In this document: positions 1 through 64,000 of the stretch, piece after piece
Layout of the letters: the number at the start of each line of letters is the position of its first letter
Position numbering within the stretch: the first letter of the stretch is position 1
Origin: Phlebopus portentosus
Taxonomy: Eukaryota; Basidiomycota; Agaricomycetes; Boletales; Boletinellaceae
Direction: 5' to 3'
Assembly (NCBI GenBank): GCA_037892935.1
Contig: JAYXKI010000006.1
Location: forward strand, 62,001 to 126,000
DNA length: 64,000 nucleotides
Notes under the pieces: model-generated
The model's input: the letters and a program-made list of their open reading frames with translations, nothing else
Database searches by the model: none
What the model was told of the DNA's origin: nothing
Position numbers and translations under genes: made by a program

Positions 1-1
1 G

Positions 2-1514
2 CTAGAGGCTCTTTATGACGGTAACCGCGAGATGTATGACCCCGGCTTTATTTGTTGCCTATATCTCGTATTGGCTCTTGGTACCATGAGCGAACTCAAC
101 AAAGCCGTCGGAAACGGACTAGACGACCAGGCGGATACAAGCTTGAAGAAAACTTTGGTCCCCGGTTGGCCAGAGCATGAAGAATTCTTTGAACGTGCTC
201 TGGCTGTAAAGCCGGACCTAAGAATGACCATCTCAAGTCTGCAGGCCTTAATTCTTCTCCATTGGTATCTATACACAGAGGTGCGTTTACTGCTACTAAT
301 TTCTCGTGATTAACCTAACACTCCGATAGCGTCAGCAGCGCTCCCTATGGAGACTAGTTGGGAGCTTAGTTCGAGTGGCCATCGAACTCGGCCTTCATCA
401 TAATCCCTTCCGTCAGGGCCAAACGTTCACCGAAGAAGAATCCCAATTGCGTATTCGCCTGTGGGCAATCGTGATGATTCATGATCGTGGAACATCTATT
501 TTACTTGGTCGACCGTTAGCCATCTCGCCTCAAGATGCAAGTACGCCGCCGCCTTCGCGCGGCAAACCTCATGACTTTTCCGAGCACTTCTTCTTATCTG
601 CACCCATCGCCGAGATACAGGCCGATATTGTAAACGCGCTGTATTCTCCAACGTTCCACAATACTGACACGATTATGCGCAACGCTACGCGAATCATCAA
701 GAGCATGGTCGAATTCCGTAAACAACTTCCCGAGAGCTATGCCTACTTCTTTGGAGGGACTGAAAATTGGCCACTCGAAAAGAGGAGAAGGCTTGTTGAA
801 GACATTAGTGAAGATCAGGGTCTGACACTGTTGAAACTCGGTATCGCTCGGATCCTACTCTTAAGAGCACTATTCAGTTCTGGTGAACTTCCTTATGCGC
901 AGCGGCGCAAAGCGTTGACGGATGGTAAGTTCCTCATAAGAGGGTCTGTGCTCTTGGGTCACTGATTATTTGCCCAAGCAATCGTCGCATCACACAACAT
1001 CATTGTTGTGCATTACTGTCTAATCAAGTTCGCGGACGTTGCATTCTTTGTATCACCTATCCCTTTACACATCGCTGCCATGGTGATATTGTACGGTCAG
1101 ATGTCTCAATGCGATCGATTGCCGCGGGATGTTGCTATTGAGGACATCTGGTTCGCGCTTGACATGCTACCGCGTTTCCGCTGGCGCTGGGAGCGAAAGG
1201 ACATGAACGGCGGGCATCCGCTTATCGAGAAACTTGCGGAAAAAGTACTAGGCTTGAATCTCAGCGAGATGAAACGTTCCGGTGGGGTGCCGGTCCTTAT
1301 CCCTGAGGATGACTGGGAATCGAGCAGCCCGACCGGTACTGGCTCGCTGTCTCCGACAGTAGGTTCTCTGTCACCGAAGCATCCTCGTGTTCCGTTCTCG
1401 GAGTCTTACGCGAGCTCAAATTCTTCGGGCGATGCGGATGGCAAGACTCTCGCAGCAGTGCCTGCCGGCTGGTTTTGGCCGATGGACCCAGAAAATCCTG
1501 TCGAACTCCCCTAG
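2..1514 (+). CDS. Fungal-specific transcription factor, 3' part (start lies outside the window)
   Basis: Partial gene in three visible exons, 2-280, 330-924 and 979-1514, joined by introns of 49 and 54 bp with GT/AG ends; the joined frame reads through both junctions (RQQRSLWRLVGSLVRVAIEL follows exon 1). The protein looks like the fungal_trans middle homology region of Zn2Cys6 regulators: an exon with SLWRLVG then IELGLHHNP, RLWAIVMIHDRGTSILLGRP, and later LSPIP/PLHIAAMVILYGQM and ALDMLPRFRWRWERKD. Such proteins act in the nucleus; the N-terminal zinc cluster that binds DNA would be left of the window. The C-terminal tail is Ser/Pro rich. The frame stops at 1514, but the next frame stays open and coding-like to 1708, so an unseen intron (for example 1458-1537, 80 bp) or a one-base shift may extend the protein. 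The regulated pathway cannot be read from this fragment. Confidence 0.8.
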
Positions 1515-2064
1515 AACATGCTCATGTGGCCGTCCAGCAGCAAATACCTCCCCAGCCCTATCAGCCCATTGGTACTATCGGTTGTACGCCCTCGCAAGGG
1601 ACTTACATATTAGAAGAAAAGGATCCTGCTGTTCCGAAATCGATGGTACACGACTATGCGAGTCGTGTAAGTTCTCCTCTGGTACCCGACGATTTAAATG
1701 AGTACTGAGTAGCCTTCATAGATCAACTGGAGCCACGGCCAACCTTCCTGAGATTTCTTACCTGATCGAAGCATACTCGACATCTGCTGCTCATAACTAT
1801 TCTTTTTCACCTTATGCGTACCCCTTTCCTTTCATCTTGTTTGTTTTGATTGTAAAAAAATAGGGATTATGTTCCATACAAATTGTTCGGATAAAATCAA
1901 GCTCTCGTGTCATTTGCTACTTTGGTCTGTGCAATGCAACAACACAACGAGTGGCAATTATAACGGATGTGCTGATAAAGTACAGTGCATAATGACAATA
2001 TAAAAAGGGTTAAAGTAAGTTGCCAGACGTGAGTAATACAAGAAGGGCGGTGTAGTGGGGGATA
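1515..2064. other. Intergenic, tail-to-tail between the transcription factor and wc-2
   Basis: The first 190 bases keep an open, coding-like plus-strand frame (reads QQQIPPQPYQPIG, then GTYILEEKDP, stop at 1706-1708), probably the true end of the upstream gene. The remainder is AT-richer, with a run of seven A at 1854-1860, and probably holds the 3' ends of both convergent genes. No separate gene is seen. Confidence 0.5.
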
Positions 2065-4371
2065 CTAACTAAAATATGGCATTTGCACAGTGTGGGACGT
2101 TTGTGAAAATTCCAAAGCTGACACAGGACTAGCGTTCAAACTCGTCCCAGGCCAATCAATCCTGTCGGTGGTAAGTTGAAACCGTGCAATAGGTGCTTCT
2201 TGTTCTCTTTGATGATCTTTTGACTGTAGATCTTCCCGTACGACGGTCGCAGCAGCAACTTCGGCTAGTGCGCGTGACTGCTTGCTCATTAGATGCAACT
2301 CCTTGTCCTTGTTCTTTCTTTTGCGAGAAGCCACGCCCTCTGTTTTCGCTCGGGAGCGCGAGAACCTAAGGCCACAACTAAAATGTACAGAATTAATGAA
2401 ACAACCGTAAATCATGAGTGTGAACTTACGCATTGCACAAGTCCTTTTTTCCACTCGGACCCTTTCTCCACTCTGGGCTGTGTTTTATTTGACAATGTGC
2501 GCAGCCATTTATGCCGGTGGGTGGAGTTCCTTGGCCCCGTCCGTGGCTGATCACACGATCCCGTGCTAGCTTGACTTTGCTGGAACTGGGAGTTTCAGTG
2601 TCTCGAGAAGGACTACGCGATTTTTTGTCGGAAATATGAGGGGTGGGGACTGTGGATGACGCAGTCGATGATGGCACGGTTCCCGCACTCTCGCAACTCG
2701 ACGTTATGACCGCTGAGGAAGGTTGTGCACCTGCTTTGCTCGCTGTAACTATGTGAGTGGATTTCTCTGCAGGACGCGACCCGTTCTGCCACTCGTATTG
2801 ATATGGCTGTGTTCTTGAGCCAACGATACTGTATTCGATGTGATCATGTGTTGACGGAGAAGCGGACGGCATATTTCTTGAAACGTCCCAAGATTGGCTG
2901 TCTCGATGTACTTGTGCCTGCAATTGTTGATCAACCCAATGTCGCACATAAGTGTGTGAAACAAGCTCTTGATGCGACGGAGGTAATGTAGAGTTGCCAA
3001 AGTCAGGGCCTTTGCTACTTTCTACATCTTGGAAAGCAGAGTCGGGAATTCGGGTATCTTGATAATCTGTGATTGAAGGATACAAATTTAGATATGCATC
3101 GGAGACTTTGTGGCAAGCAAATATAATTGTTCCTGATATGAATATTAGTGTCGAGTACGTGACTTCCGTCAGACTGGCAGGCTACTAACCGTGGGGTATG
3201 AGAATACTTTCTACTTGCAGGATCTTGGAGCCTGAGACAGTGGGTAGCTTGACGGTTTGGACGCTCTTATAACGCCTCGTGCAGCTCGTTCTTGCATTGT
3301 CTCCGTCCTCATTGCCTACTGAATATCCAAGCTGCACCTGTTGAGCGAGTTGTGCAAGCGTGTTTCCGACTGAAACGACGTAACCATCTTGTGCTAAAGC
3401 TGAATCAGACGGCCATGAAATAATAAGGTCACGATCTGACTGATTTTGAAGAATTTGGAGAACCCGTAGCGATGGGTCTGCAAGAGTTCTTGGAAACGTG
3501 ATCGCAATGTCACACAGACGCTGATACAATGCATGGGCATGCTGCAGAAACTAGTAAGCATGAGTGAGAAGCGATGAAGATAAAGGCCACGACCTCCTGA
3601 TCAAACCCATAGGTACTGCACCAGTTCGACCATCCCGTCCTACGTTGTTCGTCGTTGTCGGCTTGTGGAGCGATATCCACAACTGCATGGATAAAACAAA
3701 GTACGATACCATCAGAGACGCAGTTGACCACAAGATATACTGCCATATAATCCGCATCGACAGCTATGCGTTCTGCGGGAAAAGTAGGCGGGTAGGGCAG
3801 AGAGTTATCCGACCATCCCAGGAGACGGCGTACACGGCTGAGACGACAGTAACGAACGCTGTGTCCGAATTAGTATGCATGGTGTGTACTGAAATCTGCT
3901 CCAGGTATAAAGCTCACCGCGTCACACTGCCATGGAGAGCCCTCTCTGCCAGAACACTTCCCAAGTCTCTTTCTGCAGATTCCCGTTCATCTGGATGAAC
4001 GAAATCTAGAAGGCCGCGATCGAGGATACAGGGTGCCTGTTCTCGCAAGTGATATTTAAGAACGGGATCCAAGACGGTGAATTGAAGGGATGCAGTGAGA
4101 AGAGCCCAATCTGATGAGATTATGAGTACCGCCTTGCCAGAGCGAGAAAACAAGTCAACTGCATACAACATCGAGTTTGACCAACTTCAGGTAAGACTGG
4201 CCGCTTTCCTTTCGTCAAGACATTGCCAGAAAGCGTACCGTTGGTGATTGGAGAGGGCGGTAGATGATGTCCAGGCAAAGGAATAGTAGAGTACTGCGAG
4301 TAGGTATGATCGTGAGGAGTGGGTTGATACGATGAGGAGAAACTGTGTGGATGAGTTGAATGAAGGTCCAT
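2065..4371 (-). CDS. wc-2: White Collar-2 homologue: PAS domain and GATA zinc finger protein
   Basis: Six exons on the minus strand: 4371-4239, 4158-3918, 3858-3594, 3550-3190, 3132-2430, 2377-2065. Introns are 80, 59, 43, 57 and 52 bp, all GT/AG, and phases add up to 671 codons plus stop. A PAS-like region covers residues about 45-215 (FVHPDERE near 97, then VRYCRLSRVRRLLGW and AVYLVVNCVSDGIVLCFIHA). Near the C-terminus a GATA finger, C544-X2-C547-X18-C566-X2-C569 with SPEWRKGPSGKKDLCNACG, is split by the last intron and followed by a basic stretch (SRSRAK). In fungi WC-2 pairs with the flavin photoreceptor WC-1 and binds GATA-type light elements in the nucleus; it has no photoreceptor LOV cysteine of its own, and none is seen here. 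The start chosen is the only ATG that gives a continuous frame with the first splice. No lesions are visible, so the gene looks functional. Linker residues 340-540 are Ser/Thr/Pro rich and poorly conserved. Confidence 0.88.
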
Positions 4372-4991
4372 GGAAGTGCAGGAGTTTGTTAGAATAAAGA
4401 TAAGGTACAGCTAGGGAATGGTGAGAGACATCGAGGTCGAGGACTAAGACAAGCTTGCGGAAAGACGAGCCGGGTCAGCTGCGGATGTTACGTAGGTCCT
4501 GTACACAGTTCGAGCGCACCGCCACGCCACCGTCGCGAACGAACAGTGGTGATGGTGGGTATCGGTGATAGAGGAGCGTATAAGACACGGAACACTCGAA
4601 TAGTAAATAAAATAATATAAAAGTGATCGAAAACTGAATTAGATCTACGCGTTCGGCCGCAATTCTCGATCACTCGTTTACGCCGATACACGGTCTCATG
4701 AGTTCTCGAATCTATTAGCTGTGTGCTCGAGCGTCGATCAATCGCTGTATCTAGAACAACATACATTGCAAATTTCCAATATTGTACAGAAACGACATTT
4801 TTTTAGGCGAAGATTACTTCAGTACACCAAGCGATACACATCCCTAATCAAGTCGACGTCAGGGGGCGTATTTATATCCGTTCCGCCCATTTCATCACAC
4901 ACGACTACAACGTCGACAGTATGTTTGTTTAACCACTTTAATCCCTTTGTCTTGATGTCATGAGTAGACACCTTGACAGTGCATTGTAGAA
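4372..4991. other. Intergenic, presumed promoter of wc-2
   Basis: Upstream of the wc-2 start codon on the minus strand. I see no open frame that reads like protein. A few GAT/CGAT sequences occur (for example around 4560-4575 and 4730-4745) but they are too short to call light-response elements from sequence alone. Confidence 0.4.
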
Positions 4992-6678
4992 TCACCGTGT
5001 CGTTGGTAGACGGCTCATATATCCATGCGTCAAAGGATTCCTGATTGTCCGCATCCGGAATATAGAACCCCGCTCGGTCTTGCGCAGGGGAGAGGGGCTC
5101 CGTCCGTATTCGACTCGCCTCACGCTCGAAAAGACGTGCGATTCCGTAGACTGCTCGCTCGGCAATATCTTCACCGCCTGGCCCTCGTGTCCGATAAGTA
5201 GAGTGAACGCAGGTGAAGTTTCATCCATGACCCAATGCTGGTTATGTTGATCTCGCCGACGCTTCACAATTTTCTTCATACGACGCATTTGCCATTGTCC
5301 GCCGAGAGGAAGCATATTTAAAGATAATGCCTCCAATAAGTTACCAGCGGACGCCCTGGCCTTAGGTGCCTTCAAGAATAGGCGATAAAGTTTGTTACCG
5401 TACTCTGTCTCCCGGTGCATGAAGGTTTCGAGTACCAATTCCGTGATGATTCTCGATGCGAATTCAACATAAAATTCGAGAGGCTGATCGTGCAGACGCC
5501 TTGCAATAAGCACGCGATGAGAGAATTCAGATTCGAAGTAGCCCTGGGCCAAATCATCGAGTGCATTATTGATTCCATCCCAACTGACCCCTCTGATGTG
5601 GCCTTCGACCATGTGTTTGTAAATGTTCGGCTTTTCCGCGTTCTCGTATGCGGCGCGAGCACTCGGGCCATACAGTCGGAAAAACGTTTCCAGATCCCGC
5701 TCTCGTGGCAGTGTGTTGGGTGCTTGCAGCCCTCGCCTGTCACAATTATCTCTGTTACAACTTGATTCTCTGCTGACTATGGCGAACTTCTTACGCTGCG
5801 ACATATTCTTCAAGCGAAAACGGGTTCATCCATACAGTGCGGTAGCCCATTTCTTTAGTAGTGAATTCGAAGCGGTCTCTGCGCGGCTTGCCGCCATGAT
5901 GAGCTTTCGGCTAGATGAGCTGCACGCCTTGAGGAACGATAGAGGCGGTACGACATTTTCCTCGTTGCCGTCCACCAGGAACCATGTGTGTTGGGGTAAG
6001 AAAAGGAGATCATTCTTCGTCTTTTCCGAATGATATACTCCATCCGCGTGAAAAAGGATAGATTCGTCCCTTTCAAACTGATAGACAGTCGTCTGTCCCG
6101 CGAGAAGGCGCAGCGCTAGCACGACCATAAGGAACAAGCTTTTCCCTGACGTACGACGATTTAAGTAAATGCGCAAGAAACTGAAGCATTTCTCTCTCAC
6201 CTATTCCTGGAGTACCGGAGACAACGACACCAGGGATCTCCTTTTCCTCAGACCATTCGACCGTCAGACCCACGAATGGATTGTATGGGGGGCCTTCCAC
6301 ACCGATCCTCCCTATGCTTGGCTGCGGTCGGTAGCCACTTGATGAGCCACCGTATTCACCGATTATATCCCAGATGCAATGCAAGATGTAACGATATTCG
6401 TCCCGGATAAGAACCCCCTTAAGTTTGAAAAAATTATTCAACATTGACGGGCGTTTCCCTCCAACAGACCATGTTAACGCGGTAACGCGGTCTCCGACCT
6501 CTACTCTCGCTCTGGATTCCTTCGGTTCATCGCGTACAACGTCGTGTGGGACGAATACGAGATCCGACTATTGCTTATTCCATGTCAAGTCGTACAACAC
6601 GGCCAGAGATCCCTCGTACAAGAAATTATCTTTCGCGACTTCTGTTGCGTCAGGGAGATACTTCGTCACGGCCGGCAT
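4992..6678 (-). pseudogene. Crinkler/RHS-like P-loop NTPase gene, broken
   Basis: Exons about 6678-6201, 6145-5795 and 5736-4992 with introns of 55 and 58 bp. The first intron interrupts the Walker A motif: GTPGIG before it and KSLFLMVVLALRLLAG after it. A Walker B-like WFLVDGN follows, then WMNPFSLEEY, which in Crinkler/retrotransposon-hot-spot proteins follows the NTPase core. Two lesions are visible. An in-frame TAG at 6570-6568 sits between WNKQ and SDLVFVPHDV; the frame is the same on both sides, so a CAG to TAG change is likely. Near 5893 the frame must shift by one base to pass from LIMAAS to RRDRFEFTTKEMG. After that the third exon is open for about 248 codons. Family members are multi-domain effector or genome-conflict proteins with a P-loop NTPase; here the function is probably lost. 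An intron of a multiple of three bases over the TAG would be the alternative to the first lesion. Confidence 0.6.
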
Positions 6679-7239
6679 GGTGGAAGGCGTGGCGGCCTGA
6701 TCGATGGAGCCAAGTGTGATGTGACGATGTAACAGTCACTCACATTACCTGAGTACTGATTACTTAAGATCACAGTGCACCTGTCATGCCTCACTGCCTG
6801 CCACCTTAGTGATATTTCCTATCAGAGATTCATAGTATATATAGCCAGCATGTATCTATCCTAAAAAGCAGCAGATATACAGTCTAAGACAGAGACATCA
6901 GAAGAAAAGCCACAAGTAAAACTCTCCCTTTACGAGTTGGTACATAAAAGATGATAAGGTGACTACACTTGAGGATTTCTCAGTCATATGCCACTGCCTA
7001 CCTCACCATCGCTGGGCACACTCCCCACCTCTGGGCTGCCCACAGCAATATGCTAGGATCTACTGCCAGTCAACCATTCATCCCTAGCTGAGCATTCAAA
7101 ATAGCAAAGCTCACACACCAGCTTAGATATCCCCTCTCAATGCCATCATTGCTCTTCTCCTAGTTGAGATCTGAATTGGCTGCTCCCATCCTTCTATAAT
7201 CTCTGCCACTATGCTTATACCAATCTGCTACAATTTTTC
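6679..7239. other. Gene-free, CpG-poor spacer
   Basis: No convincing open frame on either strand. Composition shifts here from the genic part to AT-richer DNA with few CG dinucleotides, the character of the repeat block that follows. Confidence 0.4.
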
Positions 7240-7783
7240 TTGATATCTAGATGCCGCTATTGCTCTACTGCTAGCTGGTGCCTGCTCGATATACCCATCT
7301 CCCTTCTAGTAGAGTCTATCTCAAGTTCAGCAACATCCCTTCTCAGTCTTTGCTGGCTATGACCCCTCTGTATCATCTCAATGCCACTGTCACTCTTTTA
7401 AATAAGTTTATCTCAAGTTTAGTGATATCTCTTTTATTCACTTCTGCCGCTGCTCTTTTACAGGCTAGCTACAATCTTCCTCAATGCCTTGACACAGCTG
7501 TCACTCTTCTAGTAATTGATGCTGAGATTTCTGACACCTTCCCTTTGAGTATATCTAAGGCCCCTTTATTTTGCTGGTGCTACACTCTCTACATCATCCC
7601 AATATCACTGTCACTCTCCCACAAGAGTCTGTATTGAGTTTGGTGATACTCTTTGTCCACTTTTACCACTGCTCTTTTACAAGTCAACTGCAATCTTCCT
7701 CGACACCTTAACATCACCATCACTCTTCTAATAATCAACACTAGAATTTCTGACATCTCCCCTTTTGTGCATATCTGTTAGAG
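7240..7783 (+). repeat. Degenerate tandem repeats, unit about 220 bp
   Basis: Blocks recur with drift: CTCAAGTTTAGTGATATCTC near 7413 against TTGAGTTTGGTGATACTC near 7634; CTGCTCTTTTACA near 7449 and near 7669; TCACTCTTCTAGTAATTGATG near 7503 against TCACTCTTCTAATAATCAAC near 7721. A worn first unit can be followed from about 7240. No protein is supported; the block abuts repeat X. Confidence 0.5.
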
Positions 7784-8815
7784 GTGTAGGTCTAGGGTTA
7801 CACCAGTTTTGATCCTTTTGTCTAAGCAGCGGTATATTGTGCAGAGGTGATCTATCTACCCACATTTAGCTGTACTATGTGGTCCTCTTACTATCCTTCC
7901 TAGTTGCAGTCCTGGTTAGAGATGCTTTCAGAGACAAGGTAGAGTAAGAGCAGATTGGGATTTCCAAGAGGTGTAGTAGTACAAAGCACATAGTAGATCA
8001 TGTGTTAAGATGATGTCACCAGTGTGTTAAGAGGATTGAAAGATAGGGAAAAGAGTGCCTACTTCTAATGCTATTTATGCTTTCTAGATAATCTATTTTT
8101 CGTCCTATTCCTTACTCATCTTCTCTTTACTTTACTCTACATTGCTCCACCTTTCTCCACTTCTCTCTACCATTATATCACTTCCTTCGTCATTCTGCTC
8201 CACTGAGTGCCACTTTGCTCCAATATATCTCCACTATGATAGAATTCTATGGAGTTGTTAACTGAGACAATAGAGATGCTGTTCCAGTATGGAAAGCTCT
8301 ACTGTCAGTGCTCTATTATGATGTTAATTTCATCACCAGATAGGATTGTAGCTCTTAGTATAATGTAGGCAGCTCAATATGTGACTCTTTGCTATTTGTT
8401 TTATGGTCCAAAGGGTGTAAGTACAACTCACACATCGGTATTGAGATGTTGGGTTGGTGTAGAGTATGGTCTAATGCATACCATAAACTGTATAAGTTCC
8501 ACTGGGGGATGCAGTTGTGTTCGAGTGACTAGCCATGCTTTGCCTGAGAGTCAGATGTTACAAATGTACTACCATATCCTTTGTTGGAGTACCAGTTGTA
8601 GTTACTTGGTATCCTAGTTTGTGTTCCTTAGTAAATAAAGATTTACTTATACTATAGAAGCTGGACATAAATTGTGCAGCTCTGGCTTGTACCATTCTAT
8701 TATCCTCCAAGTTATTGAGTCTGCAGCTTGAGGGGTTCGAGTTATAACAGTGAGTTCTTCATATTGCTTGGGTATTATAGGATTTAATAGATTAGCATGT
8801 AACACTTCTTGCGTG
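7784..8815 (+). repeat. Repeat X, copy 1
   Basis: About 1.03 kb that recurs as a direct repeat in three pieces to the right (10742-11406, 23470-23591, 30241-30480), split there by elements A1 and B. It starts TGTTAGAGGT. On the minus strand from 8946 inward it holds a decayed coding remnant that reads ITRTPQAADSITW and EWYKPELHN; the second copy reads TTRTPRAADLITW and GWYKPELHNPCPAS there, so this part was once protein-coding. The protein family is not recognised. CG dinucleotides are scarce, as expected for old methylated repeat DNA. Copy 1 is uninterrupted and serves as the empty-site reference for both insertions. Confidence 0.75.
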
Positions 8816-10741
8816 TGATGTTGGACTTCAATTTGACAGTCATGCATTTTGCTTGTAGTATGACACACTGTAAAGTATATCTCATAAAGGACCATGTACA
8901 CTCGGGCACAAGTCTGACAGTGCTGGAATCCCAATGATGTCTTCATGAGACTCAGATTAGCCTTTAGACTTTAGTTGTTAGGCATTAGGCTCTGGTAGTC
9001 ACATTCTAGACTCCTTGGGCTTTTAGTAGTTTAATCGCTTCTTGACTTCTTTTGATCAGGTCAGATCGGGAGTTTGGTCAGCAGTGTTAAGGTGACAGTC
9101 AGTGGTAATAAATTGGCAGTGGTAATTACCAGTTGGCAGTATTAAGTAGTCTATAGGGTTACATATTTGTGGCATGCTTCTTAGGTGCCTGTATATTGCT
9201 ATTGATGCCCGTGACCATTGTCTTGGTCATGTGAATAGTAGTTTGGCTCCAGTGACTGCTAGCCTGTTACTAGTTGCATTTAGAATGCTAATCCTATTGA
9301 TCTGCTAATTGTGTTGATCTTGATGCAAGTTTTTGAGCGGATTCTTTCACTACCTCCCTTCTAAGATGAACTTTCAGAGAAATGTTCATCCTAATCTGTG
9401 AGAAAGCTTGGATAAAGGAGTTACCTAGTGATAGTTGATATTGCTATCAAACTATCATTATCACTATCTAGTTATATCCAAAGTTGCTGCTGTCTGTATT
9501 ATTTTCATCATTCTTATCGCAATTTTCAGCATAAATCTTTAGATTCTAGAGCGCAGGAGGCATAATAAGGTAAGTTCTCTTACCTCTGTTTGCAGGTTGT
9601 AGCTGCTGATAGTCCTATAGGAGGATGATTATGAGATGCAATCAGTTCCTAAAGGGACTGCAGAGATTCAGCAGTGTATTAACTGCATATTCTCTGACCC
9701 TGATGCACATTCCAATTTAGCCAAAGCCATCGATAAGGCAGGTATTTTGGCACAGGAAAGTTGTGAGAAGGGTGTTTGGAAAGTCATCAATTTGTAAAGG
9801 GTGGTAGGAAGAGATGTGAATGTGAAGTGTGAAATATGCATCATGTAAAAGATTATGATGTAATTGAAAGTGATAAGAAAGAAAAAGTCATAAAGTCATT
9901 ACTAAATGAGTTTTTATGTCACTTTGGAAGTGACTTGCCTGGTGTATTAACTGGGCAAGGGGTGATATTTAACTAATCCAATGCACAGCAATAGGTTCAC
10001 CTACAGTTTGCCTGCCTCCAAAGTAATTTTCAAAAATATAAAATAGAGTTGGAGTGCCTATTTATTGTGTTGTTCTCTTTGCCTAGACAAAGCAAACCAT
10101 GCAATAATTGACTTGGCTCCTCTTCCTCTGCATAGAAGATAAGAAAAGGGGTGCATAGTGTGCCATATATCACTGGCATGCACAAGAAGTGCAACAGTGG
10201 GTAGGTGGTTAAACCTAGTAGGCTTGGACCAGATAGGCTTAAATCACCTATCAACTATTCACAACTCGGCATATTAGTGAATATGGTGAATAAATATCAT
10301 AGCAAGTTGGGAATGATAGTTGCATAAAGGCATAATTTAGTCAGATGTGACCAAAGATACCATAGAAAGAATAGAATGCATAATTGACCATGTCAGGTTA
10401 TGATATGGGAAAGGGGTTGCATAAAAGAATAATGAAAGCTTGCATAGATCATAGTTCTTCACTCTCAGGTATGATTTCCTGTGAGTTCATTGGCATAGGT
10501 GGTAGTTCATTAACCTCATCTTCTTTATCTAAATCAGTTTTATCTGATAAACTAAATTCTTCATCCTGCTCCATGATAGTAAGCATATTGTCTGGCTAGT
10601 AGGACTTGCTTGGATACTGATAGATTGTGATCATTATATCCTCCAGCATCAGATGTCTCATCGCCTGTAGTCTTTCTCTTGCTTCCTCTTCTCGCTCATT
10701 GAGTTTTATAAGATATTGTAGATTGTAGTTGACTATCCTTC
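8816..10741. other. Old repeat mosaic between the two X copies
   Basis: Includes the extension of the X coding remnant (minus strand to 8946, reading SLGFQHCQTCARVYMVLYEI), repeat Y (9240-10060, listed separately) and AT-rich sequence 10061-10741 without a credible gene. No reverse transcriptase or transposase motif was found, so I do not treat the flanking X copies as LTRs. Confidence 0.4.
9240..10060 (+). repeat. Repeat Y, copy 1 (decayed), with remnant of a small membrane-protein gene
   Basis: Matches 30481-31309 in inverted orientation. At about 9473-9780 it carries a damaged version of the 85-residue gene described at 30756-31064: the same intron (GTAAGTTC to CCTATAG, near 9575-9626) followed by DDYEMQSVP and NCIFSDPDAHSN. 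The start codon and part of the hydrophobic segment are mutated (AAATCTTTAG gives a stop). Confidence 0.6.
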
Positions 10742-11406
10742 TGTTAGAGGTATAGGTCCAGGGTTACACCGGTTTCGATCCTTTTGCCTAAGCAGTGGTA
10801 TGTTGTGCAGAGGTGGTCTATCTACCCACATTTAGCTATACCATGCAGTCTCCTTACTAATCTTCCTAGTCGCAGTCCTAGTTAGGGATGCTTTCAGAGA
10901 CAAGGTAGAGTAAAAGCAGATTGGAATTTCCAAGAGGCGTAGTAGTACAAAGCACACAATGGATAGTGTGTTGGGACACTGTCGCTGTGTGTTAAGAGGA
11001 TTAAAAGATGGAGAAAGAGGGCCTACTTCTAACGCTATTTATACTTTTTAGATAATTCATTTTCCGTCCTATTTCTTACTCATCTTCTCTCCACTTTACT
11101 CCACTTTGCTCTACCTTGCTCCACCCTTACATCACTTCCTTCATCATTCTGCTCCACTGAGTGCCACTTTGCTCTAATATATCTCCACTATGCCAGAATT
11201 CTGTGGGGTTGCTAACTGAGACAATAGAGGTGCTGTGCCAGTATGGAAAGCTCTACTGTCAGTGCTCCACTATGACGTCAATCCCATCACCAGGTGGGAT
11301 TGTAGCTCTTGGTGCAATGTAGGCAGCTCAATATGTGACTCTTCGCTATTCGTCTTGTGGTCCAAAGGGTGTAAGCACAACTCGCACATCAGTATTGAGA
11401 TATCGG
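10742..11406 (+). repeat. Repeat X, copy 2, first piece
   Basis: Aligns with 7784-8453; starts TGTTAGAGGT and runs to ATATCGG, where element A1 is inserted. Its continuation is at 23470. Differences from copy 1 are mostly transitions. Confidence 0.75.
11403..11406. repeat. Target-site duplication of A1, left copy (TCGG)
   Basis: TCGG precedes the TGAAACTCC end of A1 and recurs at 23470-23473 right after its ...TCTTCA end. Removing A1 plus one TCGG restores a sequence collinear with repeat X copy 1 (GAGATGTTGG|GTTGGTGTAG there). A 5-bp duplication with one mismatch is also possible. Confidence 0.7.
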
Positions 11407-12135
11407 TGAAACTCCTGTGGACGTTCTGATGCCGGACAGGGAGTATATAGTTCGAGGGGCTGCCCTAGAATACCTTCAAACGGTCAGCAGAGAATTACAC
11501 CTGAGCTAAGGGCACGAAGGAGTGGAGGGAAATAGGGATAGACAATGGAAGGGCTTGGAGAGAACCGGGGATATGAGGGAAGCGCTCGAGGAAGAATTCT
11601 GAGGGTGAACTTCTTCCGAGATCGACGGTGGCGGTGCAAAGGCTAAATCGACTCTCCGGCTCAACTGCGAGCTCTGGACTAAAGCCGACTAACCCAAGGC
11701 ACAAGAACTAAACTAACTAAGCTACGCTAGTCGAACTACCAACCCGAACGTGACTAATCGACTGTGCTAACACACTGGTAAGCGACTGCAGTCGATCTCA
11801 CTCGTAGTCTTAAGTGTCGGAATGCGGCATAACGATTCGAAACGCGATTCGATGGACGAAGGACAATTGCTGAGTGTGTCGAAATGTGATGCGAGGAATG
11901 GAGGTGCGAAACGATGACGAAAGGGGACTGAGAGAATCGAAGGATATGTGTGGGACGATGAAACTGACCGTTTCCGAACGAAACGATGCGGAATAGCACC
12001 GGGCTGGTCTTGAGGAAGCGGAGAGTGGAAAGTCAAGAGGAAAGGGGTGATATGGTGTCCTTTCCCGACGACAATAGAGAGGAGAAGGTGTTGCGAGACC
12101 AAATGCGAGCAGCACGCGGAGTAACTGAGTTACAA

Positions 12136-12162
12136 GCGAAACCGGGCGAAACGGATCGAAAC
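12136..12162 (+). promoter_or_regulatory. Three phased [GT]CGAAAC motifs in R/U5
   Basis: GCGAAAC at 12136, GCGAAAC at 12146, TCGAAAC at 12156: exactly 10 bp apart. The same trio is in the right LTR around 22570-22597. Confidence 0.6.
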
Positions 12163-12432
12163 ACGTGAGGGGGTCTTGTTTCGGGTGAGAGGAGATAGAG
12201 AAGCCTTTATACGATGACGGCGAACTATACGAACGCTCGAACGGCTCTACTGCGAAGAGAGATCACCGATCGACTGTACAGAACACGAAATGTCGTATAT
12301 TAGACTATAGAGACGAGAGAGTCCACTACGAACAAGTAGACTAGAGGTCGAGAGGCTTTGAGACGATGTGAGAACTGCAAGCTAAGCTCCCACTCAGCTC
12401 CGACTAAGCTCTCCCTCTACTACGAGAGTCGT

Positions 12433-12445
12433 GCTATATTTATAC
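12433..12445 (-). promoter_or_regulatory. LTR TATA box
   Basis: Minus strand reads GTATAAATATAGC. It is about 590 bp from the U3 end of the LTR, and on its downstream side the sense strand is nearly free of ATG. The same box is at 22868-22880 and, in A2, at 31899-31911 and 42322-42334. Confidence 0.6.
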
Positions 12446-12645
12446 TAAACGTCCAAGACTGAGCCTCCCAGCGGTCAGAGAACCTACGTCATAAAGAAAA
12501 GGGAACGCATATCGCTATCTACAAAGGAGAGGAGCACATAGGAATGGTTTAAGGGACACATAGGTCAAAAGAAACAATACTAAGCATGTCTGGAACGAGA
12601 GCATAATGAATTAAAGGGGACGCATATAGAAAGGTCAGAAAATGT

Positions 12646-12711
12646 GCGGAACCTTCGGAACCGGGTCTCTTTGAGCGGAACGAAGCGGAACTCAGGGAAA
12701 CGACTCGGAAG
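12646..12711 (+). promoter_or_regulatory. U3 phased motif array 2
   Basis: Motifs at 12646 (GCGGAAC), 12655 (TCGGAAC), 12675 (GCGGAAC), 12685 (GCGGAAC), 12695 (GGGAAAC) and 12705 (TCGGAAG). From 12655 on all lie on one 10-bp grid with a single vacant position. Conserved in the other LTRs. Confidence 0.65.
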
Positions 12712-12940
12712 GGCTCTGGCTAGCCTGACAAAGTAAGTCTGCGATGTTTAACAAAGGAGAGGGACTGAGGACGAGGTTGCAGGGTCAAATCTCTTTGTCT
12801 GGAATGCGGATCCGAGGTCCGGAGACTTGTGATCGACGCATGCAAACTCGATGCCGTGATTCTCCCGTCTTGATGGCCGATCAAAGAACGGTGCACGTGC
12901 CATCTGGACTATGGCGTTCTTGCTAAGTTCACTCGTTCGA

Positions 12941-13000
12941 GCGAAACCAGTCGAAACCGAGCGAAACCAGTCGGAACACCGCGGAACTGGTCGTAACGAC
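12941..13000 (+). promoter_or_regulatory. U3 phased motif array 1: six 10-bp units
   Basis: Sixty bases divide into six 10-mers, each starting with the motif: GCGAAACCAG, TCGAAACCGA, GCGAAACCAG, TCGGAACACC, GCGGAACTGG, TCGTAACGAC. The spacing is one helical turn, so all motifs face the same side of the DNA. It lies close to the U3 terminus of the LTR and 163 bp upstream of the accessory gene start, so it could serve both promoters. All four A-family LTRs keep it (23376-23432; 31347-31403; A2 right LTR near 41770-41826). Confidence 0.7.
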
Positions 13001-13162
13001 TCCGTACGTTCCCAAGCTTCAGACTTACTCTTCATCTCCCGGGTTCATGAAATAGTGACCATCCGCGGTCACTCCCATCTCAATCCGACGCGTGGGAGTT
13101 TCGAAGCATAACGCGTCGCGTCCAAATTTTCTTCCGCTGTCATCTCTTCTTCATTCTCCAAC

Positions 13163-14913
13163 ATGTTCACTTCCGAAGAAATCGTCGCGCTCTTGGGACC
13201 CATCAACTCCGATGACGACTGGAAGGCAGCGGTCACAAAATTCGAGGCAGACGTCGCCTTGGCCAGGTCGGCAATGGATGAACTAGACCATGGCGTCACG
13301 ACGGTAATTCTGCCGGATAAGACAAAACCAGTCGAATGGATTGCACCTACAGGTTCGATGACGGTTCGGTGGTTGACGAATCCGGTGATGGAATCTTTGA
13401 TGGATGGGTGGAAGGCAACCACGGTGCGTAAACCGCGCACTCTAATTAAGAATTTTTGTTAACGAAATTCGACAGGCACAGAAGAAAGCGTTGGAGCAAG
13501 TCCGTCCCAAAGGAATGAAAGAAGTCTGGTCGGAGACAGCGTACTCCAACTACTGCGACACAGACGCTCTCCTACGGACGCTGTACTACGATCAACGGGA
13601 ATTTTATGCCAGGATGGAGACCAAACGACGAGCTTTCTTTCGCAGACGCAGGGTTCCATTCCATCCTGCCTCGTTCGATTCGACTCGTGGGTTCTTCTTG
13701 GGCGAATCGTTCCCTCCAATGTTCCTGAAACCGCGCCCTGACATCGAAAAGGCTCTCGAGAACGTGAGAATGGAGAGCTCCAAGTTCCAACAAACGGCGA
13801 GGTTCACCGGCAACACGGACTACACGCGAGACGAAGCTGTCCGGAGTCACGTAGGTACTTCTTCTTGTCTATCATCTCCATCTAATCCTTCCTACAGCAA
13901 GCGTTCGAATATTGGGAGGATATCGAGCAACGACACCTTCGTGCAGGGCACATCCTTCGCATCGACAGGGTGAAATTGAGAACGGTCCGGCTCCTCTGGG
14001 AATACTATGGCTATTCCATCCTTCGTCGTCGGCTCTATCAACTCGTTCGTGCTCAGGAATCCGAAACGCAACAACAACAACAGCAACAACAACGATCCCA
14101 ACAAGTGCTGTCTGAACCTTTCTCTCAACCGCAACAACAACAGCAGCAACAACCAATGCTGCCTGAACCATTTCCTCCGCAACAACAACAACAGCAGCAA
14201 CATCAAATGCTGCCTCAGGACGTCGATAGTCCAATGGAGGTTGATTCCGCTCCTCTCCAGGCCGAAACTGGTGAAACGATTGAGGACGGAGAGGTCGCGG
14301 AACCGGTCGAAACGCTCGAAACCGGAGCGGAACGTTTGGAAGGGGCTAGCCGTTCTACACCCTTAACCTCACTTGAACCTACAATGCTCGAGATTGAGCT
14401 TCGCGAGAATGAAAGACAAGAAGAAGAAGAACGCGCTGCTCAACGCGCCGAAATCTCCCGGATGGCTGCCAAAATCGAGGCCAACATGCGACGACGGCTG
14501 GATGCAGGGACTCGCCGCGTTCGTGGTGTTCGGCAAGTGGTGGACTCGGACGAGGAGACTCCTGCGATTCAGGAAAGTCCTGAGAGTCCTCCTCCTGGTC
14601 ATCGGGGAGAAGACTCCATTGTCATGAGTCCAGGCGACGGCGGAATGGATATCGGTGATGTGGGAATGGAGGCGAATGAGCCGTTTGAGGCGGACGCAAG
14701 CCTTGAAGAGATTCAGGCTCTCAATACCGCGAGCAACAACAACAACAGCAACAACAACAACAACAATAGCGGTACTGCTGCTGTTCCGCACGAAACTGTC
14801 GAAATGCAAGCGAGACGCATTTCTCCGGCACGATGAGCGTCTTCTCAACCTGAGGCTGGTCCTTCTAGGATTTCGGCTAATGGTGGTGGTTCTGGAGGTG
14901 ACGACAACAATAA

Positions 14914-14944
<31 letters not shown>

Positions 14945-15460
14945 AATGGTGACGAACGATTGGGCGATGGGCGCGTTTGTCATCGGGTTCCGTGCGACCA
15001 GTGCCAGAAGCGTGGCCGTGATTGCGTGGGTCTTCCGCAGAGGACCTGCGCTCCGTGCTTGAAGCAGGCGAAGGGCTGTAGTCTAGCCATGAAGGGCAGG
15101 GCTGTAGCCGCGAAGCGTAAGGCAGCTCGGGAGGTGCGCGATCGGGAGGCAAAATGCCGGAAAGTCACGGCTCTGGCGGCCAGATCTGTGGGTGGTTGCG
15201 TCGAGCATGAGGCTCTGCAGCGGGAGGTCGGGGAATCCGAGCTGCAGTTCGTGCTGGTGCGGATGGATCACCGGGACAAGGTCCTGTCCCGGATGCTGAA
15301 CGAATTCAGCGTCCTCGTAGCGCAGGTGCACGCGGATCATCGTCTGCTGCTCGAGTTGGCTGGGGTGAAGACGGGGGAAGGTGAAGATGAGGAAGAGGAA
15401 GATAGAGGGGAAGTGGAGAGGGTTCGTCAGTCGAAGGGGAAAGGTAGGGCTCGGGAATAG
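13163..15460 (+). pseudogene. A1 accessory gene: polyglutamine protein with C-terminal Zn2Cys6-type array, one stop
   Basis: Spliced gene antisense to gag-pol: exons 13163-13423, 13476-13850 and 13898-15460, introns of 52 and 47 bp, all phase 0, about 732 codons. Residues 1-212 (exons 1-2) are a globular-looking region I do not recognise. Exon 3 then has WEYYGYSILRRRLYQLVRAQ, several Gln runs (CAA/CAG), an acidic/Arg helix-like region (near 14390-14480), Asn and Asp runs, and near the C-terminus C-X2-C-X6-C-X7-C-X2-C-X6-C (CDQCQKRGRDC ... CAPCLKQAKGC) followed by a basic segment rich in Lys/Arg. This spacing fits the fungal Zn(II)2Cys6 DNA-binding cluster, which normally sits at the N-terminus. 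The frame is broken by TGA at 14834-14836; A2 has CGA there. Probable role, by inference: nuclear regulator of the element. Confidence 0.75.
14297..14333 (+). promoter_or_regulatory. Phased motifs inside the accessory exon
   Basis: GCGGAAC 14297, TCGAAAC 14307, TCGAAAC 14316, GCGGAAC 14327 (steps 10, 9, 11). The coding frame reads VAEPVETLETGAERLE, so the repeat is not explained by a repeated peptide. Confidence 0.5.
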
Positions 15461-15906
15461 AGTATAATCATCGCGTATGCTCTATGTCCTGGTCGGACTT
15501 TTGTAAAATAGAAAAAGAAAAGGACAAAAGAAAAAGAAAAATAACTTGTACTGTACATAGTTGTTTTTATAGTTAATTTATACGATTTTGTTTTGGTTTT
15601 TGTGAATTTTCGCGCGATCGAGCGAGACTGAGTGAAGGCTAGAAGAATAGATCAAAGAATTCAAGGAATAGGATGAAAGGAAACTGATACGAAGTGAAAT
15701 GAGGCGTTTCGCCGTCGTTCCGCTGTTTTGAACGGCGAAACCGTGCGGAACTGCGTATTAAGTAAAAGTACACGCGTTAGATCCTATTGTGGATCACGCT
15801 AGCAGAGACGAAACTATAGAAGGAGAATTGGAAGATTAGAATTGATCAGAGGAGAGAGAGAGAATCGGAAATAAGTAAGGAGCATATATGAAGGGAAATG
15901 AATGAT
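15461..15906. other. Tail-to-tail spacer between accessory gene and pol
   Basis: AT-rich 446 bp with poly-A/poly-T stretches (around 15505-15600), the likely 3' ends of two converging transcripts. It also holds motif copies at 15706, 15717 (GTTTCGC, GTTCCGC) and 15735, 15745 (GCGAAAC, GCGGAAC) facing each other. A2 and C have spacers of similar size in the same place. Confidence 0.5.
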
Positions 15907-18900
15907 TTAATCGGAATTTTGGGACTCATCGTCAGGGAATTTCTCTGGCGAATCTTCTATTTCGGGTATGTCATCATCTTCGTCCGATCCAATGAGCTTG
16001 GTCACCGGAACAGTCAAATGTGAATGCGGGAAGTACGGAACCAGGCGAAACGCTGCTATTCGGAGTTTCGAAACCGCTCCATCGAGTTCGGCGACGATAT
16101 ACGAACCGCCTTGGGTGCGTCGAACTACCACGTAGGGGCCTAAATAGCGGGGTTTCATTTTACGATTGAGTTCCATCTTGATACGCGTGTTTCGCAAGAG
16201 TACGAGGCTTCCTGGCTGAAAGTCGTAGTTCTTGATTCTATGCTTCTCCACCTCGGCGAACTGCTTCGCGTATGCATGCCTTGCACTCATGACGAGTTTC
16301 GCAACGCGATCCAACTCTTCTGGACGTTTCTGGAGTTGTTTCGCACGTATTACGATGAGTTCCGACATCGTAACTGGCGAATCGAGCGGCGGTGCTAGGT
16401 ATGTTGCTTCTGCGAGGTCGAAGGGCAAAACCGCTTCGACTCCATGGGCCATGTAATACGGGGACATTCCTGTCGCTCTGTTGATCGTGATTCTTTCTGC
16501 CCAAAATACCGAGTCAGCGTGATCACTCCAACGCTTGTTATTACCGTCTGCAGCTTTAATCAAGGCTTCCTGTACATCGAAATGTCTGCGTTCGACTAAT
16601 CCATTTGCGCGTGAGTTGTATGACGAAATTCGAATGTGGTTGATGTGATACCGCGTCTTCAAGTAATCTAGCGCGGCAACGAATGGTGTGCCGTTGTCGG
16701 TAACGAGTTCGGGGCATGCTCCATATCGACACAAAAGGTTCTGGAAGATAAACTGGCCTACGGTCTTACCAGTTTCTTCTTGAAGAAGTCTAAATTCGGG
16801 ATACGCGGTTAACGAACAACGCGCATGCACGATATACCGGAATCCACTCGATTTCGGCATAACCTTCGAGTCAATATGGATGCGTTGAAAAAGAGGGGCT
16901 ACCTCCGGTACGTTTAGCGGGATAAGAATATTCTTCGTCTGGCGTATCTGGCACTCATGACAGGTGCGCACAAAATACTTCACGTCCTGTCCTAAGGACG
17001 GCCACCAAAATCTCTCCAGCAGTCGCATTCGAGTGCAGAAAATTCCTTTGTGTCCTAGATCGTCGTGAGCTTGCTTGACTAGGTCCCACCTGCGTTTCGC
17101 TTCTATTACGACTTGGTGCCGGCCGTTCCGCGCCTTTCTCCACAGACGGCCTCCCTTCACAAAGAAGTCAGCTGCGTACCTGATTAGCTTCACATAGCCA
17201 CTATCGCTAAGATTGTCTGGGCGTGTGAGATGCATGATTAGCTTCGTGACGTCATCTAAGCGGCTATCCTTCCTTTTTGCGGATTCCGTAGAAGGAAATA
17301 GGTCCTCGGTCGCTGTTTTGCTAGGTGTTCCGCCCTGTTGCGCTACTTGGTATGTCGAAACCGGCTCTTCTATCGCAAAACCGTACGTTTCGTCTACCCA
17401 GTCTTCGTACATTTCATCTGGAGGGGGGTCTTCTTCAGCTGCTCTTCGTCTGGATAATCCATCGGTACATCAGAAATCGGCTGCTGGGATGTGTCTGAGC
17501 TTGAAACTGAAGAGAAGGATACCTGCGATCCATCTGTTAATGGTTGCATTGGGCTGCAGGTCGGGATTGTTGATCATCCCCTTGATGTATGCTGCATCCA
17601 TTTCGACTACTAGATTCTGGACTCTGATGAGATACAGTCGCATCGCGTGCAATGCTCGAAATAAGCTGTATAACTCGATTTTCGGCTGTGAATACGATGC
17701 CTGGGTCTGATTCCAGTTAATAGAGCCGAAACGATTGATCCTTCGCCTTCCATCCGAGTGCTCTTGTCCTAAATACCAACCAACTCCAATAATAGACGAG
17801 TCTACCGCCAATATTACTTCGTTGTCTGACACGTAGTCGATTGCGCACAGCGCCGGGCAAATAATAACGGCTTGCTTTAGTTCGTCCATTGCGTTCTGTT
17901 CTTCGTCTGTCCACGCAAAAATCTGGTTCTTCCTTGTCATGCGGTACAACGGGCGAGCGAGTTTTGAATAATCCTTGACGAAAATTCGAAGGACTCCTAC
18001 CATTCCCAGAAATCCTCTGACTTCCGTCAGCGTTCTACATGGCGGCCAATCTCGTATCTTCTGCACTTTCAAATCGTCTGGCTCGCGTCCCTGGTACGTT
18101 AACTTGTGTCCAATGAATACCGCTGACTCCACACACGGCACCAACTTCTTCCCTGAAAACGTTCCACCTACCGCCTTCATTCGCTGCAAAATCCTGTTCA
18201 CATCGCATATATGCTCATACACGAAACGACGAATCTCGGAGTTTCCCGGTATGGTCTCGTACGAACCGTCTGGTAACTCGTATCGCGATTTCGGACCTAA
18301 ACCGGGCGCATCGTCTGCGAAAGGGTTCATAACGTGCGGAATCTCGTCCTGAAGGATAAAGGCCACGTCGTTATGCATAATCTGCAATGAATTGGTGTAT
18401 TCCATTGGTAGAACCGTCATTCGAAATGTTCCCAAGGGTGTCTGGAACGTAGTAAGATCTCATGAGTGTTCGTCAAGCTTCCTTTGGTCGAATGCAACGA
18501 ATAAATCCAACTCCGTGTAACAAGCTCGTCCTCCACTGCTCTCCGCGATCGTTTCGACGTTCGGTGGTACTGCCGAATCCTTGACCGTAACCGCATTAAG
18601 ATCCTGCAAGTTGATAATGGATCGTAATGTTTCCTTGTCTTTCTTTACCAAGCAAAACCATCTAGATCGATACGACGAATTCGACGGTTCAATAACCCCA
18701 TTGCGAATCTTCTCTCGAATAAGTTCGAGGGCCTTGTCATGAATTCCCGGGGGAATTGGAATGCTCTTGTGCTGCCACGGTATATGCGGTATCGTGGGAA
18801 TGCGTATCGGGTCGAAATACGTCAGATCGAGTGTTCCGCGTTTGGATTCGGTCCATGCTAACGCTTCTCCCTGCAACATAATCAGATTCTTCACTAATAA

Positions 18901-19349
18901 CCTCTCCGCCGGCCACAGAAAGGTATTCTTGTCGATCTTCATTGCTTCCATCCTTTCGGCAGTTACACGACCCGTGGGTTCGAACGGCTTCGGTACAATT
19001 GGCATCTCGGGCATCCCTCTCAACGGATCCGAATGCTGCCTTCGTACGATCCTGTATTCTTCTGGAAGGACTCCCGGGATCGGCCTGACTTTCTGCGCTA
19101 CTCGTTTGTAAGCCATTACCGCCGCGTCTTCTTCTTCTGGGGTTTCTAAAACACATGAACAATATGACCGTTCTTCTTTGTCAGTAGTATAGCAATTTTT
19201 GTTTAATAAATAAGGCAATCGTTGGTTGAAAAGAGATGGGATCATGTGTGAGATAAATTCAAAATCATAAGAAAATACCTGAACCGGCAATTGGTTACTA
19301 CCATTCTCGTCTCGCCGATTTCTCTCAATCAGTTCCTCGACGCTTGCGG
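15907..19349 (-). pseudogene. pol: A1 pol: reverse transcriptase, RNase H, integrase (two stops)
   Basis: Reads in the -1 frame relative to gag. RT: ELDLFVAFDQRKLD, then FADDAPGLGPKS as the YxDD box. RNase H: VILAVDSSIIGVGWYLGQE and HAMRLYLIRVQNLVVEMDAAYIKGMI. Integrase: HDDLGHKG ... CHECQIRQ zinc finger, catalytic D (HIDSKVMP), D (VTDNGTPF) and E (NGLVERRHFD), then the GPY/F-type module (KPRYLGPYVVV); no chromodomain. Stops TGA at 18462-18460 (after DEHS) and TGA at 17472-17470 (after AADF); A2 reads CGA and CGG at these places. The last part, 17469-15907, is open. So this copy cannot make full Pol without readthrough, but parts are well preserved. Confidence 0.9.
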
Positions 19350-21380
19350 AAAACCCTTTGGAAGTGGTCCTCGCGCGATCGTTCGAATTCCGGTGGCCAC
19401 TTTGCTTTGCTTTCTGCGATCGTTCGGGTCCGTTAAGGTGATATGTTGGTCACCTGATGTGTAATCCTTTGTTTCGCACTCTGTAATAGTGAAAAACGGT
19501 CTCCCCAACAAAGCCTGGAAGGGAGCGTTCAGAACGACTTGCACTTGGAGCGAAACGTTAATCCCGGCTATCATGAACTTCGCGTTAGAGATCATGCCAA
19601 TGGTAGATGACCTAGCTGCGTCTGCTGTCTCGAGGATCATTCCTTTGTCAGGGGATAGGGGTATCTGAAGCTTCTCCCATACGTCTTCGCGGAGCAGACA
19701 CACCACGGCTCCCTGGTCAAGCACGCATTCGACTTCCAGGGTGTCTTCAATCAACGCGCTAACGGTCCTGAGAGGCATGGATGCCTCTGTGGCAACGCCT
19801 TGTCCACTGAGCGCCAGTATTTCCTCCGTCGAAAGCATTTCGCCTGTTTCGACTTGTTCCGACGCGAAACGCCCAACTTGTAATGTAAGTGAATCATCTA
19901 CGTCCTCACCATATTTGACTTCAGCCGCGTTGTATCTCTTCGCCGTCGTCAGCTCCTTCATCTGTTTCCTAACGTCCGGGGCGATTGAGAGGAGTTCACG
20001 TTGGCTGATGGTGATAGGGGTATCGAGAGTATGAGTCAGAACGTTGGAGACTGCGCTCGAGTCTTCTATTGGTACAACGTATTTATACTGGGGTTGTGAT
20101 TTTCTGGTAATGTCGTCCTGCTGTGGTGACTGGAGTGACCTTGTCGAGGGCCGCGCGCCACTCGGTGGCGCGGGCTGCGGTTTCGCCTGCGCCTTCTTAT
20201 GAGGCTGAACTCTAGGGATCTCTACGCCATCGGGCTTCGTTCTTTGTCCACCAGCTGCCTTCTTCTTCGCCTCGTTAATCAAAATCTCCAAATGTTCGAT
20301 GTCGTAATTTTCCTGCTCGTCCTGATCTTCTTCGTCGTGACCATATGCGTAGGCTGGACCAGCTTGATGGCTATATACGGGTGCGACCGACTCGACCATT
20401 CCTACTGTGTGCGTTGCCGGAGCTTTAGCGTGAAAGCTATCGATTCGTTCTTTGAGATTGTTCCCCGGTAGCGACCTTGTAATGAGACCGCCGTTCGGCA
20501 ACACAATCCTTCCATCCGGGCTCCTGATGCACTTTCCGGCTTGGATATACTCGAGAACCTTCGTACACGATCGAATATAGTGTCCCGCTTCGCCGCAGAA
20601 GTTGCAAACTGGGTTTCGCAGAGTTTCGCTACGTTCCGCCCCTGGTCGATGCGGAACGTTCCCTTTGCTCAGGGCATCGAGCATAACCTGAAAACTCTTC
20701 AACGTATCCATTACCTTGGCCAAATCCACTTCTTCCTTCTTTACGATACTTGTCAAAGCTTCTCCGGTAGCTGGGGGTGGAAAGTTACTGCCGAAACTGC
20801 CCACAATCTTTCCTCCCAGCACGAAATTCGAATGTTCGAGCACGTCCTTAATCTTGTAAGGCGTAGACGAATCGTGGTCTGGTAGCTTGATCTCGATACG
20901 ACAAATGAGCGCCTCTCTAAGGTCTCCTGTAATTCCCATCAGGAACATCTCGTCAGCTTGGGACTCCAAGATCTTTCCGTTCATTATAAGATACTTAGAG
21001 CGCCTGACGAATTCTCGATGATATTCGCCTAGGTCTTCTCGGTTCTTGATCCCTTTCTTTGCCCGTTCTACGACCAAATGCTCCAGTTCTCCCTTGGAGT
21101 AGCGTTTCCCTGCCGTGAGACTCGGGTATAGAGCTATAATCTCTCTCTTCACCGTCTCAACATCAGGGTTCGGGTCGTTAATCTCGTCGGTAGTCTCCCA
21201 AAGTTCCGCGACGTCGGTCTTCGCATAGTACAAGAACTTTCGGACGTGATCTCTATCGTTCCACGTGGCCTGTCTTGCGATTTCTGCAACGTCTTCGAAG
21301 AACCTAGGGAGTTCCTTTGGTTCTGAGCCGTCAAACGTTGGGGCACGTTTGTCCCCACGCGAGGGCGGTTGGTACGCCAT
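19329..21380 (-). CDS. gag: A1 gag-protease
   Basis: Open frame; the first in-frame ATG is 21380-21378 (MAYQPPSRGD). The frame is also open upstream, without any ATG, through 21722 and into the LTR, and that part reads like a Ser/Pro-rich Gag N-terminus, so initiation at a non-AUG codon is possible. Capsid region FDGSEPKELPRFFEDVAEIA, zinc knuckle CNFCGEAGHYIRSC, then a pepsin-type protease with ECVLDQGAVVCLL and LLGRPFF. The active-site triplet is DQG instead of the usual DSG/DTG; A2 has the same, so it is not a decay mutation of one copy. Gag packages the RNA; the protease would mature Gag-Pol. A -1 slippery site lies 7 codons before the stop. Confidence 0.88.
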   Translation of the reverse strand: MAYQPPSRGDKRAPTFDGSEPKELPRFFEDVAEIARQATWNDRDHVRKFLYYAKTDVAELWETTDEINDPNPDVETVKREIIALYPSLTAGKRYSKGELEHLVVERAKKGIKNREDLGEYHREFVRRSKYLIMNGKILESQADEMFLMGITGDLREALICRIEIKLPDHDSSTPYKIKDVLEHSNFVLGGKIVGSFGSNFPPPATGEALTSIVKKEEVDLAKVMDTLKSFQVMLDALSKGNVPHRPGAERSETLRNPVCNFCGEAGHYIRSCTKVLEYIQAGKCIRSPDGRIVLPNGGLITRSLPGNNLKERIDSFHAKAPATHTVGMVESVAPVYSHQAGPAYAYGHDEEDQDEQENYDIEHLEILINEAKKKAAGGQRTKPDGVEIPRVQPHKKAQAKPQPAPPSGARPSTRSLQSPQQDDITRKSQPQYKYVVPIEDSSAVSNVLTHTLDTPITISQRELLSIAPDVRKQMKELTTAKRYNAAEVKYGEDVDDSLTLQVGRFASEQVETGEMLSTEEILALSGQGVATEASMPLRTVSALIEDTLEVECVLDQGAVVCLLREDVWEKLQIPLSPDKGMILETADAARSSTIGMISNAKFMIAGINVSLQVQVVLNAPFQALLGRPFFTITECETKDYTSGDQHITLTDPNDRRKQSKVATGIRTIARGPLPKGFPQASRN
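19350..19356 (-). promoter_or_regulatory. A1 -1 ribosomal frameshift heptamer GGGTTTT
   Basis: In gag phase it reads G GGT TTT, a canonical X XXY YYZ site, followed 19 bases later by the gag TGA. Shifting -1 enters the pol frame, which is open across the gag stop. The same heptamer and phase are in A2 at 35423-35429. Confidence 0.65.
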
Positions 21381-21821
21381 TGCGGTTTGTCGATTTGTAA
21401 GTTGTTGTAATACGTTAGCGTTAGCAGACAGACGAGCTATTATCGCTGCGTTGCTGGCTAAGATCTGTTGAGTTCCGGTAGGTAGTTGGTAATTGGTAGG
21501 CGGGCTAGCTGGTCTGTTCGGCGAGCCTGGGGTGGAAGCTGGCACAGATGAGAGGTTGGGGAGTTCTGAATCGGCGATGGTAGATGGGGAATGATCTAGG
21601 GAATCGGTGTTGGAAGGAATGGCGCTATCGGATTGTCGCAAGGGTGTTTCGCTGTGTTCCGCATTTTCCGCAGCGGAACGTATGTTGCGATTGACAATCC
21701 TAGGCCTTCGAGTCGGCGGCAAAACCTGATGTTCTACAGGGACTCGAGCGGATTGGCTACGTGTAACTCGTCTGCTAGACGAATTTGGCGGGGTATTCGT
21801 AATGGTTGGACAGTGAAATCC

Positions 21822-21839
21822 CCCTCGCCGTGGGCTCCA
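21822..21839 (-). other. A1 primer-binding site
   Basis: Two bases after the 5' LTR the minus strand reads TGGAGCCCACGGCGAGGG, starting TGG as expected for pairing with the CCA end of a tRNA. A2 has the identical sequence at 32940-32957. The tRNA is not identified. Confidence 0.55.
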
Positions 21840-21841
21840 CT

Positions 21842-23469
21842 TGAAACTCCTGTGGACGTTCTGATGCCGGACAGGGAGTATATAGTTCGAGGGGCTGCCC
21901 TAGAATACCTTCAAACGGTCAGCAGAGAATTACACCCGAGCTAAGGGCACGAAGGAGTGGAGGGAAATAGGGATAGACAATGGAAGGGCTTGGAGAGAAC
22001 CGGGGATATGAGGGAAGCGCTCGAGGAAGAATTCTGAGGGTGAACTTCTTCCGAGATCGACGGTGGCGGTGCAAAGGCTAAATCGACTCTCCGGCTCAAC
22101 TGCGAGCTCTGGACTAAAGCCGACTAACCCAAGGCACAAGAACTAAACTAACTAAGCTACGCTAGTCGAACCACCAACCCGAACGTGACTAATCAACTGT
22201 GCTAACACACTGGTAAGCGACTGCAGTCGATCTCACTCGTAGTCTTAAGTGTCGGAACGTGGCGTAACGATTCGAAACGCGATTCGATGGACGAAGGACA
22301 ATTGCTGAGTGTGTCGAAATGTGATGCGAGGAATGGAGGTGCGAAACGATGATGGAAGGGGACTGAGAGAATCGAAGGATATGTGTGGGACGATGAAACC
22401 GACCGTTTCCGAACGAAACGATGCGGAATAGCACCAGGCTGGTCTTGAGGAAGCGGAGAGTGGAAAGTCAAGAGGAAAGGGGTGATATGGTGTCCTTTCC
22501 CGACGACAATGGAGAGGAGAAGGTGTTGCGAGACCAAATGCGAGCGGCACGTGGAGTAACTGAGTTACGAGCGAAACCGGGCGAAACGGATCGAAACATG
22601 TGAGGGGGTCTTGTTTCGGGTGAGAGGAGATAGAGAAGCCTTTATACGATGACGGCAAACTATACGAATGCTCGAACGGCTCTACTGCGAAGAGAGATCA
22701 CCGATCGACTGTACAGAACACGAAATGTCGTATATTAGACTATAGAGACGAGAGAGTCCACTACAAACAAGTAGACTAGAGGTCGAGAGGCTTTGAGACG
22801 ATGTGAGAACTGCAAGCTAAGCTCCCACTCAGCTCCGACTAAGCTCTCCCTCTACTACGAGAGTCGTGCTATATTTATACTAAACGTCCAAGACTGAGCC
22901 TCCCAGCGGTCAGAGAACCTACGTCATAAAGAAAAGGGAACGCATATCGCTATCTACAAAGGAGAGGAGCGCATAGGAATGGTTTAAGGGACACATAGGT
23001 CAAAAGAAACAATACTAAGCATGTCTGGAACGAGAGCATAATGAATTAAAGGGGACGCATATAGAAAGGTCAGAAAATGTGCGGAACCTTCGGAACCGGG
23101 TCTCTTTGAGCGGAACGAAGCGGAACTCGGGGAAACGACTCGGAAGGGCTCTGGCTAGCCTGACAAAGTAAGTCTGCGATGTTTAACAAAGGAGAGGGAC
23201 TGAGGACGAGGTTGCAGGGTCAAATCTCTTTGTCTGGAATGCAGATCCGAGGTCCGGAGACTTGTGATCGACGCGTGCAAACTCGATGCCGTGATTCTCC
23301 CGTCTTGATGGCCGATCAAAGAACGGTGCACGTGCCATCTGGACTATGGCGTTCTTGCTAAGTTCACTCGTTCGAGCGAAACCAGTCGAAACCGAGCGAA
23401 ACCAGTCGGAACACCGTGGAACTGGTCGTAACGACTCCGTACGTTCCCAAGCTTCAGACTTACTCTTCA
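21842..23469 (-). repeat. A1 5' LTR (right)
   Basis: 1628 bp copy of 11407-13034. TATA at 22880-22868; phased array 1 at 23376-23432. One motif (GTGGAAC at 23416) has lost its CG. Confidence 0.93.
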
Positions 23470-23591
23470 TCGGGTTAGTGTAGAGTATAGTCTAATGCAT
23501 ACCATGAACTGTATGAGTCCCGCTGGGGGGTGCAGTTGTGTTCGAGTGACTAGCCATGCTTTATCTGGAAGTCGAATGTTGCGAATGTATT
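23470..23591 (+). repeat. Repeat X, copy 2, second piece
   Basis: Starts with the TCGG duplication (23470-23473), aligns with 8454-8572, and ends in GTATT, where element B is inserted. Confidence 0.75.
23587..23591. repeat. Target-site duplication of B, left copy (GTATT)
   Basis: GTATT at 23587-23591 recurs at 30241-30245. Taking out 23592-30245 restores AATGTATTGCCATATCC, collinear with AATGTACTACCATATCC in X copy 1. Confidence 0.85.
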
Positions 23592-24050
23592 TGTTAGGCG
23601 GATGGCTCAAGGACTGAGTCGAGGCAGGCCAACACAACAACAAACAAGCGTGGATGAGATAATCCTAAACATGTCGCTCAGGTCAAGACAGCTAAGACGA
23701 GGCTTAAGTCCAGACCGTTGAACACTAGGTCGCAGTGAAGGTAAGTAGAATTCAGCAAACTAATAATACAAGAGTAGATACCTAGGTCACAGTGAAGGTA
23801 AGTAGAATAGAAAGACAAGGAATGAAAGAGTCAAACTATCTACTTATATAGACTTTGAGCACGGGAAAGGTCTACTCTAATGGGATGTCACATGACAAGG
23901 AATGGGATGATTAGTGAGCGTGATAGAACATTGTGGAATGTTCCGGCAAATGGATGAATAAGTGCATAAGAGAAAGAAAAGAAAAGAAAAAAGAATATTA
24001 AAATAAATGATAATGTAAGAAAGGAAAAGGAAAATGTTTGAGTCCTTACA
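23592..24050 (-). repeat. B 3' LTR (left)
   Basis: 459 bp, TGTTAGGCGG to GTCCTTACA on the plus strand; element sense starts TGTAAGGACT. Contains a 27-bp internal direct repeat (23725-23751 and 23782-23808, core CTAGGTCGCAGTGAAGGTAA). Just outside, element sense GAAGGGGGGATGA is a good polypurine tract. Confidence 0.92.
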
Positions 24051-24122
24051 TCATCCCCCCTTCAAGGTTGGGCATCCCGACCAACCACATAAGCCTTCCA
24101 AGGACGTGAACTTGTACAGTGC

Positions 24123-27100
24123 TCACAGGCTTTGTCGAGGTATTGTTAACTTCCTCGGAGCTCCAGGATGTTTGCGATAGAATTCTTGAATTGATTCCTG
24201 CGCATTATCCTTGATGTCGGATTCTGGCTGCCAAGTCGCTTCCTCATATCCAACCCACTTGACCAAGAATTGGAGCTTGCCTCGATGTAGACACAAGTCG
24301 AGTATTTCTTCAACCTCGTACTCTTCCTGCTCATCAATGATCACTGGCAGTGGTGGAGGTGGCTTCTTCTGAGATTCGAAGGACGGTTGGATGGCTGGTT
24401 TGAGCAAGTTCTCATTGAAAACTGGATGGACCTTCTTCCAGGTCTTCGGTAGTTTGAGTCTATATGCGCTTGCGTCAACCTTTTCCACTACCTCAAAGGG
24501 ACTAAACCATTTATCATCCATCTTCTTTGTCGGTCAGATCGTCTTGATATTTCATCCATCTAAGAAGACTTTCTGCCCTGCCTCATAGGTAATGGACTTC
24601 CCAGCATGATGGTCATAGAAACACTTCATGTCTTCATTCACATGAGTTAGGTTACCTTGGGCGAGTTTGTGCACCTCCTTGACATGCTTGGCAAATTCTT
24701 CAGCTAACAGGTTTGACGATGCTGTTCCAACCCCTGTAAAGTCTAAGGGGTGCATTCCTGTGTTGACGAAGAAGGGAGATAGCTTCGTTGCTGAATGTTC
24801 GCGGTTGTTGTAAGCAAATTCTGCGAGAGCCAGCCAGTCCACCCAGTCCGACTGCTGATGGTTGACGTATAGTCGAAGGTACTGTTCGAGTTCTTGATTA
24901 ACTCGTTCCGTCTGCCCATCCATTTGAGGGTGATATGCCGTTGACGGATTGCCTTCGATGTGAAGGAGTTTGTACAGCTCCCTCATCATCTTCGCATTGA
25001 ACTGTACTCCTCGGTCATGGATGATCTTTCGAGGTAAGCCATGCAACCAGAAGACATGGTCCCTGTAAATCCTGGCCATTCCTTCCGCCGTCAATTTCGT
25101 CATCGTCGGTATCGCATGGATTTGTTTGCTGAAGTGATCGACTACCACACAAATCACGTTAAATCCATTTGACTCTGGCAACTCTCCGATCAGGTCGACC
25201 ATGACAATCTGCCATGGCGCCTCTGGCACCTCATTAGGGTGCAAAACCTTTGCTCTCGTTGTCCTTAGAGCCTTCGTCCGCTGACAACGATCACACCCCC
25301 GCACATACACCCACACATCTGCACTCATCCTCGGCCACCAGTACCTACACATTATCAGCTGGATCGTCTTCGTCGCACCTGGATGTCCTGCCAGGGTCAA
25401 GTCATGGTGTTCCTTCATGATGATCTCTCTGGCACTTGCTGGTACGTATAGTCAACAGCCTTTTCTCCACATGTCCCCTCTCTTCTCAATGTCCTTCAGT
25501 CTCACTCCCTCATCCTCTACTTTCTGCACTTCCACGACCCTTTCGGCGAGTACCTCTCTTGACGTCTGAACTGTTCCTCTAACCAGCCACTCCTTCTTGA
25601 CGAAAGTCACGTTCTCGTTATTGCACTCGCCCTTGTCATAATCAGCTCGGCGTGACAACAGATCAGCTTTTCCCAACGTCTTTCCAGGCTTATGGACTAG
25701 CGTGAAATCGAACTCAGCTAAATCGAGTCGCCAACGAGCTTGTCGACAATTTAGCTTCTGCGGCGATTAGAAGTACGTTAGATTTGCATGGTCTGTCCAT
25801 ACCTCAAAAGGTCAGTTAGCTCCCTGGAGATATTGTCACCATTCCTTTAGGGCTTGAACGATGGCGAGCATTTCCTTGTTGTAGATTTCATAATTTCGCT
25901 CTGCCTCTAGGAATGTTGACGACTGATAAGCGATCACCTTCTATTTGCTGTCTTGTTTCTGGAGAAGGACTCCACCAGTCGCAAAATCTGATGCATCTGC
26001 TTCTACACGGAAAGGGTCCTCATTGTTGGGTATTGCTAACATGGGAGGACTACTCAAACGATGCTTCAATTCCTCGAACGCTGCCTGTTCATCTTCGCCC
26101 CACTTCTATTCCACCTTACCTGTCAGTGTAGTCAAGGGTTTGATGACCGAACTGTAATCCTTAACAAAACGTTGCAACCAATTTCCTAGTCCCAGGAATT
26201 GTTGCAGTTCGTGGATGTTCCTTGAAACTGGCCAGTCCTGTACTGCTGCCGTCTTCTTGGGATCCATTCGAACTTCGCCATTGCCAATGATGTGCCCGAG
26301 GTACTTGACTGTGTCGACTTCAAACTCACACTTCTGCGGCTTTAGGAAAAGTCCGTTTTGGCAAAGGATCTCAAAGACTCATTTGGTGCATCTGCGATGT
26401 TCCTCTAGATCATTCGAGAAGATGAGAATGTCATCGAGGTAAATGATGATGATACCCTCATGGATTAGCTCCCGAAAGATGTCATTCATAAAGCCTTGGA
26501 ACATTGCTGGCACATTACACAAGCCGAAGAACATGACTGTGGGTTCGAATAAGCCTAGATTTGTCCAAAACGCTGCTTTCCACTCGTCTCCCTCACGAAT
26601 CTGGATGTTGTAGTATCCCCAACGAACGTCGAGCTTCATGATGTACCTTGCATCCTTGACCTTGTCGATGAGCTCATTTATTAGCGGCAATGGGTATTTG
26701 TTCTTGACCGTCCCTTCGTTGAGCTTTCAATAGTCTTGGATTGCTTGTAAGCTCCCATCCTCTTTCTTGATAAAGAAGAATGGTGATGCCATTAGAGACT
26801 TCGACTGTCGGATACGTCCTGACGCTAGGTTTTCCTCAATGAACTCCCTCATCGCTTCTTGTTCTTTTGGCAATAACGGGTAAACCTTGCAGTCGCTGGG
26901 TTTGAAATCCAGTTTCAGGTCAATAGCGTGGTCCCACGTTTGGTGGTTTGGTAAGTGTTTGAACGATTCCTCACTAAAGACGTCAGCGTATTCCTCCAGG
27001 TAAGGTGGCCATTTTGCCGCTTTCTTCATCCACACATTCCTTACAAACTCTTCATCTATCTCCTCACTCGATAGTGACGTCTCACATTTGTCGGGGCAAT

Positions 27101-27908
27101 GGGTGAACTTAACTGTTCCTAACCTCCAATCAATCTCAGGATTATGCTTCGTCAACCAGTCATGTCTGAGGAAGATGTTGCTTGACGCTAAGGATGTCAC
27201 TGCCAGTCGAATCTCTTCCTCATGTTTCCCAAAGAACATTCGTACAACTACGTATTCCTTGATCAATCTAGCCTCATTGCTTGTTCCATCAGCATTGAAG
27301 ACTGGTCTAGGCCGAATGTACCTTTGAGTGGGAAAACCATACCGTTTGACAAAACCTTTGTCGATGCATGAGCCCGTGCATCCTGAGTCAATCAGTGCAT
27401 GAGCATCAATGAAGTTTTCCTCTTCGAGTAGGGGGTTCAACAAGTCCACTTCGTCATCACCTGCTACCTTTGGGTGTATGATGCTAACGAAGGCATCCAA
27501 CTCTTTTCCTCCCACCCGTCACACGAACTGGTCCGTGTCCACAATGCCCTCACACTATACCTCAGCCGCGCGTCTGCCTACCACATCCCACACTGCTTCA
27601 GTGATGTTCGCCTGAGCAACAACGTTCTCGTGGTAAGGTGCTTCCGCCACAACCTCATTTTTTATAGCAGTTTGATTCCGCTCTTCCTCTCTCAATTCAC
27701 CTGCTTGCGCATCTGTTCTTCTGACAAATAAATCTTCATAGACTTCGAAGTCATCGTCATCATCTTCAGATTCATCTGGCAGCATGTCAGTAAGGATCTT
27801 TCGAAGGGTGAAACCATCACTGGTATTCGCATCTTGATATTGTACAACAGGACGATTATATTTTAACGAGTCCAATGAAAAGAGTCCTTTAGGAGACCGG
27901 CCAGTCAT
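24123..27908 (-). pseudogene. pol: B pol: protease, RT, RNase H, integrase, chromodomain (many stops)
   Basis: Starts at ATG 27908 just after gag. Protease [41 protein letters not shown] and [13 protein letters not shown]; RNase H VEADASDFATGGVLL; integrase HHDLTLAGHPGATKTIQLI, CDRCQRTK, VVDHFSKQIHAIP, DRGVQFN, TAYHPQMDGQTERVNQEL; a C-terminal chromodomain EEYEVEEILDLCLHRGKLQF with LVKWVGYEEATWQPESDI at 24360-24170. About a dozen in-frame stops, most TGA in place of an expected Arg CGA (DY*KLNEG, CTK*VFEIL) and some TAG from CAG or TGG. Chromodomains of this lineage direct integration to modified chromatin. Non-functional copy. Confidence 0.9.
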
Positions 27909-27916
27909 TCTGACGT

Positions 27917-29437
27917 CTACACCTGGTCTTCTGGAAAACCCTCGCCTTCCACTAATTCTTCTAGCTCAGTGGGCACTGCTTGGACCTCGACCTCTTCGAA
28001 GGAGGATTCCTTCGCTTGACCGAGCTCTTTGAGGAGCGCTTCTCTGTCTTCTGGAACAAAGGCCGCGATGATGGCACATATCGCTTCACGACCTCGCAGG
28101 CATTCCCTGATGTAGTGGCCCACCTGACCACACTTGTAACAAGCACGTGTACAACATGCCTGGTTCATCATTACGTCCATTGGCTGTTCTAAGCCTCCAT
28201 ACATTACTCCTGTAGCATCATGATGATCTTGAGCAGAGGGCACGAAGAGACGGGCTGCTTGTTGAGGTGGCGCAGGGCATCGCAGTGGTGGCACTGGAGC
28301 CAGCTTCATCATAGTCGAGCTTGTCGCCTTCTGCCAACGTTCAGCCATCAGATCCCTGATTTGGCATTCAACCCTGTCGACTTTGACGGCAGCCTTCTTG
28401 AACTCATCGTACAACGTCAGTTCATTGGGCAATCTCATGATGCTTTCGACAACCTTTGGGTTTAGTGCCCTCTTCAGGTGACTCATCAACCATTTGTCAT
28501 GCGCTTCCATCGCTAGACCAGTGTCCACTCGACAGATGTTGAACTTGTTGAAGAACTCATCGGCATTGAGGTCTCCTTGGTACATCGCATCAAGTCGTTC
28601 GAAAGCTTTCTGAGACCTGGCGGGGTCATCGAACAACGTGTCCAGCTCCTTCAAGAAGGCATCCCAGCTATCAGTAAATCTCAAGTCACCATCTTCGTCG
28701 ACTGCTCCACTGGTATAGCTTTCCGCCCAGCGAGCTGCAGCGCCACTCTTCATGTATGACAAGGCAAACATAATCTTACTCTTGTTTGTCCTGAACTCTG
28801 ACTCAGACACGTAGATGTAGAGATGCAGCTCTCGCTTGAAGTCCACATAGTCGTGTTTGCCATCAAAATCTCTCAGTTTGGCAACGTGGACCTTTTTCGA
28901 CACTTTCGAGCCTTGGTGCGCACCTTCGCCTGTGGCTTGGAGTGCTAATGCAACCGCTGTCACAAGGTCGGTTATGGCTTCCTTCGATAGTGACATTTCA
29001 TGTCCTTCTTCTTTGTCCTCCTCTTCTTCGTCTGTTGGTATGAGCAGAGCAGGCTCTCGTAGTTCGGTGAAGGACAATGAAGGTGCTATGGGTGGAGCTA
29101 TTGTCTGGCCTGTCGATGTTGATGGCCCTGGTAATGGAGCCGTTGATTGTGTGGGGGTAGGGGGTGCAGGCTCGTCTATGTCGCCTTCTTGTTTCACTCT
29201 CCAGTGGAGGGACTTTCCTTCCCTCTGGGAGTACCACCTCTTGGCAGTCTCATCCCACCAGGCACCAAAAACTTGATTCTCTGCTTTGGCGATGTAATGT
29301 CCTCGTGAAGTGCTCCACCTAGAGTTCATAGGGAGGGCCGCTCGTTGCTCATCAGTTAGCTCCACCTTGATAGGCTGGGGGTGGAATGGGGATCGGGATG
29401 CTGTTCGGGTGGGACCGACTTTGGATAACCGGCTCAT
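27917..29437 (-). CDS. gag: B gag
   Basis: 506 codons from ATG 29437, intact. N-terminal Pro/Thr-rich region, then a Retrotrans_gag-like capsid (KLRDFDGKHDYVDFKRELHL, AARWAESY, LKELDTLFDDPARSQKAFERL) and one CCHC knuckle CYKCGQVGHYIREC, with an acidic tail. It stops 9 bases before the pol ATG, so pol would need its own initiation or a shift. It is the only intact reading frame of the element. Confidence 0.88.
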   Translation of the reverse strand: MSRLSKVGPTRTASRSPFHPQPIKVELTDEQRAALPMNSRWSTSRGHYIAKAENQVFGAWWDETAKRWYSQREGKSLHWRVKQEGDIDEPAPPTPTQSTAPLPGPSTSTGQTIAPPIAPSLSFTELREPALLIPTDEEEEDKEEGHEMSLSKEAITDLVTAVALALQATGEGAHQGSKVSKKVHVAKLRDFDGKHDYVDFKRELHLYIYVSESEFRTNKSKIMFALSYMKSGAAARWAESYTSGAVDEDGDLRFTDSWDAFLKELDTLFDDPARSQKAFERLDAMYQGDLNADEFFNKFNICRVDTGLAMEAHDKWLMSHLKRALNPKVVESIMRLPNELTLYDEFKKAAVKVDRVECQIRDLMAERWQKATSSTMMKLAPVPPLRCPAPPQQAARLFVPSAQDHHDATGVMYGGLEQPMDVMMNQACCTRACYKCGQVGHYIRECLRGREAICAIIAAFVPEDREALLKELGQAKESSFEEVEVQAVPTELEELVEGEGFPEDQV

Positions 29438-29452
29438 CTTTGAAATTGACAA

Positions 29453-29781
29453 CTAAACAAAAGGCTCCGAGGTAGATAATGAAGGAAATGCTAGTCGACG
29501 ACTGGACTCTATGCATTACCCATGAGAATGTTTGATGGGAGTTCCAGAGAAGGGTGATTTGGAGTGCCACAGTGATATGATTGGTTGATACTTCAGGTAC
29601 TATCGGGTCACGTCAGAGTCAATCAGACTTCGATGGGCAAGATAGGGGTTTGTTGTCTGCACAGTAGGAACCGGGTTTCATTCGATGTCGTCCTTCGAAG
29701 ATATACTTCAGGGGACACGTCATAGGCGAGCGCTCGACGATAACGGAATCGGGCGTGAGCCAGAGGTAGGTCTTTCTATTA
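29453..29781. other. B leader between gag and 5' LTR
   Basis: No coding signal. A TGG-initial sequence, TGGCTCACGCCCGATTC on the minus strand at about 29764-29748, may be the primer-binding site, but it lies 17 bases from the LTR instead of next to it. Confidence 0.35.
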
Positions 29782-30240
29782 TGTTAGGTGGACGGCTCAA
29801 GGACTGAGTCGAGGCAGGCCAATATAACAACAAACAAGCATAGATGAGATAATCCCAAACACATCGCTCAGGTCAAGACAGCTAAGACAAGGCTTAAGTC
29901 CAGACCGTCGAACGCTAGGTCGCAGTGAAGGTAAGTAGAATTCAGCAAACTAATAATATAAGAGTAGATACCTAGGTCGCAGTGAAGGTAAGTAGAATAG
30001 AAAGACAAGGAACGAAAGAGTCAAACTATCTACTTATATAGACTTTGAGCATGGGAAAGGTCTACTCTAATGGGATGTCACATGACAAGGAATGGGATGA
30101 TTAGTGAGCATGATAGAACATTGTGGAATGTTCCGGCAAATGGATGAATAAGCGCATAAGAAAAATAAAAGAAAAGGAAAAAGAATATTAAAATAAATGA
30201 TAATGTAAGAAAGGAAAAGGAAAATGTTTGAGTCCTTACA
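29782..30240 (-). repeat. B 5' LTR (right)
   Basis: 459 bp, same length as 23592-24050; differences seen are nearly all C/T or G/A. Confidence 0.92.
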
Positions 30241-30480
30241 GTATTGCCATATCCTTCATTGGAGTACCAGTTGTAGTTGCTTGGTGTCCAGGTTTGTATC
30301 CCTTAGTAAATAAAGGTTCGCTTGTACTGTAGAGGCTGGACATGGATTGTGCAGCTCTGGCTTGTACCATCCTAGTATTCTCCAAGTTATTAGGTCTGCA
30401 GCTCGAGGGGTTCGAGTTGTAACAATGAGTTCCTCATGTCGCTTGGGTATTATAGGATTTGGTGGATTGGCATGTAACAC
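30241..30480 (+). repeat. Repeat X, copy 2, third piece
   Basis: Begins with GTATT (B duplication) and aligns with 8573-8815, ending CATGTAACAC, after which an inverted Y copy begins. It holds part of the decayed minus-strand coding remnant. Confidence 0.75.
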
Positions 30481-31309
30481 ACTCCAACTCTATTTTACTT
30501 TTCGAAAACCCCTTTGGAGGTGGGCGAACCGTAGGTGAACCTATTGCTGTGTACTGGGTTGGTTAAATATCACCCCATACCCAGTCAATACACCAGGCAA
30601 GTTGCTTCCAAAGTGGCATAAAAACTCATTCAGTAATGACTTTATGACTTTTCCTTTCTTATCACTTTCAATTGCGTCATAACCTTTTATATGATGCATA
30701 TTTCACATTTCACATTCATATCCCTTCCCACCACCCTTCAAAAATCGACGACTTCTCAAACACCCTTCCCACGACTTTCCTGTGCTGAAATACCTGCTTT
30801 ATCGACAGCTTTGGCTGAATTGGAAGGTGCATCAGGGTCAGAGAAAATGCAGTTGACACGCTGCTGGATATCTGCAGTCCCCTCATCAGGAACCAATTGC
30901 ATCTCATAATCGTTCTCCTATGGGACTATCAGCAGCTACAACCTGCAAACAGAGGCAAGAGAACTCACCTCATTATGCCTTCTGTGATCTAGAATCCAAA
31001 GATTCATGCCAAAAATTGCGACAAGGACAATGAAAACAACGCAGACAGCGATGACTTTGGACATAACTGGGCAGTGATGATGATAGTTTGATAGCAACAT
31101 CAACTATCACTAGGTGACTCCTTTATCCAAGCTTTCTCACAGATTAGGATGAACATTTCTCCAAAAGTTTATCTTAGGAGGGGGGTAGTGAAAGGATCTG
31201 CTTAAAAACTCACATCAAGATCGACACAATCAGCAGATCAACAGGATCAGCATTCCAAATGCAACTAGTAACAGTCTAGCAGACACTGGAGCCAAACTAC
31301 TGTTCACGC
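30481..31309 (-). repeat. Repeat Y, copy 2 (inverted)
   Basis: Reverse complement of about 9240-10060, better preserved. It contains the small gene at 30756-31064 and is cut at 31309 by element A2. Confidence 0.65.
30756..31064 (-). CDS. Small single-pass membrane protein gene inside repeat Y, 85 residues
   Basis: Two exons, 31064-30969 and 30917-30756, with a 51-bp intron (GTGAGT ... CATAG; a branch-like CTGCTGAT lies 10-15 bases before its end). Residues 3-24 form a hydrophobic segment (VIAVCVVFIVLVAIFGM), then a basic flank (DHRRHNE) and a polar C-terminal part (DYEMQLVPDEGTADIQQ, IFSDPDAPSNSAKAV). It would be a signal-anchored or single-span protein. I do not recognise the family. The same frame and intron position can be followed in the decayed copy near 9473-9780, so the structure is older than the duplication. 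It could also be the first exons of a larger transposon-borne gene. Confidence 0.45.
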
Positions 31310-32937
31310 TGAAGAGTAAGTCTGAAGCTTGGGAACGTACGGAGTCATTACGACCAGTTCCGTGGTGTTCCGACTGGTTTCGCTCAGTTTCGACTGGTTT
31401 CGATCGAACGAGTAGACTTAGCAAGAACGCCATAGTCCAGATGGCACGTGCACCATTCTTTGATCGGCCATCAAGACGGGAGAATCATGGCATCGAGTTT
31501 GCACGCGTCGATCACAAGTCTCCGGACCTCGGATCCGCATTCCAGACAAAGAGATTTGACCCTGCAACCTCATCCTCAGTCCCTCTCCTTTGTTAAACAT
31601 CGCAGACTTACTTTGTCAGGCTAGCCAGAGCCCTTCTGAGTCATTTCCCCGAGTTCCGCTTTGTTCCGCTCAAAGAGACCCGGTTCCGAAGGTTTCGCAC
31701 GTATTCTGACCTTTCTATATGCGTCCCCTTTAATCCATTATGCTCTTGTTCCAGACATGCTTAGTATTGTTCCTTTTGACCTATGTGTCCCTTAAAAAAT
31801 TCATATGCGCTCCTCTCCTTTGTAGATAGCGATATGCGTTCCCTTTTCTTTATGACGTAGGTTCTCTGACCGCTGGGAGGCTCAGTCTTGGACATATAGT
31901 ATAAATATAGCACGACTCTCGTAGTAGAGGGACAGCTTAGTCGGAGCTTAGTGGGAGCTTAGCTTGCAGTTCTCACATCGTCTCAAAGCCTCTCGACCTC
32001 TAGTCTACTTGTTCGTAGTGGACTCTCTCATCTCTATAGTCTAATATATGATATTACGTGTTCTGTACAGTCGATCGGTGATCTCTCTTCACAGTAGAGC
32101 CGTTCGTGCGTTCGTATAGTTTGCTGTCATCGTATAAAGGCTTCTCTATCTTCTCTCACCCGAACCAAAACCTCCTTACGTGTTCCAAACTGTTTCACCC
32201 AGTTTCGCTCGTAACCCAGTTACTCTGCGTGCTGCTCGCATTTGGTCTCGCAACACCTTCTCCTCTCCTTTGTCATCGGGAAAGGACACCATATCACCCC
32301 TTTCCTCTTGACTTTCCACTCTCCGCTTCCTCAAGACCAGCCCGGTGCTATTCCGCATCGTTTCGATCGGAAACGGTCGGTTTCATCGTCCCACACATAT
32401 CTGTCGATTCTCTCAGTCCCCTTCCATCATCGTTTTGCACCTCCATCTCTCGCATCACATTTTGACACACTCAGCAATTGTCCTTCGTCCATCGAATCGC
32501 ATTTCAAACCGTTACACCGCATTCCGACACTTTAGACTACGAGTGAGATCGGCTGCAGTCGCTTACCAGTGTGTTAGCACAGTCGATTAGTCACGTTCGG
32601 GTTGGTGGTTCGACTAGCGTAGCTTAGTTAAATTAGTTCTTGTGTCTTGGGTTAGTCGGCTTTAGTCCAGAGCTCGCAGCTGAGCCGGAGAGTCGATTTA
32701 GCCTTTGCACCGCCACCATCGATCTCGGGAGAAGCCTACCCTCGGAATTCCTCCTCGAGCGCTTCCCTCATATCCCTGGTTCTCACCAAGCCCTTCCATT
32801 GTATATCCCTATTTCCCTCCACTCCTTCGTGCCCTTAGCTCGGGTGTAACTCTCTGCTGACCGCTTGAAGGTATTCTAGGACAGCCCCTCGAACTATACA
32901 CTCCCTGTCCGGCATCAGAATGTCCACAGGAGTTTCA
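31310..32937 (+). repeat. A2 5' LTR
   Basis: TGAAGAGTAAG to GGAGTTTCA, 1628 bp. Phased array 1 at 31347-31403 (ATTACGA, GTTCCGT, GTTCCGA, GTTTCGC, GTTTCGA, GTTTCGA at 10-bp steps); array 2 at 31653, 31663 and 31683; TATA 31899-31911. CpG decay has created sense-strand ATGs (such as 32047 and 32919) that A1 lacks. Confidence 0.92.
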
Positions 32938-33056
32938 AGTGGAGCCCACGGCGAGGGGGATTTCACTGTCTAACCATTACGAATACCCCGCCAAATTCGT
33001 CTAGCAGACGAGTTACACGTAGCCAATCCGCTCGAGTCCCTGTAGAACATCAGGTT

Positions 33057-35450
33057 TTGCCGCCGACTCGAAGGCCGAGGATTGTCAATCGCAACTTACG
33101 TTCCGCTGCGGAAAATGCGAAATACAGCGAAACACCCTTGCAACAATCCGTTAGCGCCATTCCTTCCAACATCGATTCTCTAGATCATTCCCCATCTACC
33201 ATCGCCAATTCAGAACTTCCCAACCTCTCATCCGTGCCAGTTTCCACCCCAGGATCACCGAGCAGACCAGCTAGCCCGCCTACCAATTACCAACTACCTA
33301 CCGTAACTCAACAGATTTTAGCCAGCAACACAGCGGTAATAGCTCGTCTATCTGCTAACGCTAACGTATTACAACAACTTACAAATCGACAAACCGCAAT
33401 GGCATACCAACCGCCCTCGTGTTGGGACAAACGTGCCCCAACGTTTGACGGCTCAGAACCAAAGGAACTCCCTAGGTTCTTCAAAGACGTTGCAGAGATC
33501 GCAAGACAGGCCACGTGGAACGATAGAGATCATGTCCGGAAGTTCTTGTACTATGCAAAGACCGACGTTGCAGAACTTTGGGAGACTACCGACAAAATTA
33601 ACGACCCAAACCCTGATGTGGAGATGGTGAAGAGAGAGATTATAGCTCTATACCCGAGTCTCATGGCAGGGAAACGCTACTCCAAGGGAGAACTGGAGCA
33701 TTTGGTCGTAGAACGGGCAAAGAAAGGGATCAAGAACCGAGAAGACCTAGGCGAATATCATCGAGAATTCGTCAGGCGCTCTAAGTATCTTATAACGAAC
33801 GGAAAGATCTTAGAGTCCCAAGCTGACAAGATGTTCCTGATGGGAATTACAGGAGACCTTAGAGAGGCACTCATTTGTCATATCAAGATCAAGCTACCAG
33901 ACCACGATTCATCTACGCCTTACAAGATTAAAGACGTTCTCGAGCATTCGAATTTCGTGCTGGAAGGAAAGATTGTGGGGAGTTTCGGCAGTAACTTTCC
34001 ACCCCCAGCTACCGGAGAAGCTTCGACAAGTATCGTAAAGAAGGAAGAAGTGGATTTGGCCAAGGTAATGGATACGTTGAAGAGTTTCCAGGTTACGCTC
34101 GATGCCCTGAGCAAAGGGAACGTTCTGCATCGACCAGGGGCGGAACACAGCGAAACCCCGCAAAACCCAGTTTGCAACTTCTGTGGTGAAGCGGGACACT
34201 ATATTCGATCGTGTACGAAGGTTCTCGAGTATATCCAAGCCGGAAAGTGCATCAGGAGCCCGGATGGAAGGATTGTGTTGCCAAACGGCGGTCTCATTAC
34301 AAGGTCGCTACCGGGGAACAATCTCAAAGAACGAATCGATAGCTTTCACGCTAAAGCTCCGGCAACACACACAGTAGGAATGGTCGAGTCGGTCGCACCT
34401 GCTTATAGCCATCAAGCTGGTCCAGCGTACGCATATAGTCACGACGAAGAAGATCAGGACGAGCAGGAAAATTACGACATCGAATGTTTGGAAATTTTGA
34501 TTAACGAGGTGAAGAAGAAGGCAGCTGGTGGACGAAGAACGAAGCCCGATGGTGTAGAGATCCCTAGAGTTCAGCCTCATAAGAAGGCGCAGGCGAAACC
34601 GCAGCCCGCGCCACCGAGTGGCGCGCGGCCCTCGACAAGGTCACTCCAGTCACCGCAGCAGGACGACATTACCAGGAAATCACAACCCCAGTATAAATAC
34701 GTTGTACCAATAGAAGACTCGAGTGCAGTCTCCAATGTTCTGACTCATACCCTCGATACCTCTATCACCATCAGTCAACGTGAACTCCTTTCGATCGCCC
34801 CAGACGTTAGGAAACAGATGAAGGAGTTGACGACGGCGAAGAGATACAATGCGGCAGAAGTCAAATATGGTGAGGTCGTGGATGATTCACTTACGTTACA
34901 AGTTGGGCGTTTCACGTCAGAACAAGTCGAAACAAGCGAAACGCTTTCGACGGAAGAAATACTGGCGCTCAGTGGACAAGGCGTCGCCGCAGAGGCATCC
35001 ATGCCTCTCAGGACCGTTAGCGCGTTGATTGAAGACACCCTGGAAGTCGAATGCGTGCTTGACCAGGGAGCCGTGGTGTGTCTGCTCCGCGAAGACGTAT
35101 GGGAGAAGCTTCAGATACCCCTATCCCCTGACAAAGGAATGATCCTCGAGACAGCAGACGCAGCTAGGTCATCTACCATTGGCATGATCTCTAACGCGAA
35201 GTTCATGATAGCCGGGATTAACGTTTCGCTCCAAGTGCAAGTCGTTCCGAACGCTCCCTTCCAGGCTTTGTTGGGGAGACCGTTTTTCACTATTACGGAG
35301 TGCGAAACAAAGGATTACACATCAGGTGACCAACATATCACCTTAACGGACCCGAACGATCGCAGAAAGCAAAGCAAAGTGGCCACCGGAATTCGAACGA
35401 TCGCGCGAGGACCACTTCCAAAGGGTTTTCCGCAAGCGTCGAGGAACTGA
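33057..35450 (+). CDS. gag: A2 gag-protease
   Basis: Open for 797 codons from a TTG; the first in-frame ATG is 33399 (MAYQPPSCWD). The segment 32880-33398 is also open but has no ATG in frame, as in A1. Capsid FDGSEPKELPRFFKDVAEIA, knuckle CNFCGEAGHYIRSC (near 34174), protease ECVLDQGAVVCLL and LLGRPFFTI. Ends at 35448-35450. Near-identical to A1 gag; the absence of stops in both copies contrasts with pol and suggests recent selection on Gag or chance. Confidence 0.88.
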   Translation: MPPTRRPRIVNRNLRSAAENAKYSETPLQQSVSAIPSNIDSLDHSPSTIANSELPNLSSVPVSTPGSPSRPASPPTNYQLPTVTQQILASNTAVIARLSANANVLQQLTNRQTAMAYQPPSCWDKRAPTFDGSEPKELPRFFKDVAEIARQATWNDRDHVRKFLYYAKTDVAELWETTDKINDPNPDVEMVKREIIALYPSLMAGKRYSKGELEHLVVERAKKGIKNREDLGEYHREFVRRSKYLITNGKILESQADKMFLMGITGDLREALICHIKIKLPDHDSSTPYKIKDVLEHSNFVLEGKIVGSFGSNFPPPATGEASTSIVKKEEVDLAKVMDTLKSFQVTLDALSKGNVLHRPGAEHSETPQNPVCNFCGEAGHYIRSCTKVLEYIQAGKCIRSPDGRIVLPNGGLITRSLPGNNLKERIDSFHAKAPATHTVGMVESVAPAYSHQAGPAYAYSHDEEDQDEQENYDIECLEILINEVKKKAAGGRRTKPDGVEIPRVQPHKKAQAKPQPAPPSGARPSTRSLQSPQQDDITRKSQPQYKYVVPIEDSSAVSNVLTHTLDTSITISQRELLSIAPDVRKQMKELTTAKRYNAAEVKYGEVVDDSLTLQVGRFTSEQVETSETLSTEEILALSGQGVAAEASMPLRTVSALIEDTLEVECVLDQGAVVCLLREDVWEKLQIPLSPDKGMILETADAARSSTIGMISNAKFMIAGINVSLQVQVVPNAPFQALLGRPFFTITECETKDYTSGDQHITLTDPNDRRKQSKVATGIRTIARGPLPKGFPQASRN
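35423..35429 (+). promoter_or_regulatory. A2 -1 frameshift heptamer GGGTTTT
   Basis: G GGT TTT in gag phase, 21 bases before the gag stop codon at 35448-35450; the -1 frame is open through the stop into pol. Confidence 0.65.
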
Positions 35451-38400
35451 TTGAGAGAAATCGGCGAGACGAGAATGGTAGTAACCAATTGCCGGTTCAG
35501 GTATTTTCCTATGATTTCGAATTTATTTCACACATGATCCCATCTCTTTTCAACCAACGATTGCCTTATTTATTAAACAAAAATTGCTATACTACTGACA
35601 AAGAAGAACGGTCATATTGTTCATGTGTTTTAGAAACCCCAGAAGAAGAAGACGCGGCGGTAATGGCTTACAAACGAGTAGCGCAGAAAGTCAGGCCGAT
35701 CCCGGGAGTCCTTCCAGAAGAATACAGGATCGTACGAAGGCAGCATTCGGATCCGTTGAGAGGGATGCCCGAGATGCCAATTGTACCGAAGCCGTTCGAA
35801 CCCACGGGTCGTGTAACTGCCGAAAGGATGGAAGCAATGAAGATCGACAAGAATACCTTTCTGTGGCCGGCGGAGAGGTTATTAGTGAAGAATCTGATTA
35901 TGTTGCAGGGAGAAGCGTTAGCATGGACCGAATCCAAACGCGGAACACTCGATCTGACGTATTTCGACCCGATACGCATTCCCACGATACCGCATATACC
36001 GTGGCAGCACAAGAGCATTCCAATTCCCCCGGGAACTCATGACAAGGCCCTCGAACTTATTCGAGAGAAGATTCACAACAGGGTTATTGAACCGTCGAAT
36101 TCGTCGTATCGATCTAGATGGTTTTGCTTGGTAAAGAAAGACAAGGAAACGTTACGATCCATTATCGACTTGCAGGATCTTAATGCGGTTACGGTCAAGG
36201 ACTCGGCAGTACCACCGAACGTTGAAACGATCACGGAGAGCAGTGGTGGACGAGCTTGTTACACGGAGTTGGATTTATTCGTTGCCTTCGACCAAAGAAA
36301 GCTTGATGAACACTCACGAGATCTTACTACGTTCCAAACACCCTTGGGAACATTTTGAATGACGGTTCTACCAATGGGATACACCAATTCCTTGCAGATT
36401 ATGCATAACGACGTGGCCTTTATCCTTCAGGACGAGATTCCGCACGTTACGAACCCTTTCGCAGACGATGCGCCCGGTTTAGGCCCAAAATCATGATACG
36501 AGTTACCAGACGGTTTGTACGAGACCATACCGGGAAACTCTGAGATTCGTCGTTTCGTGTATGAGCATATATGCGATGTGAACAGAATTTTGCAGCGAAT
36601 GAAGGCCGTAGGAGGAACGTTTTCAGGAAAGAAGTTGGTTCCGTGTGTGGAGTCAGCCGTATTCGTGGGACACAAGTTGACATACCAGGGACGCGAGCCA
36701 GACGATTTGAAAGTACAGAAGATACAAGATTGGCTGCCATGTAGAACGCTGACGGAAGTCCGAGGATTTCTGGGAACGGTAGGAGTCCTTCGGATTTTCA
36801 TCAAGGATTATTCGAAACTCGCTCGCCCATTGTACCGCATGACAAGGAAGAACCAGATTTTCGCATGGACAGACGAAGAACAGAATGCAATGGACGAACT
36901 AAAGCAAGCCATTATTATTTGCCCGGCGCTGTGCGCAATCGACTACGCGTCAGACAACGAAGTAATACTGGTGGTAGACTCGTCTATTATTGGAGTTGGT
37001 TGGTATTTAGGACAAGAGCACTCGGATGGAAGGCGTAGGATCAATCATTTTGGTTCTATTAACTGGAATCAGACCCAGGCATCATATTCACAGCCGAAAA
37101 TCGAGTTATACGGCTTATTTCGGGCACTGCACGCGATGCGACTGTATCTCATCGGAGTCCGGAATCTAGTAGTCGAAATGGATGCAGCATACATCAAGGG
37201 GATGATCAACAATCCTGATCTACAGCCCAATGCGACCATTAACAGATGGATCGCAGGTATCCTTCTCTTCAGTTTCAAGCTCAGACACATCCCAGCAGCC
37301 GATTTCCGGTGTACCGATGGATTATCCAGATGAAGAGCAGCTGAAGAAGACCCCCCTCCGGATGAAACATACGAAGACTGGGTAGACGAAACGTACGGTT
37401 TTGCGATAGAAGAGCTGGTTTCGACATACCAAGTAGCGCAACAGAGCGGAACACCTAGCAAAACAGCGACCGAGAACCTATTTCCTTCCACGGAATCTGC
37501 AAAAAGGAAGGATAGTCGCTTAGATGACGTCACAAAGCTAATCACGCATCTCACATGCCCAGACAATCTTAGCGATAGTGGCTATGCGAAGCTAATCAGG
37601 TACGCAGCTGACTTCTTCATGAAGGGAGGCCGTCTGTGGAGAAAGGCACGGAACGGCCGGCACCAAGTCGTAATAGAAGCGAAACGTAGATGGGACCTAG
37701 TTAAGCAAGCTCACGACGATCTAGGACACAAAGGAATTTTCTGCACTCAAATGCGACTGCTGGAGAGATTTTGGTGGCCGTCCTTAGGACAGGACGTGAA
37801 GTATTTCGTGCGCACCTGTCATGAGTGCCAGATACGCCAGACGAAGAATATTCTTATCCCGCCAAACGTACCGGAGGTAGCCCCTCTGTTTCAACGCATC
37901 CATATTGACTCGAAGGTCATGCCGAAATTGAGTGGATTCCGGTATATCGTGCATGCGCGTTGTTCGTTAACCGCGTATCCCGAATTTAGACTTCTTCGTG
38001 AAGAAACTGGTAAGACCGTAGGCCAGTTTATCTTCCAGAACCTTTTGTGTTGATATGGAGCATGCCCCAAACTCGTTACAGATAACGGCACACCATTCGT
38101 TGCCACGCTAGATTACTTGAAGATGCGGTATCACATCAACCACATTCAGATTTCGTCATACAACTCACGCGCAAATGGATTAGTCGAACGCAGACATTTT
38201 GATGTACAGGAAGCCTTGATTAAAGCTGCAGACGGTAATGACAAGCATTGGAGTGATCACGCTGACTTGGTATTTTGGGCCGAAAGAATCACGATCAACA
38301 GAGCAACAGGAATGTCCCCGTATTACATGGCCCATGGAGTCAAAGCAGTTTTGCCTTTCGACCTCGCAGAAGCAACATACCTAGCACTGCCGCTTGATTC

Positions 38401-38872
38401 GCCAATTACGACGTCGGAACTCATCGTAATACGTGCGAAACAACTCCAGAAACGTCCAGAAGAGTTGGATCGCGTTGCGAAACTCGTCATGAATGCAAGG
38501 CATGCATATGCGAAGCAGTTCGCCGAAGTGGAGAAGCATAGAATCAAGGACTACGACTTTCAGCCAGGAAGCCTCGTACTCTTGCGAAACACACGTATCA
38601 AGATGGAACTCAATCGTAAAACGAAATCCCACTATTTAGGCCCCTACGTGGTAGTTTGACGCACCCAAGGCGGTTCGTATATCGTCGCCGAACTCGATGG
38701 AGCGGTTTTGAAACTCCGAATAGCAGCGTTTCACCTGGTTCCGTACTTCCCGCATTCGCATTTGACTGTTCCGGTGACCAAGCTCATTGGATCGGACGAA
38801 GATGATGACATACCCGAAATAGAAGATTCGCCAGAGAAATTCCCTGACGATGAGTCCCAAAATTCCGATTAA
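35430..38872 (+). pseudogene. pol: A2 pol with five TGA stops
   Basis: Same domains as A1 pol (RT ELDLFVAFDQRKLDEHSRD; RNase H VVDSSIIGVGWYLGQEHS; integrase HDDLGHKG, CHECQIRQ, VTDNGTPF, NGLVERRHFD, GPYVVV). TGA stops at 36356, 36494, 37331, 38051 and 38657; A1 reads CGA at each. The two A1 stops are not shared, so both copies decayed independently from an intact ancestor. Ends at TAA 38870-38872. Confidence 0.9.
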
Positions 38873-39303
38873 ATCATTCATTTCCCTTCATATATGCTCC
38901 TTACTTATTTCCGATTCTCTCTCTCTCCTCTGATCAATTCTAATCTTCCAATTCTCCTTCTATAGTTTCGTCTCTGCTGGCGTGATCCACTATAGGATCT
39001 AACGCGTGTACTTTTACTTAATACACAGTTCCGCATGGTTTCGCCGTTCAAAACAGCGGAACGACGGCGAAACACCTCAATTCACTTCGTATCAGTTTTC
39101 CTTTCATCCTATTCCTGTCTTCTAGTCATCACTCAGTCTCGCTCGATCACACGAAAATTCACAAAAACCGAAACAAAATCGTATAAATTAACTATAAAAA
39201 CAACTATGTACAGTACAAGTTATTTTTCTTTTTCTTTTGTCCTTTTCTTTTTCTATTTTACAAAAGTCCGACCAGGACATAGAGCATACACAATGATTAT
39301 ACT
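38873..39303. other. A2 tail-to-tail spacer between pol and accessory gene
   Basis: 431 bp, counterpart of 15461-15906, with the same T/A-rich tracts and inverted motif copies. Confidence 0.5.
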
Positions 39304-41604
39304 CTATTCCCGAGCCCTACCTTTCCCCTTCGACTGACGAACCCTCTCCACTTCCCCTCTATCTTCCTCTTCCTCGTCTTCACCTTCCCCCGTCTTCACC
39401 CCAGCCAACTCGAGCAGCAGACGATGATCCGCGTGCGCCTGCGCTATGAGGACGCTGAATTCGTTCAGCATCCGGGACAGGACCTTGTCCTGGTGATCCA
39501 TCCGCGCCAGCATGAACTGCAGCTCAGATTCCCCAACCTCCCGCTGCAGAGCTTCATGCTCGACGTGACCACCCACTGATCTGGCCACCAGAGCCGTGAC
39601 TTTCTGGCGTTTTGCTTCCCGATTGCGCGCCTCCCGAGCTGCCTTACGCTTTGTGGCTACAGCCCTGCCCTTCGTGGCTAGACTACAGCCCTTCGCCTGC
39701 TTCAAGCACGGAGCGCAGGTCCTCTGCAGAAGACCCACGCAATCACGGCCACGCTTCTGACACTGGTTGCACGGAACCTGATGACGAACGTGCCCATCGC
39801 CCAATCGTTCGTCACCGTTGTCGTTGTCGTTGTCGTTGTCGTCGTCATTATCGTTGTCATCACCTCCAGAACCACCACCATTAGCCGGAATCCTAGAAGG
39901 ACCAGCCTCAGGTTGAGAAGACGCTCGTCGTGCCGGAGAAACACGTCTCGCTTGCATTTCGACAGTTTCGCGCGGAACAGCAGCAGTACCGCTATTGTTG
40001 TTGTTGTTGTTGCTGTTGTTGTTGCTCGTAGTATTGAGAGCCTGAATCTCTTCAAGGCTTGCGTCCGCCTCAAACGGCTCATTCGCCTCCATTCCCACAT
40101 CACCGATATCCATTCCTCCGTCGCCTGGACTCATGACAACGGAGTCTTCTCCCCGGTGACCAGGAGGAGGACTCTCAGGACTTTTCTAAATCACAGAAGT
40201 CTCCTCGTCCGAGTCCACCACTTGCCAAACACCACGAACGCGGCGAGTCCCTGCATCCAGCCGTCGTCGCATGTTGGCCTCGATTTTGGCAGCCATCCGG
40301 GAGATTTCGGCGCGTTGAGCAGCGTGTTCTTCTTCTTCTCATCTTTCACTCTCGCGAAGCTCAATCTCGAGCATTGTAGGTTCGAGTGAGGTTAAGGGTG
40401 TAGAACGGCTAGCCCCTTCCAAACGTTCCGCTCCAGTTTCAAGCGTTTCGACCGGTTCCGCGACCTCTCCGTCCTCAATCATTTTGCCAGTTTCGACCTG
40501 GAGAGGAGCGGAATCAACCTCCATTGGACTATCGACGTCCTGAGGCAGCATTTGATGTTGCTGCTGTTGTTGTTGTTGCGGAGGAAATTGTTCAGGCAAC
40601 ATTGGTTGTTGCTGCTGTTGTTGTTGCGATTGAGGAAGAGGTTGAGAAGGTTCAGACAGCACTTGTTGGGATCGTTGTTGTTGCTGTTGTTGTTGTTGCG
40701 TTTCGGATTCCTGAGCACGGACGAGTTGACAGAGCCGACGACAAAGGATGGAATAGCTGTAGTATTCCCAGAGGAGCCGGACCGTTCTCAATTTCACCCT
40801 GTTGATGCAAAGGATGTGCCCTGCACGAAGGTGTCATTGCTTGATATCCTCCCAATATTCGAACGCTTGCTGTAGGAAGGATTAGATGGAGATGATAGAC
40901 AAGAAGAAGTACCTACGTGACTCCAGACAGCTTCGTCTCGCGTGTAGTCCGTGTTGCCGGTGAACCTCGCCGTTTGTTGGAACTTGGAGCTCTCCACTCT
41001 CACGTTCTCGAGAGCCTTTTCGATGTCAGGGTGCAGTTTCAGGAACATTGGAGGGAACGATTCGCCCAAGAAGAACCCACGAGTCGAATCGAACGAGGCA
41101 GGATGGAATGGAACCCTGCGTCTGCAGAAGAAAGCTCGTCATTTGGTCTCCATCCTGGCATACAATTCCCGTCGATCGTAGTACAGCGTCCATAGGAGAG
41201 TGTCCGTGTCGCAGTAGTTGGAGTACGCCGTCTCTGACCAGACTTCTTTCGTTCCTTTGGGACGGACTTGCTCCAACGCTTCCTTCCGTGCCTGTCAAAT
41301 TTCGTTAACAAAAATTCTTGATTAGAGTGCGCGGTTTACGCACCGTGGTTGCCTTCCACCCATCCATCAAAGATTCCATCACCGGATTCGTCAACCACCG
41401 AACTGTCATCGAACCTGTAGGCGCGATCCATTCGACCGGTTTTGTCTTATCCGGCAGAATTACCGTCGTGACGCCATGGTCTAGTTCATCCATTGCCGAC
41501 CTGGCCAAGGTGACGTCTGCCTCGAATTTCACGACTGCTGCCTTCCAGTCGTCATCGGAGTTGATGGGTCCCAAGAGCGCGACAATTTCTTCAGAAGTGA
41601 ACAT
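39304..41604 (-). pseudogene. A2 accessory gene: Zn2Cys6-type protein, three stops
   Basis: Antisense to gag-pol. Exons 41604-41344, 41291-40917 and 40869-39304, introns 52 and 47 bp, as in A1. Stops: TGA 41142-41140, TGA 40341-40339, TAG 40188-40186. The codon that is a stop in A1 (14834) is CGA here. The last 276 codons (40131-39304) are open and contain CNQCQKRGRDC ... CAPCLKQAKGC with the basic tail; the cysteines are all kept. Gln, Asn and Asp runs differ in length between the copies. Confidence 0.75.
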
Positions 41605-41732
41605 GTTGGAGAATGAAGAAGAGATGACAGTGGAAGAAAATTTGGACGCAACGCGTTATGCTTCGAAACTCCCACGCGTCGGATTGAGATGGGAGTGACT
41701 GCGGACGGTCACTATTTCATGAACCCGGGAGA

Positions 41733-43186
41733 TGAAGAGTAAGTCTGAAGCTTGGGAACGTATGGAGTCGTTACGACCAGTTCCGCGGTGTTCCGACTAG
41801 TTTCGCTCAGTTTCGACTGGTTTCGATCGAACGAGTAGACTTAGCAAGAACGCCATAGTCCAGATGGCACGTGCACCATTCTTTGATCGGCCATCAAGAT
41901 GGGAGAATCACGGCATCGAGTTTGCACGTGTCGATCACAAGTCTCCGGACCTCGGATCCGCATTCCAGACAAAGAGATTTGACCCTGCAACCTCGTCCTC
42001 AGTCCCTCTCCTTTGTTAAACATCGCAGACTTACTTTGTCAGGCTAGCCAGAGCCCTTCCGAGTCGTTTCCCCGAGTTCCGCTTCGTTCCGCTCAAAGAG
42101 ACCCGGTTCCGAAGGTTTCGCACGTATTCTGACCTTTCTATATGCGTCCCCTTTAATCCATTATGCTCTTGTTCCAGACATGCTTAGTATTGTTCCTTTT
42201 GACCTATGTGTCCCTTAAAAAATTCATATGCGCTCCTCTCCTTTGTAGATAGCGATATGCGTTCCCTTTTCTTTATGACGTAGGTTCTCTGACCACTGGG
42301 AGGCTCAGTCTTGGACATATAGTATAAATATAGCATGACTCTCGTAGTAGAGGGACAGCTTAGTCGGAGCTTAGTGGGAGCTTAGCTTGCAGTTCTCACA
42401 TCGTCTCAAAGCCTCTCGACCTCTAGTCTACTTGTTCGTAGTGGACTCTCTCGTCTCTATAGTCTAATATACAACATTACGTGTTCTGTACAGTTGATCG
42501 GTGATCTCTCTTCACAGTAGAGCCGTTCATGCATTCGTATAGTTCGCCGTCATCGTATAAAGGCTTCTCTATCTTCTCTCACCCGAACCAAAACCTCCTT
42601 ACGTGTTCCGAACTGTTTCACCCAGTTTCGCTCGTAACCCAGTTACTCTGCGTGCTGCTCGCATTTGGTCTCGCAACACCTTCTCCTCTCCTTTGTCATC
42701 GGGAAAGGACACCATATCACCCCTTTCCTCTTGACTTTCCACTCTCCGCTTTCTCAAGACCAGCCCAGTGCTATTCCACATCGTTTCGATCGGAAACGGT
42801 CGGTTTCATCGTCCCACACATATCCATTGATTCTCTCAGTCCCCTTCCATCATCATTTCGCACCTCCATCCCTCACATCACATTTCGACACACTTAGCAA
42901 TTGTCCTTCATCCATCGAATCGCATTTCAAACCGTTACACTGCATTCTGACACTTTAGACTATGAGTGAGATCGGCTGCAGTCGCTTACCAGTGTGTTAG
43001 CACAGTCGATTAGTCACGTTCGGGTTGGTGGTTCGACTAGCGTAGCTTAGTTAAATTAGTTCTTGTGTCTTGGGTTAGTCGGCTTTAGTCCAGAGCTCGC
43101 AGCTGAGCCGGAGAGTCGATTTAGCCTTTGCACCGCCACCGTCAATCTCGGGAGAAGCCTACCCTCGGAATTCCTCCTTGAGCGCT
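41733..43186 (+). repeat. A2 3' LTR, truncated
   Basis: Matches the 5' LTR without length change for 1454 bp up to GAGCGC(T). The next bases, TGTAGACTATCAG, begin element C with a TG end. Phased array 1 and TATA (42322-42334) are present. Confidence 0.88.
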
Positions 43187-45140
43187 GTAGACTATCAGAC
43201 TCTCCTAGACAGGGACAAAGGCGGCGGCGGCGGCGTTCGACCACAGGGAGGCGATGTCAAAGGTGTCGAGAGGAAAAAGGGGAGGTCCTACCAGATCTAC
43301 AGACTACCTACAGGCTTTCAGAAGCGACACTCAGCTCAGATGCACAAGGATCTGGCCGTTAGGCAGATCCGCCGCGCCTTCAAATAACTCGCCGCGGCGA
43401 TACGGACCTCGACGGGTGTATAGGGATCGCTGAGTCTGACTGAACTGGCGAAGGGGTCGCAGCGGCAGACTGGGTGCGGCGCCGGCGGAGGTTCGCACCA
43501 GTGCAATTCTGCCTGGTAGTCGGGGAGATGACGTCGGAACGACGCAGAGAAGGTGCGGGAGAGAGAGCGTTGACACCACTTGAAAGGGTAGTAGTGTTGG
43601 CGGTGGAACGACGTGGAGGCGGCGAGAAGCGGGAGACTGGATTCAGTCGAAAAGGGGTGCCGGCACCGACGGTAGCGGCAAACACAAGAAGAGTGACAGC
43701 TGCGTCGAGACGTCGAGGAAGTATGACAGATGCCTAGAAGAGTGACGGCTGCGTCAAGGCGTTGAGGAAGAATCACAAACAATCTGAACCAAGCGGCGGC
43801 GGTGAAAGACAAAAGGGGCCTCAGGCGCAGGGAGAAATCAAAGACCGCGGGATTGATTACTAGAGGAGTGACGGCTGCGTCGGGATGTGGAGGAGGAATC
43901 CCAAATGCTCAGGACCGAGCGGCGGCGGAGACTAGAGAGAGAGGGACGGCGATGCAGATATAAGTGGGAAGTCCTCGGAGCGATTACTAGACGAGTGACA
44001 GCTGCGCAGAAGGGAGATGACCAGGGCGGCGAATGAGCCCAGCGGCTTCTATCCTGTGAGATTGGGGCCGACGCCGTCAGGACGGGATCGGCGGGGGCAC
44101 GTGACCGGGAGTTCGCCCGATCCGGCTTGTCTGGTTCTCTGTATATACTGGTTTCTTGAAGGAGGCTTCTTTACTTGTGGTTGGTCTCTGGTAACTGCGT
44201 TCTAGAGTGTATATCTGCTGCTCTTTAGGATAGATACATGCTCTCTATATATACTATGAGTCCTTGATAAGAAATATCACTTAAGGCGGCGGGCGGCGAG
44301 GCGTGACAGGCGCGCTGCGACGGCGGGGGCCGCCGCCGAGATGCGCCGCCAAGCCACCAAGACCTAGGGGTGCCCCAATCGGAACGGCGGAGTGCTGGTA
44401 CGTCGTGTCGAATGTCGGGGCCATTCGGATCGGTCAGGGCGCGCTCTATATGGATCTGAAATGCCAAGGGGTCGAATAAAACTAAAAGGGGGAATATACA
44501 GACGGCCGCCGGGCACGCTACCACACTCGGCGTACAATGTGGGATGATAAGAATATGAAACAATCAACGAAATGGACCTGAGATTGGTTATCGTTCACCC
44601 AGCCGGCGCGGCGGCGGGCATACACCTCCGCGATGGCGCGATATACATCCGCCGCAGCGTGTCTGGCCGCCGTGCGAGCATTTCCGAAGCCCGGAGTCAC
44701 CGGATTCGGCGGAACCGTTCTTGAGAGAGGCTGGAGAAGGGGAACTAGGGTCTGGTCGAAGGGGGGACAAGGTGATCATAGGATAGGAGTGGAGGCGTCG
44801 CCGCCGGTTTGTATGGTCGGCGGCGGCGGCGGCATGGGTGCTGTTCCCAGGCCGCCGAAGGTCCGGCGGCCGCTGAGCAGGCTGTATTATGGGTAACGGC
44901 GGCGAAGGCTGGTTTGCTGACAATAGTACGCGGGGTGTCCTGGGTATGGCATAGGGGAGTACAGCCCTTACAGGCCTGTGCCGCTGGACCGGTACAGGTT
45001 AGTGCGGCGCACTACATCTCCTTCTGACGAAGTAAAAAAATGATTAAAAAAAATGCTGGGTAGTGTAGGGGAGGTTTTTAGGCGAAGTTGAGCGGGGGTT
45101 GTGATGTAACTGGGTGGTATGTCTGTGACTTGCTCCTGGA
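43187..45140. other. C 3' region, GC-rich, no clear gene
   Basis: Probably part of the C LTR (element sense R/U5). It contains four diverged copies of a short unit (GAGTGACRGCTGCG) near 43692, 43739, 43867 and 43993. TATA-like TATATATA at 44244-44253. The region 44280-44980 is GCC/GGC-rich. Open frames here are short and have no recognisable content. Confidence 0.4.
43685..44010 (+). repeat. Dispersed short repeats GAGTGACRGCTGCG
   Basis: Unit seen near 43692, 43739, 43867 and 43993, usually preceded by ACTAGA or CTAGAA and partly followed by GTYGRGGMRGRAT-like sequence and GCGGCGGCGG. Spacing is irregular (about 47-128 bp). Confidence 0.5.
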
Positions 45141-46088
45141 TTAGTCTTCGGTTGTGAGATCGATCATCGGCGGATCGTGGATTGGTGTGGCGGTGTGCGG
45201 TGGAGGGTTGGCTCTGTCCGCCGCATCTTGTTGAGGTACGTTGTTGAGGTATGGGTGATGTTCAATGGATTCCCGAAGCTCGGCGAGGTGCTCTTCGATG
45301 TCCTGGGCGGCTGCGATTGCTGAGAGCGAATACTGTTGTGCTTGGAGTATAATGGCGATGACGTTGGCGGTGCAGTTGCGTATATCATCGTCGCCGCGCT
45401 CGTCGAAGAGGCGTAAGACTTGGATTATGGCATTGTGGGATAGTTCTGAGGCGGCGTCGGAGTAAATGACGGCATTTTCGAGTGCAATAGGCCCTTCTCT
45501 GAGGATGGCGAGGGGGGCATTGGGTAGTACGCCATCGCCGAGAGGCGCGCCGAGAATTATGGGGATCGTAGTGAGGGCGCCGCCGATGCGGAGCGTTTCT
45601 CGGATGCGGCAAACGAGTGTCGCTTTGTTGGCAGGCGTCAGATGGTGTCTGGCGAAGAGTTCGGGGATGATCTGAAGCATCGCGGGGACGTGTCTGGTGG
45701 GGAACGGTATCGCCGCAGAAAACGCGTTGGCGAGGAGGTCACAAAATGATCCCCAGTTTCCGCCGGAGAGGCGTGGGTCTTGACAGAGGAGCTGCTGGGC
45801 ATCCGGCGAGGCCCAAATGTACAGCAGGAAGATTAGAGTCGCGGTGTCGGGGCAGGGGTGGTGAAAACTGCGAAGGGCGGCGATGAGAATATTTGGTAGA
45901 GCGGTGTAATCAGGGTGCCATGTGTAGAGGAGCATGGGGTGCCCGGGAAGTGTGATTAATTGGGCGAAGTTGAAATCTAAAAGGTGTTGGGCATGGCGGG
46001 GGAAGTGGACTGGGTGCGGGACTTGGAGTAGTGGTGTCGCCGGTGCGAATGGAAACGCTTCGGCGAGGCTAGGAACCAGCTGGGGCAT
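45141..46088 (-). CDS. C-associated ORF of 315 codons, unknown, ends in a SUMO-interaction-like motif
   Basis: One uninterrupted exon from ATG 46088 to TAG at 45141. Composition is Leu/Ala/Pro/His rich. The middle (residues about 30-230) looks helical and globular, with many Leu/Ile (LIFLLYIWASPDAQQLL, AALRSFHHPCPDTATL, IPELFARHHLTPANKATLVCRI), like an armadillo/HEAT-type helical repeat, though I cannot assign a family. The tail reads PMIDLTTED: a hydrophobic-Asp-Leu-Thr core followed by acidic residues, as in SUMO-interacting motifs. A TATA-like box lies 75-85 bp upstream. It is in element sense, downstream of the antisense zinc-cluster gene, probably within the LTR. No frame damage, unlike C pol. 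Confidence 0.6.
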   Translation of the reverse strand: MPQLVPSLAEAFPFAPATPLLQVPHPVHFPRHAQHLLDFNFAQLITLPGHPMLLYTWHPDYTALPNILIAALRSFHHPCPDTATLIFLLYIWASPDAQQLLCQDPRLSGGNWGSFCDLLANAFSAAIPFPTRHVPAMLQIIPELFARHHLTPANKATLVCRIRETLRIGGALTTIPIILGAPLGDGVLPNAPLAILREGPIALENAVIYSDAASELSHNAIIQVLRLFDERGDDDIRNCTANVIAIILQAQQYSLSAIAAAQDIEEHLAELRESIEHHPYLNNVPQQDAADRANPPPHTATPIHDPPMIDLTTED

Positions 46089-46162
46089 GTTGTAAGGAGC
46101 GCCGATGGTATTCGTAATCTGTAGGGTAGATGTTTTTGGGGGCGGTGAGTAGGTCGCCGACC

Positions 46163-46173
46163 GCTTTATATAT
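46163..46173 (-). promoter_or_regulatory. TATA box, probably C LTR promoter
   Basis: Minus strand ATATATAAAGC, about 75 bp before the ATG of the 315-codon ORF and about 130 bp downstream (in element sense) of tandem repeats, the layout of an LTR U3. Confidence 0.5.
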
Positions 46174-46299
46174 TTTCGGCGAGTGTTTTCCGGGTTGGCC
46201 GGAAGGTATGACGGCTTTTGGCGAGGTGAAGTTGCCAGTATTATAGTGTAGGGGCCAATATAGGCGAAAGCCGAAGTAGTGTTCTAATGGAAGGGGGCC

Positions 46300-46640
46300 T
46301 AGGCGAAGGTGTTTCGTGTAGGCGGATCGTCGGCGGGACGAGTAAGTGGGATGGGAGGCTAGCGGCGAGGCTGGTTCGCCGGTAGTTCAGGTATGGTGGC
46401 CTGTAGCAGCGTGGGGCGAAGCGAACTTCGAATGGGATGGGGGCCTGGGCGAAGGAATTTCGTATAGGCGGGTCATCGGCGGGACGAGTGAGTGGGATGG
46501 GGAGCTCGCGGCGAGGCTGGTTCGCCGGTAGTTCGGGTATGGTGGCCTGTAGCGGCGTGGGGCGAAGCGATCTTCGAATAGAAGGGGGCCTGGGCGAGGG
46601 AATTTCGTATAGGCGGGTCGTCGGCGGGACGAGCTTCGAT
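46300..46640 (+). repeat. Tandem repeat, unit 145-146 bp, about 2.3 copies
   Basis: The landmark GGCGGRTCRTCGGCGGGACG starts at 46321, 46467 and 46612. Unit contents (GGCGAGGCTGGTTCGCCGGTAG) repeat in register. Likely U3 enhancer-type repeats of C. The unit length is not a multiple of three, so the Pro-rich minus-strand frame over it is not a real repeat protein. Confidence 0.75.
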
Positions 46641-47230
46641 TTAGAAGGGAGTTCGGAAGTAAAGTTTAAATGGTTAATCATGGAAGGTGTCGTCATATCA
46701 TGATCTTGATCTGGTACCAGAAATGGATACAATGGCCTTGTAGTCAGGGGTAGTGGTACATCGGAAATACAATTCGGCGGGATTTTGGCGGTCCGGGAAC
46801 CAGTCGGGGACGCCAGGTAGTTAACTAGGGCGGTGTAGGTCGTAGCCTATAGGTTGAGGATTTGTTAATGGGTGTAGGTACGGCTAGGGTAGGGTGTGCG
46901 GCGATATTTGATGATCAGCGGTGGGGATCGGCGTAGAATGTTGTATCGGCCGGCTTGGCAGGGGTCTGGAAGGTTGGGGCTGTGTTGTGGCGGGGTTCAG
47001 TGGATTGTTCCGGCGAGTTTTGGAGGGGGGAGAGTCGCCGAGGGGTTTGTGGAATTTGAGTGGAGATTGCGGCGGAGCAGTGGGGAGGATTTGGTAATTG
47101 ATTGGTAAAAAGGGGGCAGGGAGGTCGCGTGTATGGAGGGCTGAAATCGGAGTTTGAATTGGGTGCGGCGAGGATATAGACGACGGGGACTCGTGTCTGA
47201 GTTCCCCGTTTCTCTTTTTCTCTTTCCACC
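46641..47230. other. C sequence upstream of the zinc-cluster gene
   Basis: No coding content supported. Ends in a pyrimidine tract (TTTCTCTTTTTCTCTTTCC, about 47208-47226) directly before the accessory ATG; on the element-sense strand this is a purine tract and may be the polypurine primer site, but I could not place the LTR border. Confidence 0.35.
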
Positions 47231-48884
47231 ATGGCGCCGACGATTCTCAGCATCAGCAGCAGCAGCGGCAGCGACAGCAGCAGCAACAACAGCAGGGAGG
47301 GGTCGGAGGCTCCCTCCGACCAGATGGAGGTGGACGCCGGGGCGGCGACGGGGGCTCCTGCCGCGGGCGGGATGTCGCGGGCCCCCAGCGGGCAAGAGGT
47401 CCCGCCGGAGTCGCAGGGGGAGATGGAGGAGGAGGGTGGGGAGGGGGGGGAGGGGGGGGAAGAACTGGACGCGGCCGTGTGGGCGGCCATTACGGCGGTG
47501 AGGGGGTGGATCGAGCGGGCCTGAAACGATGAGGGGCCCGCTGCCGATGAGCTCGATGGGCTCTTGGTAAATTTGCGTTCCCTTGATAATAACCGTGTGA
47601 GCTGACGATCTGGTTTACTTTTTCAGAAGGGGCTTGGGGAGCGCTTCCCCGCGCTATCCGACGACGCGAGGGCTGAAAAGCCCGAATATTATTGCACGGG
47701 GAGGTGGTTGGTGAACCGGGCAACGGTGGTGCGGATGGCCGCCGGGGAGGCTAAGGACGCCGCCGAGGCGTTGGACAAGGCTGCCCAGTCGGAGGTGAAT
47801 CGCCTCCGACGCGTCGCGGAGAGGCTGGCCGAGCGCCGGGAGGAGGAGGCTCGTGAGGAGGCGAAGCGGAGCGCGGTGAAGGTGGCCGAGGAGGCAAAAG
47901 CCTCCTTCCTCAAGACGCTCGCCACCCTGCGAGTTGGGGGCCCGGAGGTCGTCGAGGCCTTCTGTAGGTCCTCAGGGCGCAATGAGGCGGGGAACCTGGT
48001 AAGTCGTTGTCTTGAATTTTGTTTTTTACTGTCTCTGATAATATCTTCTTAGGTCGCGGCGCCTAAAACGAGCACCAAAGCGAAGGTGCAGGCACGTCCC
48101 GCGGCCAGGCCGGCGACGGGAAAGACGATTACTCTTCCTGGGTTGTTGATCCCTGGTCTTGAGGTGGCAGGTTCGTCCAGCGAGACGCTCAAGAGGGAGA
48201 GTGGTCGAGTGACGCGAGGGGGACGTTCAGGGACAGTCATGGGAAAGACCATTACTCTTGAGGTTGAGTCTGATGAGGGGTCAACGCGAGCGAAACGGTC
48301 GAGTGGAAAGGAGGTATATGTCGATGTGTGTTTTATGTCCTGGATCTTATTCTTCACTGACATGTTTCGTTTCTAGGTGCCTCCCCTTCCGAAGCGCGTA
48401 CGTGAGCCGGTGGTCGAGCCGCCAGCGAAACGAGCAAGAGTGCTGGGAGCGGCGGCCTCGGGTGGGGGAAGGGCGAAAGAGGAGGCGACAGGAAGAAGGG
48501 ACGGGGCGGTGAGTGCTGTCTTGAATTTTGTTCTCGACACTCTCTGACTATAATATTCAGAGGGAGGAGGGGGGTTGGGAGTTCGAGAGGGTGGGGCGGC
48601 TCCCCAGGGGTCAGAGCCACCGCCTCCTCGAGTTCGTGTCGCCGGGGTGCGAGCGGTGCATCGGGTGTGGGGAGATGTGCACGAGGCGCCCGCCGGCGCT
48701 CCTGTGCCAGGCGTGCCGGGTATCGCACCATCGGTGTGATATCTTGGAGTCGGACGTGACCTTCCTGGCGCAGCAGGAGGTCCTCGCTCTCCGCCGGCAG
48801 CTGGAGGGGATGGAGTCGACGTTGGCGGGAGAGAGTGCGGGTGGGGGGGTGGAGGAAAAGGCCCAGGGTGAACGCCGTGGATAG
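47231..48884 (+). CDS. C accessory gene: spliced protein with C-terminal Zn2Cys6-type array, antisense to pol
   Basis: Five exons: 47231-47497 (or to 47566), 47627-47998, 48053-48313, 48377-48508, 48561-48884; all later introns 52-63 bp. Exon 1 is Ser-rich then Gly/Glu-rich. Exon 2 has a long Ala/Glu/Arg helix (DAAEALDKAAQSEVNRLRRV, AERLAERREEEAREEAKRSA), likely coiled coil. Exons 3-4 carry basic patches (PPLPKRVREP, PPAKRARV), nuclear-localisation-like. The last exon has C-X2-C-X6-C-X8-C-X2-C-X6-C (CERCIGCGEMC ... CQACRVSHHRC), the Zn(II)2Cys6 spacing, and then a short helix. If the first intron uses the usual-size donor at 47567 (60 bp), an in-frame TGA at 47522-47524 remains (CGA expected); the donor GTGAGG at 47498 (129 bp) removes it. 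So the gene may be intact. Shares layout, not sequence, with the A accessory gene. Confidence 0.65.
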
Positions 48885-49323
48885 GCGGCGAGCCAAACGA
48901 TGCAAACGGCGTCGGCTCGCGGTCTTCGGCGACCATGAAGCGCCCTTGGGCCGAAAAAAAATATAAAAAAAATAGGAAAAATATAAAAGTACAAAAATAT
49001 TGTATTTTTCTTTTTCTTGTGTACTATAGTGGCTTGTAATAACAAGCCGAATGTTTTTCTTGTGAGGATGGTTCTTTGTGAGTTCAGGGGATGTAAGATT
49101 GAGATGGGCTGGAGTGAAATAGGGAGGATAGGCGCCCTAAAAATAGCGCCGGGGCCAAAAGAATGACTTGAGTAAGGTGAAAATGTGGGAGGGGGTGACT
49201 CGGCGTCTCGCCGCAGTCATTTGGGTGATGATTGGAGAGTGTGAAGATAGCGGCGGGTCCGAATAGGTGACTTAGGGAATGTGTATATAAGGGAGAGGGT
49301 GATTATGAGGCTTCGGCGGATCT
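48885..49323. other. C tail-to-tail spacer between accessory gene and pol
   Basis: 439 bp with A/T runs (AAAAAAATATAAAAAAAATA at about 48954-48973) near the accessory end, similar in place and length to the spacers of A1 and A2. Confidence 0.45.
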
Positions 49324-52300
49324 TCATAAGTTGGATTCGGCATCTAGGTCATCCGCCGCGGTCTCTTGTGCTAAGTTGTCGAGTTCCGGCGTGGATTTCT
49401 GAGTGAGGTCTTCGACTGAGTCGATGATTCGAGTGCGTGCGTGGTAGGGGATAACTCTGAATGCTGCGTAACGAAGTGCTGAAATGGCGCCGTTTGCTTC
49501 GGCGAGAACGTAGGATCCTCCTTTGGTTTGCCGCACGACAATCATGGGCCCTAGGTACTTCGGCTTTGTCTTCCTGTTCAGCTCGTTTTCGATCTGGGAG
49601 TTCCGGACCAGCACAAGTGAGCCGGGGGCGAAATTGTAATCTTTAATTGTTGCGGCGTGGGTTTTCTCGAAGTCCTGTATGGATTTGAAACGCCCCTGGA
49701 TGACGGATTCCTTGACTCGTTGGAGGTCCTCGGGACGTTTCTGGAGTGCCCTTGCTCTCGCCGCGATGAGTTGTGCGTTGGACATCTTGGAGGTGACCGC
49801 CGGCGAGATGTACGTCTGTTCGGCGAGGTCGAAGGGGAGTACTGGTTCGACGCCGTGGGCCATAAAGTATGGGCTATAGCCTGTGCGGCGTTGGATCGTG
49901 ATTCGTTCGGCCCAAATGGCGTGGTATATATGCTGGGACCACTTGTCTGGGCTTGCGTCGGCGAGCTTCATTAGGGTTTCTCTAAGGTCCCGGTGTCGCC
50001 GCTCAATGATTCCGTTGGCTCTTGAGTTGTACGGCGAGATTCGAATGTGCTGGACATTGTATTTGGCGAGAAGGTGGGGTAGGTCCTTGGAGAATGAGGC
50101 GCCGTTGTCGGTTACGATCTCCTCAACTCGTCCCCATCTTGACAAGATATCTTCAAAAACGAAGCGTGCTATCGAGGCGGCGTTATCTTTGCGCAGCGTT
50201 TGGAATTCGGGGTATCCGGTGAGGGAGTCTCGGGCCTGAACGATATACTTGAATCTGCTGGAGGGCGGCATTAACATGACGTCTATATGCACCCTGGAGA
50301 ATAGCGGCGTGGGTGTCGGGCTTTGCGGCGTGGTATATATTTTCGTAAACTGCCTCGTTTGGCATCGGTGACAGGTTCTGATATACCATTTGATGTCCTG
50401 ATGCATTCCTGGCCACCAGAATCGGTCTTGAATCGTTGTTCTGACAGAGAAGAAGCCTTTGTGGCCGAGTTCATCGTGGGCAGTTCTGATAATGGAAATT
50501 CGGCGTTCCGGCGGAATAACGAGTGCGGCGTGACCTTTGTCGTTCTTTCTGTAGAGTTCGCCGTGCTGTAGGAAGAAACGAGTGGCTCGGCGTACGAACT
50601 GTTTGAATTGAGCGTCTGAAAGATCGGTGGGGCGGGATGGGGCAGCGAGAAATTTCTTGATACAATCGAGGTCTTTGAATCCTTTTTGGGAGGCTTTGTG
50701 ATCGGGGAGTTGTACGGGTTCGCTGTTTGGGGTATAGGCCGTGTCAGAAAGGTCTTGGTTTAGGAAGGAGTATTGATGGTCGATCCATTCTTCGAAGCCT
50801 TCGTCTCGCGGCGGATCAGTTTGTGCGGCGCCGCGGCGTGATAGGCCGTCTGGGCCGAGGTGTTTGGGTGCCGGCGTATGAATGATCGTGAAATTGAAAA
50901 GTAAGATGCCGGCGATCCATCTATTGATAGTGGCGTTGGGTTGGAGGTCTGGGTTGTTAATCATGCCTTTAATATAGCTGGCGTCGACTTCGACGAAAAA
51001 GTGATCGATGCCGACGAGGTATATGCGCGCCTCATATAGAGCTCTGAAGAGGCCGAAGAGTTCTAGCTTCGCCTGGGAGTAGTTTCGTTCTCTGTTGTTC
51101 CAGGTTCCGGACATGAAACGGGATGGGACCCTTTCGCCGTTTTCGCCGAGCTGTAACAAGATGGCGCCGTAGCCATAAACGGAGGAGTCTACACAGAAAT
51201 GAACAGGTTGTCCTGACTCGTAGTCAATAGAACGAATGGCGCCGGAGGATGCTATGGCGTGTTTTAGTAGATCCATAGATCGGCGGGCGTCTTCGTCGAA
51301 TAGGAAGGGCTGGTCTTTGCAGAGTAGTTTGTTGAGACCGGCGGAATGTCTGGCGTAGTTCTTCACGAAGTGTCTGAGGACGCCAGCCGTACCTAAGAAT
51401 GCCCGAACATCATGGACATCCCGCGGCGGCGGCCAATCCATTATCGCCTTGACCCTGGATGCGTCTGGGACTCGGCCGGCGTAATTACAGGTGTGTCCTA
51501 CAATGACTGCTTCTGGTGCGGCGATGATGAGTTTCTTACCCGAGACAGTGGCGCCGACTACTTTGAGGCGTTGGAGGACGCGGTTGACATCGTTGAGATG
51601 TTCCCAGATGAAGCGGCAGATGTTCGGGTTCCCCGGAATGGTTTCGTAGTTTCCGGCGGCGAGCTCGTATCGGGATTTAGGCCCTTTTACAGGAATATTG
51701 TCGATGTATGGGATACAGACGTGGGGTATCTCATCTTTGAGTACGAAGGTGACGTCGGCGTGCATAATTTGTTGCGAGTTGGTGTATTTCATAGGAATCG
51801 ACGTGAGGCGAAATGCGCCGAGAGGTGTTTGGAATGTTGTGAGGTCGCGGGATCATACGTCGAGCTTTCTCTGGTCGAAGGCAACGAATAGATCGAGTGT
51901 GGTGTAGCAGGCATGGCCGCCGAAGGTCTCGGCGATGTGTTCTGTGGGGTAAGGGACGGAGGGGTCGCGTATGGAGACTTTGTTGAGTGGCTGGAGGTCG
52001 TGTACAAGCCGAAGGGATTTTCCATCCTTTTTAACGACGCAGAACCATTGGGAGCGGTAAGAGGAATTGGACGGCTCGTAGACACCGGAGTTAATTTTGT
52101 CTTTGATTATGCGAACCACTTCGTTGAAGATGCCCGGCGGAATAGGGATGTTTTTCATTACCCATGGCGTATGGTCGACAGTAGGAATTAGAACCGGCGC
52201 GAAGTATTGATAGTCGAGGGAGCCCTTTTCTGTCTCGTCCCAAGCTAGGCCGTCTTCATGTTGTAGAAGGGTCCAGTAGGCGAGGTTCTTTTCTTCCTCA

Positions 52301-52809
52301 CTGAGGAAGCCTGTTGGGTCGATGTCTAGGGCGTTGAAGCGCTCTTGTGTAAAGCGGCGTCCTGGAATGAACTCCGGCGGATCGATAGGGAGCTTCGGTA
52401 GATCTGTGAGCGGCTGCGGGTGTGATTTGCGTATGATGCGGTAGTCCTCTGGAAGGGTCGCCGATATAGGTTTGGTTCGTTGGGCGACCTTTTTGTACTT
52501 ATAGGTGTGCCCGGCCGGTTGAGCGGCCGTGGTATTAAGAGTGCTGTTGGAGCGGGGTATTCGGTTGCGTACGGGGAGTGATTCATCGTCGAAAATAGAG
52601 TTAATGAAGAAGGCTGGATGTTTTTGGGCTTTGTTCTGGGCTGTGAAACCCTTTTCGGCGGATCGATCAGAAAATGAGGTGGAGATATCTATGGTGCGGG
52701 GATTGAAGGCGATATTTACAGTCGCCGGGCCGTGATGGAGCACATATGCGTCGGGTATGGTTGGGGGTATACGCCGCATATGTTCCGGCGGATGCCGCTG
52801 GGACGTCAT
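49324..52809 (-). pseudogene. pol: C pol: RT, RNase H, integrase; one stop and altered YxDD
   Basis: Starts at ATG 52809, overlapping the gag stop as ATGA. RT TTLDLFVAFDQRKLD then TGA at 51855-51853 (family A reads Arg CGA two codons later in the aligned stretch SRDLTTFQTPLG), after which the frame is open for 822 codons. The YxDD box reads YIDNIPVKGPKS: the second catalytic Asp is Asn. RNase H HFCVDSSVYGYGAILLQ; integrase HDELGHKGFF, CHRCQTRQ, HIDVMLMPP, VTDNGASF, NGIIERRHRD and a GPY/F-type tail (KPKYLGPMIVV). No chromodomain. The stop and the Asp loss make this copy inactive; most residues are otherwise conserved. Confidence 0.88.
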
Positions 52810-55058
52810 TGTCTAGGGGGGCGCTGTTTTTCTGTCCCGGCGCCACGCTGAATCGTCGGGATCGACATGGTTTCGTTCGTATCGGGATGAGTAAGGTATA
52901 GCGTCTGTTCGCCGTCGGCCTCGTCTATGACTTGCGCCCTAGTGTGTACGAAAAACGGCCGGCCTAATAGTAACTGAAAGGGGGCCTTTTCGACGACCTG
53001 GACTTGGACAACAATAGAGAAGGCGCCTATGGTGAGTCTGACGCGAGGGATGAGTCCCGCCGAGCATGAGGTTTGTCTGTCGGCGGTTTCTACTGTGATT
53101 GCTTGGCTCATTATCGTCGGGGAGCTGAGGTCCTTCCATACTTCTTTTGGCACGGCGATAAATGTCGACCCCGAGTCGAGCAAAGCCTTTACCTCGAATT
53201 TATCATCGAGCCAGACCTCGATTTCGTGGAGGGGAATGTTCGGCGGGGCGACGGATGGATCTTCGTCGCCGAAGTTAACCGGCGAGGTGGGCCTCGGGAT
53301 TGAGGCGTACATTGCCATCTCGTGATCAGGATTTTCCCTAATTAGTTCTCGGCGCCCCGTGACGAATTCTTTACACTTCTTTCTGATTTCGGGAGAGGCG
53401 GCGAGCAGGCTTCGGATCGGCAGGGTGACTTCCGAGTCCAGAATCTTGTCGAAAACGTTTGATACCGCGGCGTCATCGTATGCTGGTACGGTGGTTCGGT
53501 ATTGTGGCTTCGGATCCGCCGCGTCGTCCCTGTGTAGCGCCGAGGGCATCGGCGGCAGGGCCGGGCGTTGTCCGGGTGGTCTCCCTTTCTTGCTGTTATC
53601 TCCCCATTTCGGGTTGGGGTCTCGAGGCGGCTTTCTGGTGGGGATTTCGATTCCGTCGAAAACTTCTCTGGGGCCTGGCCGTCTTCCGGCAGCGGCAAAG
53701 GCATTCTGCGGTTGTTTGGTGGATTCTTCTTGTTCAAAAAGGAGCGCGACTCCGTCGCAGGCATCGTCGTCTGGGGGTTCTTCTGGGGTGATAGCCTCGA
53801 AGTAGTTTGATTCCTGGATTCGCGGCGGCAGGCCGTTCGGCGGATTTGTATTGTAGGCTAAGGGAGGCGGTGCCCGGTTGAGGCCCTGGTACATAGATTC
53901 CTGTGATGGAGGGTGTGACTGATACATGGATTGTTGAGTCGGTGGTTGTCCCTGATATGTAGGATCCTGTCTCGGCAGAGCGATCCTCGGCGGCGTGTCG
54001 GATACGGGCTGAATGGGGAGCTGGACGCCAACTGGTGCGTAGTTTGGATTCTCTATGAAGAGCTTATTAATCCTGTCCAGTACTGACATCCCCGGTTCTC
54101 CCTGAGGAAGTCGGCCATTGGAGGGGTACAAGTACCCTTTGGCGTCGGCGAGCATGATTCCCCTCTGGATCAGGGAGATCTTGGTGGGACAGTCGCGGGT
54201 AGAGTGCGTTACACTGGCGCATATGGCGCATTTTCCGTTAAATCTGGCTTGTCGGGGCTGCAGCGGGACTCCTGCGGTTGGCGGCGGAGCGCGGCGGTTT
54301 GACTTCTCGGTGGCTTCACGGAGGGCGTGCATTTCCTGGATTAGGAGGGACACCCACGGTTCTTCTTGCTTGACCTGGGGTTGGTTGATGACTCCGTAGG
54401 CCGGAGCACCGGGTTGCGGCGGCGGCGTGTACGTCATAACTTGTGTATAGGTGGGCATGGCCGCTGTCGCCGCATACATCAGTGGTTGGTCGGCGGTTGT
54501 GAGGCGGCCGTCGGTTAGGATGCGTTCTAGTTCTCTTACAACTGTGTCGATGTCCCAGGGCACGCCGGTAGGGTGGTCGTGCTTGACAAACCGCAAATTA
54601 AGATCCAGCTCTCTGTTTAGCGTCGGGTGGAGGCCTTCTCTGAACATACGCTTCTGTTCGAACTCTGATAGCATGCCGGCGTCGATAAGATACGAGGAGA
54701 CGGTGATAAAGTTCCTATGGTATTCGCCGAGGGCGGCGGTGTTCAGCATAATTTGGTTGCGGCTTATGTTAATAAGGTTGTGGAGGTCGCCGAGTGTGTA
54801 CTGGGTCGTAGCGTTTGGGTAGTACTTTAGGATAGCGTCTTTGAATGCCATAAAGTCGTTTCCTCTCGTTTCGGGCCTTTTGCACCATAGCTGATCGTCT
54901 TTAGCGTCGGCGTAGCATCTTGCCCAAGCGATCATTTGTGCATCTGTTAGGCCGGCGCTTCGTCCAAATAGCCGGACTCTGTTAAAGAAGATGGGGATTT
55001 CCGCGGGGTCGCCGGAGGCGTTGAACTTCGACGCACGGCAGTCTCCTGGGTAGGGCAT
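52806..55058 (-). CDS. gag: C gag-protease
   Basis: Open fr ame from the in-frame ATG 55058 (MPYPGDCRAS) to TGA 52806. Capsid-like FNRVRLFGRSAGLTDAQMIAW and LGEYHRNFITVSSYLID, zinc knuckle CAICASVTHSTRDC, Pro/Gln-rich linker, then protease KALLDSGSTFIAVPKEV (normal DSG) and LLGRPFF. The stop overlaps the pol ATG (ATGA at 52809-52806). Upstream, 55363-55091 has a Pro-rich open frame starting MPPTPAQRPRLS in another phase, likely the true Gag N-terminus joined by a shift or indel near 55090-55150. Confidence 0.82.
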   Translation of the reverse strand: MPYPGDCRASKFNASGDPAEIPIFFNRVRLFGRSAGLTDAQMIAWARCYADAKDDQLWCKRPETRGNDFMAFKDAILKYYPNATTQYTLGDLHNLINISRNQIMLNTAALGEYHRNFITVSSYLIDAGMLSEFEQKRMFREGLHPTLNRELDLNLRFVKHDHPTGVPWDIDTVVRELERILTDGRLTTADQPLMYAATAAMPTYTQVMTYTPPPQPGAPAYGVINQPQVKQEEPWVSLLIQEMHALREATEKSNRRAPPPTAGVPLQPRQARFNGKCAICASVTHSTRDCPTKISLIQRGIMLADAKGYLYPSNGRLPQGEPGMSVLDRINKLFIENPNYAPVGVQLPIQPVSDTPPRIALPRQDPTYQGQPPTQQSMYQSHPPSQESMYQGLNRAPPPLAYNTNPPNGLPPRIQESNYFEAITPEEPPDDDACDGVALLFEQEESTKQPQNAFAAAGRRPGPREVFDGIEIPTRKPPRDPNPKWGDNSKKGRPPGQRPALPPMPSALHRDDAADPKPQYRTTVPAYDDAAVSNVFDKILDSEVTLPIRSLLAASPEIRKKCKEFVTGRRELIRENPDHEMAMYASIPRPTSPVNFGDEDPSVAPPNIPLHEIEVWLDDKFEVKALLDSGSTFIAVPKEVWKDLSSPTIMSQAITVETADRQTSCSAGLIPRVRLTIGAFSIVVQVQVVEKAPFQLLLGRPFFVHTRAQVIDEADGEQTLYLTHPDTNETMSIPTIQRGAGTEKQRPPRQ

Positions 55059-55440
55059 TGTAGCTCCCGGCACTGGTGGGTTGGGGCCACTTAATGGATG
55101 GGTATCTGGGTCACTGAGGTCTGGGAGAGGGGGAAAGGCGCCCGCGGGGGTGGTGCTGGTGCGGCATAGGCTGGTGCGGCGGGGGACGGCTGTTGGGGGG
55201 GGGGCGGGGTCGATCCTGAGGCTGCGGAGGGCGCGGCGGGAATGCCGGTATGGGTGCTGGTCATTGTTGGTATCAAGGCCGTCTTAGGAGGTGTACTGGG
55301 GGTGGGTGGTTGGGCGTTGTCAATTGGGGAGAGCCGCGGCCTCTGAGCTGGGGTCGGCGGCATAAGAGGGGGGGGGTGGGGAGAGCCTCGCCAATCGCTC
55401 TTCTTCGACGGGGGATAGTGGAGAGTCGGGGGTGATTGCG
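55059..55440 (-). other. C gag N-terminal region and leader, proline-rich
   Basis: Two overlapping Pro-rich minus-strand frames; one starts at ATG 55363 (MPPTPAQRPRLSPIDNAQPP) and resembles the start of A Gag (MPPTRRPRIV). The composition breaks at about 55440. Confidence 0.45.
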
Positions 55441-55502
55441 TGGCTGTGTACGAGGGAGTCGGGGACGTAAAGGTCGTTTGTTACGAAAATTGTGGATATA
55501 CA

Positions 55503-56486
55503 ATGCGGCGTGGTATCAGACGCTTTACACACCGAATTATGCAGCCTAATCAAGAGCATTTCGAAAGGCTTCAAGGACAGAATAGTGGAGGCGATTCTCG
55601 CCCACTAGTACAGCAAGGACCTGGGGAGGTCGCTGTGGAATATATTCAAGAGGAACGTGATCGACGATATTACGAGGACGAACGCGACGAAAGGGAGGAC
55701 CCATACGATTTACAGCAAGGATTAGCTGGAATGCATATTGGACATACTCCTCCACCCGAGCGAAGCTATGTGGACATGGAAGAACGGAACATCGCAAGAT
55801 ACGTGGAACTCCTGCAGAAGAGACGATATCGACATAGTGCAACCAGACGCTTTGTTCATGAGAGCCTGGTTTGTACAAACTGCTATTTGGCATACCAAAG
55901 GAGTTGGGTTCTTTCGGAGTGGCTCCTCAAGAACTTCGTGGAACGCTTAGTAACTAGGGAAGGGGCCGATGTCAAGATTCGGCATAAACCTGGACCCTCA
56001 GAACGAACGTTTGACCAACCATTACCGAACCGCGGAATGAGCGCATACGACCACGAGGTATCTGTATGGCTCGGCGACAGGGATATCTATGCACTGAAGG
56101 TTGGCGTGAGAGCTTGGATCAATCAGCATCGTCACCAGACCTTGTGTCGAAACACTGCAGTGGAAGTCGATTGGCCAATCTATTACAGGGCGCCATCGGA
56201 CGTCGAAAGTCTTATCGAAGAAGCAACAGATCGAATGCTAGAAGCATGGGAACGATCGGAAGAAGGGGTTATTACAGTCGACGAATGGCGCGGGACGAAT
56301 CACCTGGGAAGAAGATACAGGTTAACGTCGGGTACCGGATTACAATTCTCCGACATCGATATCGCGGCTAGGCACAGAAGGGTGTCTGCTAAATTTACAC
56401 AGCCGCCAAGGTTAATCTCCGAGGATCGGCAGGGGTTGCCGATCCCAAATCCCGAGATAACGGTCAGCCCCATGATGGAAGATTAA
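55503..56486 (+). CDS. ORF of 327 codons left of the D promoter, possibly encoded in the D LTR (U3)
   Basis: Open from before 55441; first ATG 55503 (MRRGIRRFTH). Highly charged protein: a Glu/Arg/Tyr-rich segment (EERDRRYYEDERDEREDPYD), then a more globular part with RSYVDMEERNIARYVELLQK, VCTNCYLAYQRSWVLSEWLL, YDHEVSVWLGDRDIYALKVG, and VESLIEEATDRMLEAWERSE. No family recognised and no transmembrane segment. It is intact. It ends about 345 bp before a TATA-like box (56831), and its codon usage resembles D more than C. Alternatives: a host gene fragment, or the 3' gene of a neighbouring element. Confidence 0.55.
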   Translation: MRRGIRRFTHRIMQPNQEHFERLQGQNSGGDSRPLVQQGPGEVAVEYIQEERDRRYYEDERDEREDPYDLQQGLAGMHIGHTPPPERSYVDMEERNIARYVELLQKRRYRHSATRRFVHESLVCTNCYLAYQRSWVLSEWLLKNFVERLVTREGADVKIRHKPGPSERTFDQPLPNRGMSAYDHEVSVWLGDRDIYALKVGVRAWINQHRHQTLCRNTAVEVDWPIYYRAPSDVESLIEEATDRMLEAWERSEEGVITVDEWRGTNHLGRRYRLTSGTGLQFSDIDIAARHRRVSAKFTQPPRLISEDRQGLPIPNPEITVSPMMED

Positions 56487-56584
56487 ACGGCAGAAGCTCG
56501 GCCGGAGTAACGGAGCGCCGGCGAAGCGAGATCGCGGCACATGGAAGAAGTCTCTCGTGGGAGGATTGGCGTTAAGGATTAACA

Positions 56585-57084
56585 TGTGATAGGAACCAAG
56601 ATCGATAGAAGCCTGGGGAAAGCTTCTTCGGATCGAAGGTAGAGAAGGGCCTGCCTAATAGGGAAGAAGGTAGTCGGTGGTGCAACCAGGAGTTTCGGTA
56701 GCACCACCAGAGTTGTCAGTGGTACCACAGACTCAGGAAAGTAGTGGTGACACCAGCTGAAACACATTGTCCTAACCAATGGCGAGGCATGGTCGGTAGT
56801 ATTTGGTAGTCGGTAGTATTCAGTAGAAACTTTATTTAAGGCGCCAGCTGAGCGGGGTGTTGTCCCTCAGCAAAATTATTTTGTACTTTCAATCATAACT
56901 GTACCCCTTTGATTGAACCTCTGCTCTACTACTGGGTCAAGCTTGAGCCTATAGCTCGCTTCTTAGTAGTACATCTAACCTTCGCTACTCTACTCTCCAA
57001 TTATACATTGTCAGAAGGAGGAAGCAGGGACTTGTTCCGGTACGCTCGGACTAACCACCTCGTCCGAAAATACTGGTCCTAACA
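56585..57084 (+). repeat. D 5' LTR (putative, at least this part)
   Basis: Ends CTAACA at 57084; TATA-like TTTATTTAAGG at 56831-56841. Upstream has short repeats of GTCGGTAGTATT (56796-56820). From about 56796 on no ATG occurs on the sense strand until 57650. No second LTR in the window, hence provisional. Confidence 0.45.
56831..56841 (+). promoter_or_regulatory. D LTR TATA-like box
   Basis: TTTATTTAAGG, followed by TTGTCCCTCAGC about 30 bases later, where ATG-free leader sequence begins. Confidence 0.45.
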
Positions 57085-57649
57085 TTATAATTTTGCTCCA
57101 ATCCTGGGATAATCAATCTTGCTGTTTCATAGTGCAATACCCACTATCGATCAGTAAGTATTGCTCTGCCCCGGGAGGGTTTCTCCTGTGCCTGTTAATT
57201 CAGTTAGCTGATCAACGATAAGCGTATCGTCGACGGCTAAAGCAGGCTTACACACTCCATCGGAGTTTTGTTAGAGCGCTCCATACATTCGAAGAAGAAG
57301 TCAATTCGGCGTTTCGCACGATAAACTTCTATCGAGGTAAGAAGCACTCAAACACCCCTATCTTAGAACCCTACCGGTCGGTTATACTATCCGCCCTGGA
57401 GCTTCGTATCACCGCCGAAAGACACGAAAGAGTTGGGAGGAAGTTCTTGCTTGTACACGCGGACAACCTGTTGAACGGACACAGTTTCAATTGGGAGGCA
57501 CTCAGAGGTCCGACGCCAGTTGAAGAAGAACTACTCGCTCTGTGTCAGGAATATAAAGCGTTCGAATACACCCTACTCGAACATTCTCATTTCCTCCACC
57601 AAGTCCTACTACAAGTCTATCAAGGCAACTACACTACTGCGAAACAGCT
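57085..57649 (+). other. D leader, ATG-free, with possible 50-bp intron
   Basis: No ATG in any frame. A well-formed intron, GTAAGT at 57154 to TTCAG at 57203 (50 bp, branch-like GTTAATT), may be removed. From 57222 one frame is open (see next entry). No convincing primer-binding site directly after the LTR end. Confidence 0.4.
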
Positions 57650-58139
57650 ATGTCACCGATGGAACTGTGGCAAGCTGGTTGGTCTAGTTTCTGGTTTACA
57701 CTCTGCTTCATCTGGTTTTCTTCCCTGGTATTCGTCGTTGCTCAACAACTCCGAGGTCGAATCAGCCTTCTTCGAGGCTTTGGAACGCTATGGACGTGGG
57801 TGGAACGGCAAGACAACGAAAGAAGTTCCCCATTCCGTCGTGCCGGTCGGAGATTTCTACTCCAAACTCAACGACTGGCAGTTCCTCAACCCGGACCTGG
57901 AGAACGTATGGAATCCGCTCTGGCACGTATCAGCGAACGACTCGACAGTCTACACGGACGCTTGGACCGAATGGTCAGTGCTGACGGGCAACCCAACCAA
58001 GTTGTCTCCGCCCTGCGACACGCCGTCATTGACCTCGACAACCGACTTACTAGCGTTGATCGGTCCCTCAGAACTCTCACAGCTACTGTCGCTCGACTCT
58101 ACGACATGGGCTCTCAATACTCCGAGAACCTTACCGTAG
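57222..58139 (+). CDS. D frame a: about 305 codons without any ATG
   Basis: Follows TAA at 57219-57221 and stays open to 58139. It reads like protein: AYTLHRSFVRALHTFEEEV, EEELLALCQEYKAFEYTLLE, SEVESAFFEALERYGRGWNG, FYSKLNDWQFLNPDLENVWN. No methionine codon at all, so translation would need a non-AUG start, an upstream spliced exon, or a shift into frame b, which lies at -1 and overlaps it from 57650. Unknown family. Confidence 0.4.
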   Translation, partial: AYRRRLKQAYTLHRSFVRALHTFEEEVNSAFRTINFYRGKKHSNTPILEPYRSVILSALELRITAERHERVGRKFLLVHADNLLNGHSFNWEALRGPTPVEEELLALCQEYKAFEYTLLEHSHFLHQVLLQVYQGNYTTAKQLCHRWNCGKLVGLVSGLHSASSGFLPWYSSLLNNSEVESAFFEALERYGRGWNGKTTKEVPHSVVPVGDFYSKLNDWQFLNPDLENVWNPLWHVSANDSTVYTDAWTEWSVLTGNPTKLSPPCDTPSLTSTTDLLALIGPSELSQLLSLDSTTWALNTPRTLP

Positions 58140-59557
58140 AAGGACAGACACTGGGGGAGTTTCTGGCGCATATTCAGGGACATGTCGGGGATGCGATCGC
58201 CGAGGCAGTCATCACCAACCTCAGGCGAGAAGGCAAACAGCGAGACGTACGGATCAACTACGCGTTCGGTATTCTTCAGGCTCGGATTCTGGGAGCGGTA
58301 ACAATGGCCATTCAGGGCAGTCAGTCAGCCCTTGCTCAACAAGTGGTCAACTCCCAGCAAGAGATTATTCGGCTCACTGGTACGGACTTCCTGCAGTTAC
58401 ACACGCAGGCTAGCTACCTGGTCGAACAGGTTGAGGCTATTCGAGCCCGGATCAGCAATGCCGAGGAAGAACTCGTGGCCCAGTACTCAATCACGGAAGG
58501 CATTCGTCGGATCCAACAAACGATTAGGCTTCGTCAGTCCTACCTGACGCAGCGAGCTAGGCGAGGAAGGGCGAGGTTGAGCCCTGACTCCCCGCTGCAA
58601 GGTAGAGGCCTAGGTCTAGCCAGCCGCTTCGAAAGCGTGAGCTCGGACTCCGACGACGACCAGATGCCCCACCTGATCCCAGCAAGTGAACGCTTTGTGG
58701 ATCAGATGGTTGAGATCATTCGCCAGAGCAGGGAACCTGAAGGAACGGACATTCGAACAGGACAACCGTCAGCACAGTTGCGACAGCAGGCAGTAGAAGT
58801 TGGAAGGAACTATGTTGCGGAGGTAGTTGCAGAACGTGGGCTGGTAGCACCTACTGTGCTCGCCCAAGAGGAACAGGAAGTCGAAGGAAGCATCGAAGTG
58901 GAAGAAGATCTCCCAGACTACGTCTCCACAGAAACGCAACCCGGAAGCCTGGACCAGCAAGCAGAAGAACTGCTGAGGGAGGTAATTCCTGAGTCACCAC
59001 AGCCCTGGCCATCCAACGACGGATGGGGACCGCCTCCCGATGCTGGGGAAGCATGGGAGGCGGACAACACGGCAGAAACGGGCTATGGCACGGGAATCCG
59101 GGAGCTCATGTGGAATGAGCAGGGAGAACTCGTCGAGGGAGCGATTCAACGGCTGGGATGGAATGGCCACTACGTCGAAAGGAACCACATTCAATACCCG
59201 CACCAGGACTCGCCGCCAGGATCGCCTACTCCAAGTGCTCTTGAGCTTGAGGAGAGAGAAGCAAGGCTCCAGGCGGTCAGTGAGTACTCCCCAGACTCTG
59301 ATTATATCTATGATCCTATCATTCGTCCTAACAGCTGCCCTATACCATCGGACTCTCTCGACATACGAGAGGGACCACCGAGGCAGGGGGTAGCGAACAT
59401 GGCGATGGTAGTTTGGGTGCGAGGTAACAACGTAGAAGAGCCAACCAGCGAGGATCAAGAGTACTTCGATGCCAACGACGAATGGGAGACAGAAGAGGAA
59501 AGCGAGGAACACGAAAGCGGCGAGGAACGATACGAAGCTCGGGAAGAAAGGAGATAG
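57650..59557 (+). CDS. D frame b: 635-codon protein with hydrophobic N-terminus and coiled coil, before gag
   Basis: Starts at the first ATG of the whole leader (MSPMELWQAG). Residues about 11-32 are strongly hydrophobic (SFWFTLCFIWFSSLVFVVAQ), compatible with a membrane anchor; residues about 85-300 are heptad-like (LARISERLDSLHGRLDRMV, VEQVEAIRARISNAEEELV), compatible with a long coiled coil; the C-terminal 200 residues are acidic (EEQEVEGSIEVEEDLPDY, EESEEHESGEERYEAREE). The frame is intact. It precedes canonical gag by 197 bp. Ty3/gypsy elements normally have nothing here. It might be an accessory structural protein; no family recognised. The part overlapping frame a (to about 57890) could be out-of-frame coincidence. 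Confidence 0.6.
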   Translation: MSPMELWQAGWSSFWFTLCFIWFSSLVFVVAQQLRGRISLLRGFGTLWTWVERQDNERSSPFRRAGRRFLLQTQRLAVPQPGPGERMESALARISERLDSLHGRLDRMVSADGQPNQVVSALRHAVIDLDNRLTSVDRSLRTLTATVARLYDMGSQYSENLTVEGQTLGEFLAHIQGHVGDAIAEAVITNLRREGKQRDVRINYAFGILQARILGAVTMAIQGSQSALAQQVVNSQQEIIRLTGTDFLQLHTQASYLVEQVEAIRARISNAEEELVAQYSITEGIRRIQQTIRLRQSYLTQRARRGRARLSPDSPLQGRGLGLASRFESVSSDSDDDQMPHLIPASERFVDQMVEIIRQSREPEGTDIRTGQPSAQLRQQAVEVGRNYVAEVVAERGLVAPTVLAQEEQEVEGSIEVEEDLPDYVSTETQPGSLDQQAEELLREVIPESPQPWPSNDGWGPPPDAGEAWEADNTAETGYGTGIRELMWNEQGELVEGAIQRLGWNGHYVERNHIQYPHQDSPPGSPTPSALELEEREARLQAVSEYSPDSDYIYDPIIRPNSCPIPSDSLDIREGPPRQGVANMAMVVWVRGNNVEEPTSEDQEYFDANDEWETEEESEEHESGEERYEAREERR

Positions 59558-59754
59558 GCCCTGGTGTAGAGCTGAGAACTTGCCAGGAGGAAGAAAGACA
59601 CCCAAGAACCGACCGGGGAGGAAGGGTAAGGTGGCTAGTTGGAAAGCGGAGGTGGTATTCGCTGGATAACTTAGCTACTAAACCATGTATTATTGTAATG
59701 CGCTGAATGAAGGTGATACTCATAAAAATGTTGGTTGAATTCGTCTAGGTCATT

Positions 59755-60777
59755 ATGTCAAACAAAGATATCATGAAGTATCCCTTGTTTAAGGGAAACC
59801 CTTATGAGTCACTTGAGAACTTCCAGAATCAAATGATCAGCCGGTTGAATGAAAAACATCCGAGCGACCCAGTCAAGAGGGTTAAGATTATTTTGGAATG
59901 TCTGCGAGGTCAAGCTCAGACTTGGGTTAATGGCAAGTGGGCCGTGAACAGAAATCAATTAGTCTCCACCTACAAGCGAGATGCGGATGGCAAGCTCATT
60001 ATAGACAAAAAGGGTGGATGGGACAGCGAGGATGACCTATGGAACGAATTAGCGCTCAACCACAATGGCATTTTTGGACTTCAAGAAGAAGCCGAGCGGA
60101 ATATTAGGACGATTTATCAGGAACGGGCGCGGGTGAAGCAGTATAACAGGGCCTTTGACGACATTAGGATGAGGCTGCCAAAGCACTACGATCATCAGGC
60201 ACTGATTTACGAGTACAAGAGAGGACTCAATCAAACGATCCTAAAGGCCCTGCTTACGAATACAGACCACCCAGAATGGGACCTGAACCAATGGAAGGAG
60301 AACGCTAGTAATCTGGAGGCCAGTCTGATGGCTGCCAAGGTGATAGGCAGCAATAGGAAGTACACCCCTATGTTTAAAGATGGGCAGGCAGTATCGTACA
60401 CGCCAGTGCCCCCAGAAGCTCGCCGTCCAGCTGAGTTTCTGGGTGAGCCTATGGACATCGACATGTCTAGGCGCTTTACTAGGGGGTCCCGAGGAGATGC
60501 CGGGATATGCTGGGCATGCGGCAAGACAGGTCACTTCGCACGGGACTGCAATAATGTAGGGCGAGACACACAGGGAAGCCGTGGACACCGAACCAACTAC
60601 AAGAGACGGGTGCAGAAGAGACGATCTGGCAAGACTGGCCGCTTCCTAAAACGCCGGGAAGTTGGGATTAGCAGCGATTCTGAAATGGAGGAACTACTGG
60701 ACAAGAAAACGAAGTTACCAAGGCGTAAGGAACGGGCTTCGTATGCCCTCGAGGAGGATTCCGAGGAGGATTTTTGA
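59755..60777 (+). CDS. gag: D gag
   Basis: 340 codons from ATG 59755. Capsid-type fold KYPLFKGNPYESLENFQNQM, ILECLRGQAQTWVNG, EEAERNIRTIYQERARVKQ, LPKHYDHQALIYEYKRGLN; zinc knuckle CWACGKTGHFARDC near residue 252; basic then acidic tail. Stop TGA at 60775 lies in a run of five T, where a -1 slip enters the protease frame. Confidence 0.9.
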   Translation: MSNKDIMKYPLFKGNPYESLENFQNQMISRLNEKHPSDPVKRVKIILECLRGQAQTWVNGKWAVNRNQLVSTYKRDADGKLIIDKKGGWDSEDDLWNELALNHNGIFGLQEEAERNIRTIYQERARVKQYNRAFDDIRMRLPKHYDHQALIYEYKRGLNQTILKALLTNTDHPEWDLNQWKENASNLEASLMAAKVIGSNRKYTPMFKDGQAVSYTPVPPEARRPAEFLGEPMDIDMSRRFTRGSRGDAGICWACGKTGHFARDCNNVGRDTQGSRGHRTNYKRRVQKRRSGKTGRFLKRREVGISSDSEMEELLDKKTKLPRRKERASYALEEDSEEDF

Positions 60778-61487
60778 AGGGCCGCCAGTCAACATCGGAC
60801 ACTGGCGAGGGCTCGAAGGACACACAAGAGATAAAGCGCCGATGGACTATTGCTAGACCAAATTCCAACCATCCCACTATACCCATTGACGTCATTCAGG
60901 GACAGAAAAAGGTTAATCTCTCGGCTATGATTGACTCCGGATCTGCGATCACTACTATTAGCCCCACGGTTGTACAGAGCCTAGGGCTGAGAACAGTGCC
61001 TGCAGAAGGTAATTATACCATCCGGAATGCCGACGGATCGATTAATCATGGTGGATGGACTCGGAACGTCAGAGCAATAGTGGACACAGGGATTACAAGA
61101 GGTTTAATGGACATCGCAGTGGTGGATACACACGAAGACAAGTTTCTCATAGGAAATGATTGGCTTGAACAGCATAAGCCAACTATCGACTGGACAAAGG
61201 GGATTCTTCGCAAAGGCGGGAAGGAAATTGCATTTAATGGAACGGCACGATTGCGTTCCATACAGCTAGTCCTAGCCCCAAGGAAGCTCCGGAAACGCAG
61301 AAGATGGCGAAGAATTCCAGACTACATTCCACCCGAATGGGATGCCGATGATGAAAAGGAAGAAGCTTGGGAAACTAGGGTCTATTACCACAGCGACATC
61401 GAAACAGGACAAGAAACCGAGAAGGAAGACATAGAAGAAGAACCTACGATCGTACCACCAGATAAAGGAAAAAAAAGGAAGGAATAG
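60774..61487 (+). CDS. D protease
   Basis: Opens by -1 slippage on TTTTTGA at the gag stop. Aspartic protease core SAMIDSGSAITTISPTVV, later FLIGNDWLEQHKPTIDW, typical of Ty3/gypsy. Acidic C-terminal tail, then an A8 run where a second -1 shift leads to the RT frame. Stop at 61485-61487. Confidence 0.85.
   Translation: MKGRQSTSDTGEGSKDTQEIKRRWTIARPNSNHPTIPIDVIQGQKKVNLSAMIDSGSAITTISPTVVQSLGLRTVPAEGNYTIRNADGSINHGGWTRNVRAIVDTGITRGLMDIAVVDTHEDKFLIGNDWLEQHKPTIDWTKGILRKGGKEIAFNGTARLRSIQLVLAPRKLRKRRRWRRIPDYIPPEWDADDEKEEAWETRVYYHSDIETGQETEKEDIEEEPTIVPPDKGKKRKE
61469..61475 (+). promoter_or_regulatory. D -1 frameshift heptamer AAAAAAA
   Basis: Reads A AAA AAA in the protease phase, followed by AGG. 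The -1 frame continues KEGIAAPLVTFEEVMHKPPE straight into the RT reading frame across the protease TAG. Confidence 0.6.
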
Positions 61488-64000
61488 CAGCACCGCTTGT
61501 CACGTTCGAAGAAGTCATGCACAAGCCGCCAGAACTCTCCTTCGCTAAGCAAGAAGGAAGATGGAAATTCTTCTGGTTCGGGGACAAGTGCCGAATAACG
61601 AAGGACGATCAAAACTGGCACAACTTTAACAGTCTCGAGGATGCAGATGGTGCAGTATACCGCACCATGGTCAGAGAAATGGACAAGGGCGCCAAACATG
61701 ATGAACTCCTCGATGAATATGGCGGCATGTATATGGCGCGTCTTCAGCTGATAGCGATTCAGGGAGGCCTGGGAACAACGACCTCACCAACAACATCTGA
61801 AGACCAAGCAAGAGTGCGGGAAGAAATACAGGCACAAATGACAATCGATGCAGAAGGATCTGATACGAGTAGAAGGAAGAAGCCTAGTGTACCACCTAAA
61901 GGAGGAAAGCCTGGACACTACGCACCTGATCCTCTCAAGATGCGTCGACAGAAGAGTGGAGGAAGTGGTACAGAATCGAACCCTGTTATAAGGAGTATTA
62001 GGGTGGAGTGGACTCCTCCATCCGTGCACGAGGGCCAAAATGACTCAACCCTGGCAGTGCAAAAGCAGTCGGTAAGCTTCACCACACGAAGCAGAGGTAC
62101 AAGCAGGAGTACTTCGGGTCGGGAGCGCCGTAGAACTAAGGCTACGAAGCGTACTAGGTTCGGCCACCTAGCGAGATCTCCTCCTACGAGAGACCGAGGA
62201 GTGACTAGACATGAGACGCCGTTCAAGGGTAGGCTAGTGTCTAGGAAAGTGGTCCACCCCAAAGGGAGGGTAGTCCCACTCAAGCGGCACGGGGCCGAAG
62301 TTAGTACGCCGCAATCATCAAGTAGGCTAGCTTCGGGAGCTCAAGTGCGCCCGCGAAGACCACGGTTTAAGGACCAAATGCAGGGCCCTGCTCCGACAGG
62401 GAAAACAAATGGTAAAGGTAACAGGTTCATTTCGAATTATGCCGCGATGGAGCAGGGGCTCTCGCAGGGGCAGAAGAGGCGCCGATGGCGCACGCCTGTT
62501 GACTCGGTTATGCAGCCGCCCAAAGTGGAAGGAAAAGTGCTAGAGAGAAGAGCTGGATCTGAGACGGAGTTCAAGGGTATCCTAGGATCGCACAAGCCCG
62601 CTACCTCAATGGAAGCGGAGGACGCCTCTCGAAGAGGAAGGCCACCCAAGCCTCCTCACTGGATCCGCCGCCTAGAGCATCGACAAGTCGCATCACGGAG
62701 AGAACGCCTTCTCAAGTACAACAGCATAGCTCAAAAATATGCACAAGAGAAAGCACTCGATGAAAGGATGGCAGGCTCTGCTGGCGACAAATCTCTCGAA
62801 GACATTCTTCCAAAACAAATATGGGAGTTCAGGGATAGGTTCGACAAGGATGCTGCTAAGCGGCTACCTAAGTCGGGACAATGGGACATGAAGATCGAGC
62901 TCCTACCAGGAGCAGAGCTCCCGAAACCTGGACCGGTATATCCACTCGCTCCTGCTGAAAAGCGAGCGGTAGAAGAATGGATTCGCGAGGACCTGAAGAA
63001 GGGATGGATTCGTGTTGTAGGAAACCGAGTACCAGCTGAAGAAAAGGCGAACACTTGCGCACCAGTATTTGTCATAGCCAAGAAGACAATAGGGAAGGAT
63101 GGCAAGCCGGAGTATAGGATTGTTATCGACTATAGAGGACTGAATGCGGTGGTCATTCCAGACCACCAACCGATGCCTCTATTACATATGCTCCCGGACG
63201 ACCTTGCACATGCCAAATGGTTCTCTACACTGGATTTGCGAAGCGGGTATAACAACATCAGAATACACCCTGGGCATGAGAAGTATGCCGCCTTCAGGAC
63301 TCACATGGGAGTATACCAGCCAATGGTAATGCAGTTTGGATTAATGAATGCACCTGCGGTATTCCAACGTGCAATGAACGAGCTCTTTCAGGACATGATT
63401 GGGCAGGGCATACTCATTTATTTGGACGACATTATAGTCTATGCGGAAACGGAACAGGAACATTGGGACCTGTTAGCAGAGTATTAGCGCAGGTTGAGGG
63501 AAGCAGACTTCTTCTGCAAACCAGAGAAGTGCTACTTCGGAAAGAAGGAACTCGACTATTTAGGATTTGTGGTTAACCAGTCGGGCATGCAGATGGATCC
63601 CTACAAGGTAAAGGCAGTTCAAGAATGGCCAGATTTGTCAAGCAAGCGAGACATTCGAAAGTTTATCGGTTTTGCAAACTTCTACCGAAAATTTATTGAA
63701 GGCTTCGCCAAGATCGCTAGGCCACTAACAGAACTTATGTCCGGCAAGAAGACGTTTACCTGGGGAGAACGACAACAAGAGAGCTTTAGGAAACTTAAAG
63801 AAGCTTTTACCACTGCACCAATGCTAGTACGACCGGATCATGAGAAGCAATTTGTGCTGGAAACCGACGCGTCAAACTTTGCGATGGGAGCCGTGCTCTC
63901 GCAGCTTGGGGACGATGAAATTTTGCACCCCATTGGATATTGGTCGAACACCTATCGAGACGCCGAGAATAACTATCCAGTAATGGACAAGGAATTACTA
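61475..64000 (+). pseudogene. pol: D RT and start of RNase H, one TAG stop, runs off the window
   Basis: ATG at 61517 is available in this frame if the frameshift is not used. The first 350 codons are Lys/Arg-rich linker, then RT: EYRIVIDYRGLNAVVIPDHQ, STLDLRSGYNNIRIHPGHEK, GLMNAPAVFQRAMNELFQ and LIYLDDIIVYAETE with intact YLDD. TAG at 63485-63487 (LLAEY*RRLREADFF), probably from CAG, is the only lesion seen; the frame then goes on through CKPEKCYFGKKELDYLGFVV to the RNase H start LETDASNFAMGAVLSQ. Integrase lies outside the window. Confidence 0.85.

Follow-up and report, generated by a model that had tools for sequence, protein, structure and literature searches.

An antisense spliced gene in Ty3/gypsy elements of Phlebopus portentosus

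The window, that is, the whole stretch of 64,000 nucleotides, from 62001 to 126000, of contig JAYXKI010000006.1 from Phlebopus portentosus that was analyzed, contains two copies of an LTR retrotransposon of family A, namely A1 (11407-23469), with gag-pol on the minus strand, and A2 (31310-43186). The following features were delineated:

11407-13034, minus strand: A1 3' LTR, 1,628 bp, TG..CA
12437-12444, minus strand: probable TATA box TATAAATA of the sense (gag-pol) promoter, with a counterpart in the family B LTR
13035-13072, no strand assigned: LTR-adjacent stretch on the polypurine side, common to family B (by eye)
15907-19449, minus strand: A1 pol frame, RNase H and integrase matches, two in-frame stops
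19329-21899, minus strand: A1 gag frame, 856 codons between stops, zinc knuckle, DUF4100 and protease matches
21842-23469, minus strand: A1 5' LTR, differing from the 3' LTR at 23 of 1,628 positions
31310-32937, plus strand: A2 5' LTR (LTR comparison)
41733-43186, plus strand: A2 3' LTR, truncated

The target-site duplication of A1 is TCGG. The presence of LTRs and of Pfam matches to the protease, RNase H and integrase, in this order, places the element in the Ty3/gypsy group, the reverse transcriptase match being weak in the A1 piece (E 0.22). Next to the A1 3' LTR there is a dyad, GTGACC-N6-GGTCAC (13055-13072), for which a family B counterpart, GTGACT-N6-AGTCAC, was recognized by eye.

Between pol and the 3' LTR, on the strand opposite to gag-pol, both A1 and A2 carry a three-exon gene with identical splice borders, as the original prediction held and as the splice comparison confirmed:

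13163-13423, plus strand: A1 antisense gene exon 1, 87 codons (translation; splice borders common to 20 of 20 copies analyzed)
13424-13475, plus strand: A1 intron 1, 52 nt, GTGCGT..ACAG (GT..AG in 20 of 20 copies analyzed)
13476-13850, plus strand: A1 exon 2, 125 codons (translation and border comparison)
13851-13897, plus strand: A1 intron 2, 47 nt, GTAGGT..ACAG (GT..AG in 19 of 20 copies analyzed)
13898-15460, plus strand: A1 exon 3, with one in-frame stop at 14834-14836
39304-41604, minus strand: A2 antisense gene, exon borders as in A1, four in-frame stops

The ATG of the A1 gene is located 129 nt away from the 3' LTR, a distance that is only suggestive of an antisense LTR promoter. Using the C-terminal 207 residues of the A1 protein as the query against the genome (a 38.4-Mb assembly, for which all match lists are lower bounds), we identified at least 94 matches, which split by identity into 68 of family A and 26 diverged ones. 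Twenty family A loci (L039-L058), among the best-scoring, were fetched, and after two partial ones (L039 and L042) were dropped, the other 18 were analyzed together with A1 and A2. Intact copies are indeed present in the genome: although the A1 gene is interrupted by one in-frame stop, at codon 525 of the spliced reading frame, and the A2 gene by four, 12 of the 20 analyzed copies are stop-free and encode proteins of 723-747 residues, a share that is biased upward by the choice of best-scoring loci. One of the stop-free copies, L054, has AT in place of GT at the 5' end of intron 2.

Patterns for the spliced exon 1-exon 2 junction of families A and B gave 0 genome matches at up to 3 mismatches. 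A candidate retrocopy, L060, with an A-run after AATAAA and an altered upstream flank, retains the introns and continues with element sequence beyond the A-run, and hence is not a processed copy. The introns survive in the antisense gene because the RNA that is reverse transcribed comes from the opposite strand.

Protein database searches returned only 5 Sanghuangporus proteins each, by a method that needs shared 5-residue words and that distant relatives could escape. These closest relatives are hypothetical proteins of S. sanghuang (91-96% identity), S. weigelae (78%) and S. baumii (63%); the full-length S. weigelae gene model (P0004, 78% identity) has the same two exon junctions. Judged by these relatives, the host would very probably be a Sanghuangporus, a wood-decay mushroom. 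Across the 12 stop-free A copies, pN/pS equals 0.21. Their 137 variants include 72 synonymous and 65 replacement ones, compared to 44+-5 synonymous variants expected under substitution matched for base and CpG context, and the count of 72 was reached in 0 of 2000 such simulations; since the copies were picked for lacking stops, the absence of stop variants is uninformative in this test. Thus, the antisense gene is a genuine, conserved, spliced gene, and its protein product is under purifying selection. The variants are dominated by C>T and G>A (88 of 127 two-state sites, with the direction assigned by majority), as expected where CpG is methylated.

A C-terminal six-cysteine cluster

The last exon encodes the cysteine array that had been predicted for it, in A1 as well as in A2, followed in the predicted structure by two helical segments:

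14993-15079, plus strand: A1 six-cysteine cluster, Zn2Cys6-like, CX2CX6CX7CX2CX6C (pattern scan)
15080-15360, plus strand: A1 basic helix, then a long predicted helix, possibly a coiled coil (predicted structure, helices 38-72 and 89-130)
39685-39771, minus strand: A2 six-cysteine cluster, CX2CX6CX7CX2CX6C

The general cysteine-spacing pattern had 0 occurrences in 40 first-order Markov windows. The Zn(II)2Cys6 domain (PF00172) is defined by the spacing CX2CX6CX5-12CX2CX6-8C, and the clusters of all three families described here conform to it (A, CX2CX6CX7CX2CX6C; B, CX2CX6CX7CX2CX7C; C, CX2CX6CX8CX2CX6C). The A and B clusters share 36-38% identity, and the C cluster shares little with them past the cysteines (by eye). 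In P0004, the cluster begins near residue 575 of 731, i.e., it is C-terminal, not N-terminal; Gal4-type clusters are usually N-terminal, the position not being strictly defining.

Of the Zn(II)2Cys6 identity that was originally assigned to this array, the spacing stands, whereas the profile and structural matches fall below significance. In the Pfam search for Zn_clus (PF00172; cut-off of 21 bits), short pieces of the two A types scored 11.6 and 12.4 bits and that of B scored 7.2 bits; longer pieces of the antisense protein gave no Zn_clus match at E<=1. A search of PDB with the A+B profile yielded 4 matches at E<=10, and a Foldseek search with the predicted structure yielded 9; all 4 and all 9 are Zn2Cys6 proteins, none significant. 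Direct alignment with host Zn2Cys6 domains using hhalign matched all six cysteines (E 0.0013 in a single comparison), and a single-sequence PDB search gave RNA-binding protein 40 as the sole match. The full-length fold prediction is of low confidence and was used for secondary structure only. The match of P0003 to TFIIA (PF03153; E 3e-7, 31.1 bits against a cut-off of 36.2) spans a Gln/Asn/Asp-rich stretch and was rejected as low-complexity; the other Pfam matches of the antisense protein are all below the cut-off, and none is to TRP28 (PF04195). Taken together, the spacing and the sub-threshold profile and fold matches suggest that the C-terminal cluster resembles Zn2Cys6.

A context pattern for the family A cluster matched 29 of 30 loci. 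The retention of all six cysteines in each of these 29 matched loci, along with the purifying selection on the protein, makes it highly improbable that the antisense transcript itself matters, through double-stranded RNA or promotor interference, with the protein being incidental, even if retroelement antisense transcripts can act as RNA, as discussed in the available text of PMC7264820.

Antisense genes of three families in a DUF4100-type clade

Antisense genes of this type are not a feature of family A alone. Family B, which lies elsewhere in the genome and comprises the diverged matches, includes about 20 near-full last exons, seven of these with 100% identity and full score (query included); its gene, delineated in L059 and two aligned copies, has three exons, with borders placed by eye, and a C-terminal cluster. 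Scanning the window for the cysteine spacing revealed family C, again antisense to a further gag-pol:

47232-48884, plus strand: family C antisense gene, several introns (start, borders and stop assigned by eye)
48648-48737, plus strand: family C cluster, CX2CX6CX8CX2CX6C
49324-55283, minus strand: family C gag-pol, DUF4100, protease, RNase H and integrase matches

The family C last exon has at least 33 genome matches and one fragment. The gag proteins of A and C both contain the Pfam domain DUF4100, and genome-wide, the 8 kb downstream of 104 of 125 DUF4100 matches contain an opposite-strand cluster of family A (50), C (30) or B (24); among the remaining matches, 4 have a same-strand cluster and 17 have no cluster. 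This count was based on 68 A, 38 B (five shorter ones left out) and 33 of 34 C matches, and 3 of the 125 DUF4100 matches are below the Pfam cut-off. The antisense gene is best regarded as a true accessory gene belonging to a clade of DUF4100-type Ty3/gypsy elements that includes families A, B and C. A literature search with the term DUF4100, from which subscription papers were mostly outside, found no paper.

Family-specific words in LTRs and coding sequences

Each family is rich in its own CpG-containing words: GCGRAAC in A, GCGSAAC/TGCGCAA in B and CGGCG in C. There are 81 CGRAAC between 11407 and 23469, and with one LTR counted, the density per kb is 6.2 in A1 and 5.0 in A2, compared to 1.1 in a control gypsy element and 1.2 in host loci. 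Unbiased ranking of 7-mers, microsatellite-like words aside, recovered GCGAAAC and GCGGAAC for A, TGCGCAA, GCGCAAC and GCGGAAC for B, and words with CGGCG or CGCCG for C; in the control gypsy of the window, the top word is of the GAAGAAG type and the next one is CTCAACC, with 7 copies. It is the longer words that are enriched in the LTRs: we considered a general enrichment of CGG there and rejected it, CGG/CCG being at expectation (51 vs 49.2 in A, 43 vs 50.2 in B).

The words extend into gag and pol, in all reading frames and on both strands, and exceed the counts in synonymous-codon shuffles. For GCGRAAC, A1 gag contains 12 vs 1.8+-1.2 and A1 pol 8 vs 2.5+-1.4; for TGCGCAA, B gag contains 6 vs 0.4 and B pol 9 vs 1.4; for CGGCG, C pol contains 44 vs 14.5+-3.0 and C gag 36 vs 16.0+-3.6. 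In the cross-tests by the same shuffles, CGGCG was flat in A and B, and CGRAAC was flat in C gag (reached by 453 of 500 shuffles); weaker signals were seen for CGRAAC in C pol (6 vs 3.1, reached by 31 of 500) and for GCGRAAC in B, where it is mildly raised (31 of 500 shuffles reach the count in gag, 22 of 500 in pol). The A and B gag sequences share 404 of 782 aligned residues (52% identity). Of their 16 A and 19 B sites, just 4 pairs fall within one column of each other, so most of the sites were gained, lost or moved separately.

These findings bear on a simpler possibility, namely that the antisense protein is a plain regulator of the LTR promoter, an activator or an autorepressor, and that the words in gag, pol and the antisense gene are by-products. 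The A1 LTR does contain the densest same-orientation arrays, with 15 of 16 CGRAAC on one strand and arrays on both sides of the sense TATA box. Nevertheless, the excess of words over synonymous-codon shuffles in gag and pol of both A and B, and the separate origin or movement of most gag sites, make this explanation rather unlikely.

The words also track the antisense protein: families A and B, with related clusters, share the core GCGNAAC, and family C, with a different cluster, has a different word. This pattern argues against the notion that a host protein, e.g., a defense or chromatin factor, binds the arrays and the antisense protein acts otherwise, for example, as a nucleic-acid chaperone or in the targeting of integration. 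From a host factor, one would expect a single word, and the one control gypsy examined shows no enrichment of any family word. In favor of a host binder, the Zn2Cys6 assignment is sub-threshold and no result ties the antisense protein directly to its word; on the whole, we consider a host binder distinctly unlikely.

Among 21 LTRs, motif columns are not significantly more conserved than others (5 of 59 variable vs 190 of 1329, p 0.25). The raw variant count per base is lower at non-CpG motif positions (17/1223 vs 889/27877), with variants shared by descent.

Helical phasing of the words

In A1, CGRAAC forms arrays with steps close to 10 bp:

12137-12162, plus strand: third LTR array, three words, 10-bp steps
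12647-12691, plus strand: second LTR array, steps 9, 20, 10
12942-12987, plus strand: LTR array, five words at 10-bp steps, upstream both of the sense TATA box and, by 176-221 bp, of the antisense ATG
14298-14333, plus strand: array in exon 3, steps 10, 9, 11
20613-20638, minus strand: array in gag, three words, 10-bp steps

Two of the LTR arrays are upstream of TATAAATA on the sense strand, and one of these is near the start of the antisense gene, a location that would suit a shared control region. Same-strand spacings of CGRAAC in A1 (one LTR counted) include 10 bp 14 times, 20 bp 7 times and 30 bp 5 times. Pairs at 9-11 bp exceed random placement, which was matched in 0 of 2000 trials each, in the A1 LTR (8 vs 0.37 expected), the rest of A1 (10 vs 0.41), A2 outside the LTR (5 vs 0.30) and B gag-pol (8 vs 0.37); this null model leaves tandem duplication as a possible source of the arrays. 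The B gene and LTR contain 2 such pairs vs 0.30 expected (63 of 2000 placements), and no phasing was found in family C (2 pairs vs 1.08; 585 of 2000). Genome-wide, CGRAAC pairs at 10 bp number 1,164 vs 54 for the reversed pattern, with no excess at 13 bp (22 vs 34) or at 15 bp (37 vs 54), and B-type pairs at 10 bp number 395 vs 28, the pattern also counting A-type CGGAAC pairs; all these counts are multiplied by copy number.

In a motif-free autocorrelation of 5-mers, the A1 LTR has conspicuous peaks at lags 10 and 20 (18 each, mean 3.0). Counts for the B gene and LTR are raised at 10, 20 and 30 (18, 20 and 18, against a mean of 7.7), but they are raised at 9, 12 and 15, too. In A1 gag-pol, the A1 gene, B gag-pol and C, no clean 10-bp comb rises above the coding three-base rhythm. 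The comb being clear only in the A1 LTR, as a plain LTR regulator would have it, it is the motif-based test that supports phasing in other parts of the elements; by that test, phasing extends to the non-LTR portion of A1 and to B gag-pol, which speaks against such a regulator. Ten bp is about one turn of the DNA helix, so that the words face one side, as expected of half-sites for side-by-side binding. The family-specific words, phased at 10 bp in A and B, are a new and independent finding that fits a self-directed DNA-binding factor.

A tentative model of antisense protein function

The family words, the phased arrays and the presence of an array near the start of the antisense gene lead us to propose the arrays as binding sites of the antisense protein, which would activate the element or protect it from silencing. 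The antisense gene would be transcribed from a promoter that is probably located in or beside the 3' LTR. Its product, via the C-terminal Zn2Cys6-like cluster, the basic helix and the long helix, would recognize the dispersed motif of its own family (GCGRAAC in A), and several copies of the protein might bind one face of the DNA at the arrays phased at 10 bp, both within the LTR and within coding sequence, marking the element. The bound protein would then activate the LTR promoter and/or keep silencing, i.e., CpG methylation and heterochromatin, off. We infer transcription, binding and the ensuing activation or anti-silencing; with regard to the latter, the excess of C>T and G>A that is expected where CpG is methylated, together with the CpG in every word, renders an anti-methylation role plausible.

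The original prediction that the element encodes its own transcription regulator or anti-silencing factor thus gains a conserved spliced gene, the cysteine spacing and family words phased in A and B, the Pfam and structural matches remaining sub-threshold. On balance, we somewhat favor the view that the antisense gene provides the element with a regulator, or an anti-silencing protein, directed in a sequence-specific manner at the element's own DNA and acting through the phased arrays. It is a real possibility, although one we hold more tentatively, that the clade encodes its own coat or anti-silencing protein and that the whole DNA, coding sequence included, has been rebuilt as a scaffold of half-sites, helically phased in two families, with protein and word diverging together such that each family tends itself; this would be a separately arisen counterpart of VANC (see below) in a fungal retrotransposon.

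Comparison with known systems

Among the literature matches listed (titles and abstract starts, with subscription papers mostly outside), we found no fungal report of such an antisense gene or of such arrays. Fungal DNA transposons with TET/JBP enzymes are thought to escape methylation, and no retrotransposon carrier was found according to the available text (PMC12730594).

The original assertion that Ty3/gypsy elements normally lack a gene of this kind needs qualification because plant Retand elements have antisense genes at the same place (PMC11963269). Judging by the available portions of two studies, every Retand cluster studied carries an antisense ORF in the interval from pol to the 3' LTR, and aORF-3R contains a TRP28 domain in 97% of the cases, is predicted to bind DNA and has been proposed to play a regulatory role; what antisense genes at this location do is stated there as unknown (PMC11963269, PMC7264820). 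The gene described here resembles the Retand/Grande aORF-3R in its position and in being kept in most copies (A1 and A2; 104 of 125 DUF4100 matches) but differs in the fungal host, the lack of TRP28, the Zn2Cys6-like C-terminal cluster and the introns; the available text of PMC11963269 and PMC7264820 has no mention of phased, cognate-like arrays such as those found here. In the present case, the antisense gene comes with a recognizable DNA-binding-type domain and a concrete candidate site.

Like HBZ of HTLV-1, as far as the consulted material describes it, this is a spliced antisense gene at the 3' LTR that encodes a regulator of DNA-binding type. HBZ, however, is a bZIP protein of a human retrovirus that is read from the 3' LTR, whereas the LTR promoter of our antisense gene is putative; we know of no phased arrays for HBZ. 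The resemblance to Gal4-type regulators (Gal4, PPR1, HAP1, Pho7 and AlcR), which fill the lists of weak matches, consists in the six-cysteine spacing followed by basic residues and then a helix; the differences are the C-terminal location, the score below the Pfam cut-off, the origin from the antisense strand of a retrotransposon and the head-to-tail arrangement of candidate sites at 10 bp. Zn2Cys6 factors favor CGG, and AlcR and Pho7 can use single half-sites.

In mechanism, the nearest analog of the antisense protein appears to be VANC of the Arabidopsis VANDAL transposons. According to the available text, the motif bound by VANC21, YAGTATTAY, occurs densely and in one orientation in VANDAL21, and different motifs are found in the targets of VANC6 (PMC5735166, PMC10398659). 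As there (PMC5735166, available sections), a protein encoded by a transposable element is accompanied by a dense motif in its own element, and both motif and protein differ by family; a family-specific motif dense in the encoding element is found in families A, B and C alike. Unlike VANDAL, a plant DNA transposon with an AT-rich motif located mainly in noncoding tandem repeats (PMC5735166, same sections), the elements described here are LTR retrotransposons, with candidate CpG words also in coding DNA and with 10-bp phasing in A and B. With different words predicted for the three families, phased in two of them, a claim that was speculative can now be tested directly. If the proposal is true, sequence-specific self-recognition of transposons would have arisen not only in plant DNA transposons but also in a retrotransposon and in fungi, and a protein-binding code under selection would be demonstrated within coding sequence.

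Family C and the control element

The following window features belong to, or lie next to, family C of the DUF4100-type Ty3/gypsy retrotransposons and a further gypsy element that served as the control:
46282-46633, tandem repeat of approximately 145 bp, adjoining the family C antisense gene
47232-48884, plus strand, family C antisense gene
57222-63487, further gypsy element with zinc knuckle, Retrotrans_gag and RT matches

The family C antisense gene seems to contain more introns than its counterparts in families A and B. The first coding stretch of the window copy includes a stop that is absent at that place in the two other family C copies compared (L067 and L068), and self-comparison of window 43000-60000 detected no LTR pair for this family. 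For the control element, the scanned frames yielded no match to DUF4100.

Genome-wide, 17 DUF4100 matches (e.g., C18:28237-28629 and C15:140044-140436) have no A, B or C cluster within 8 kb downstream and may represent decayed copies or additional families.

Comparison of families A and B

In A1, one of the two family A copies in the window, gag and pol are read in different frames with an overlap of 121 nt (19329-19449), which suggests a frameshift. The family B copy at locus L059 appears, by eye, to be a nested insertion within integrase-like coding sequence that belongs to a different element (minus strand, 4501 to ~3900).

Visual inspection revealed a dyad adjoining the LTR in both families, GTGACC-N6-GGTCAC in family A (window 13055-13072) and GTGACT-N6-AGTCAC in family B (L059, minus strand, near 2555), such that both arms have changed in a paired fashion. 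Between the same two families, the last exon of the antisense gene shows only ~30% identity, compared to 52% for gag; judging from these sequence identities, the antisense gene seems to evolve faster than gag.
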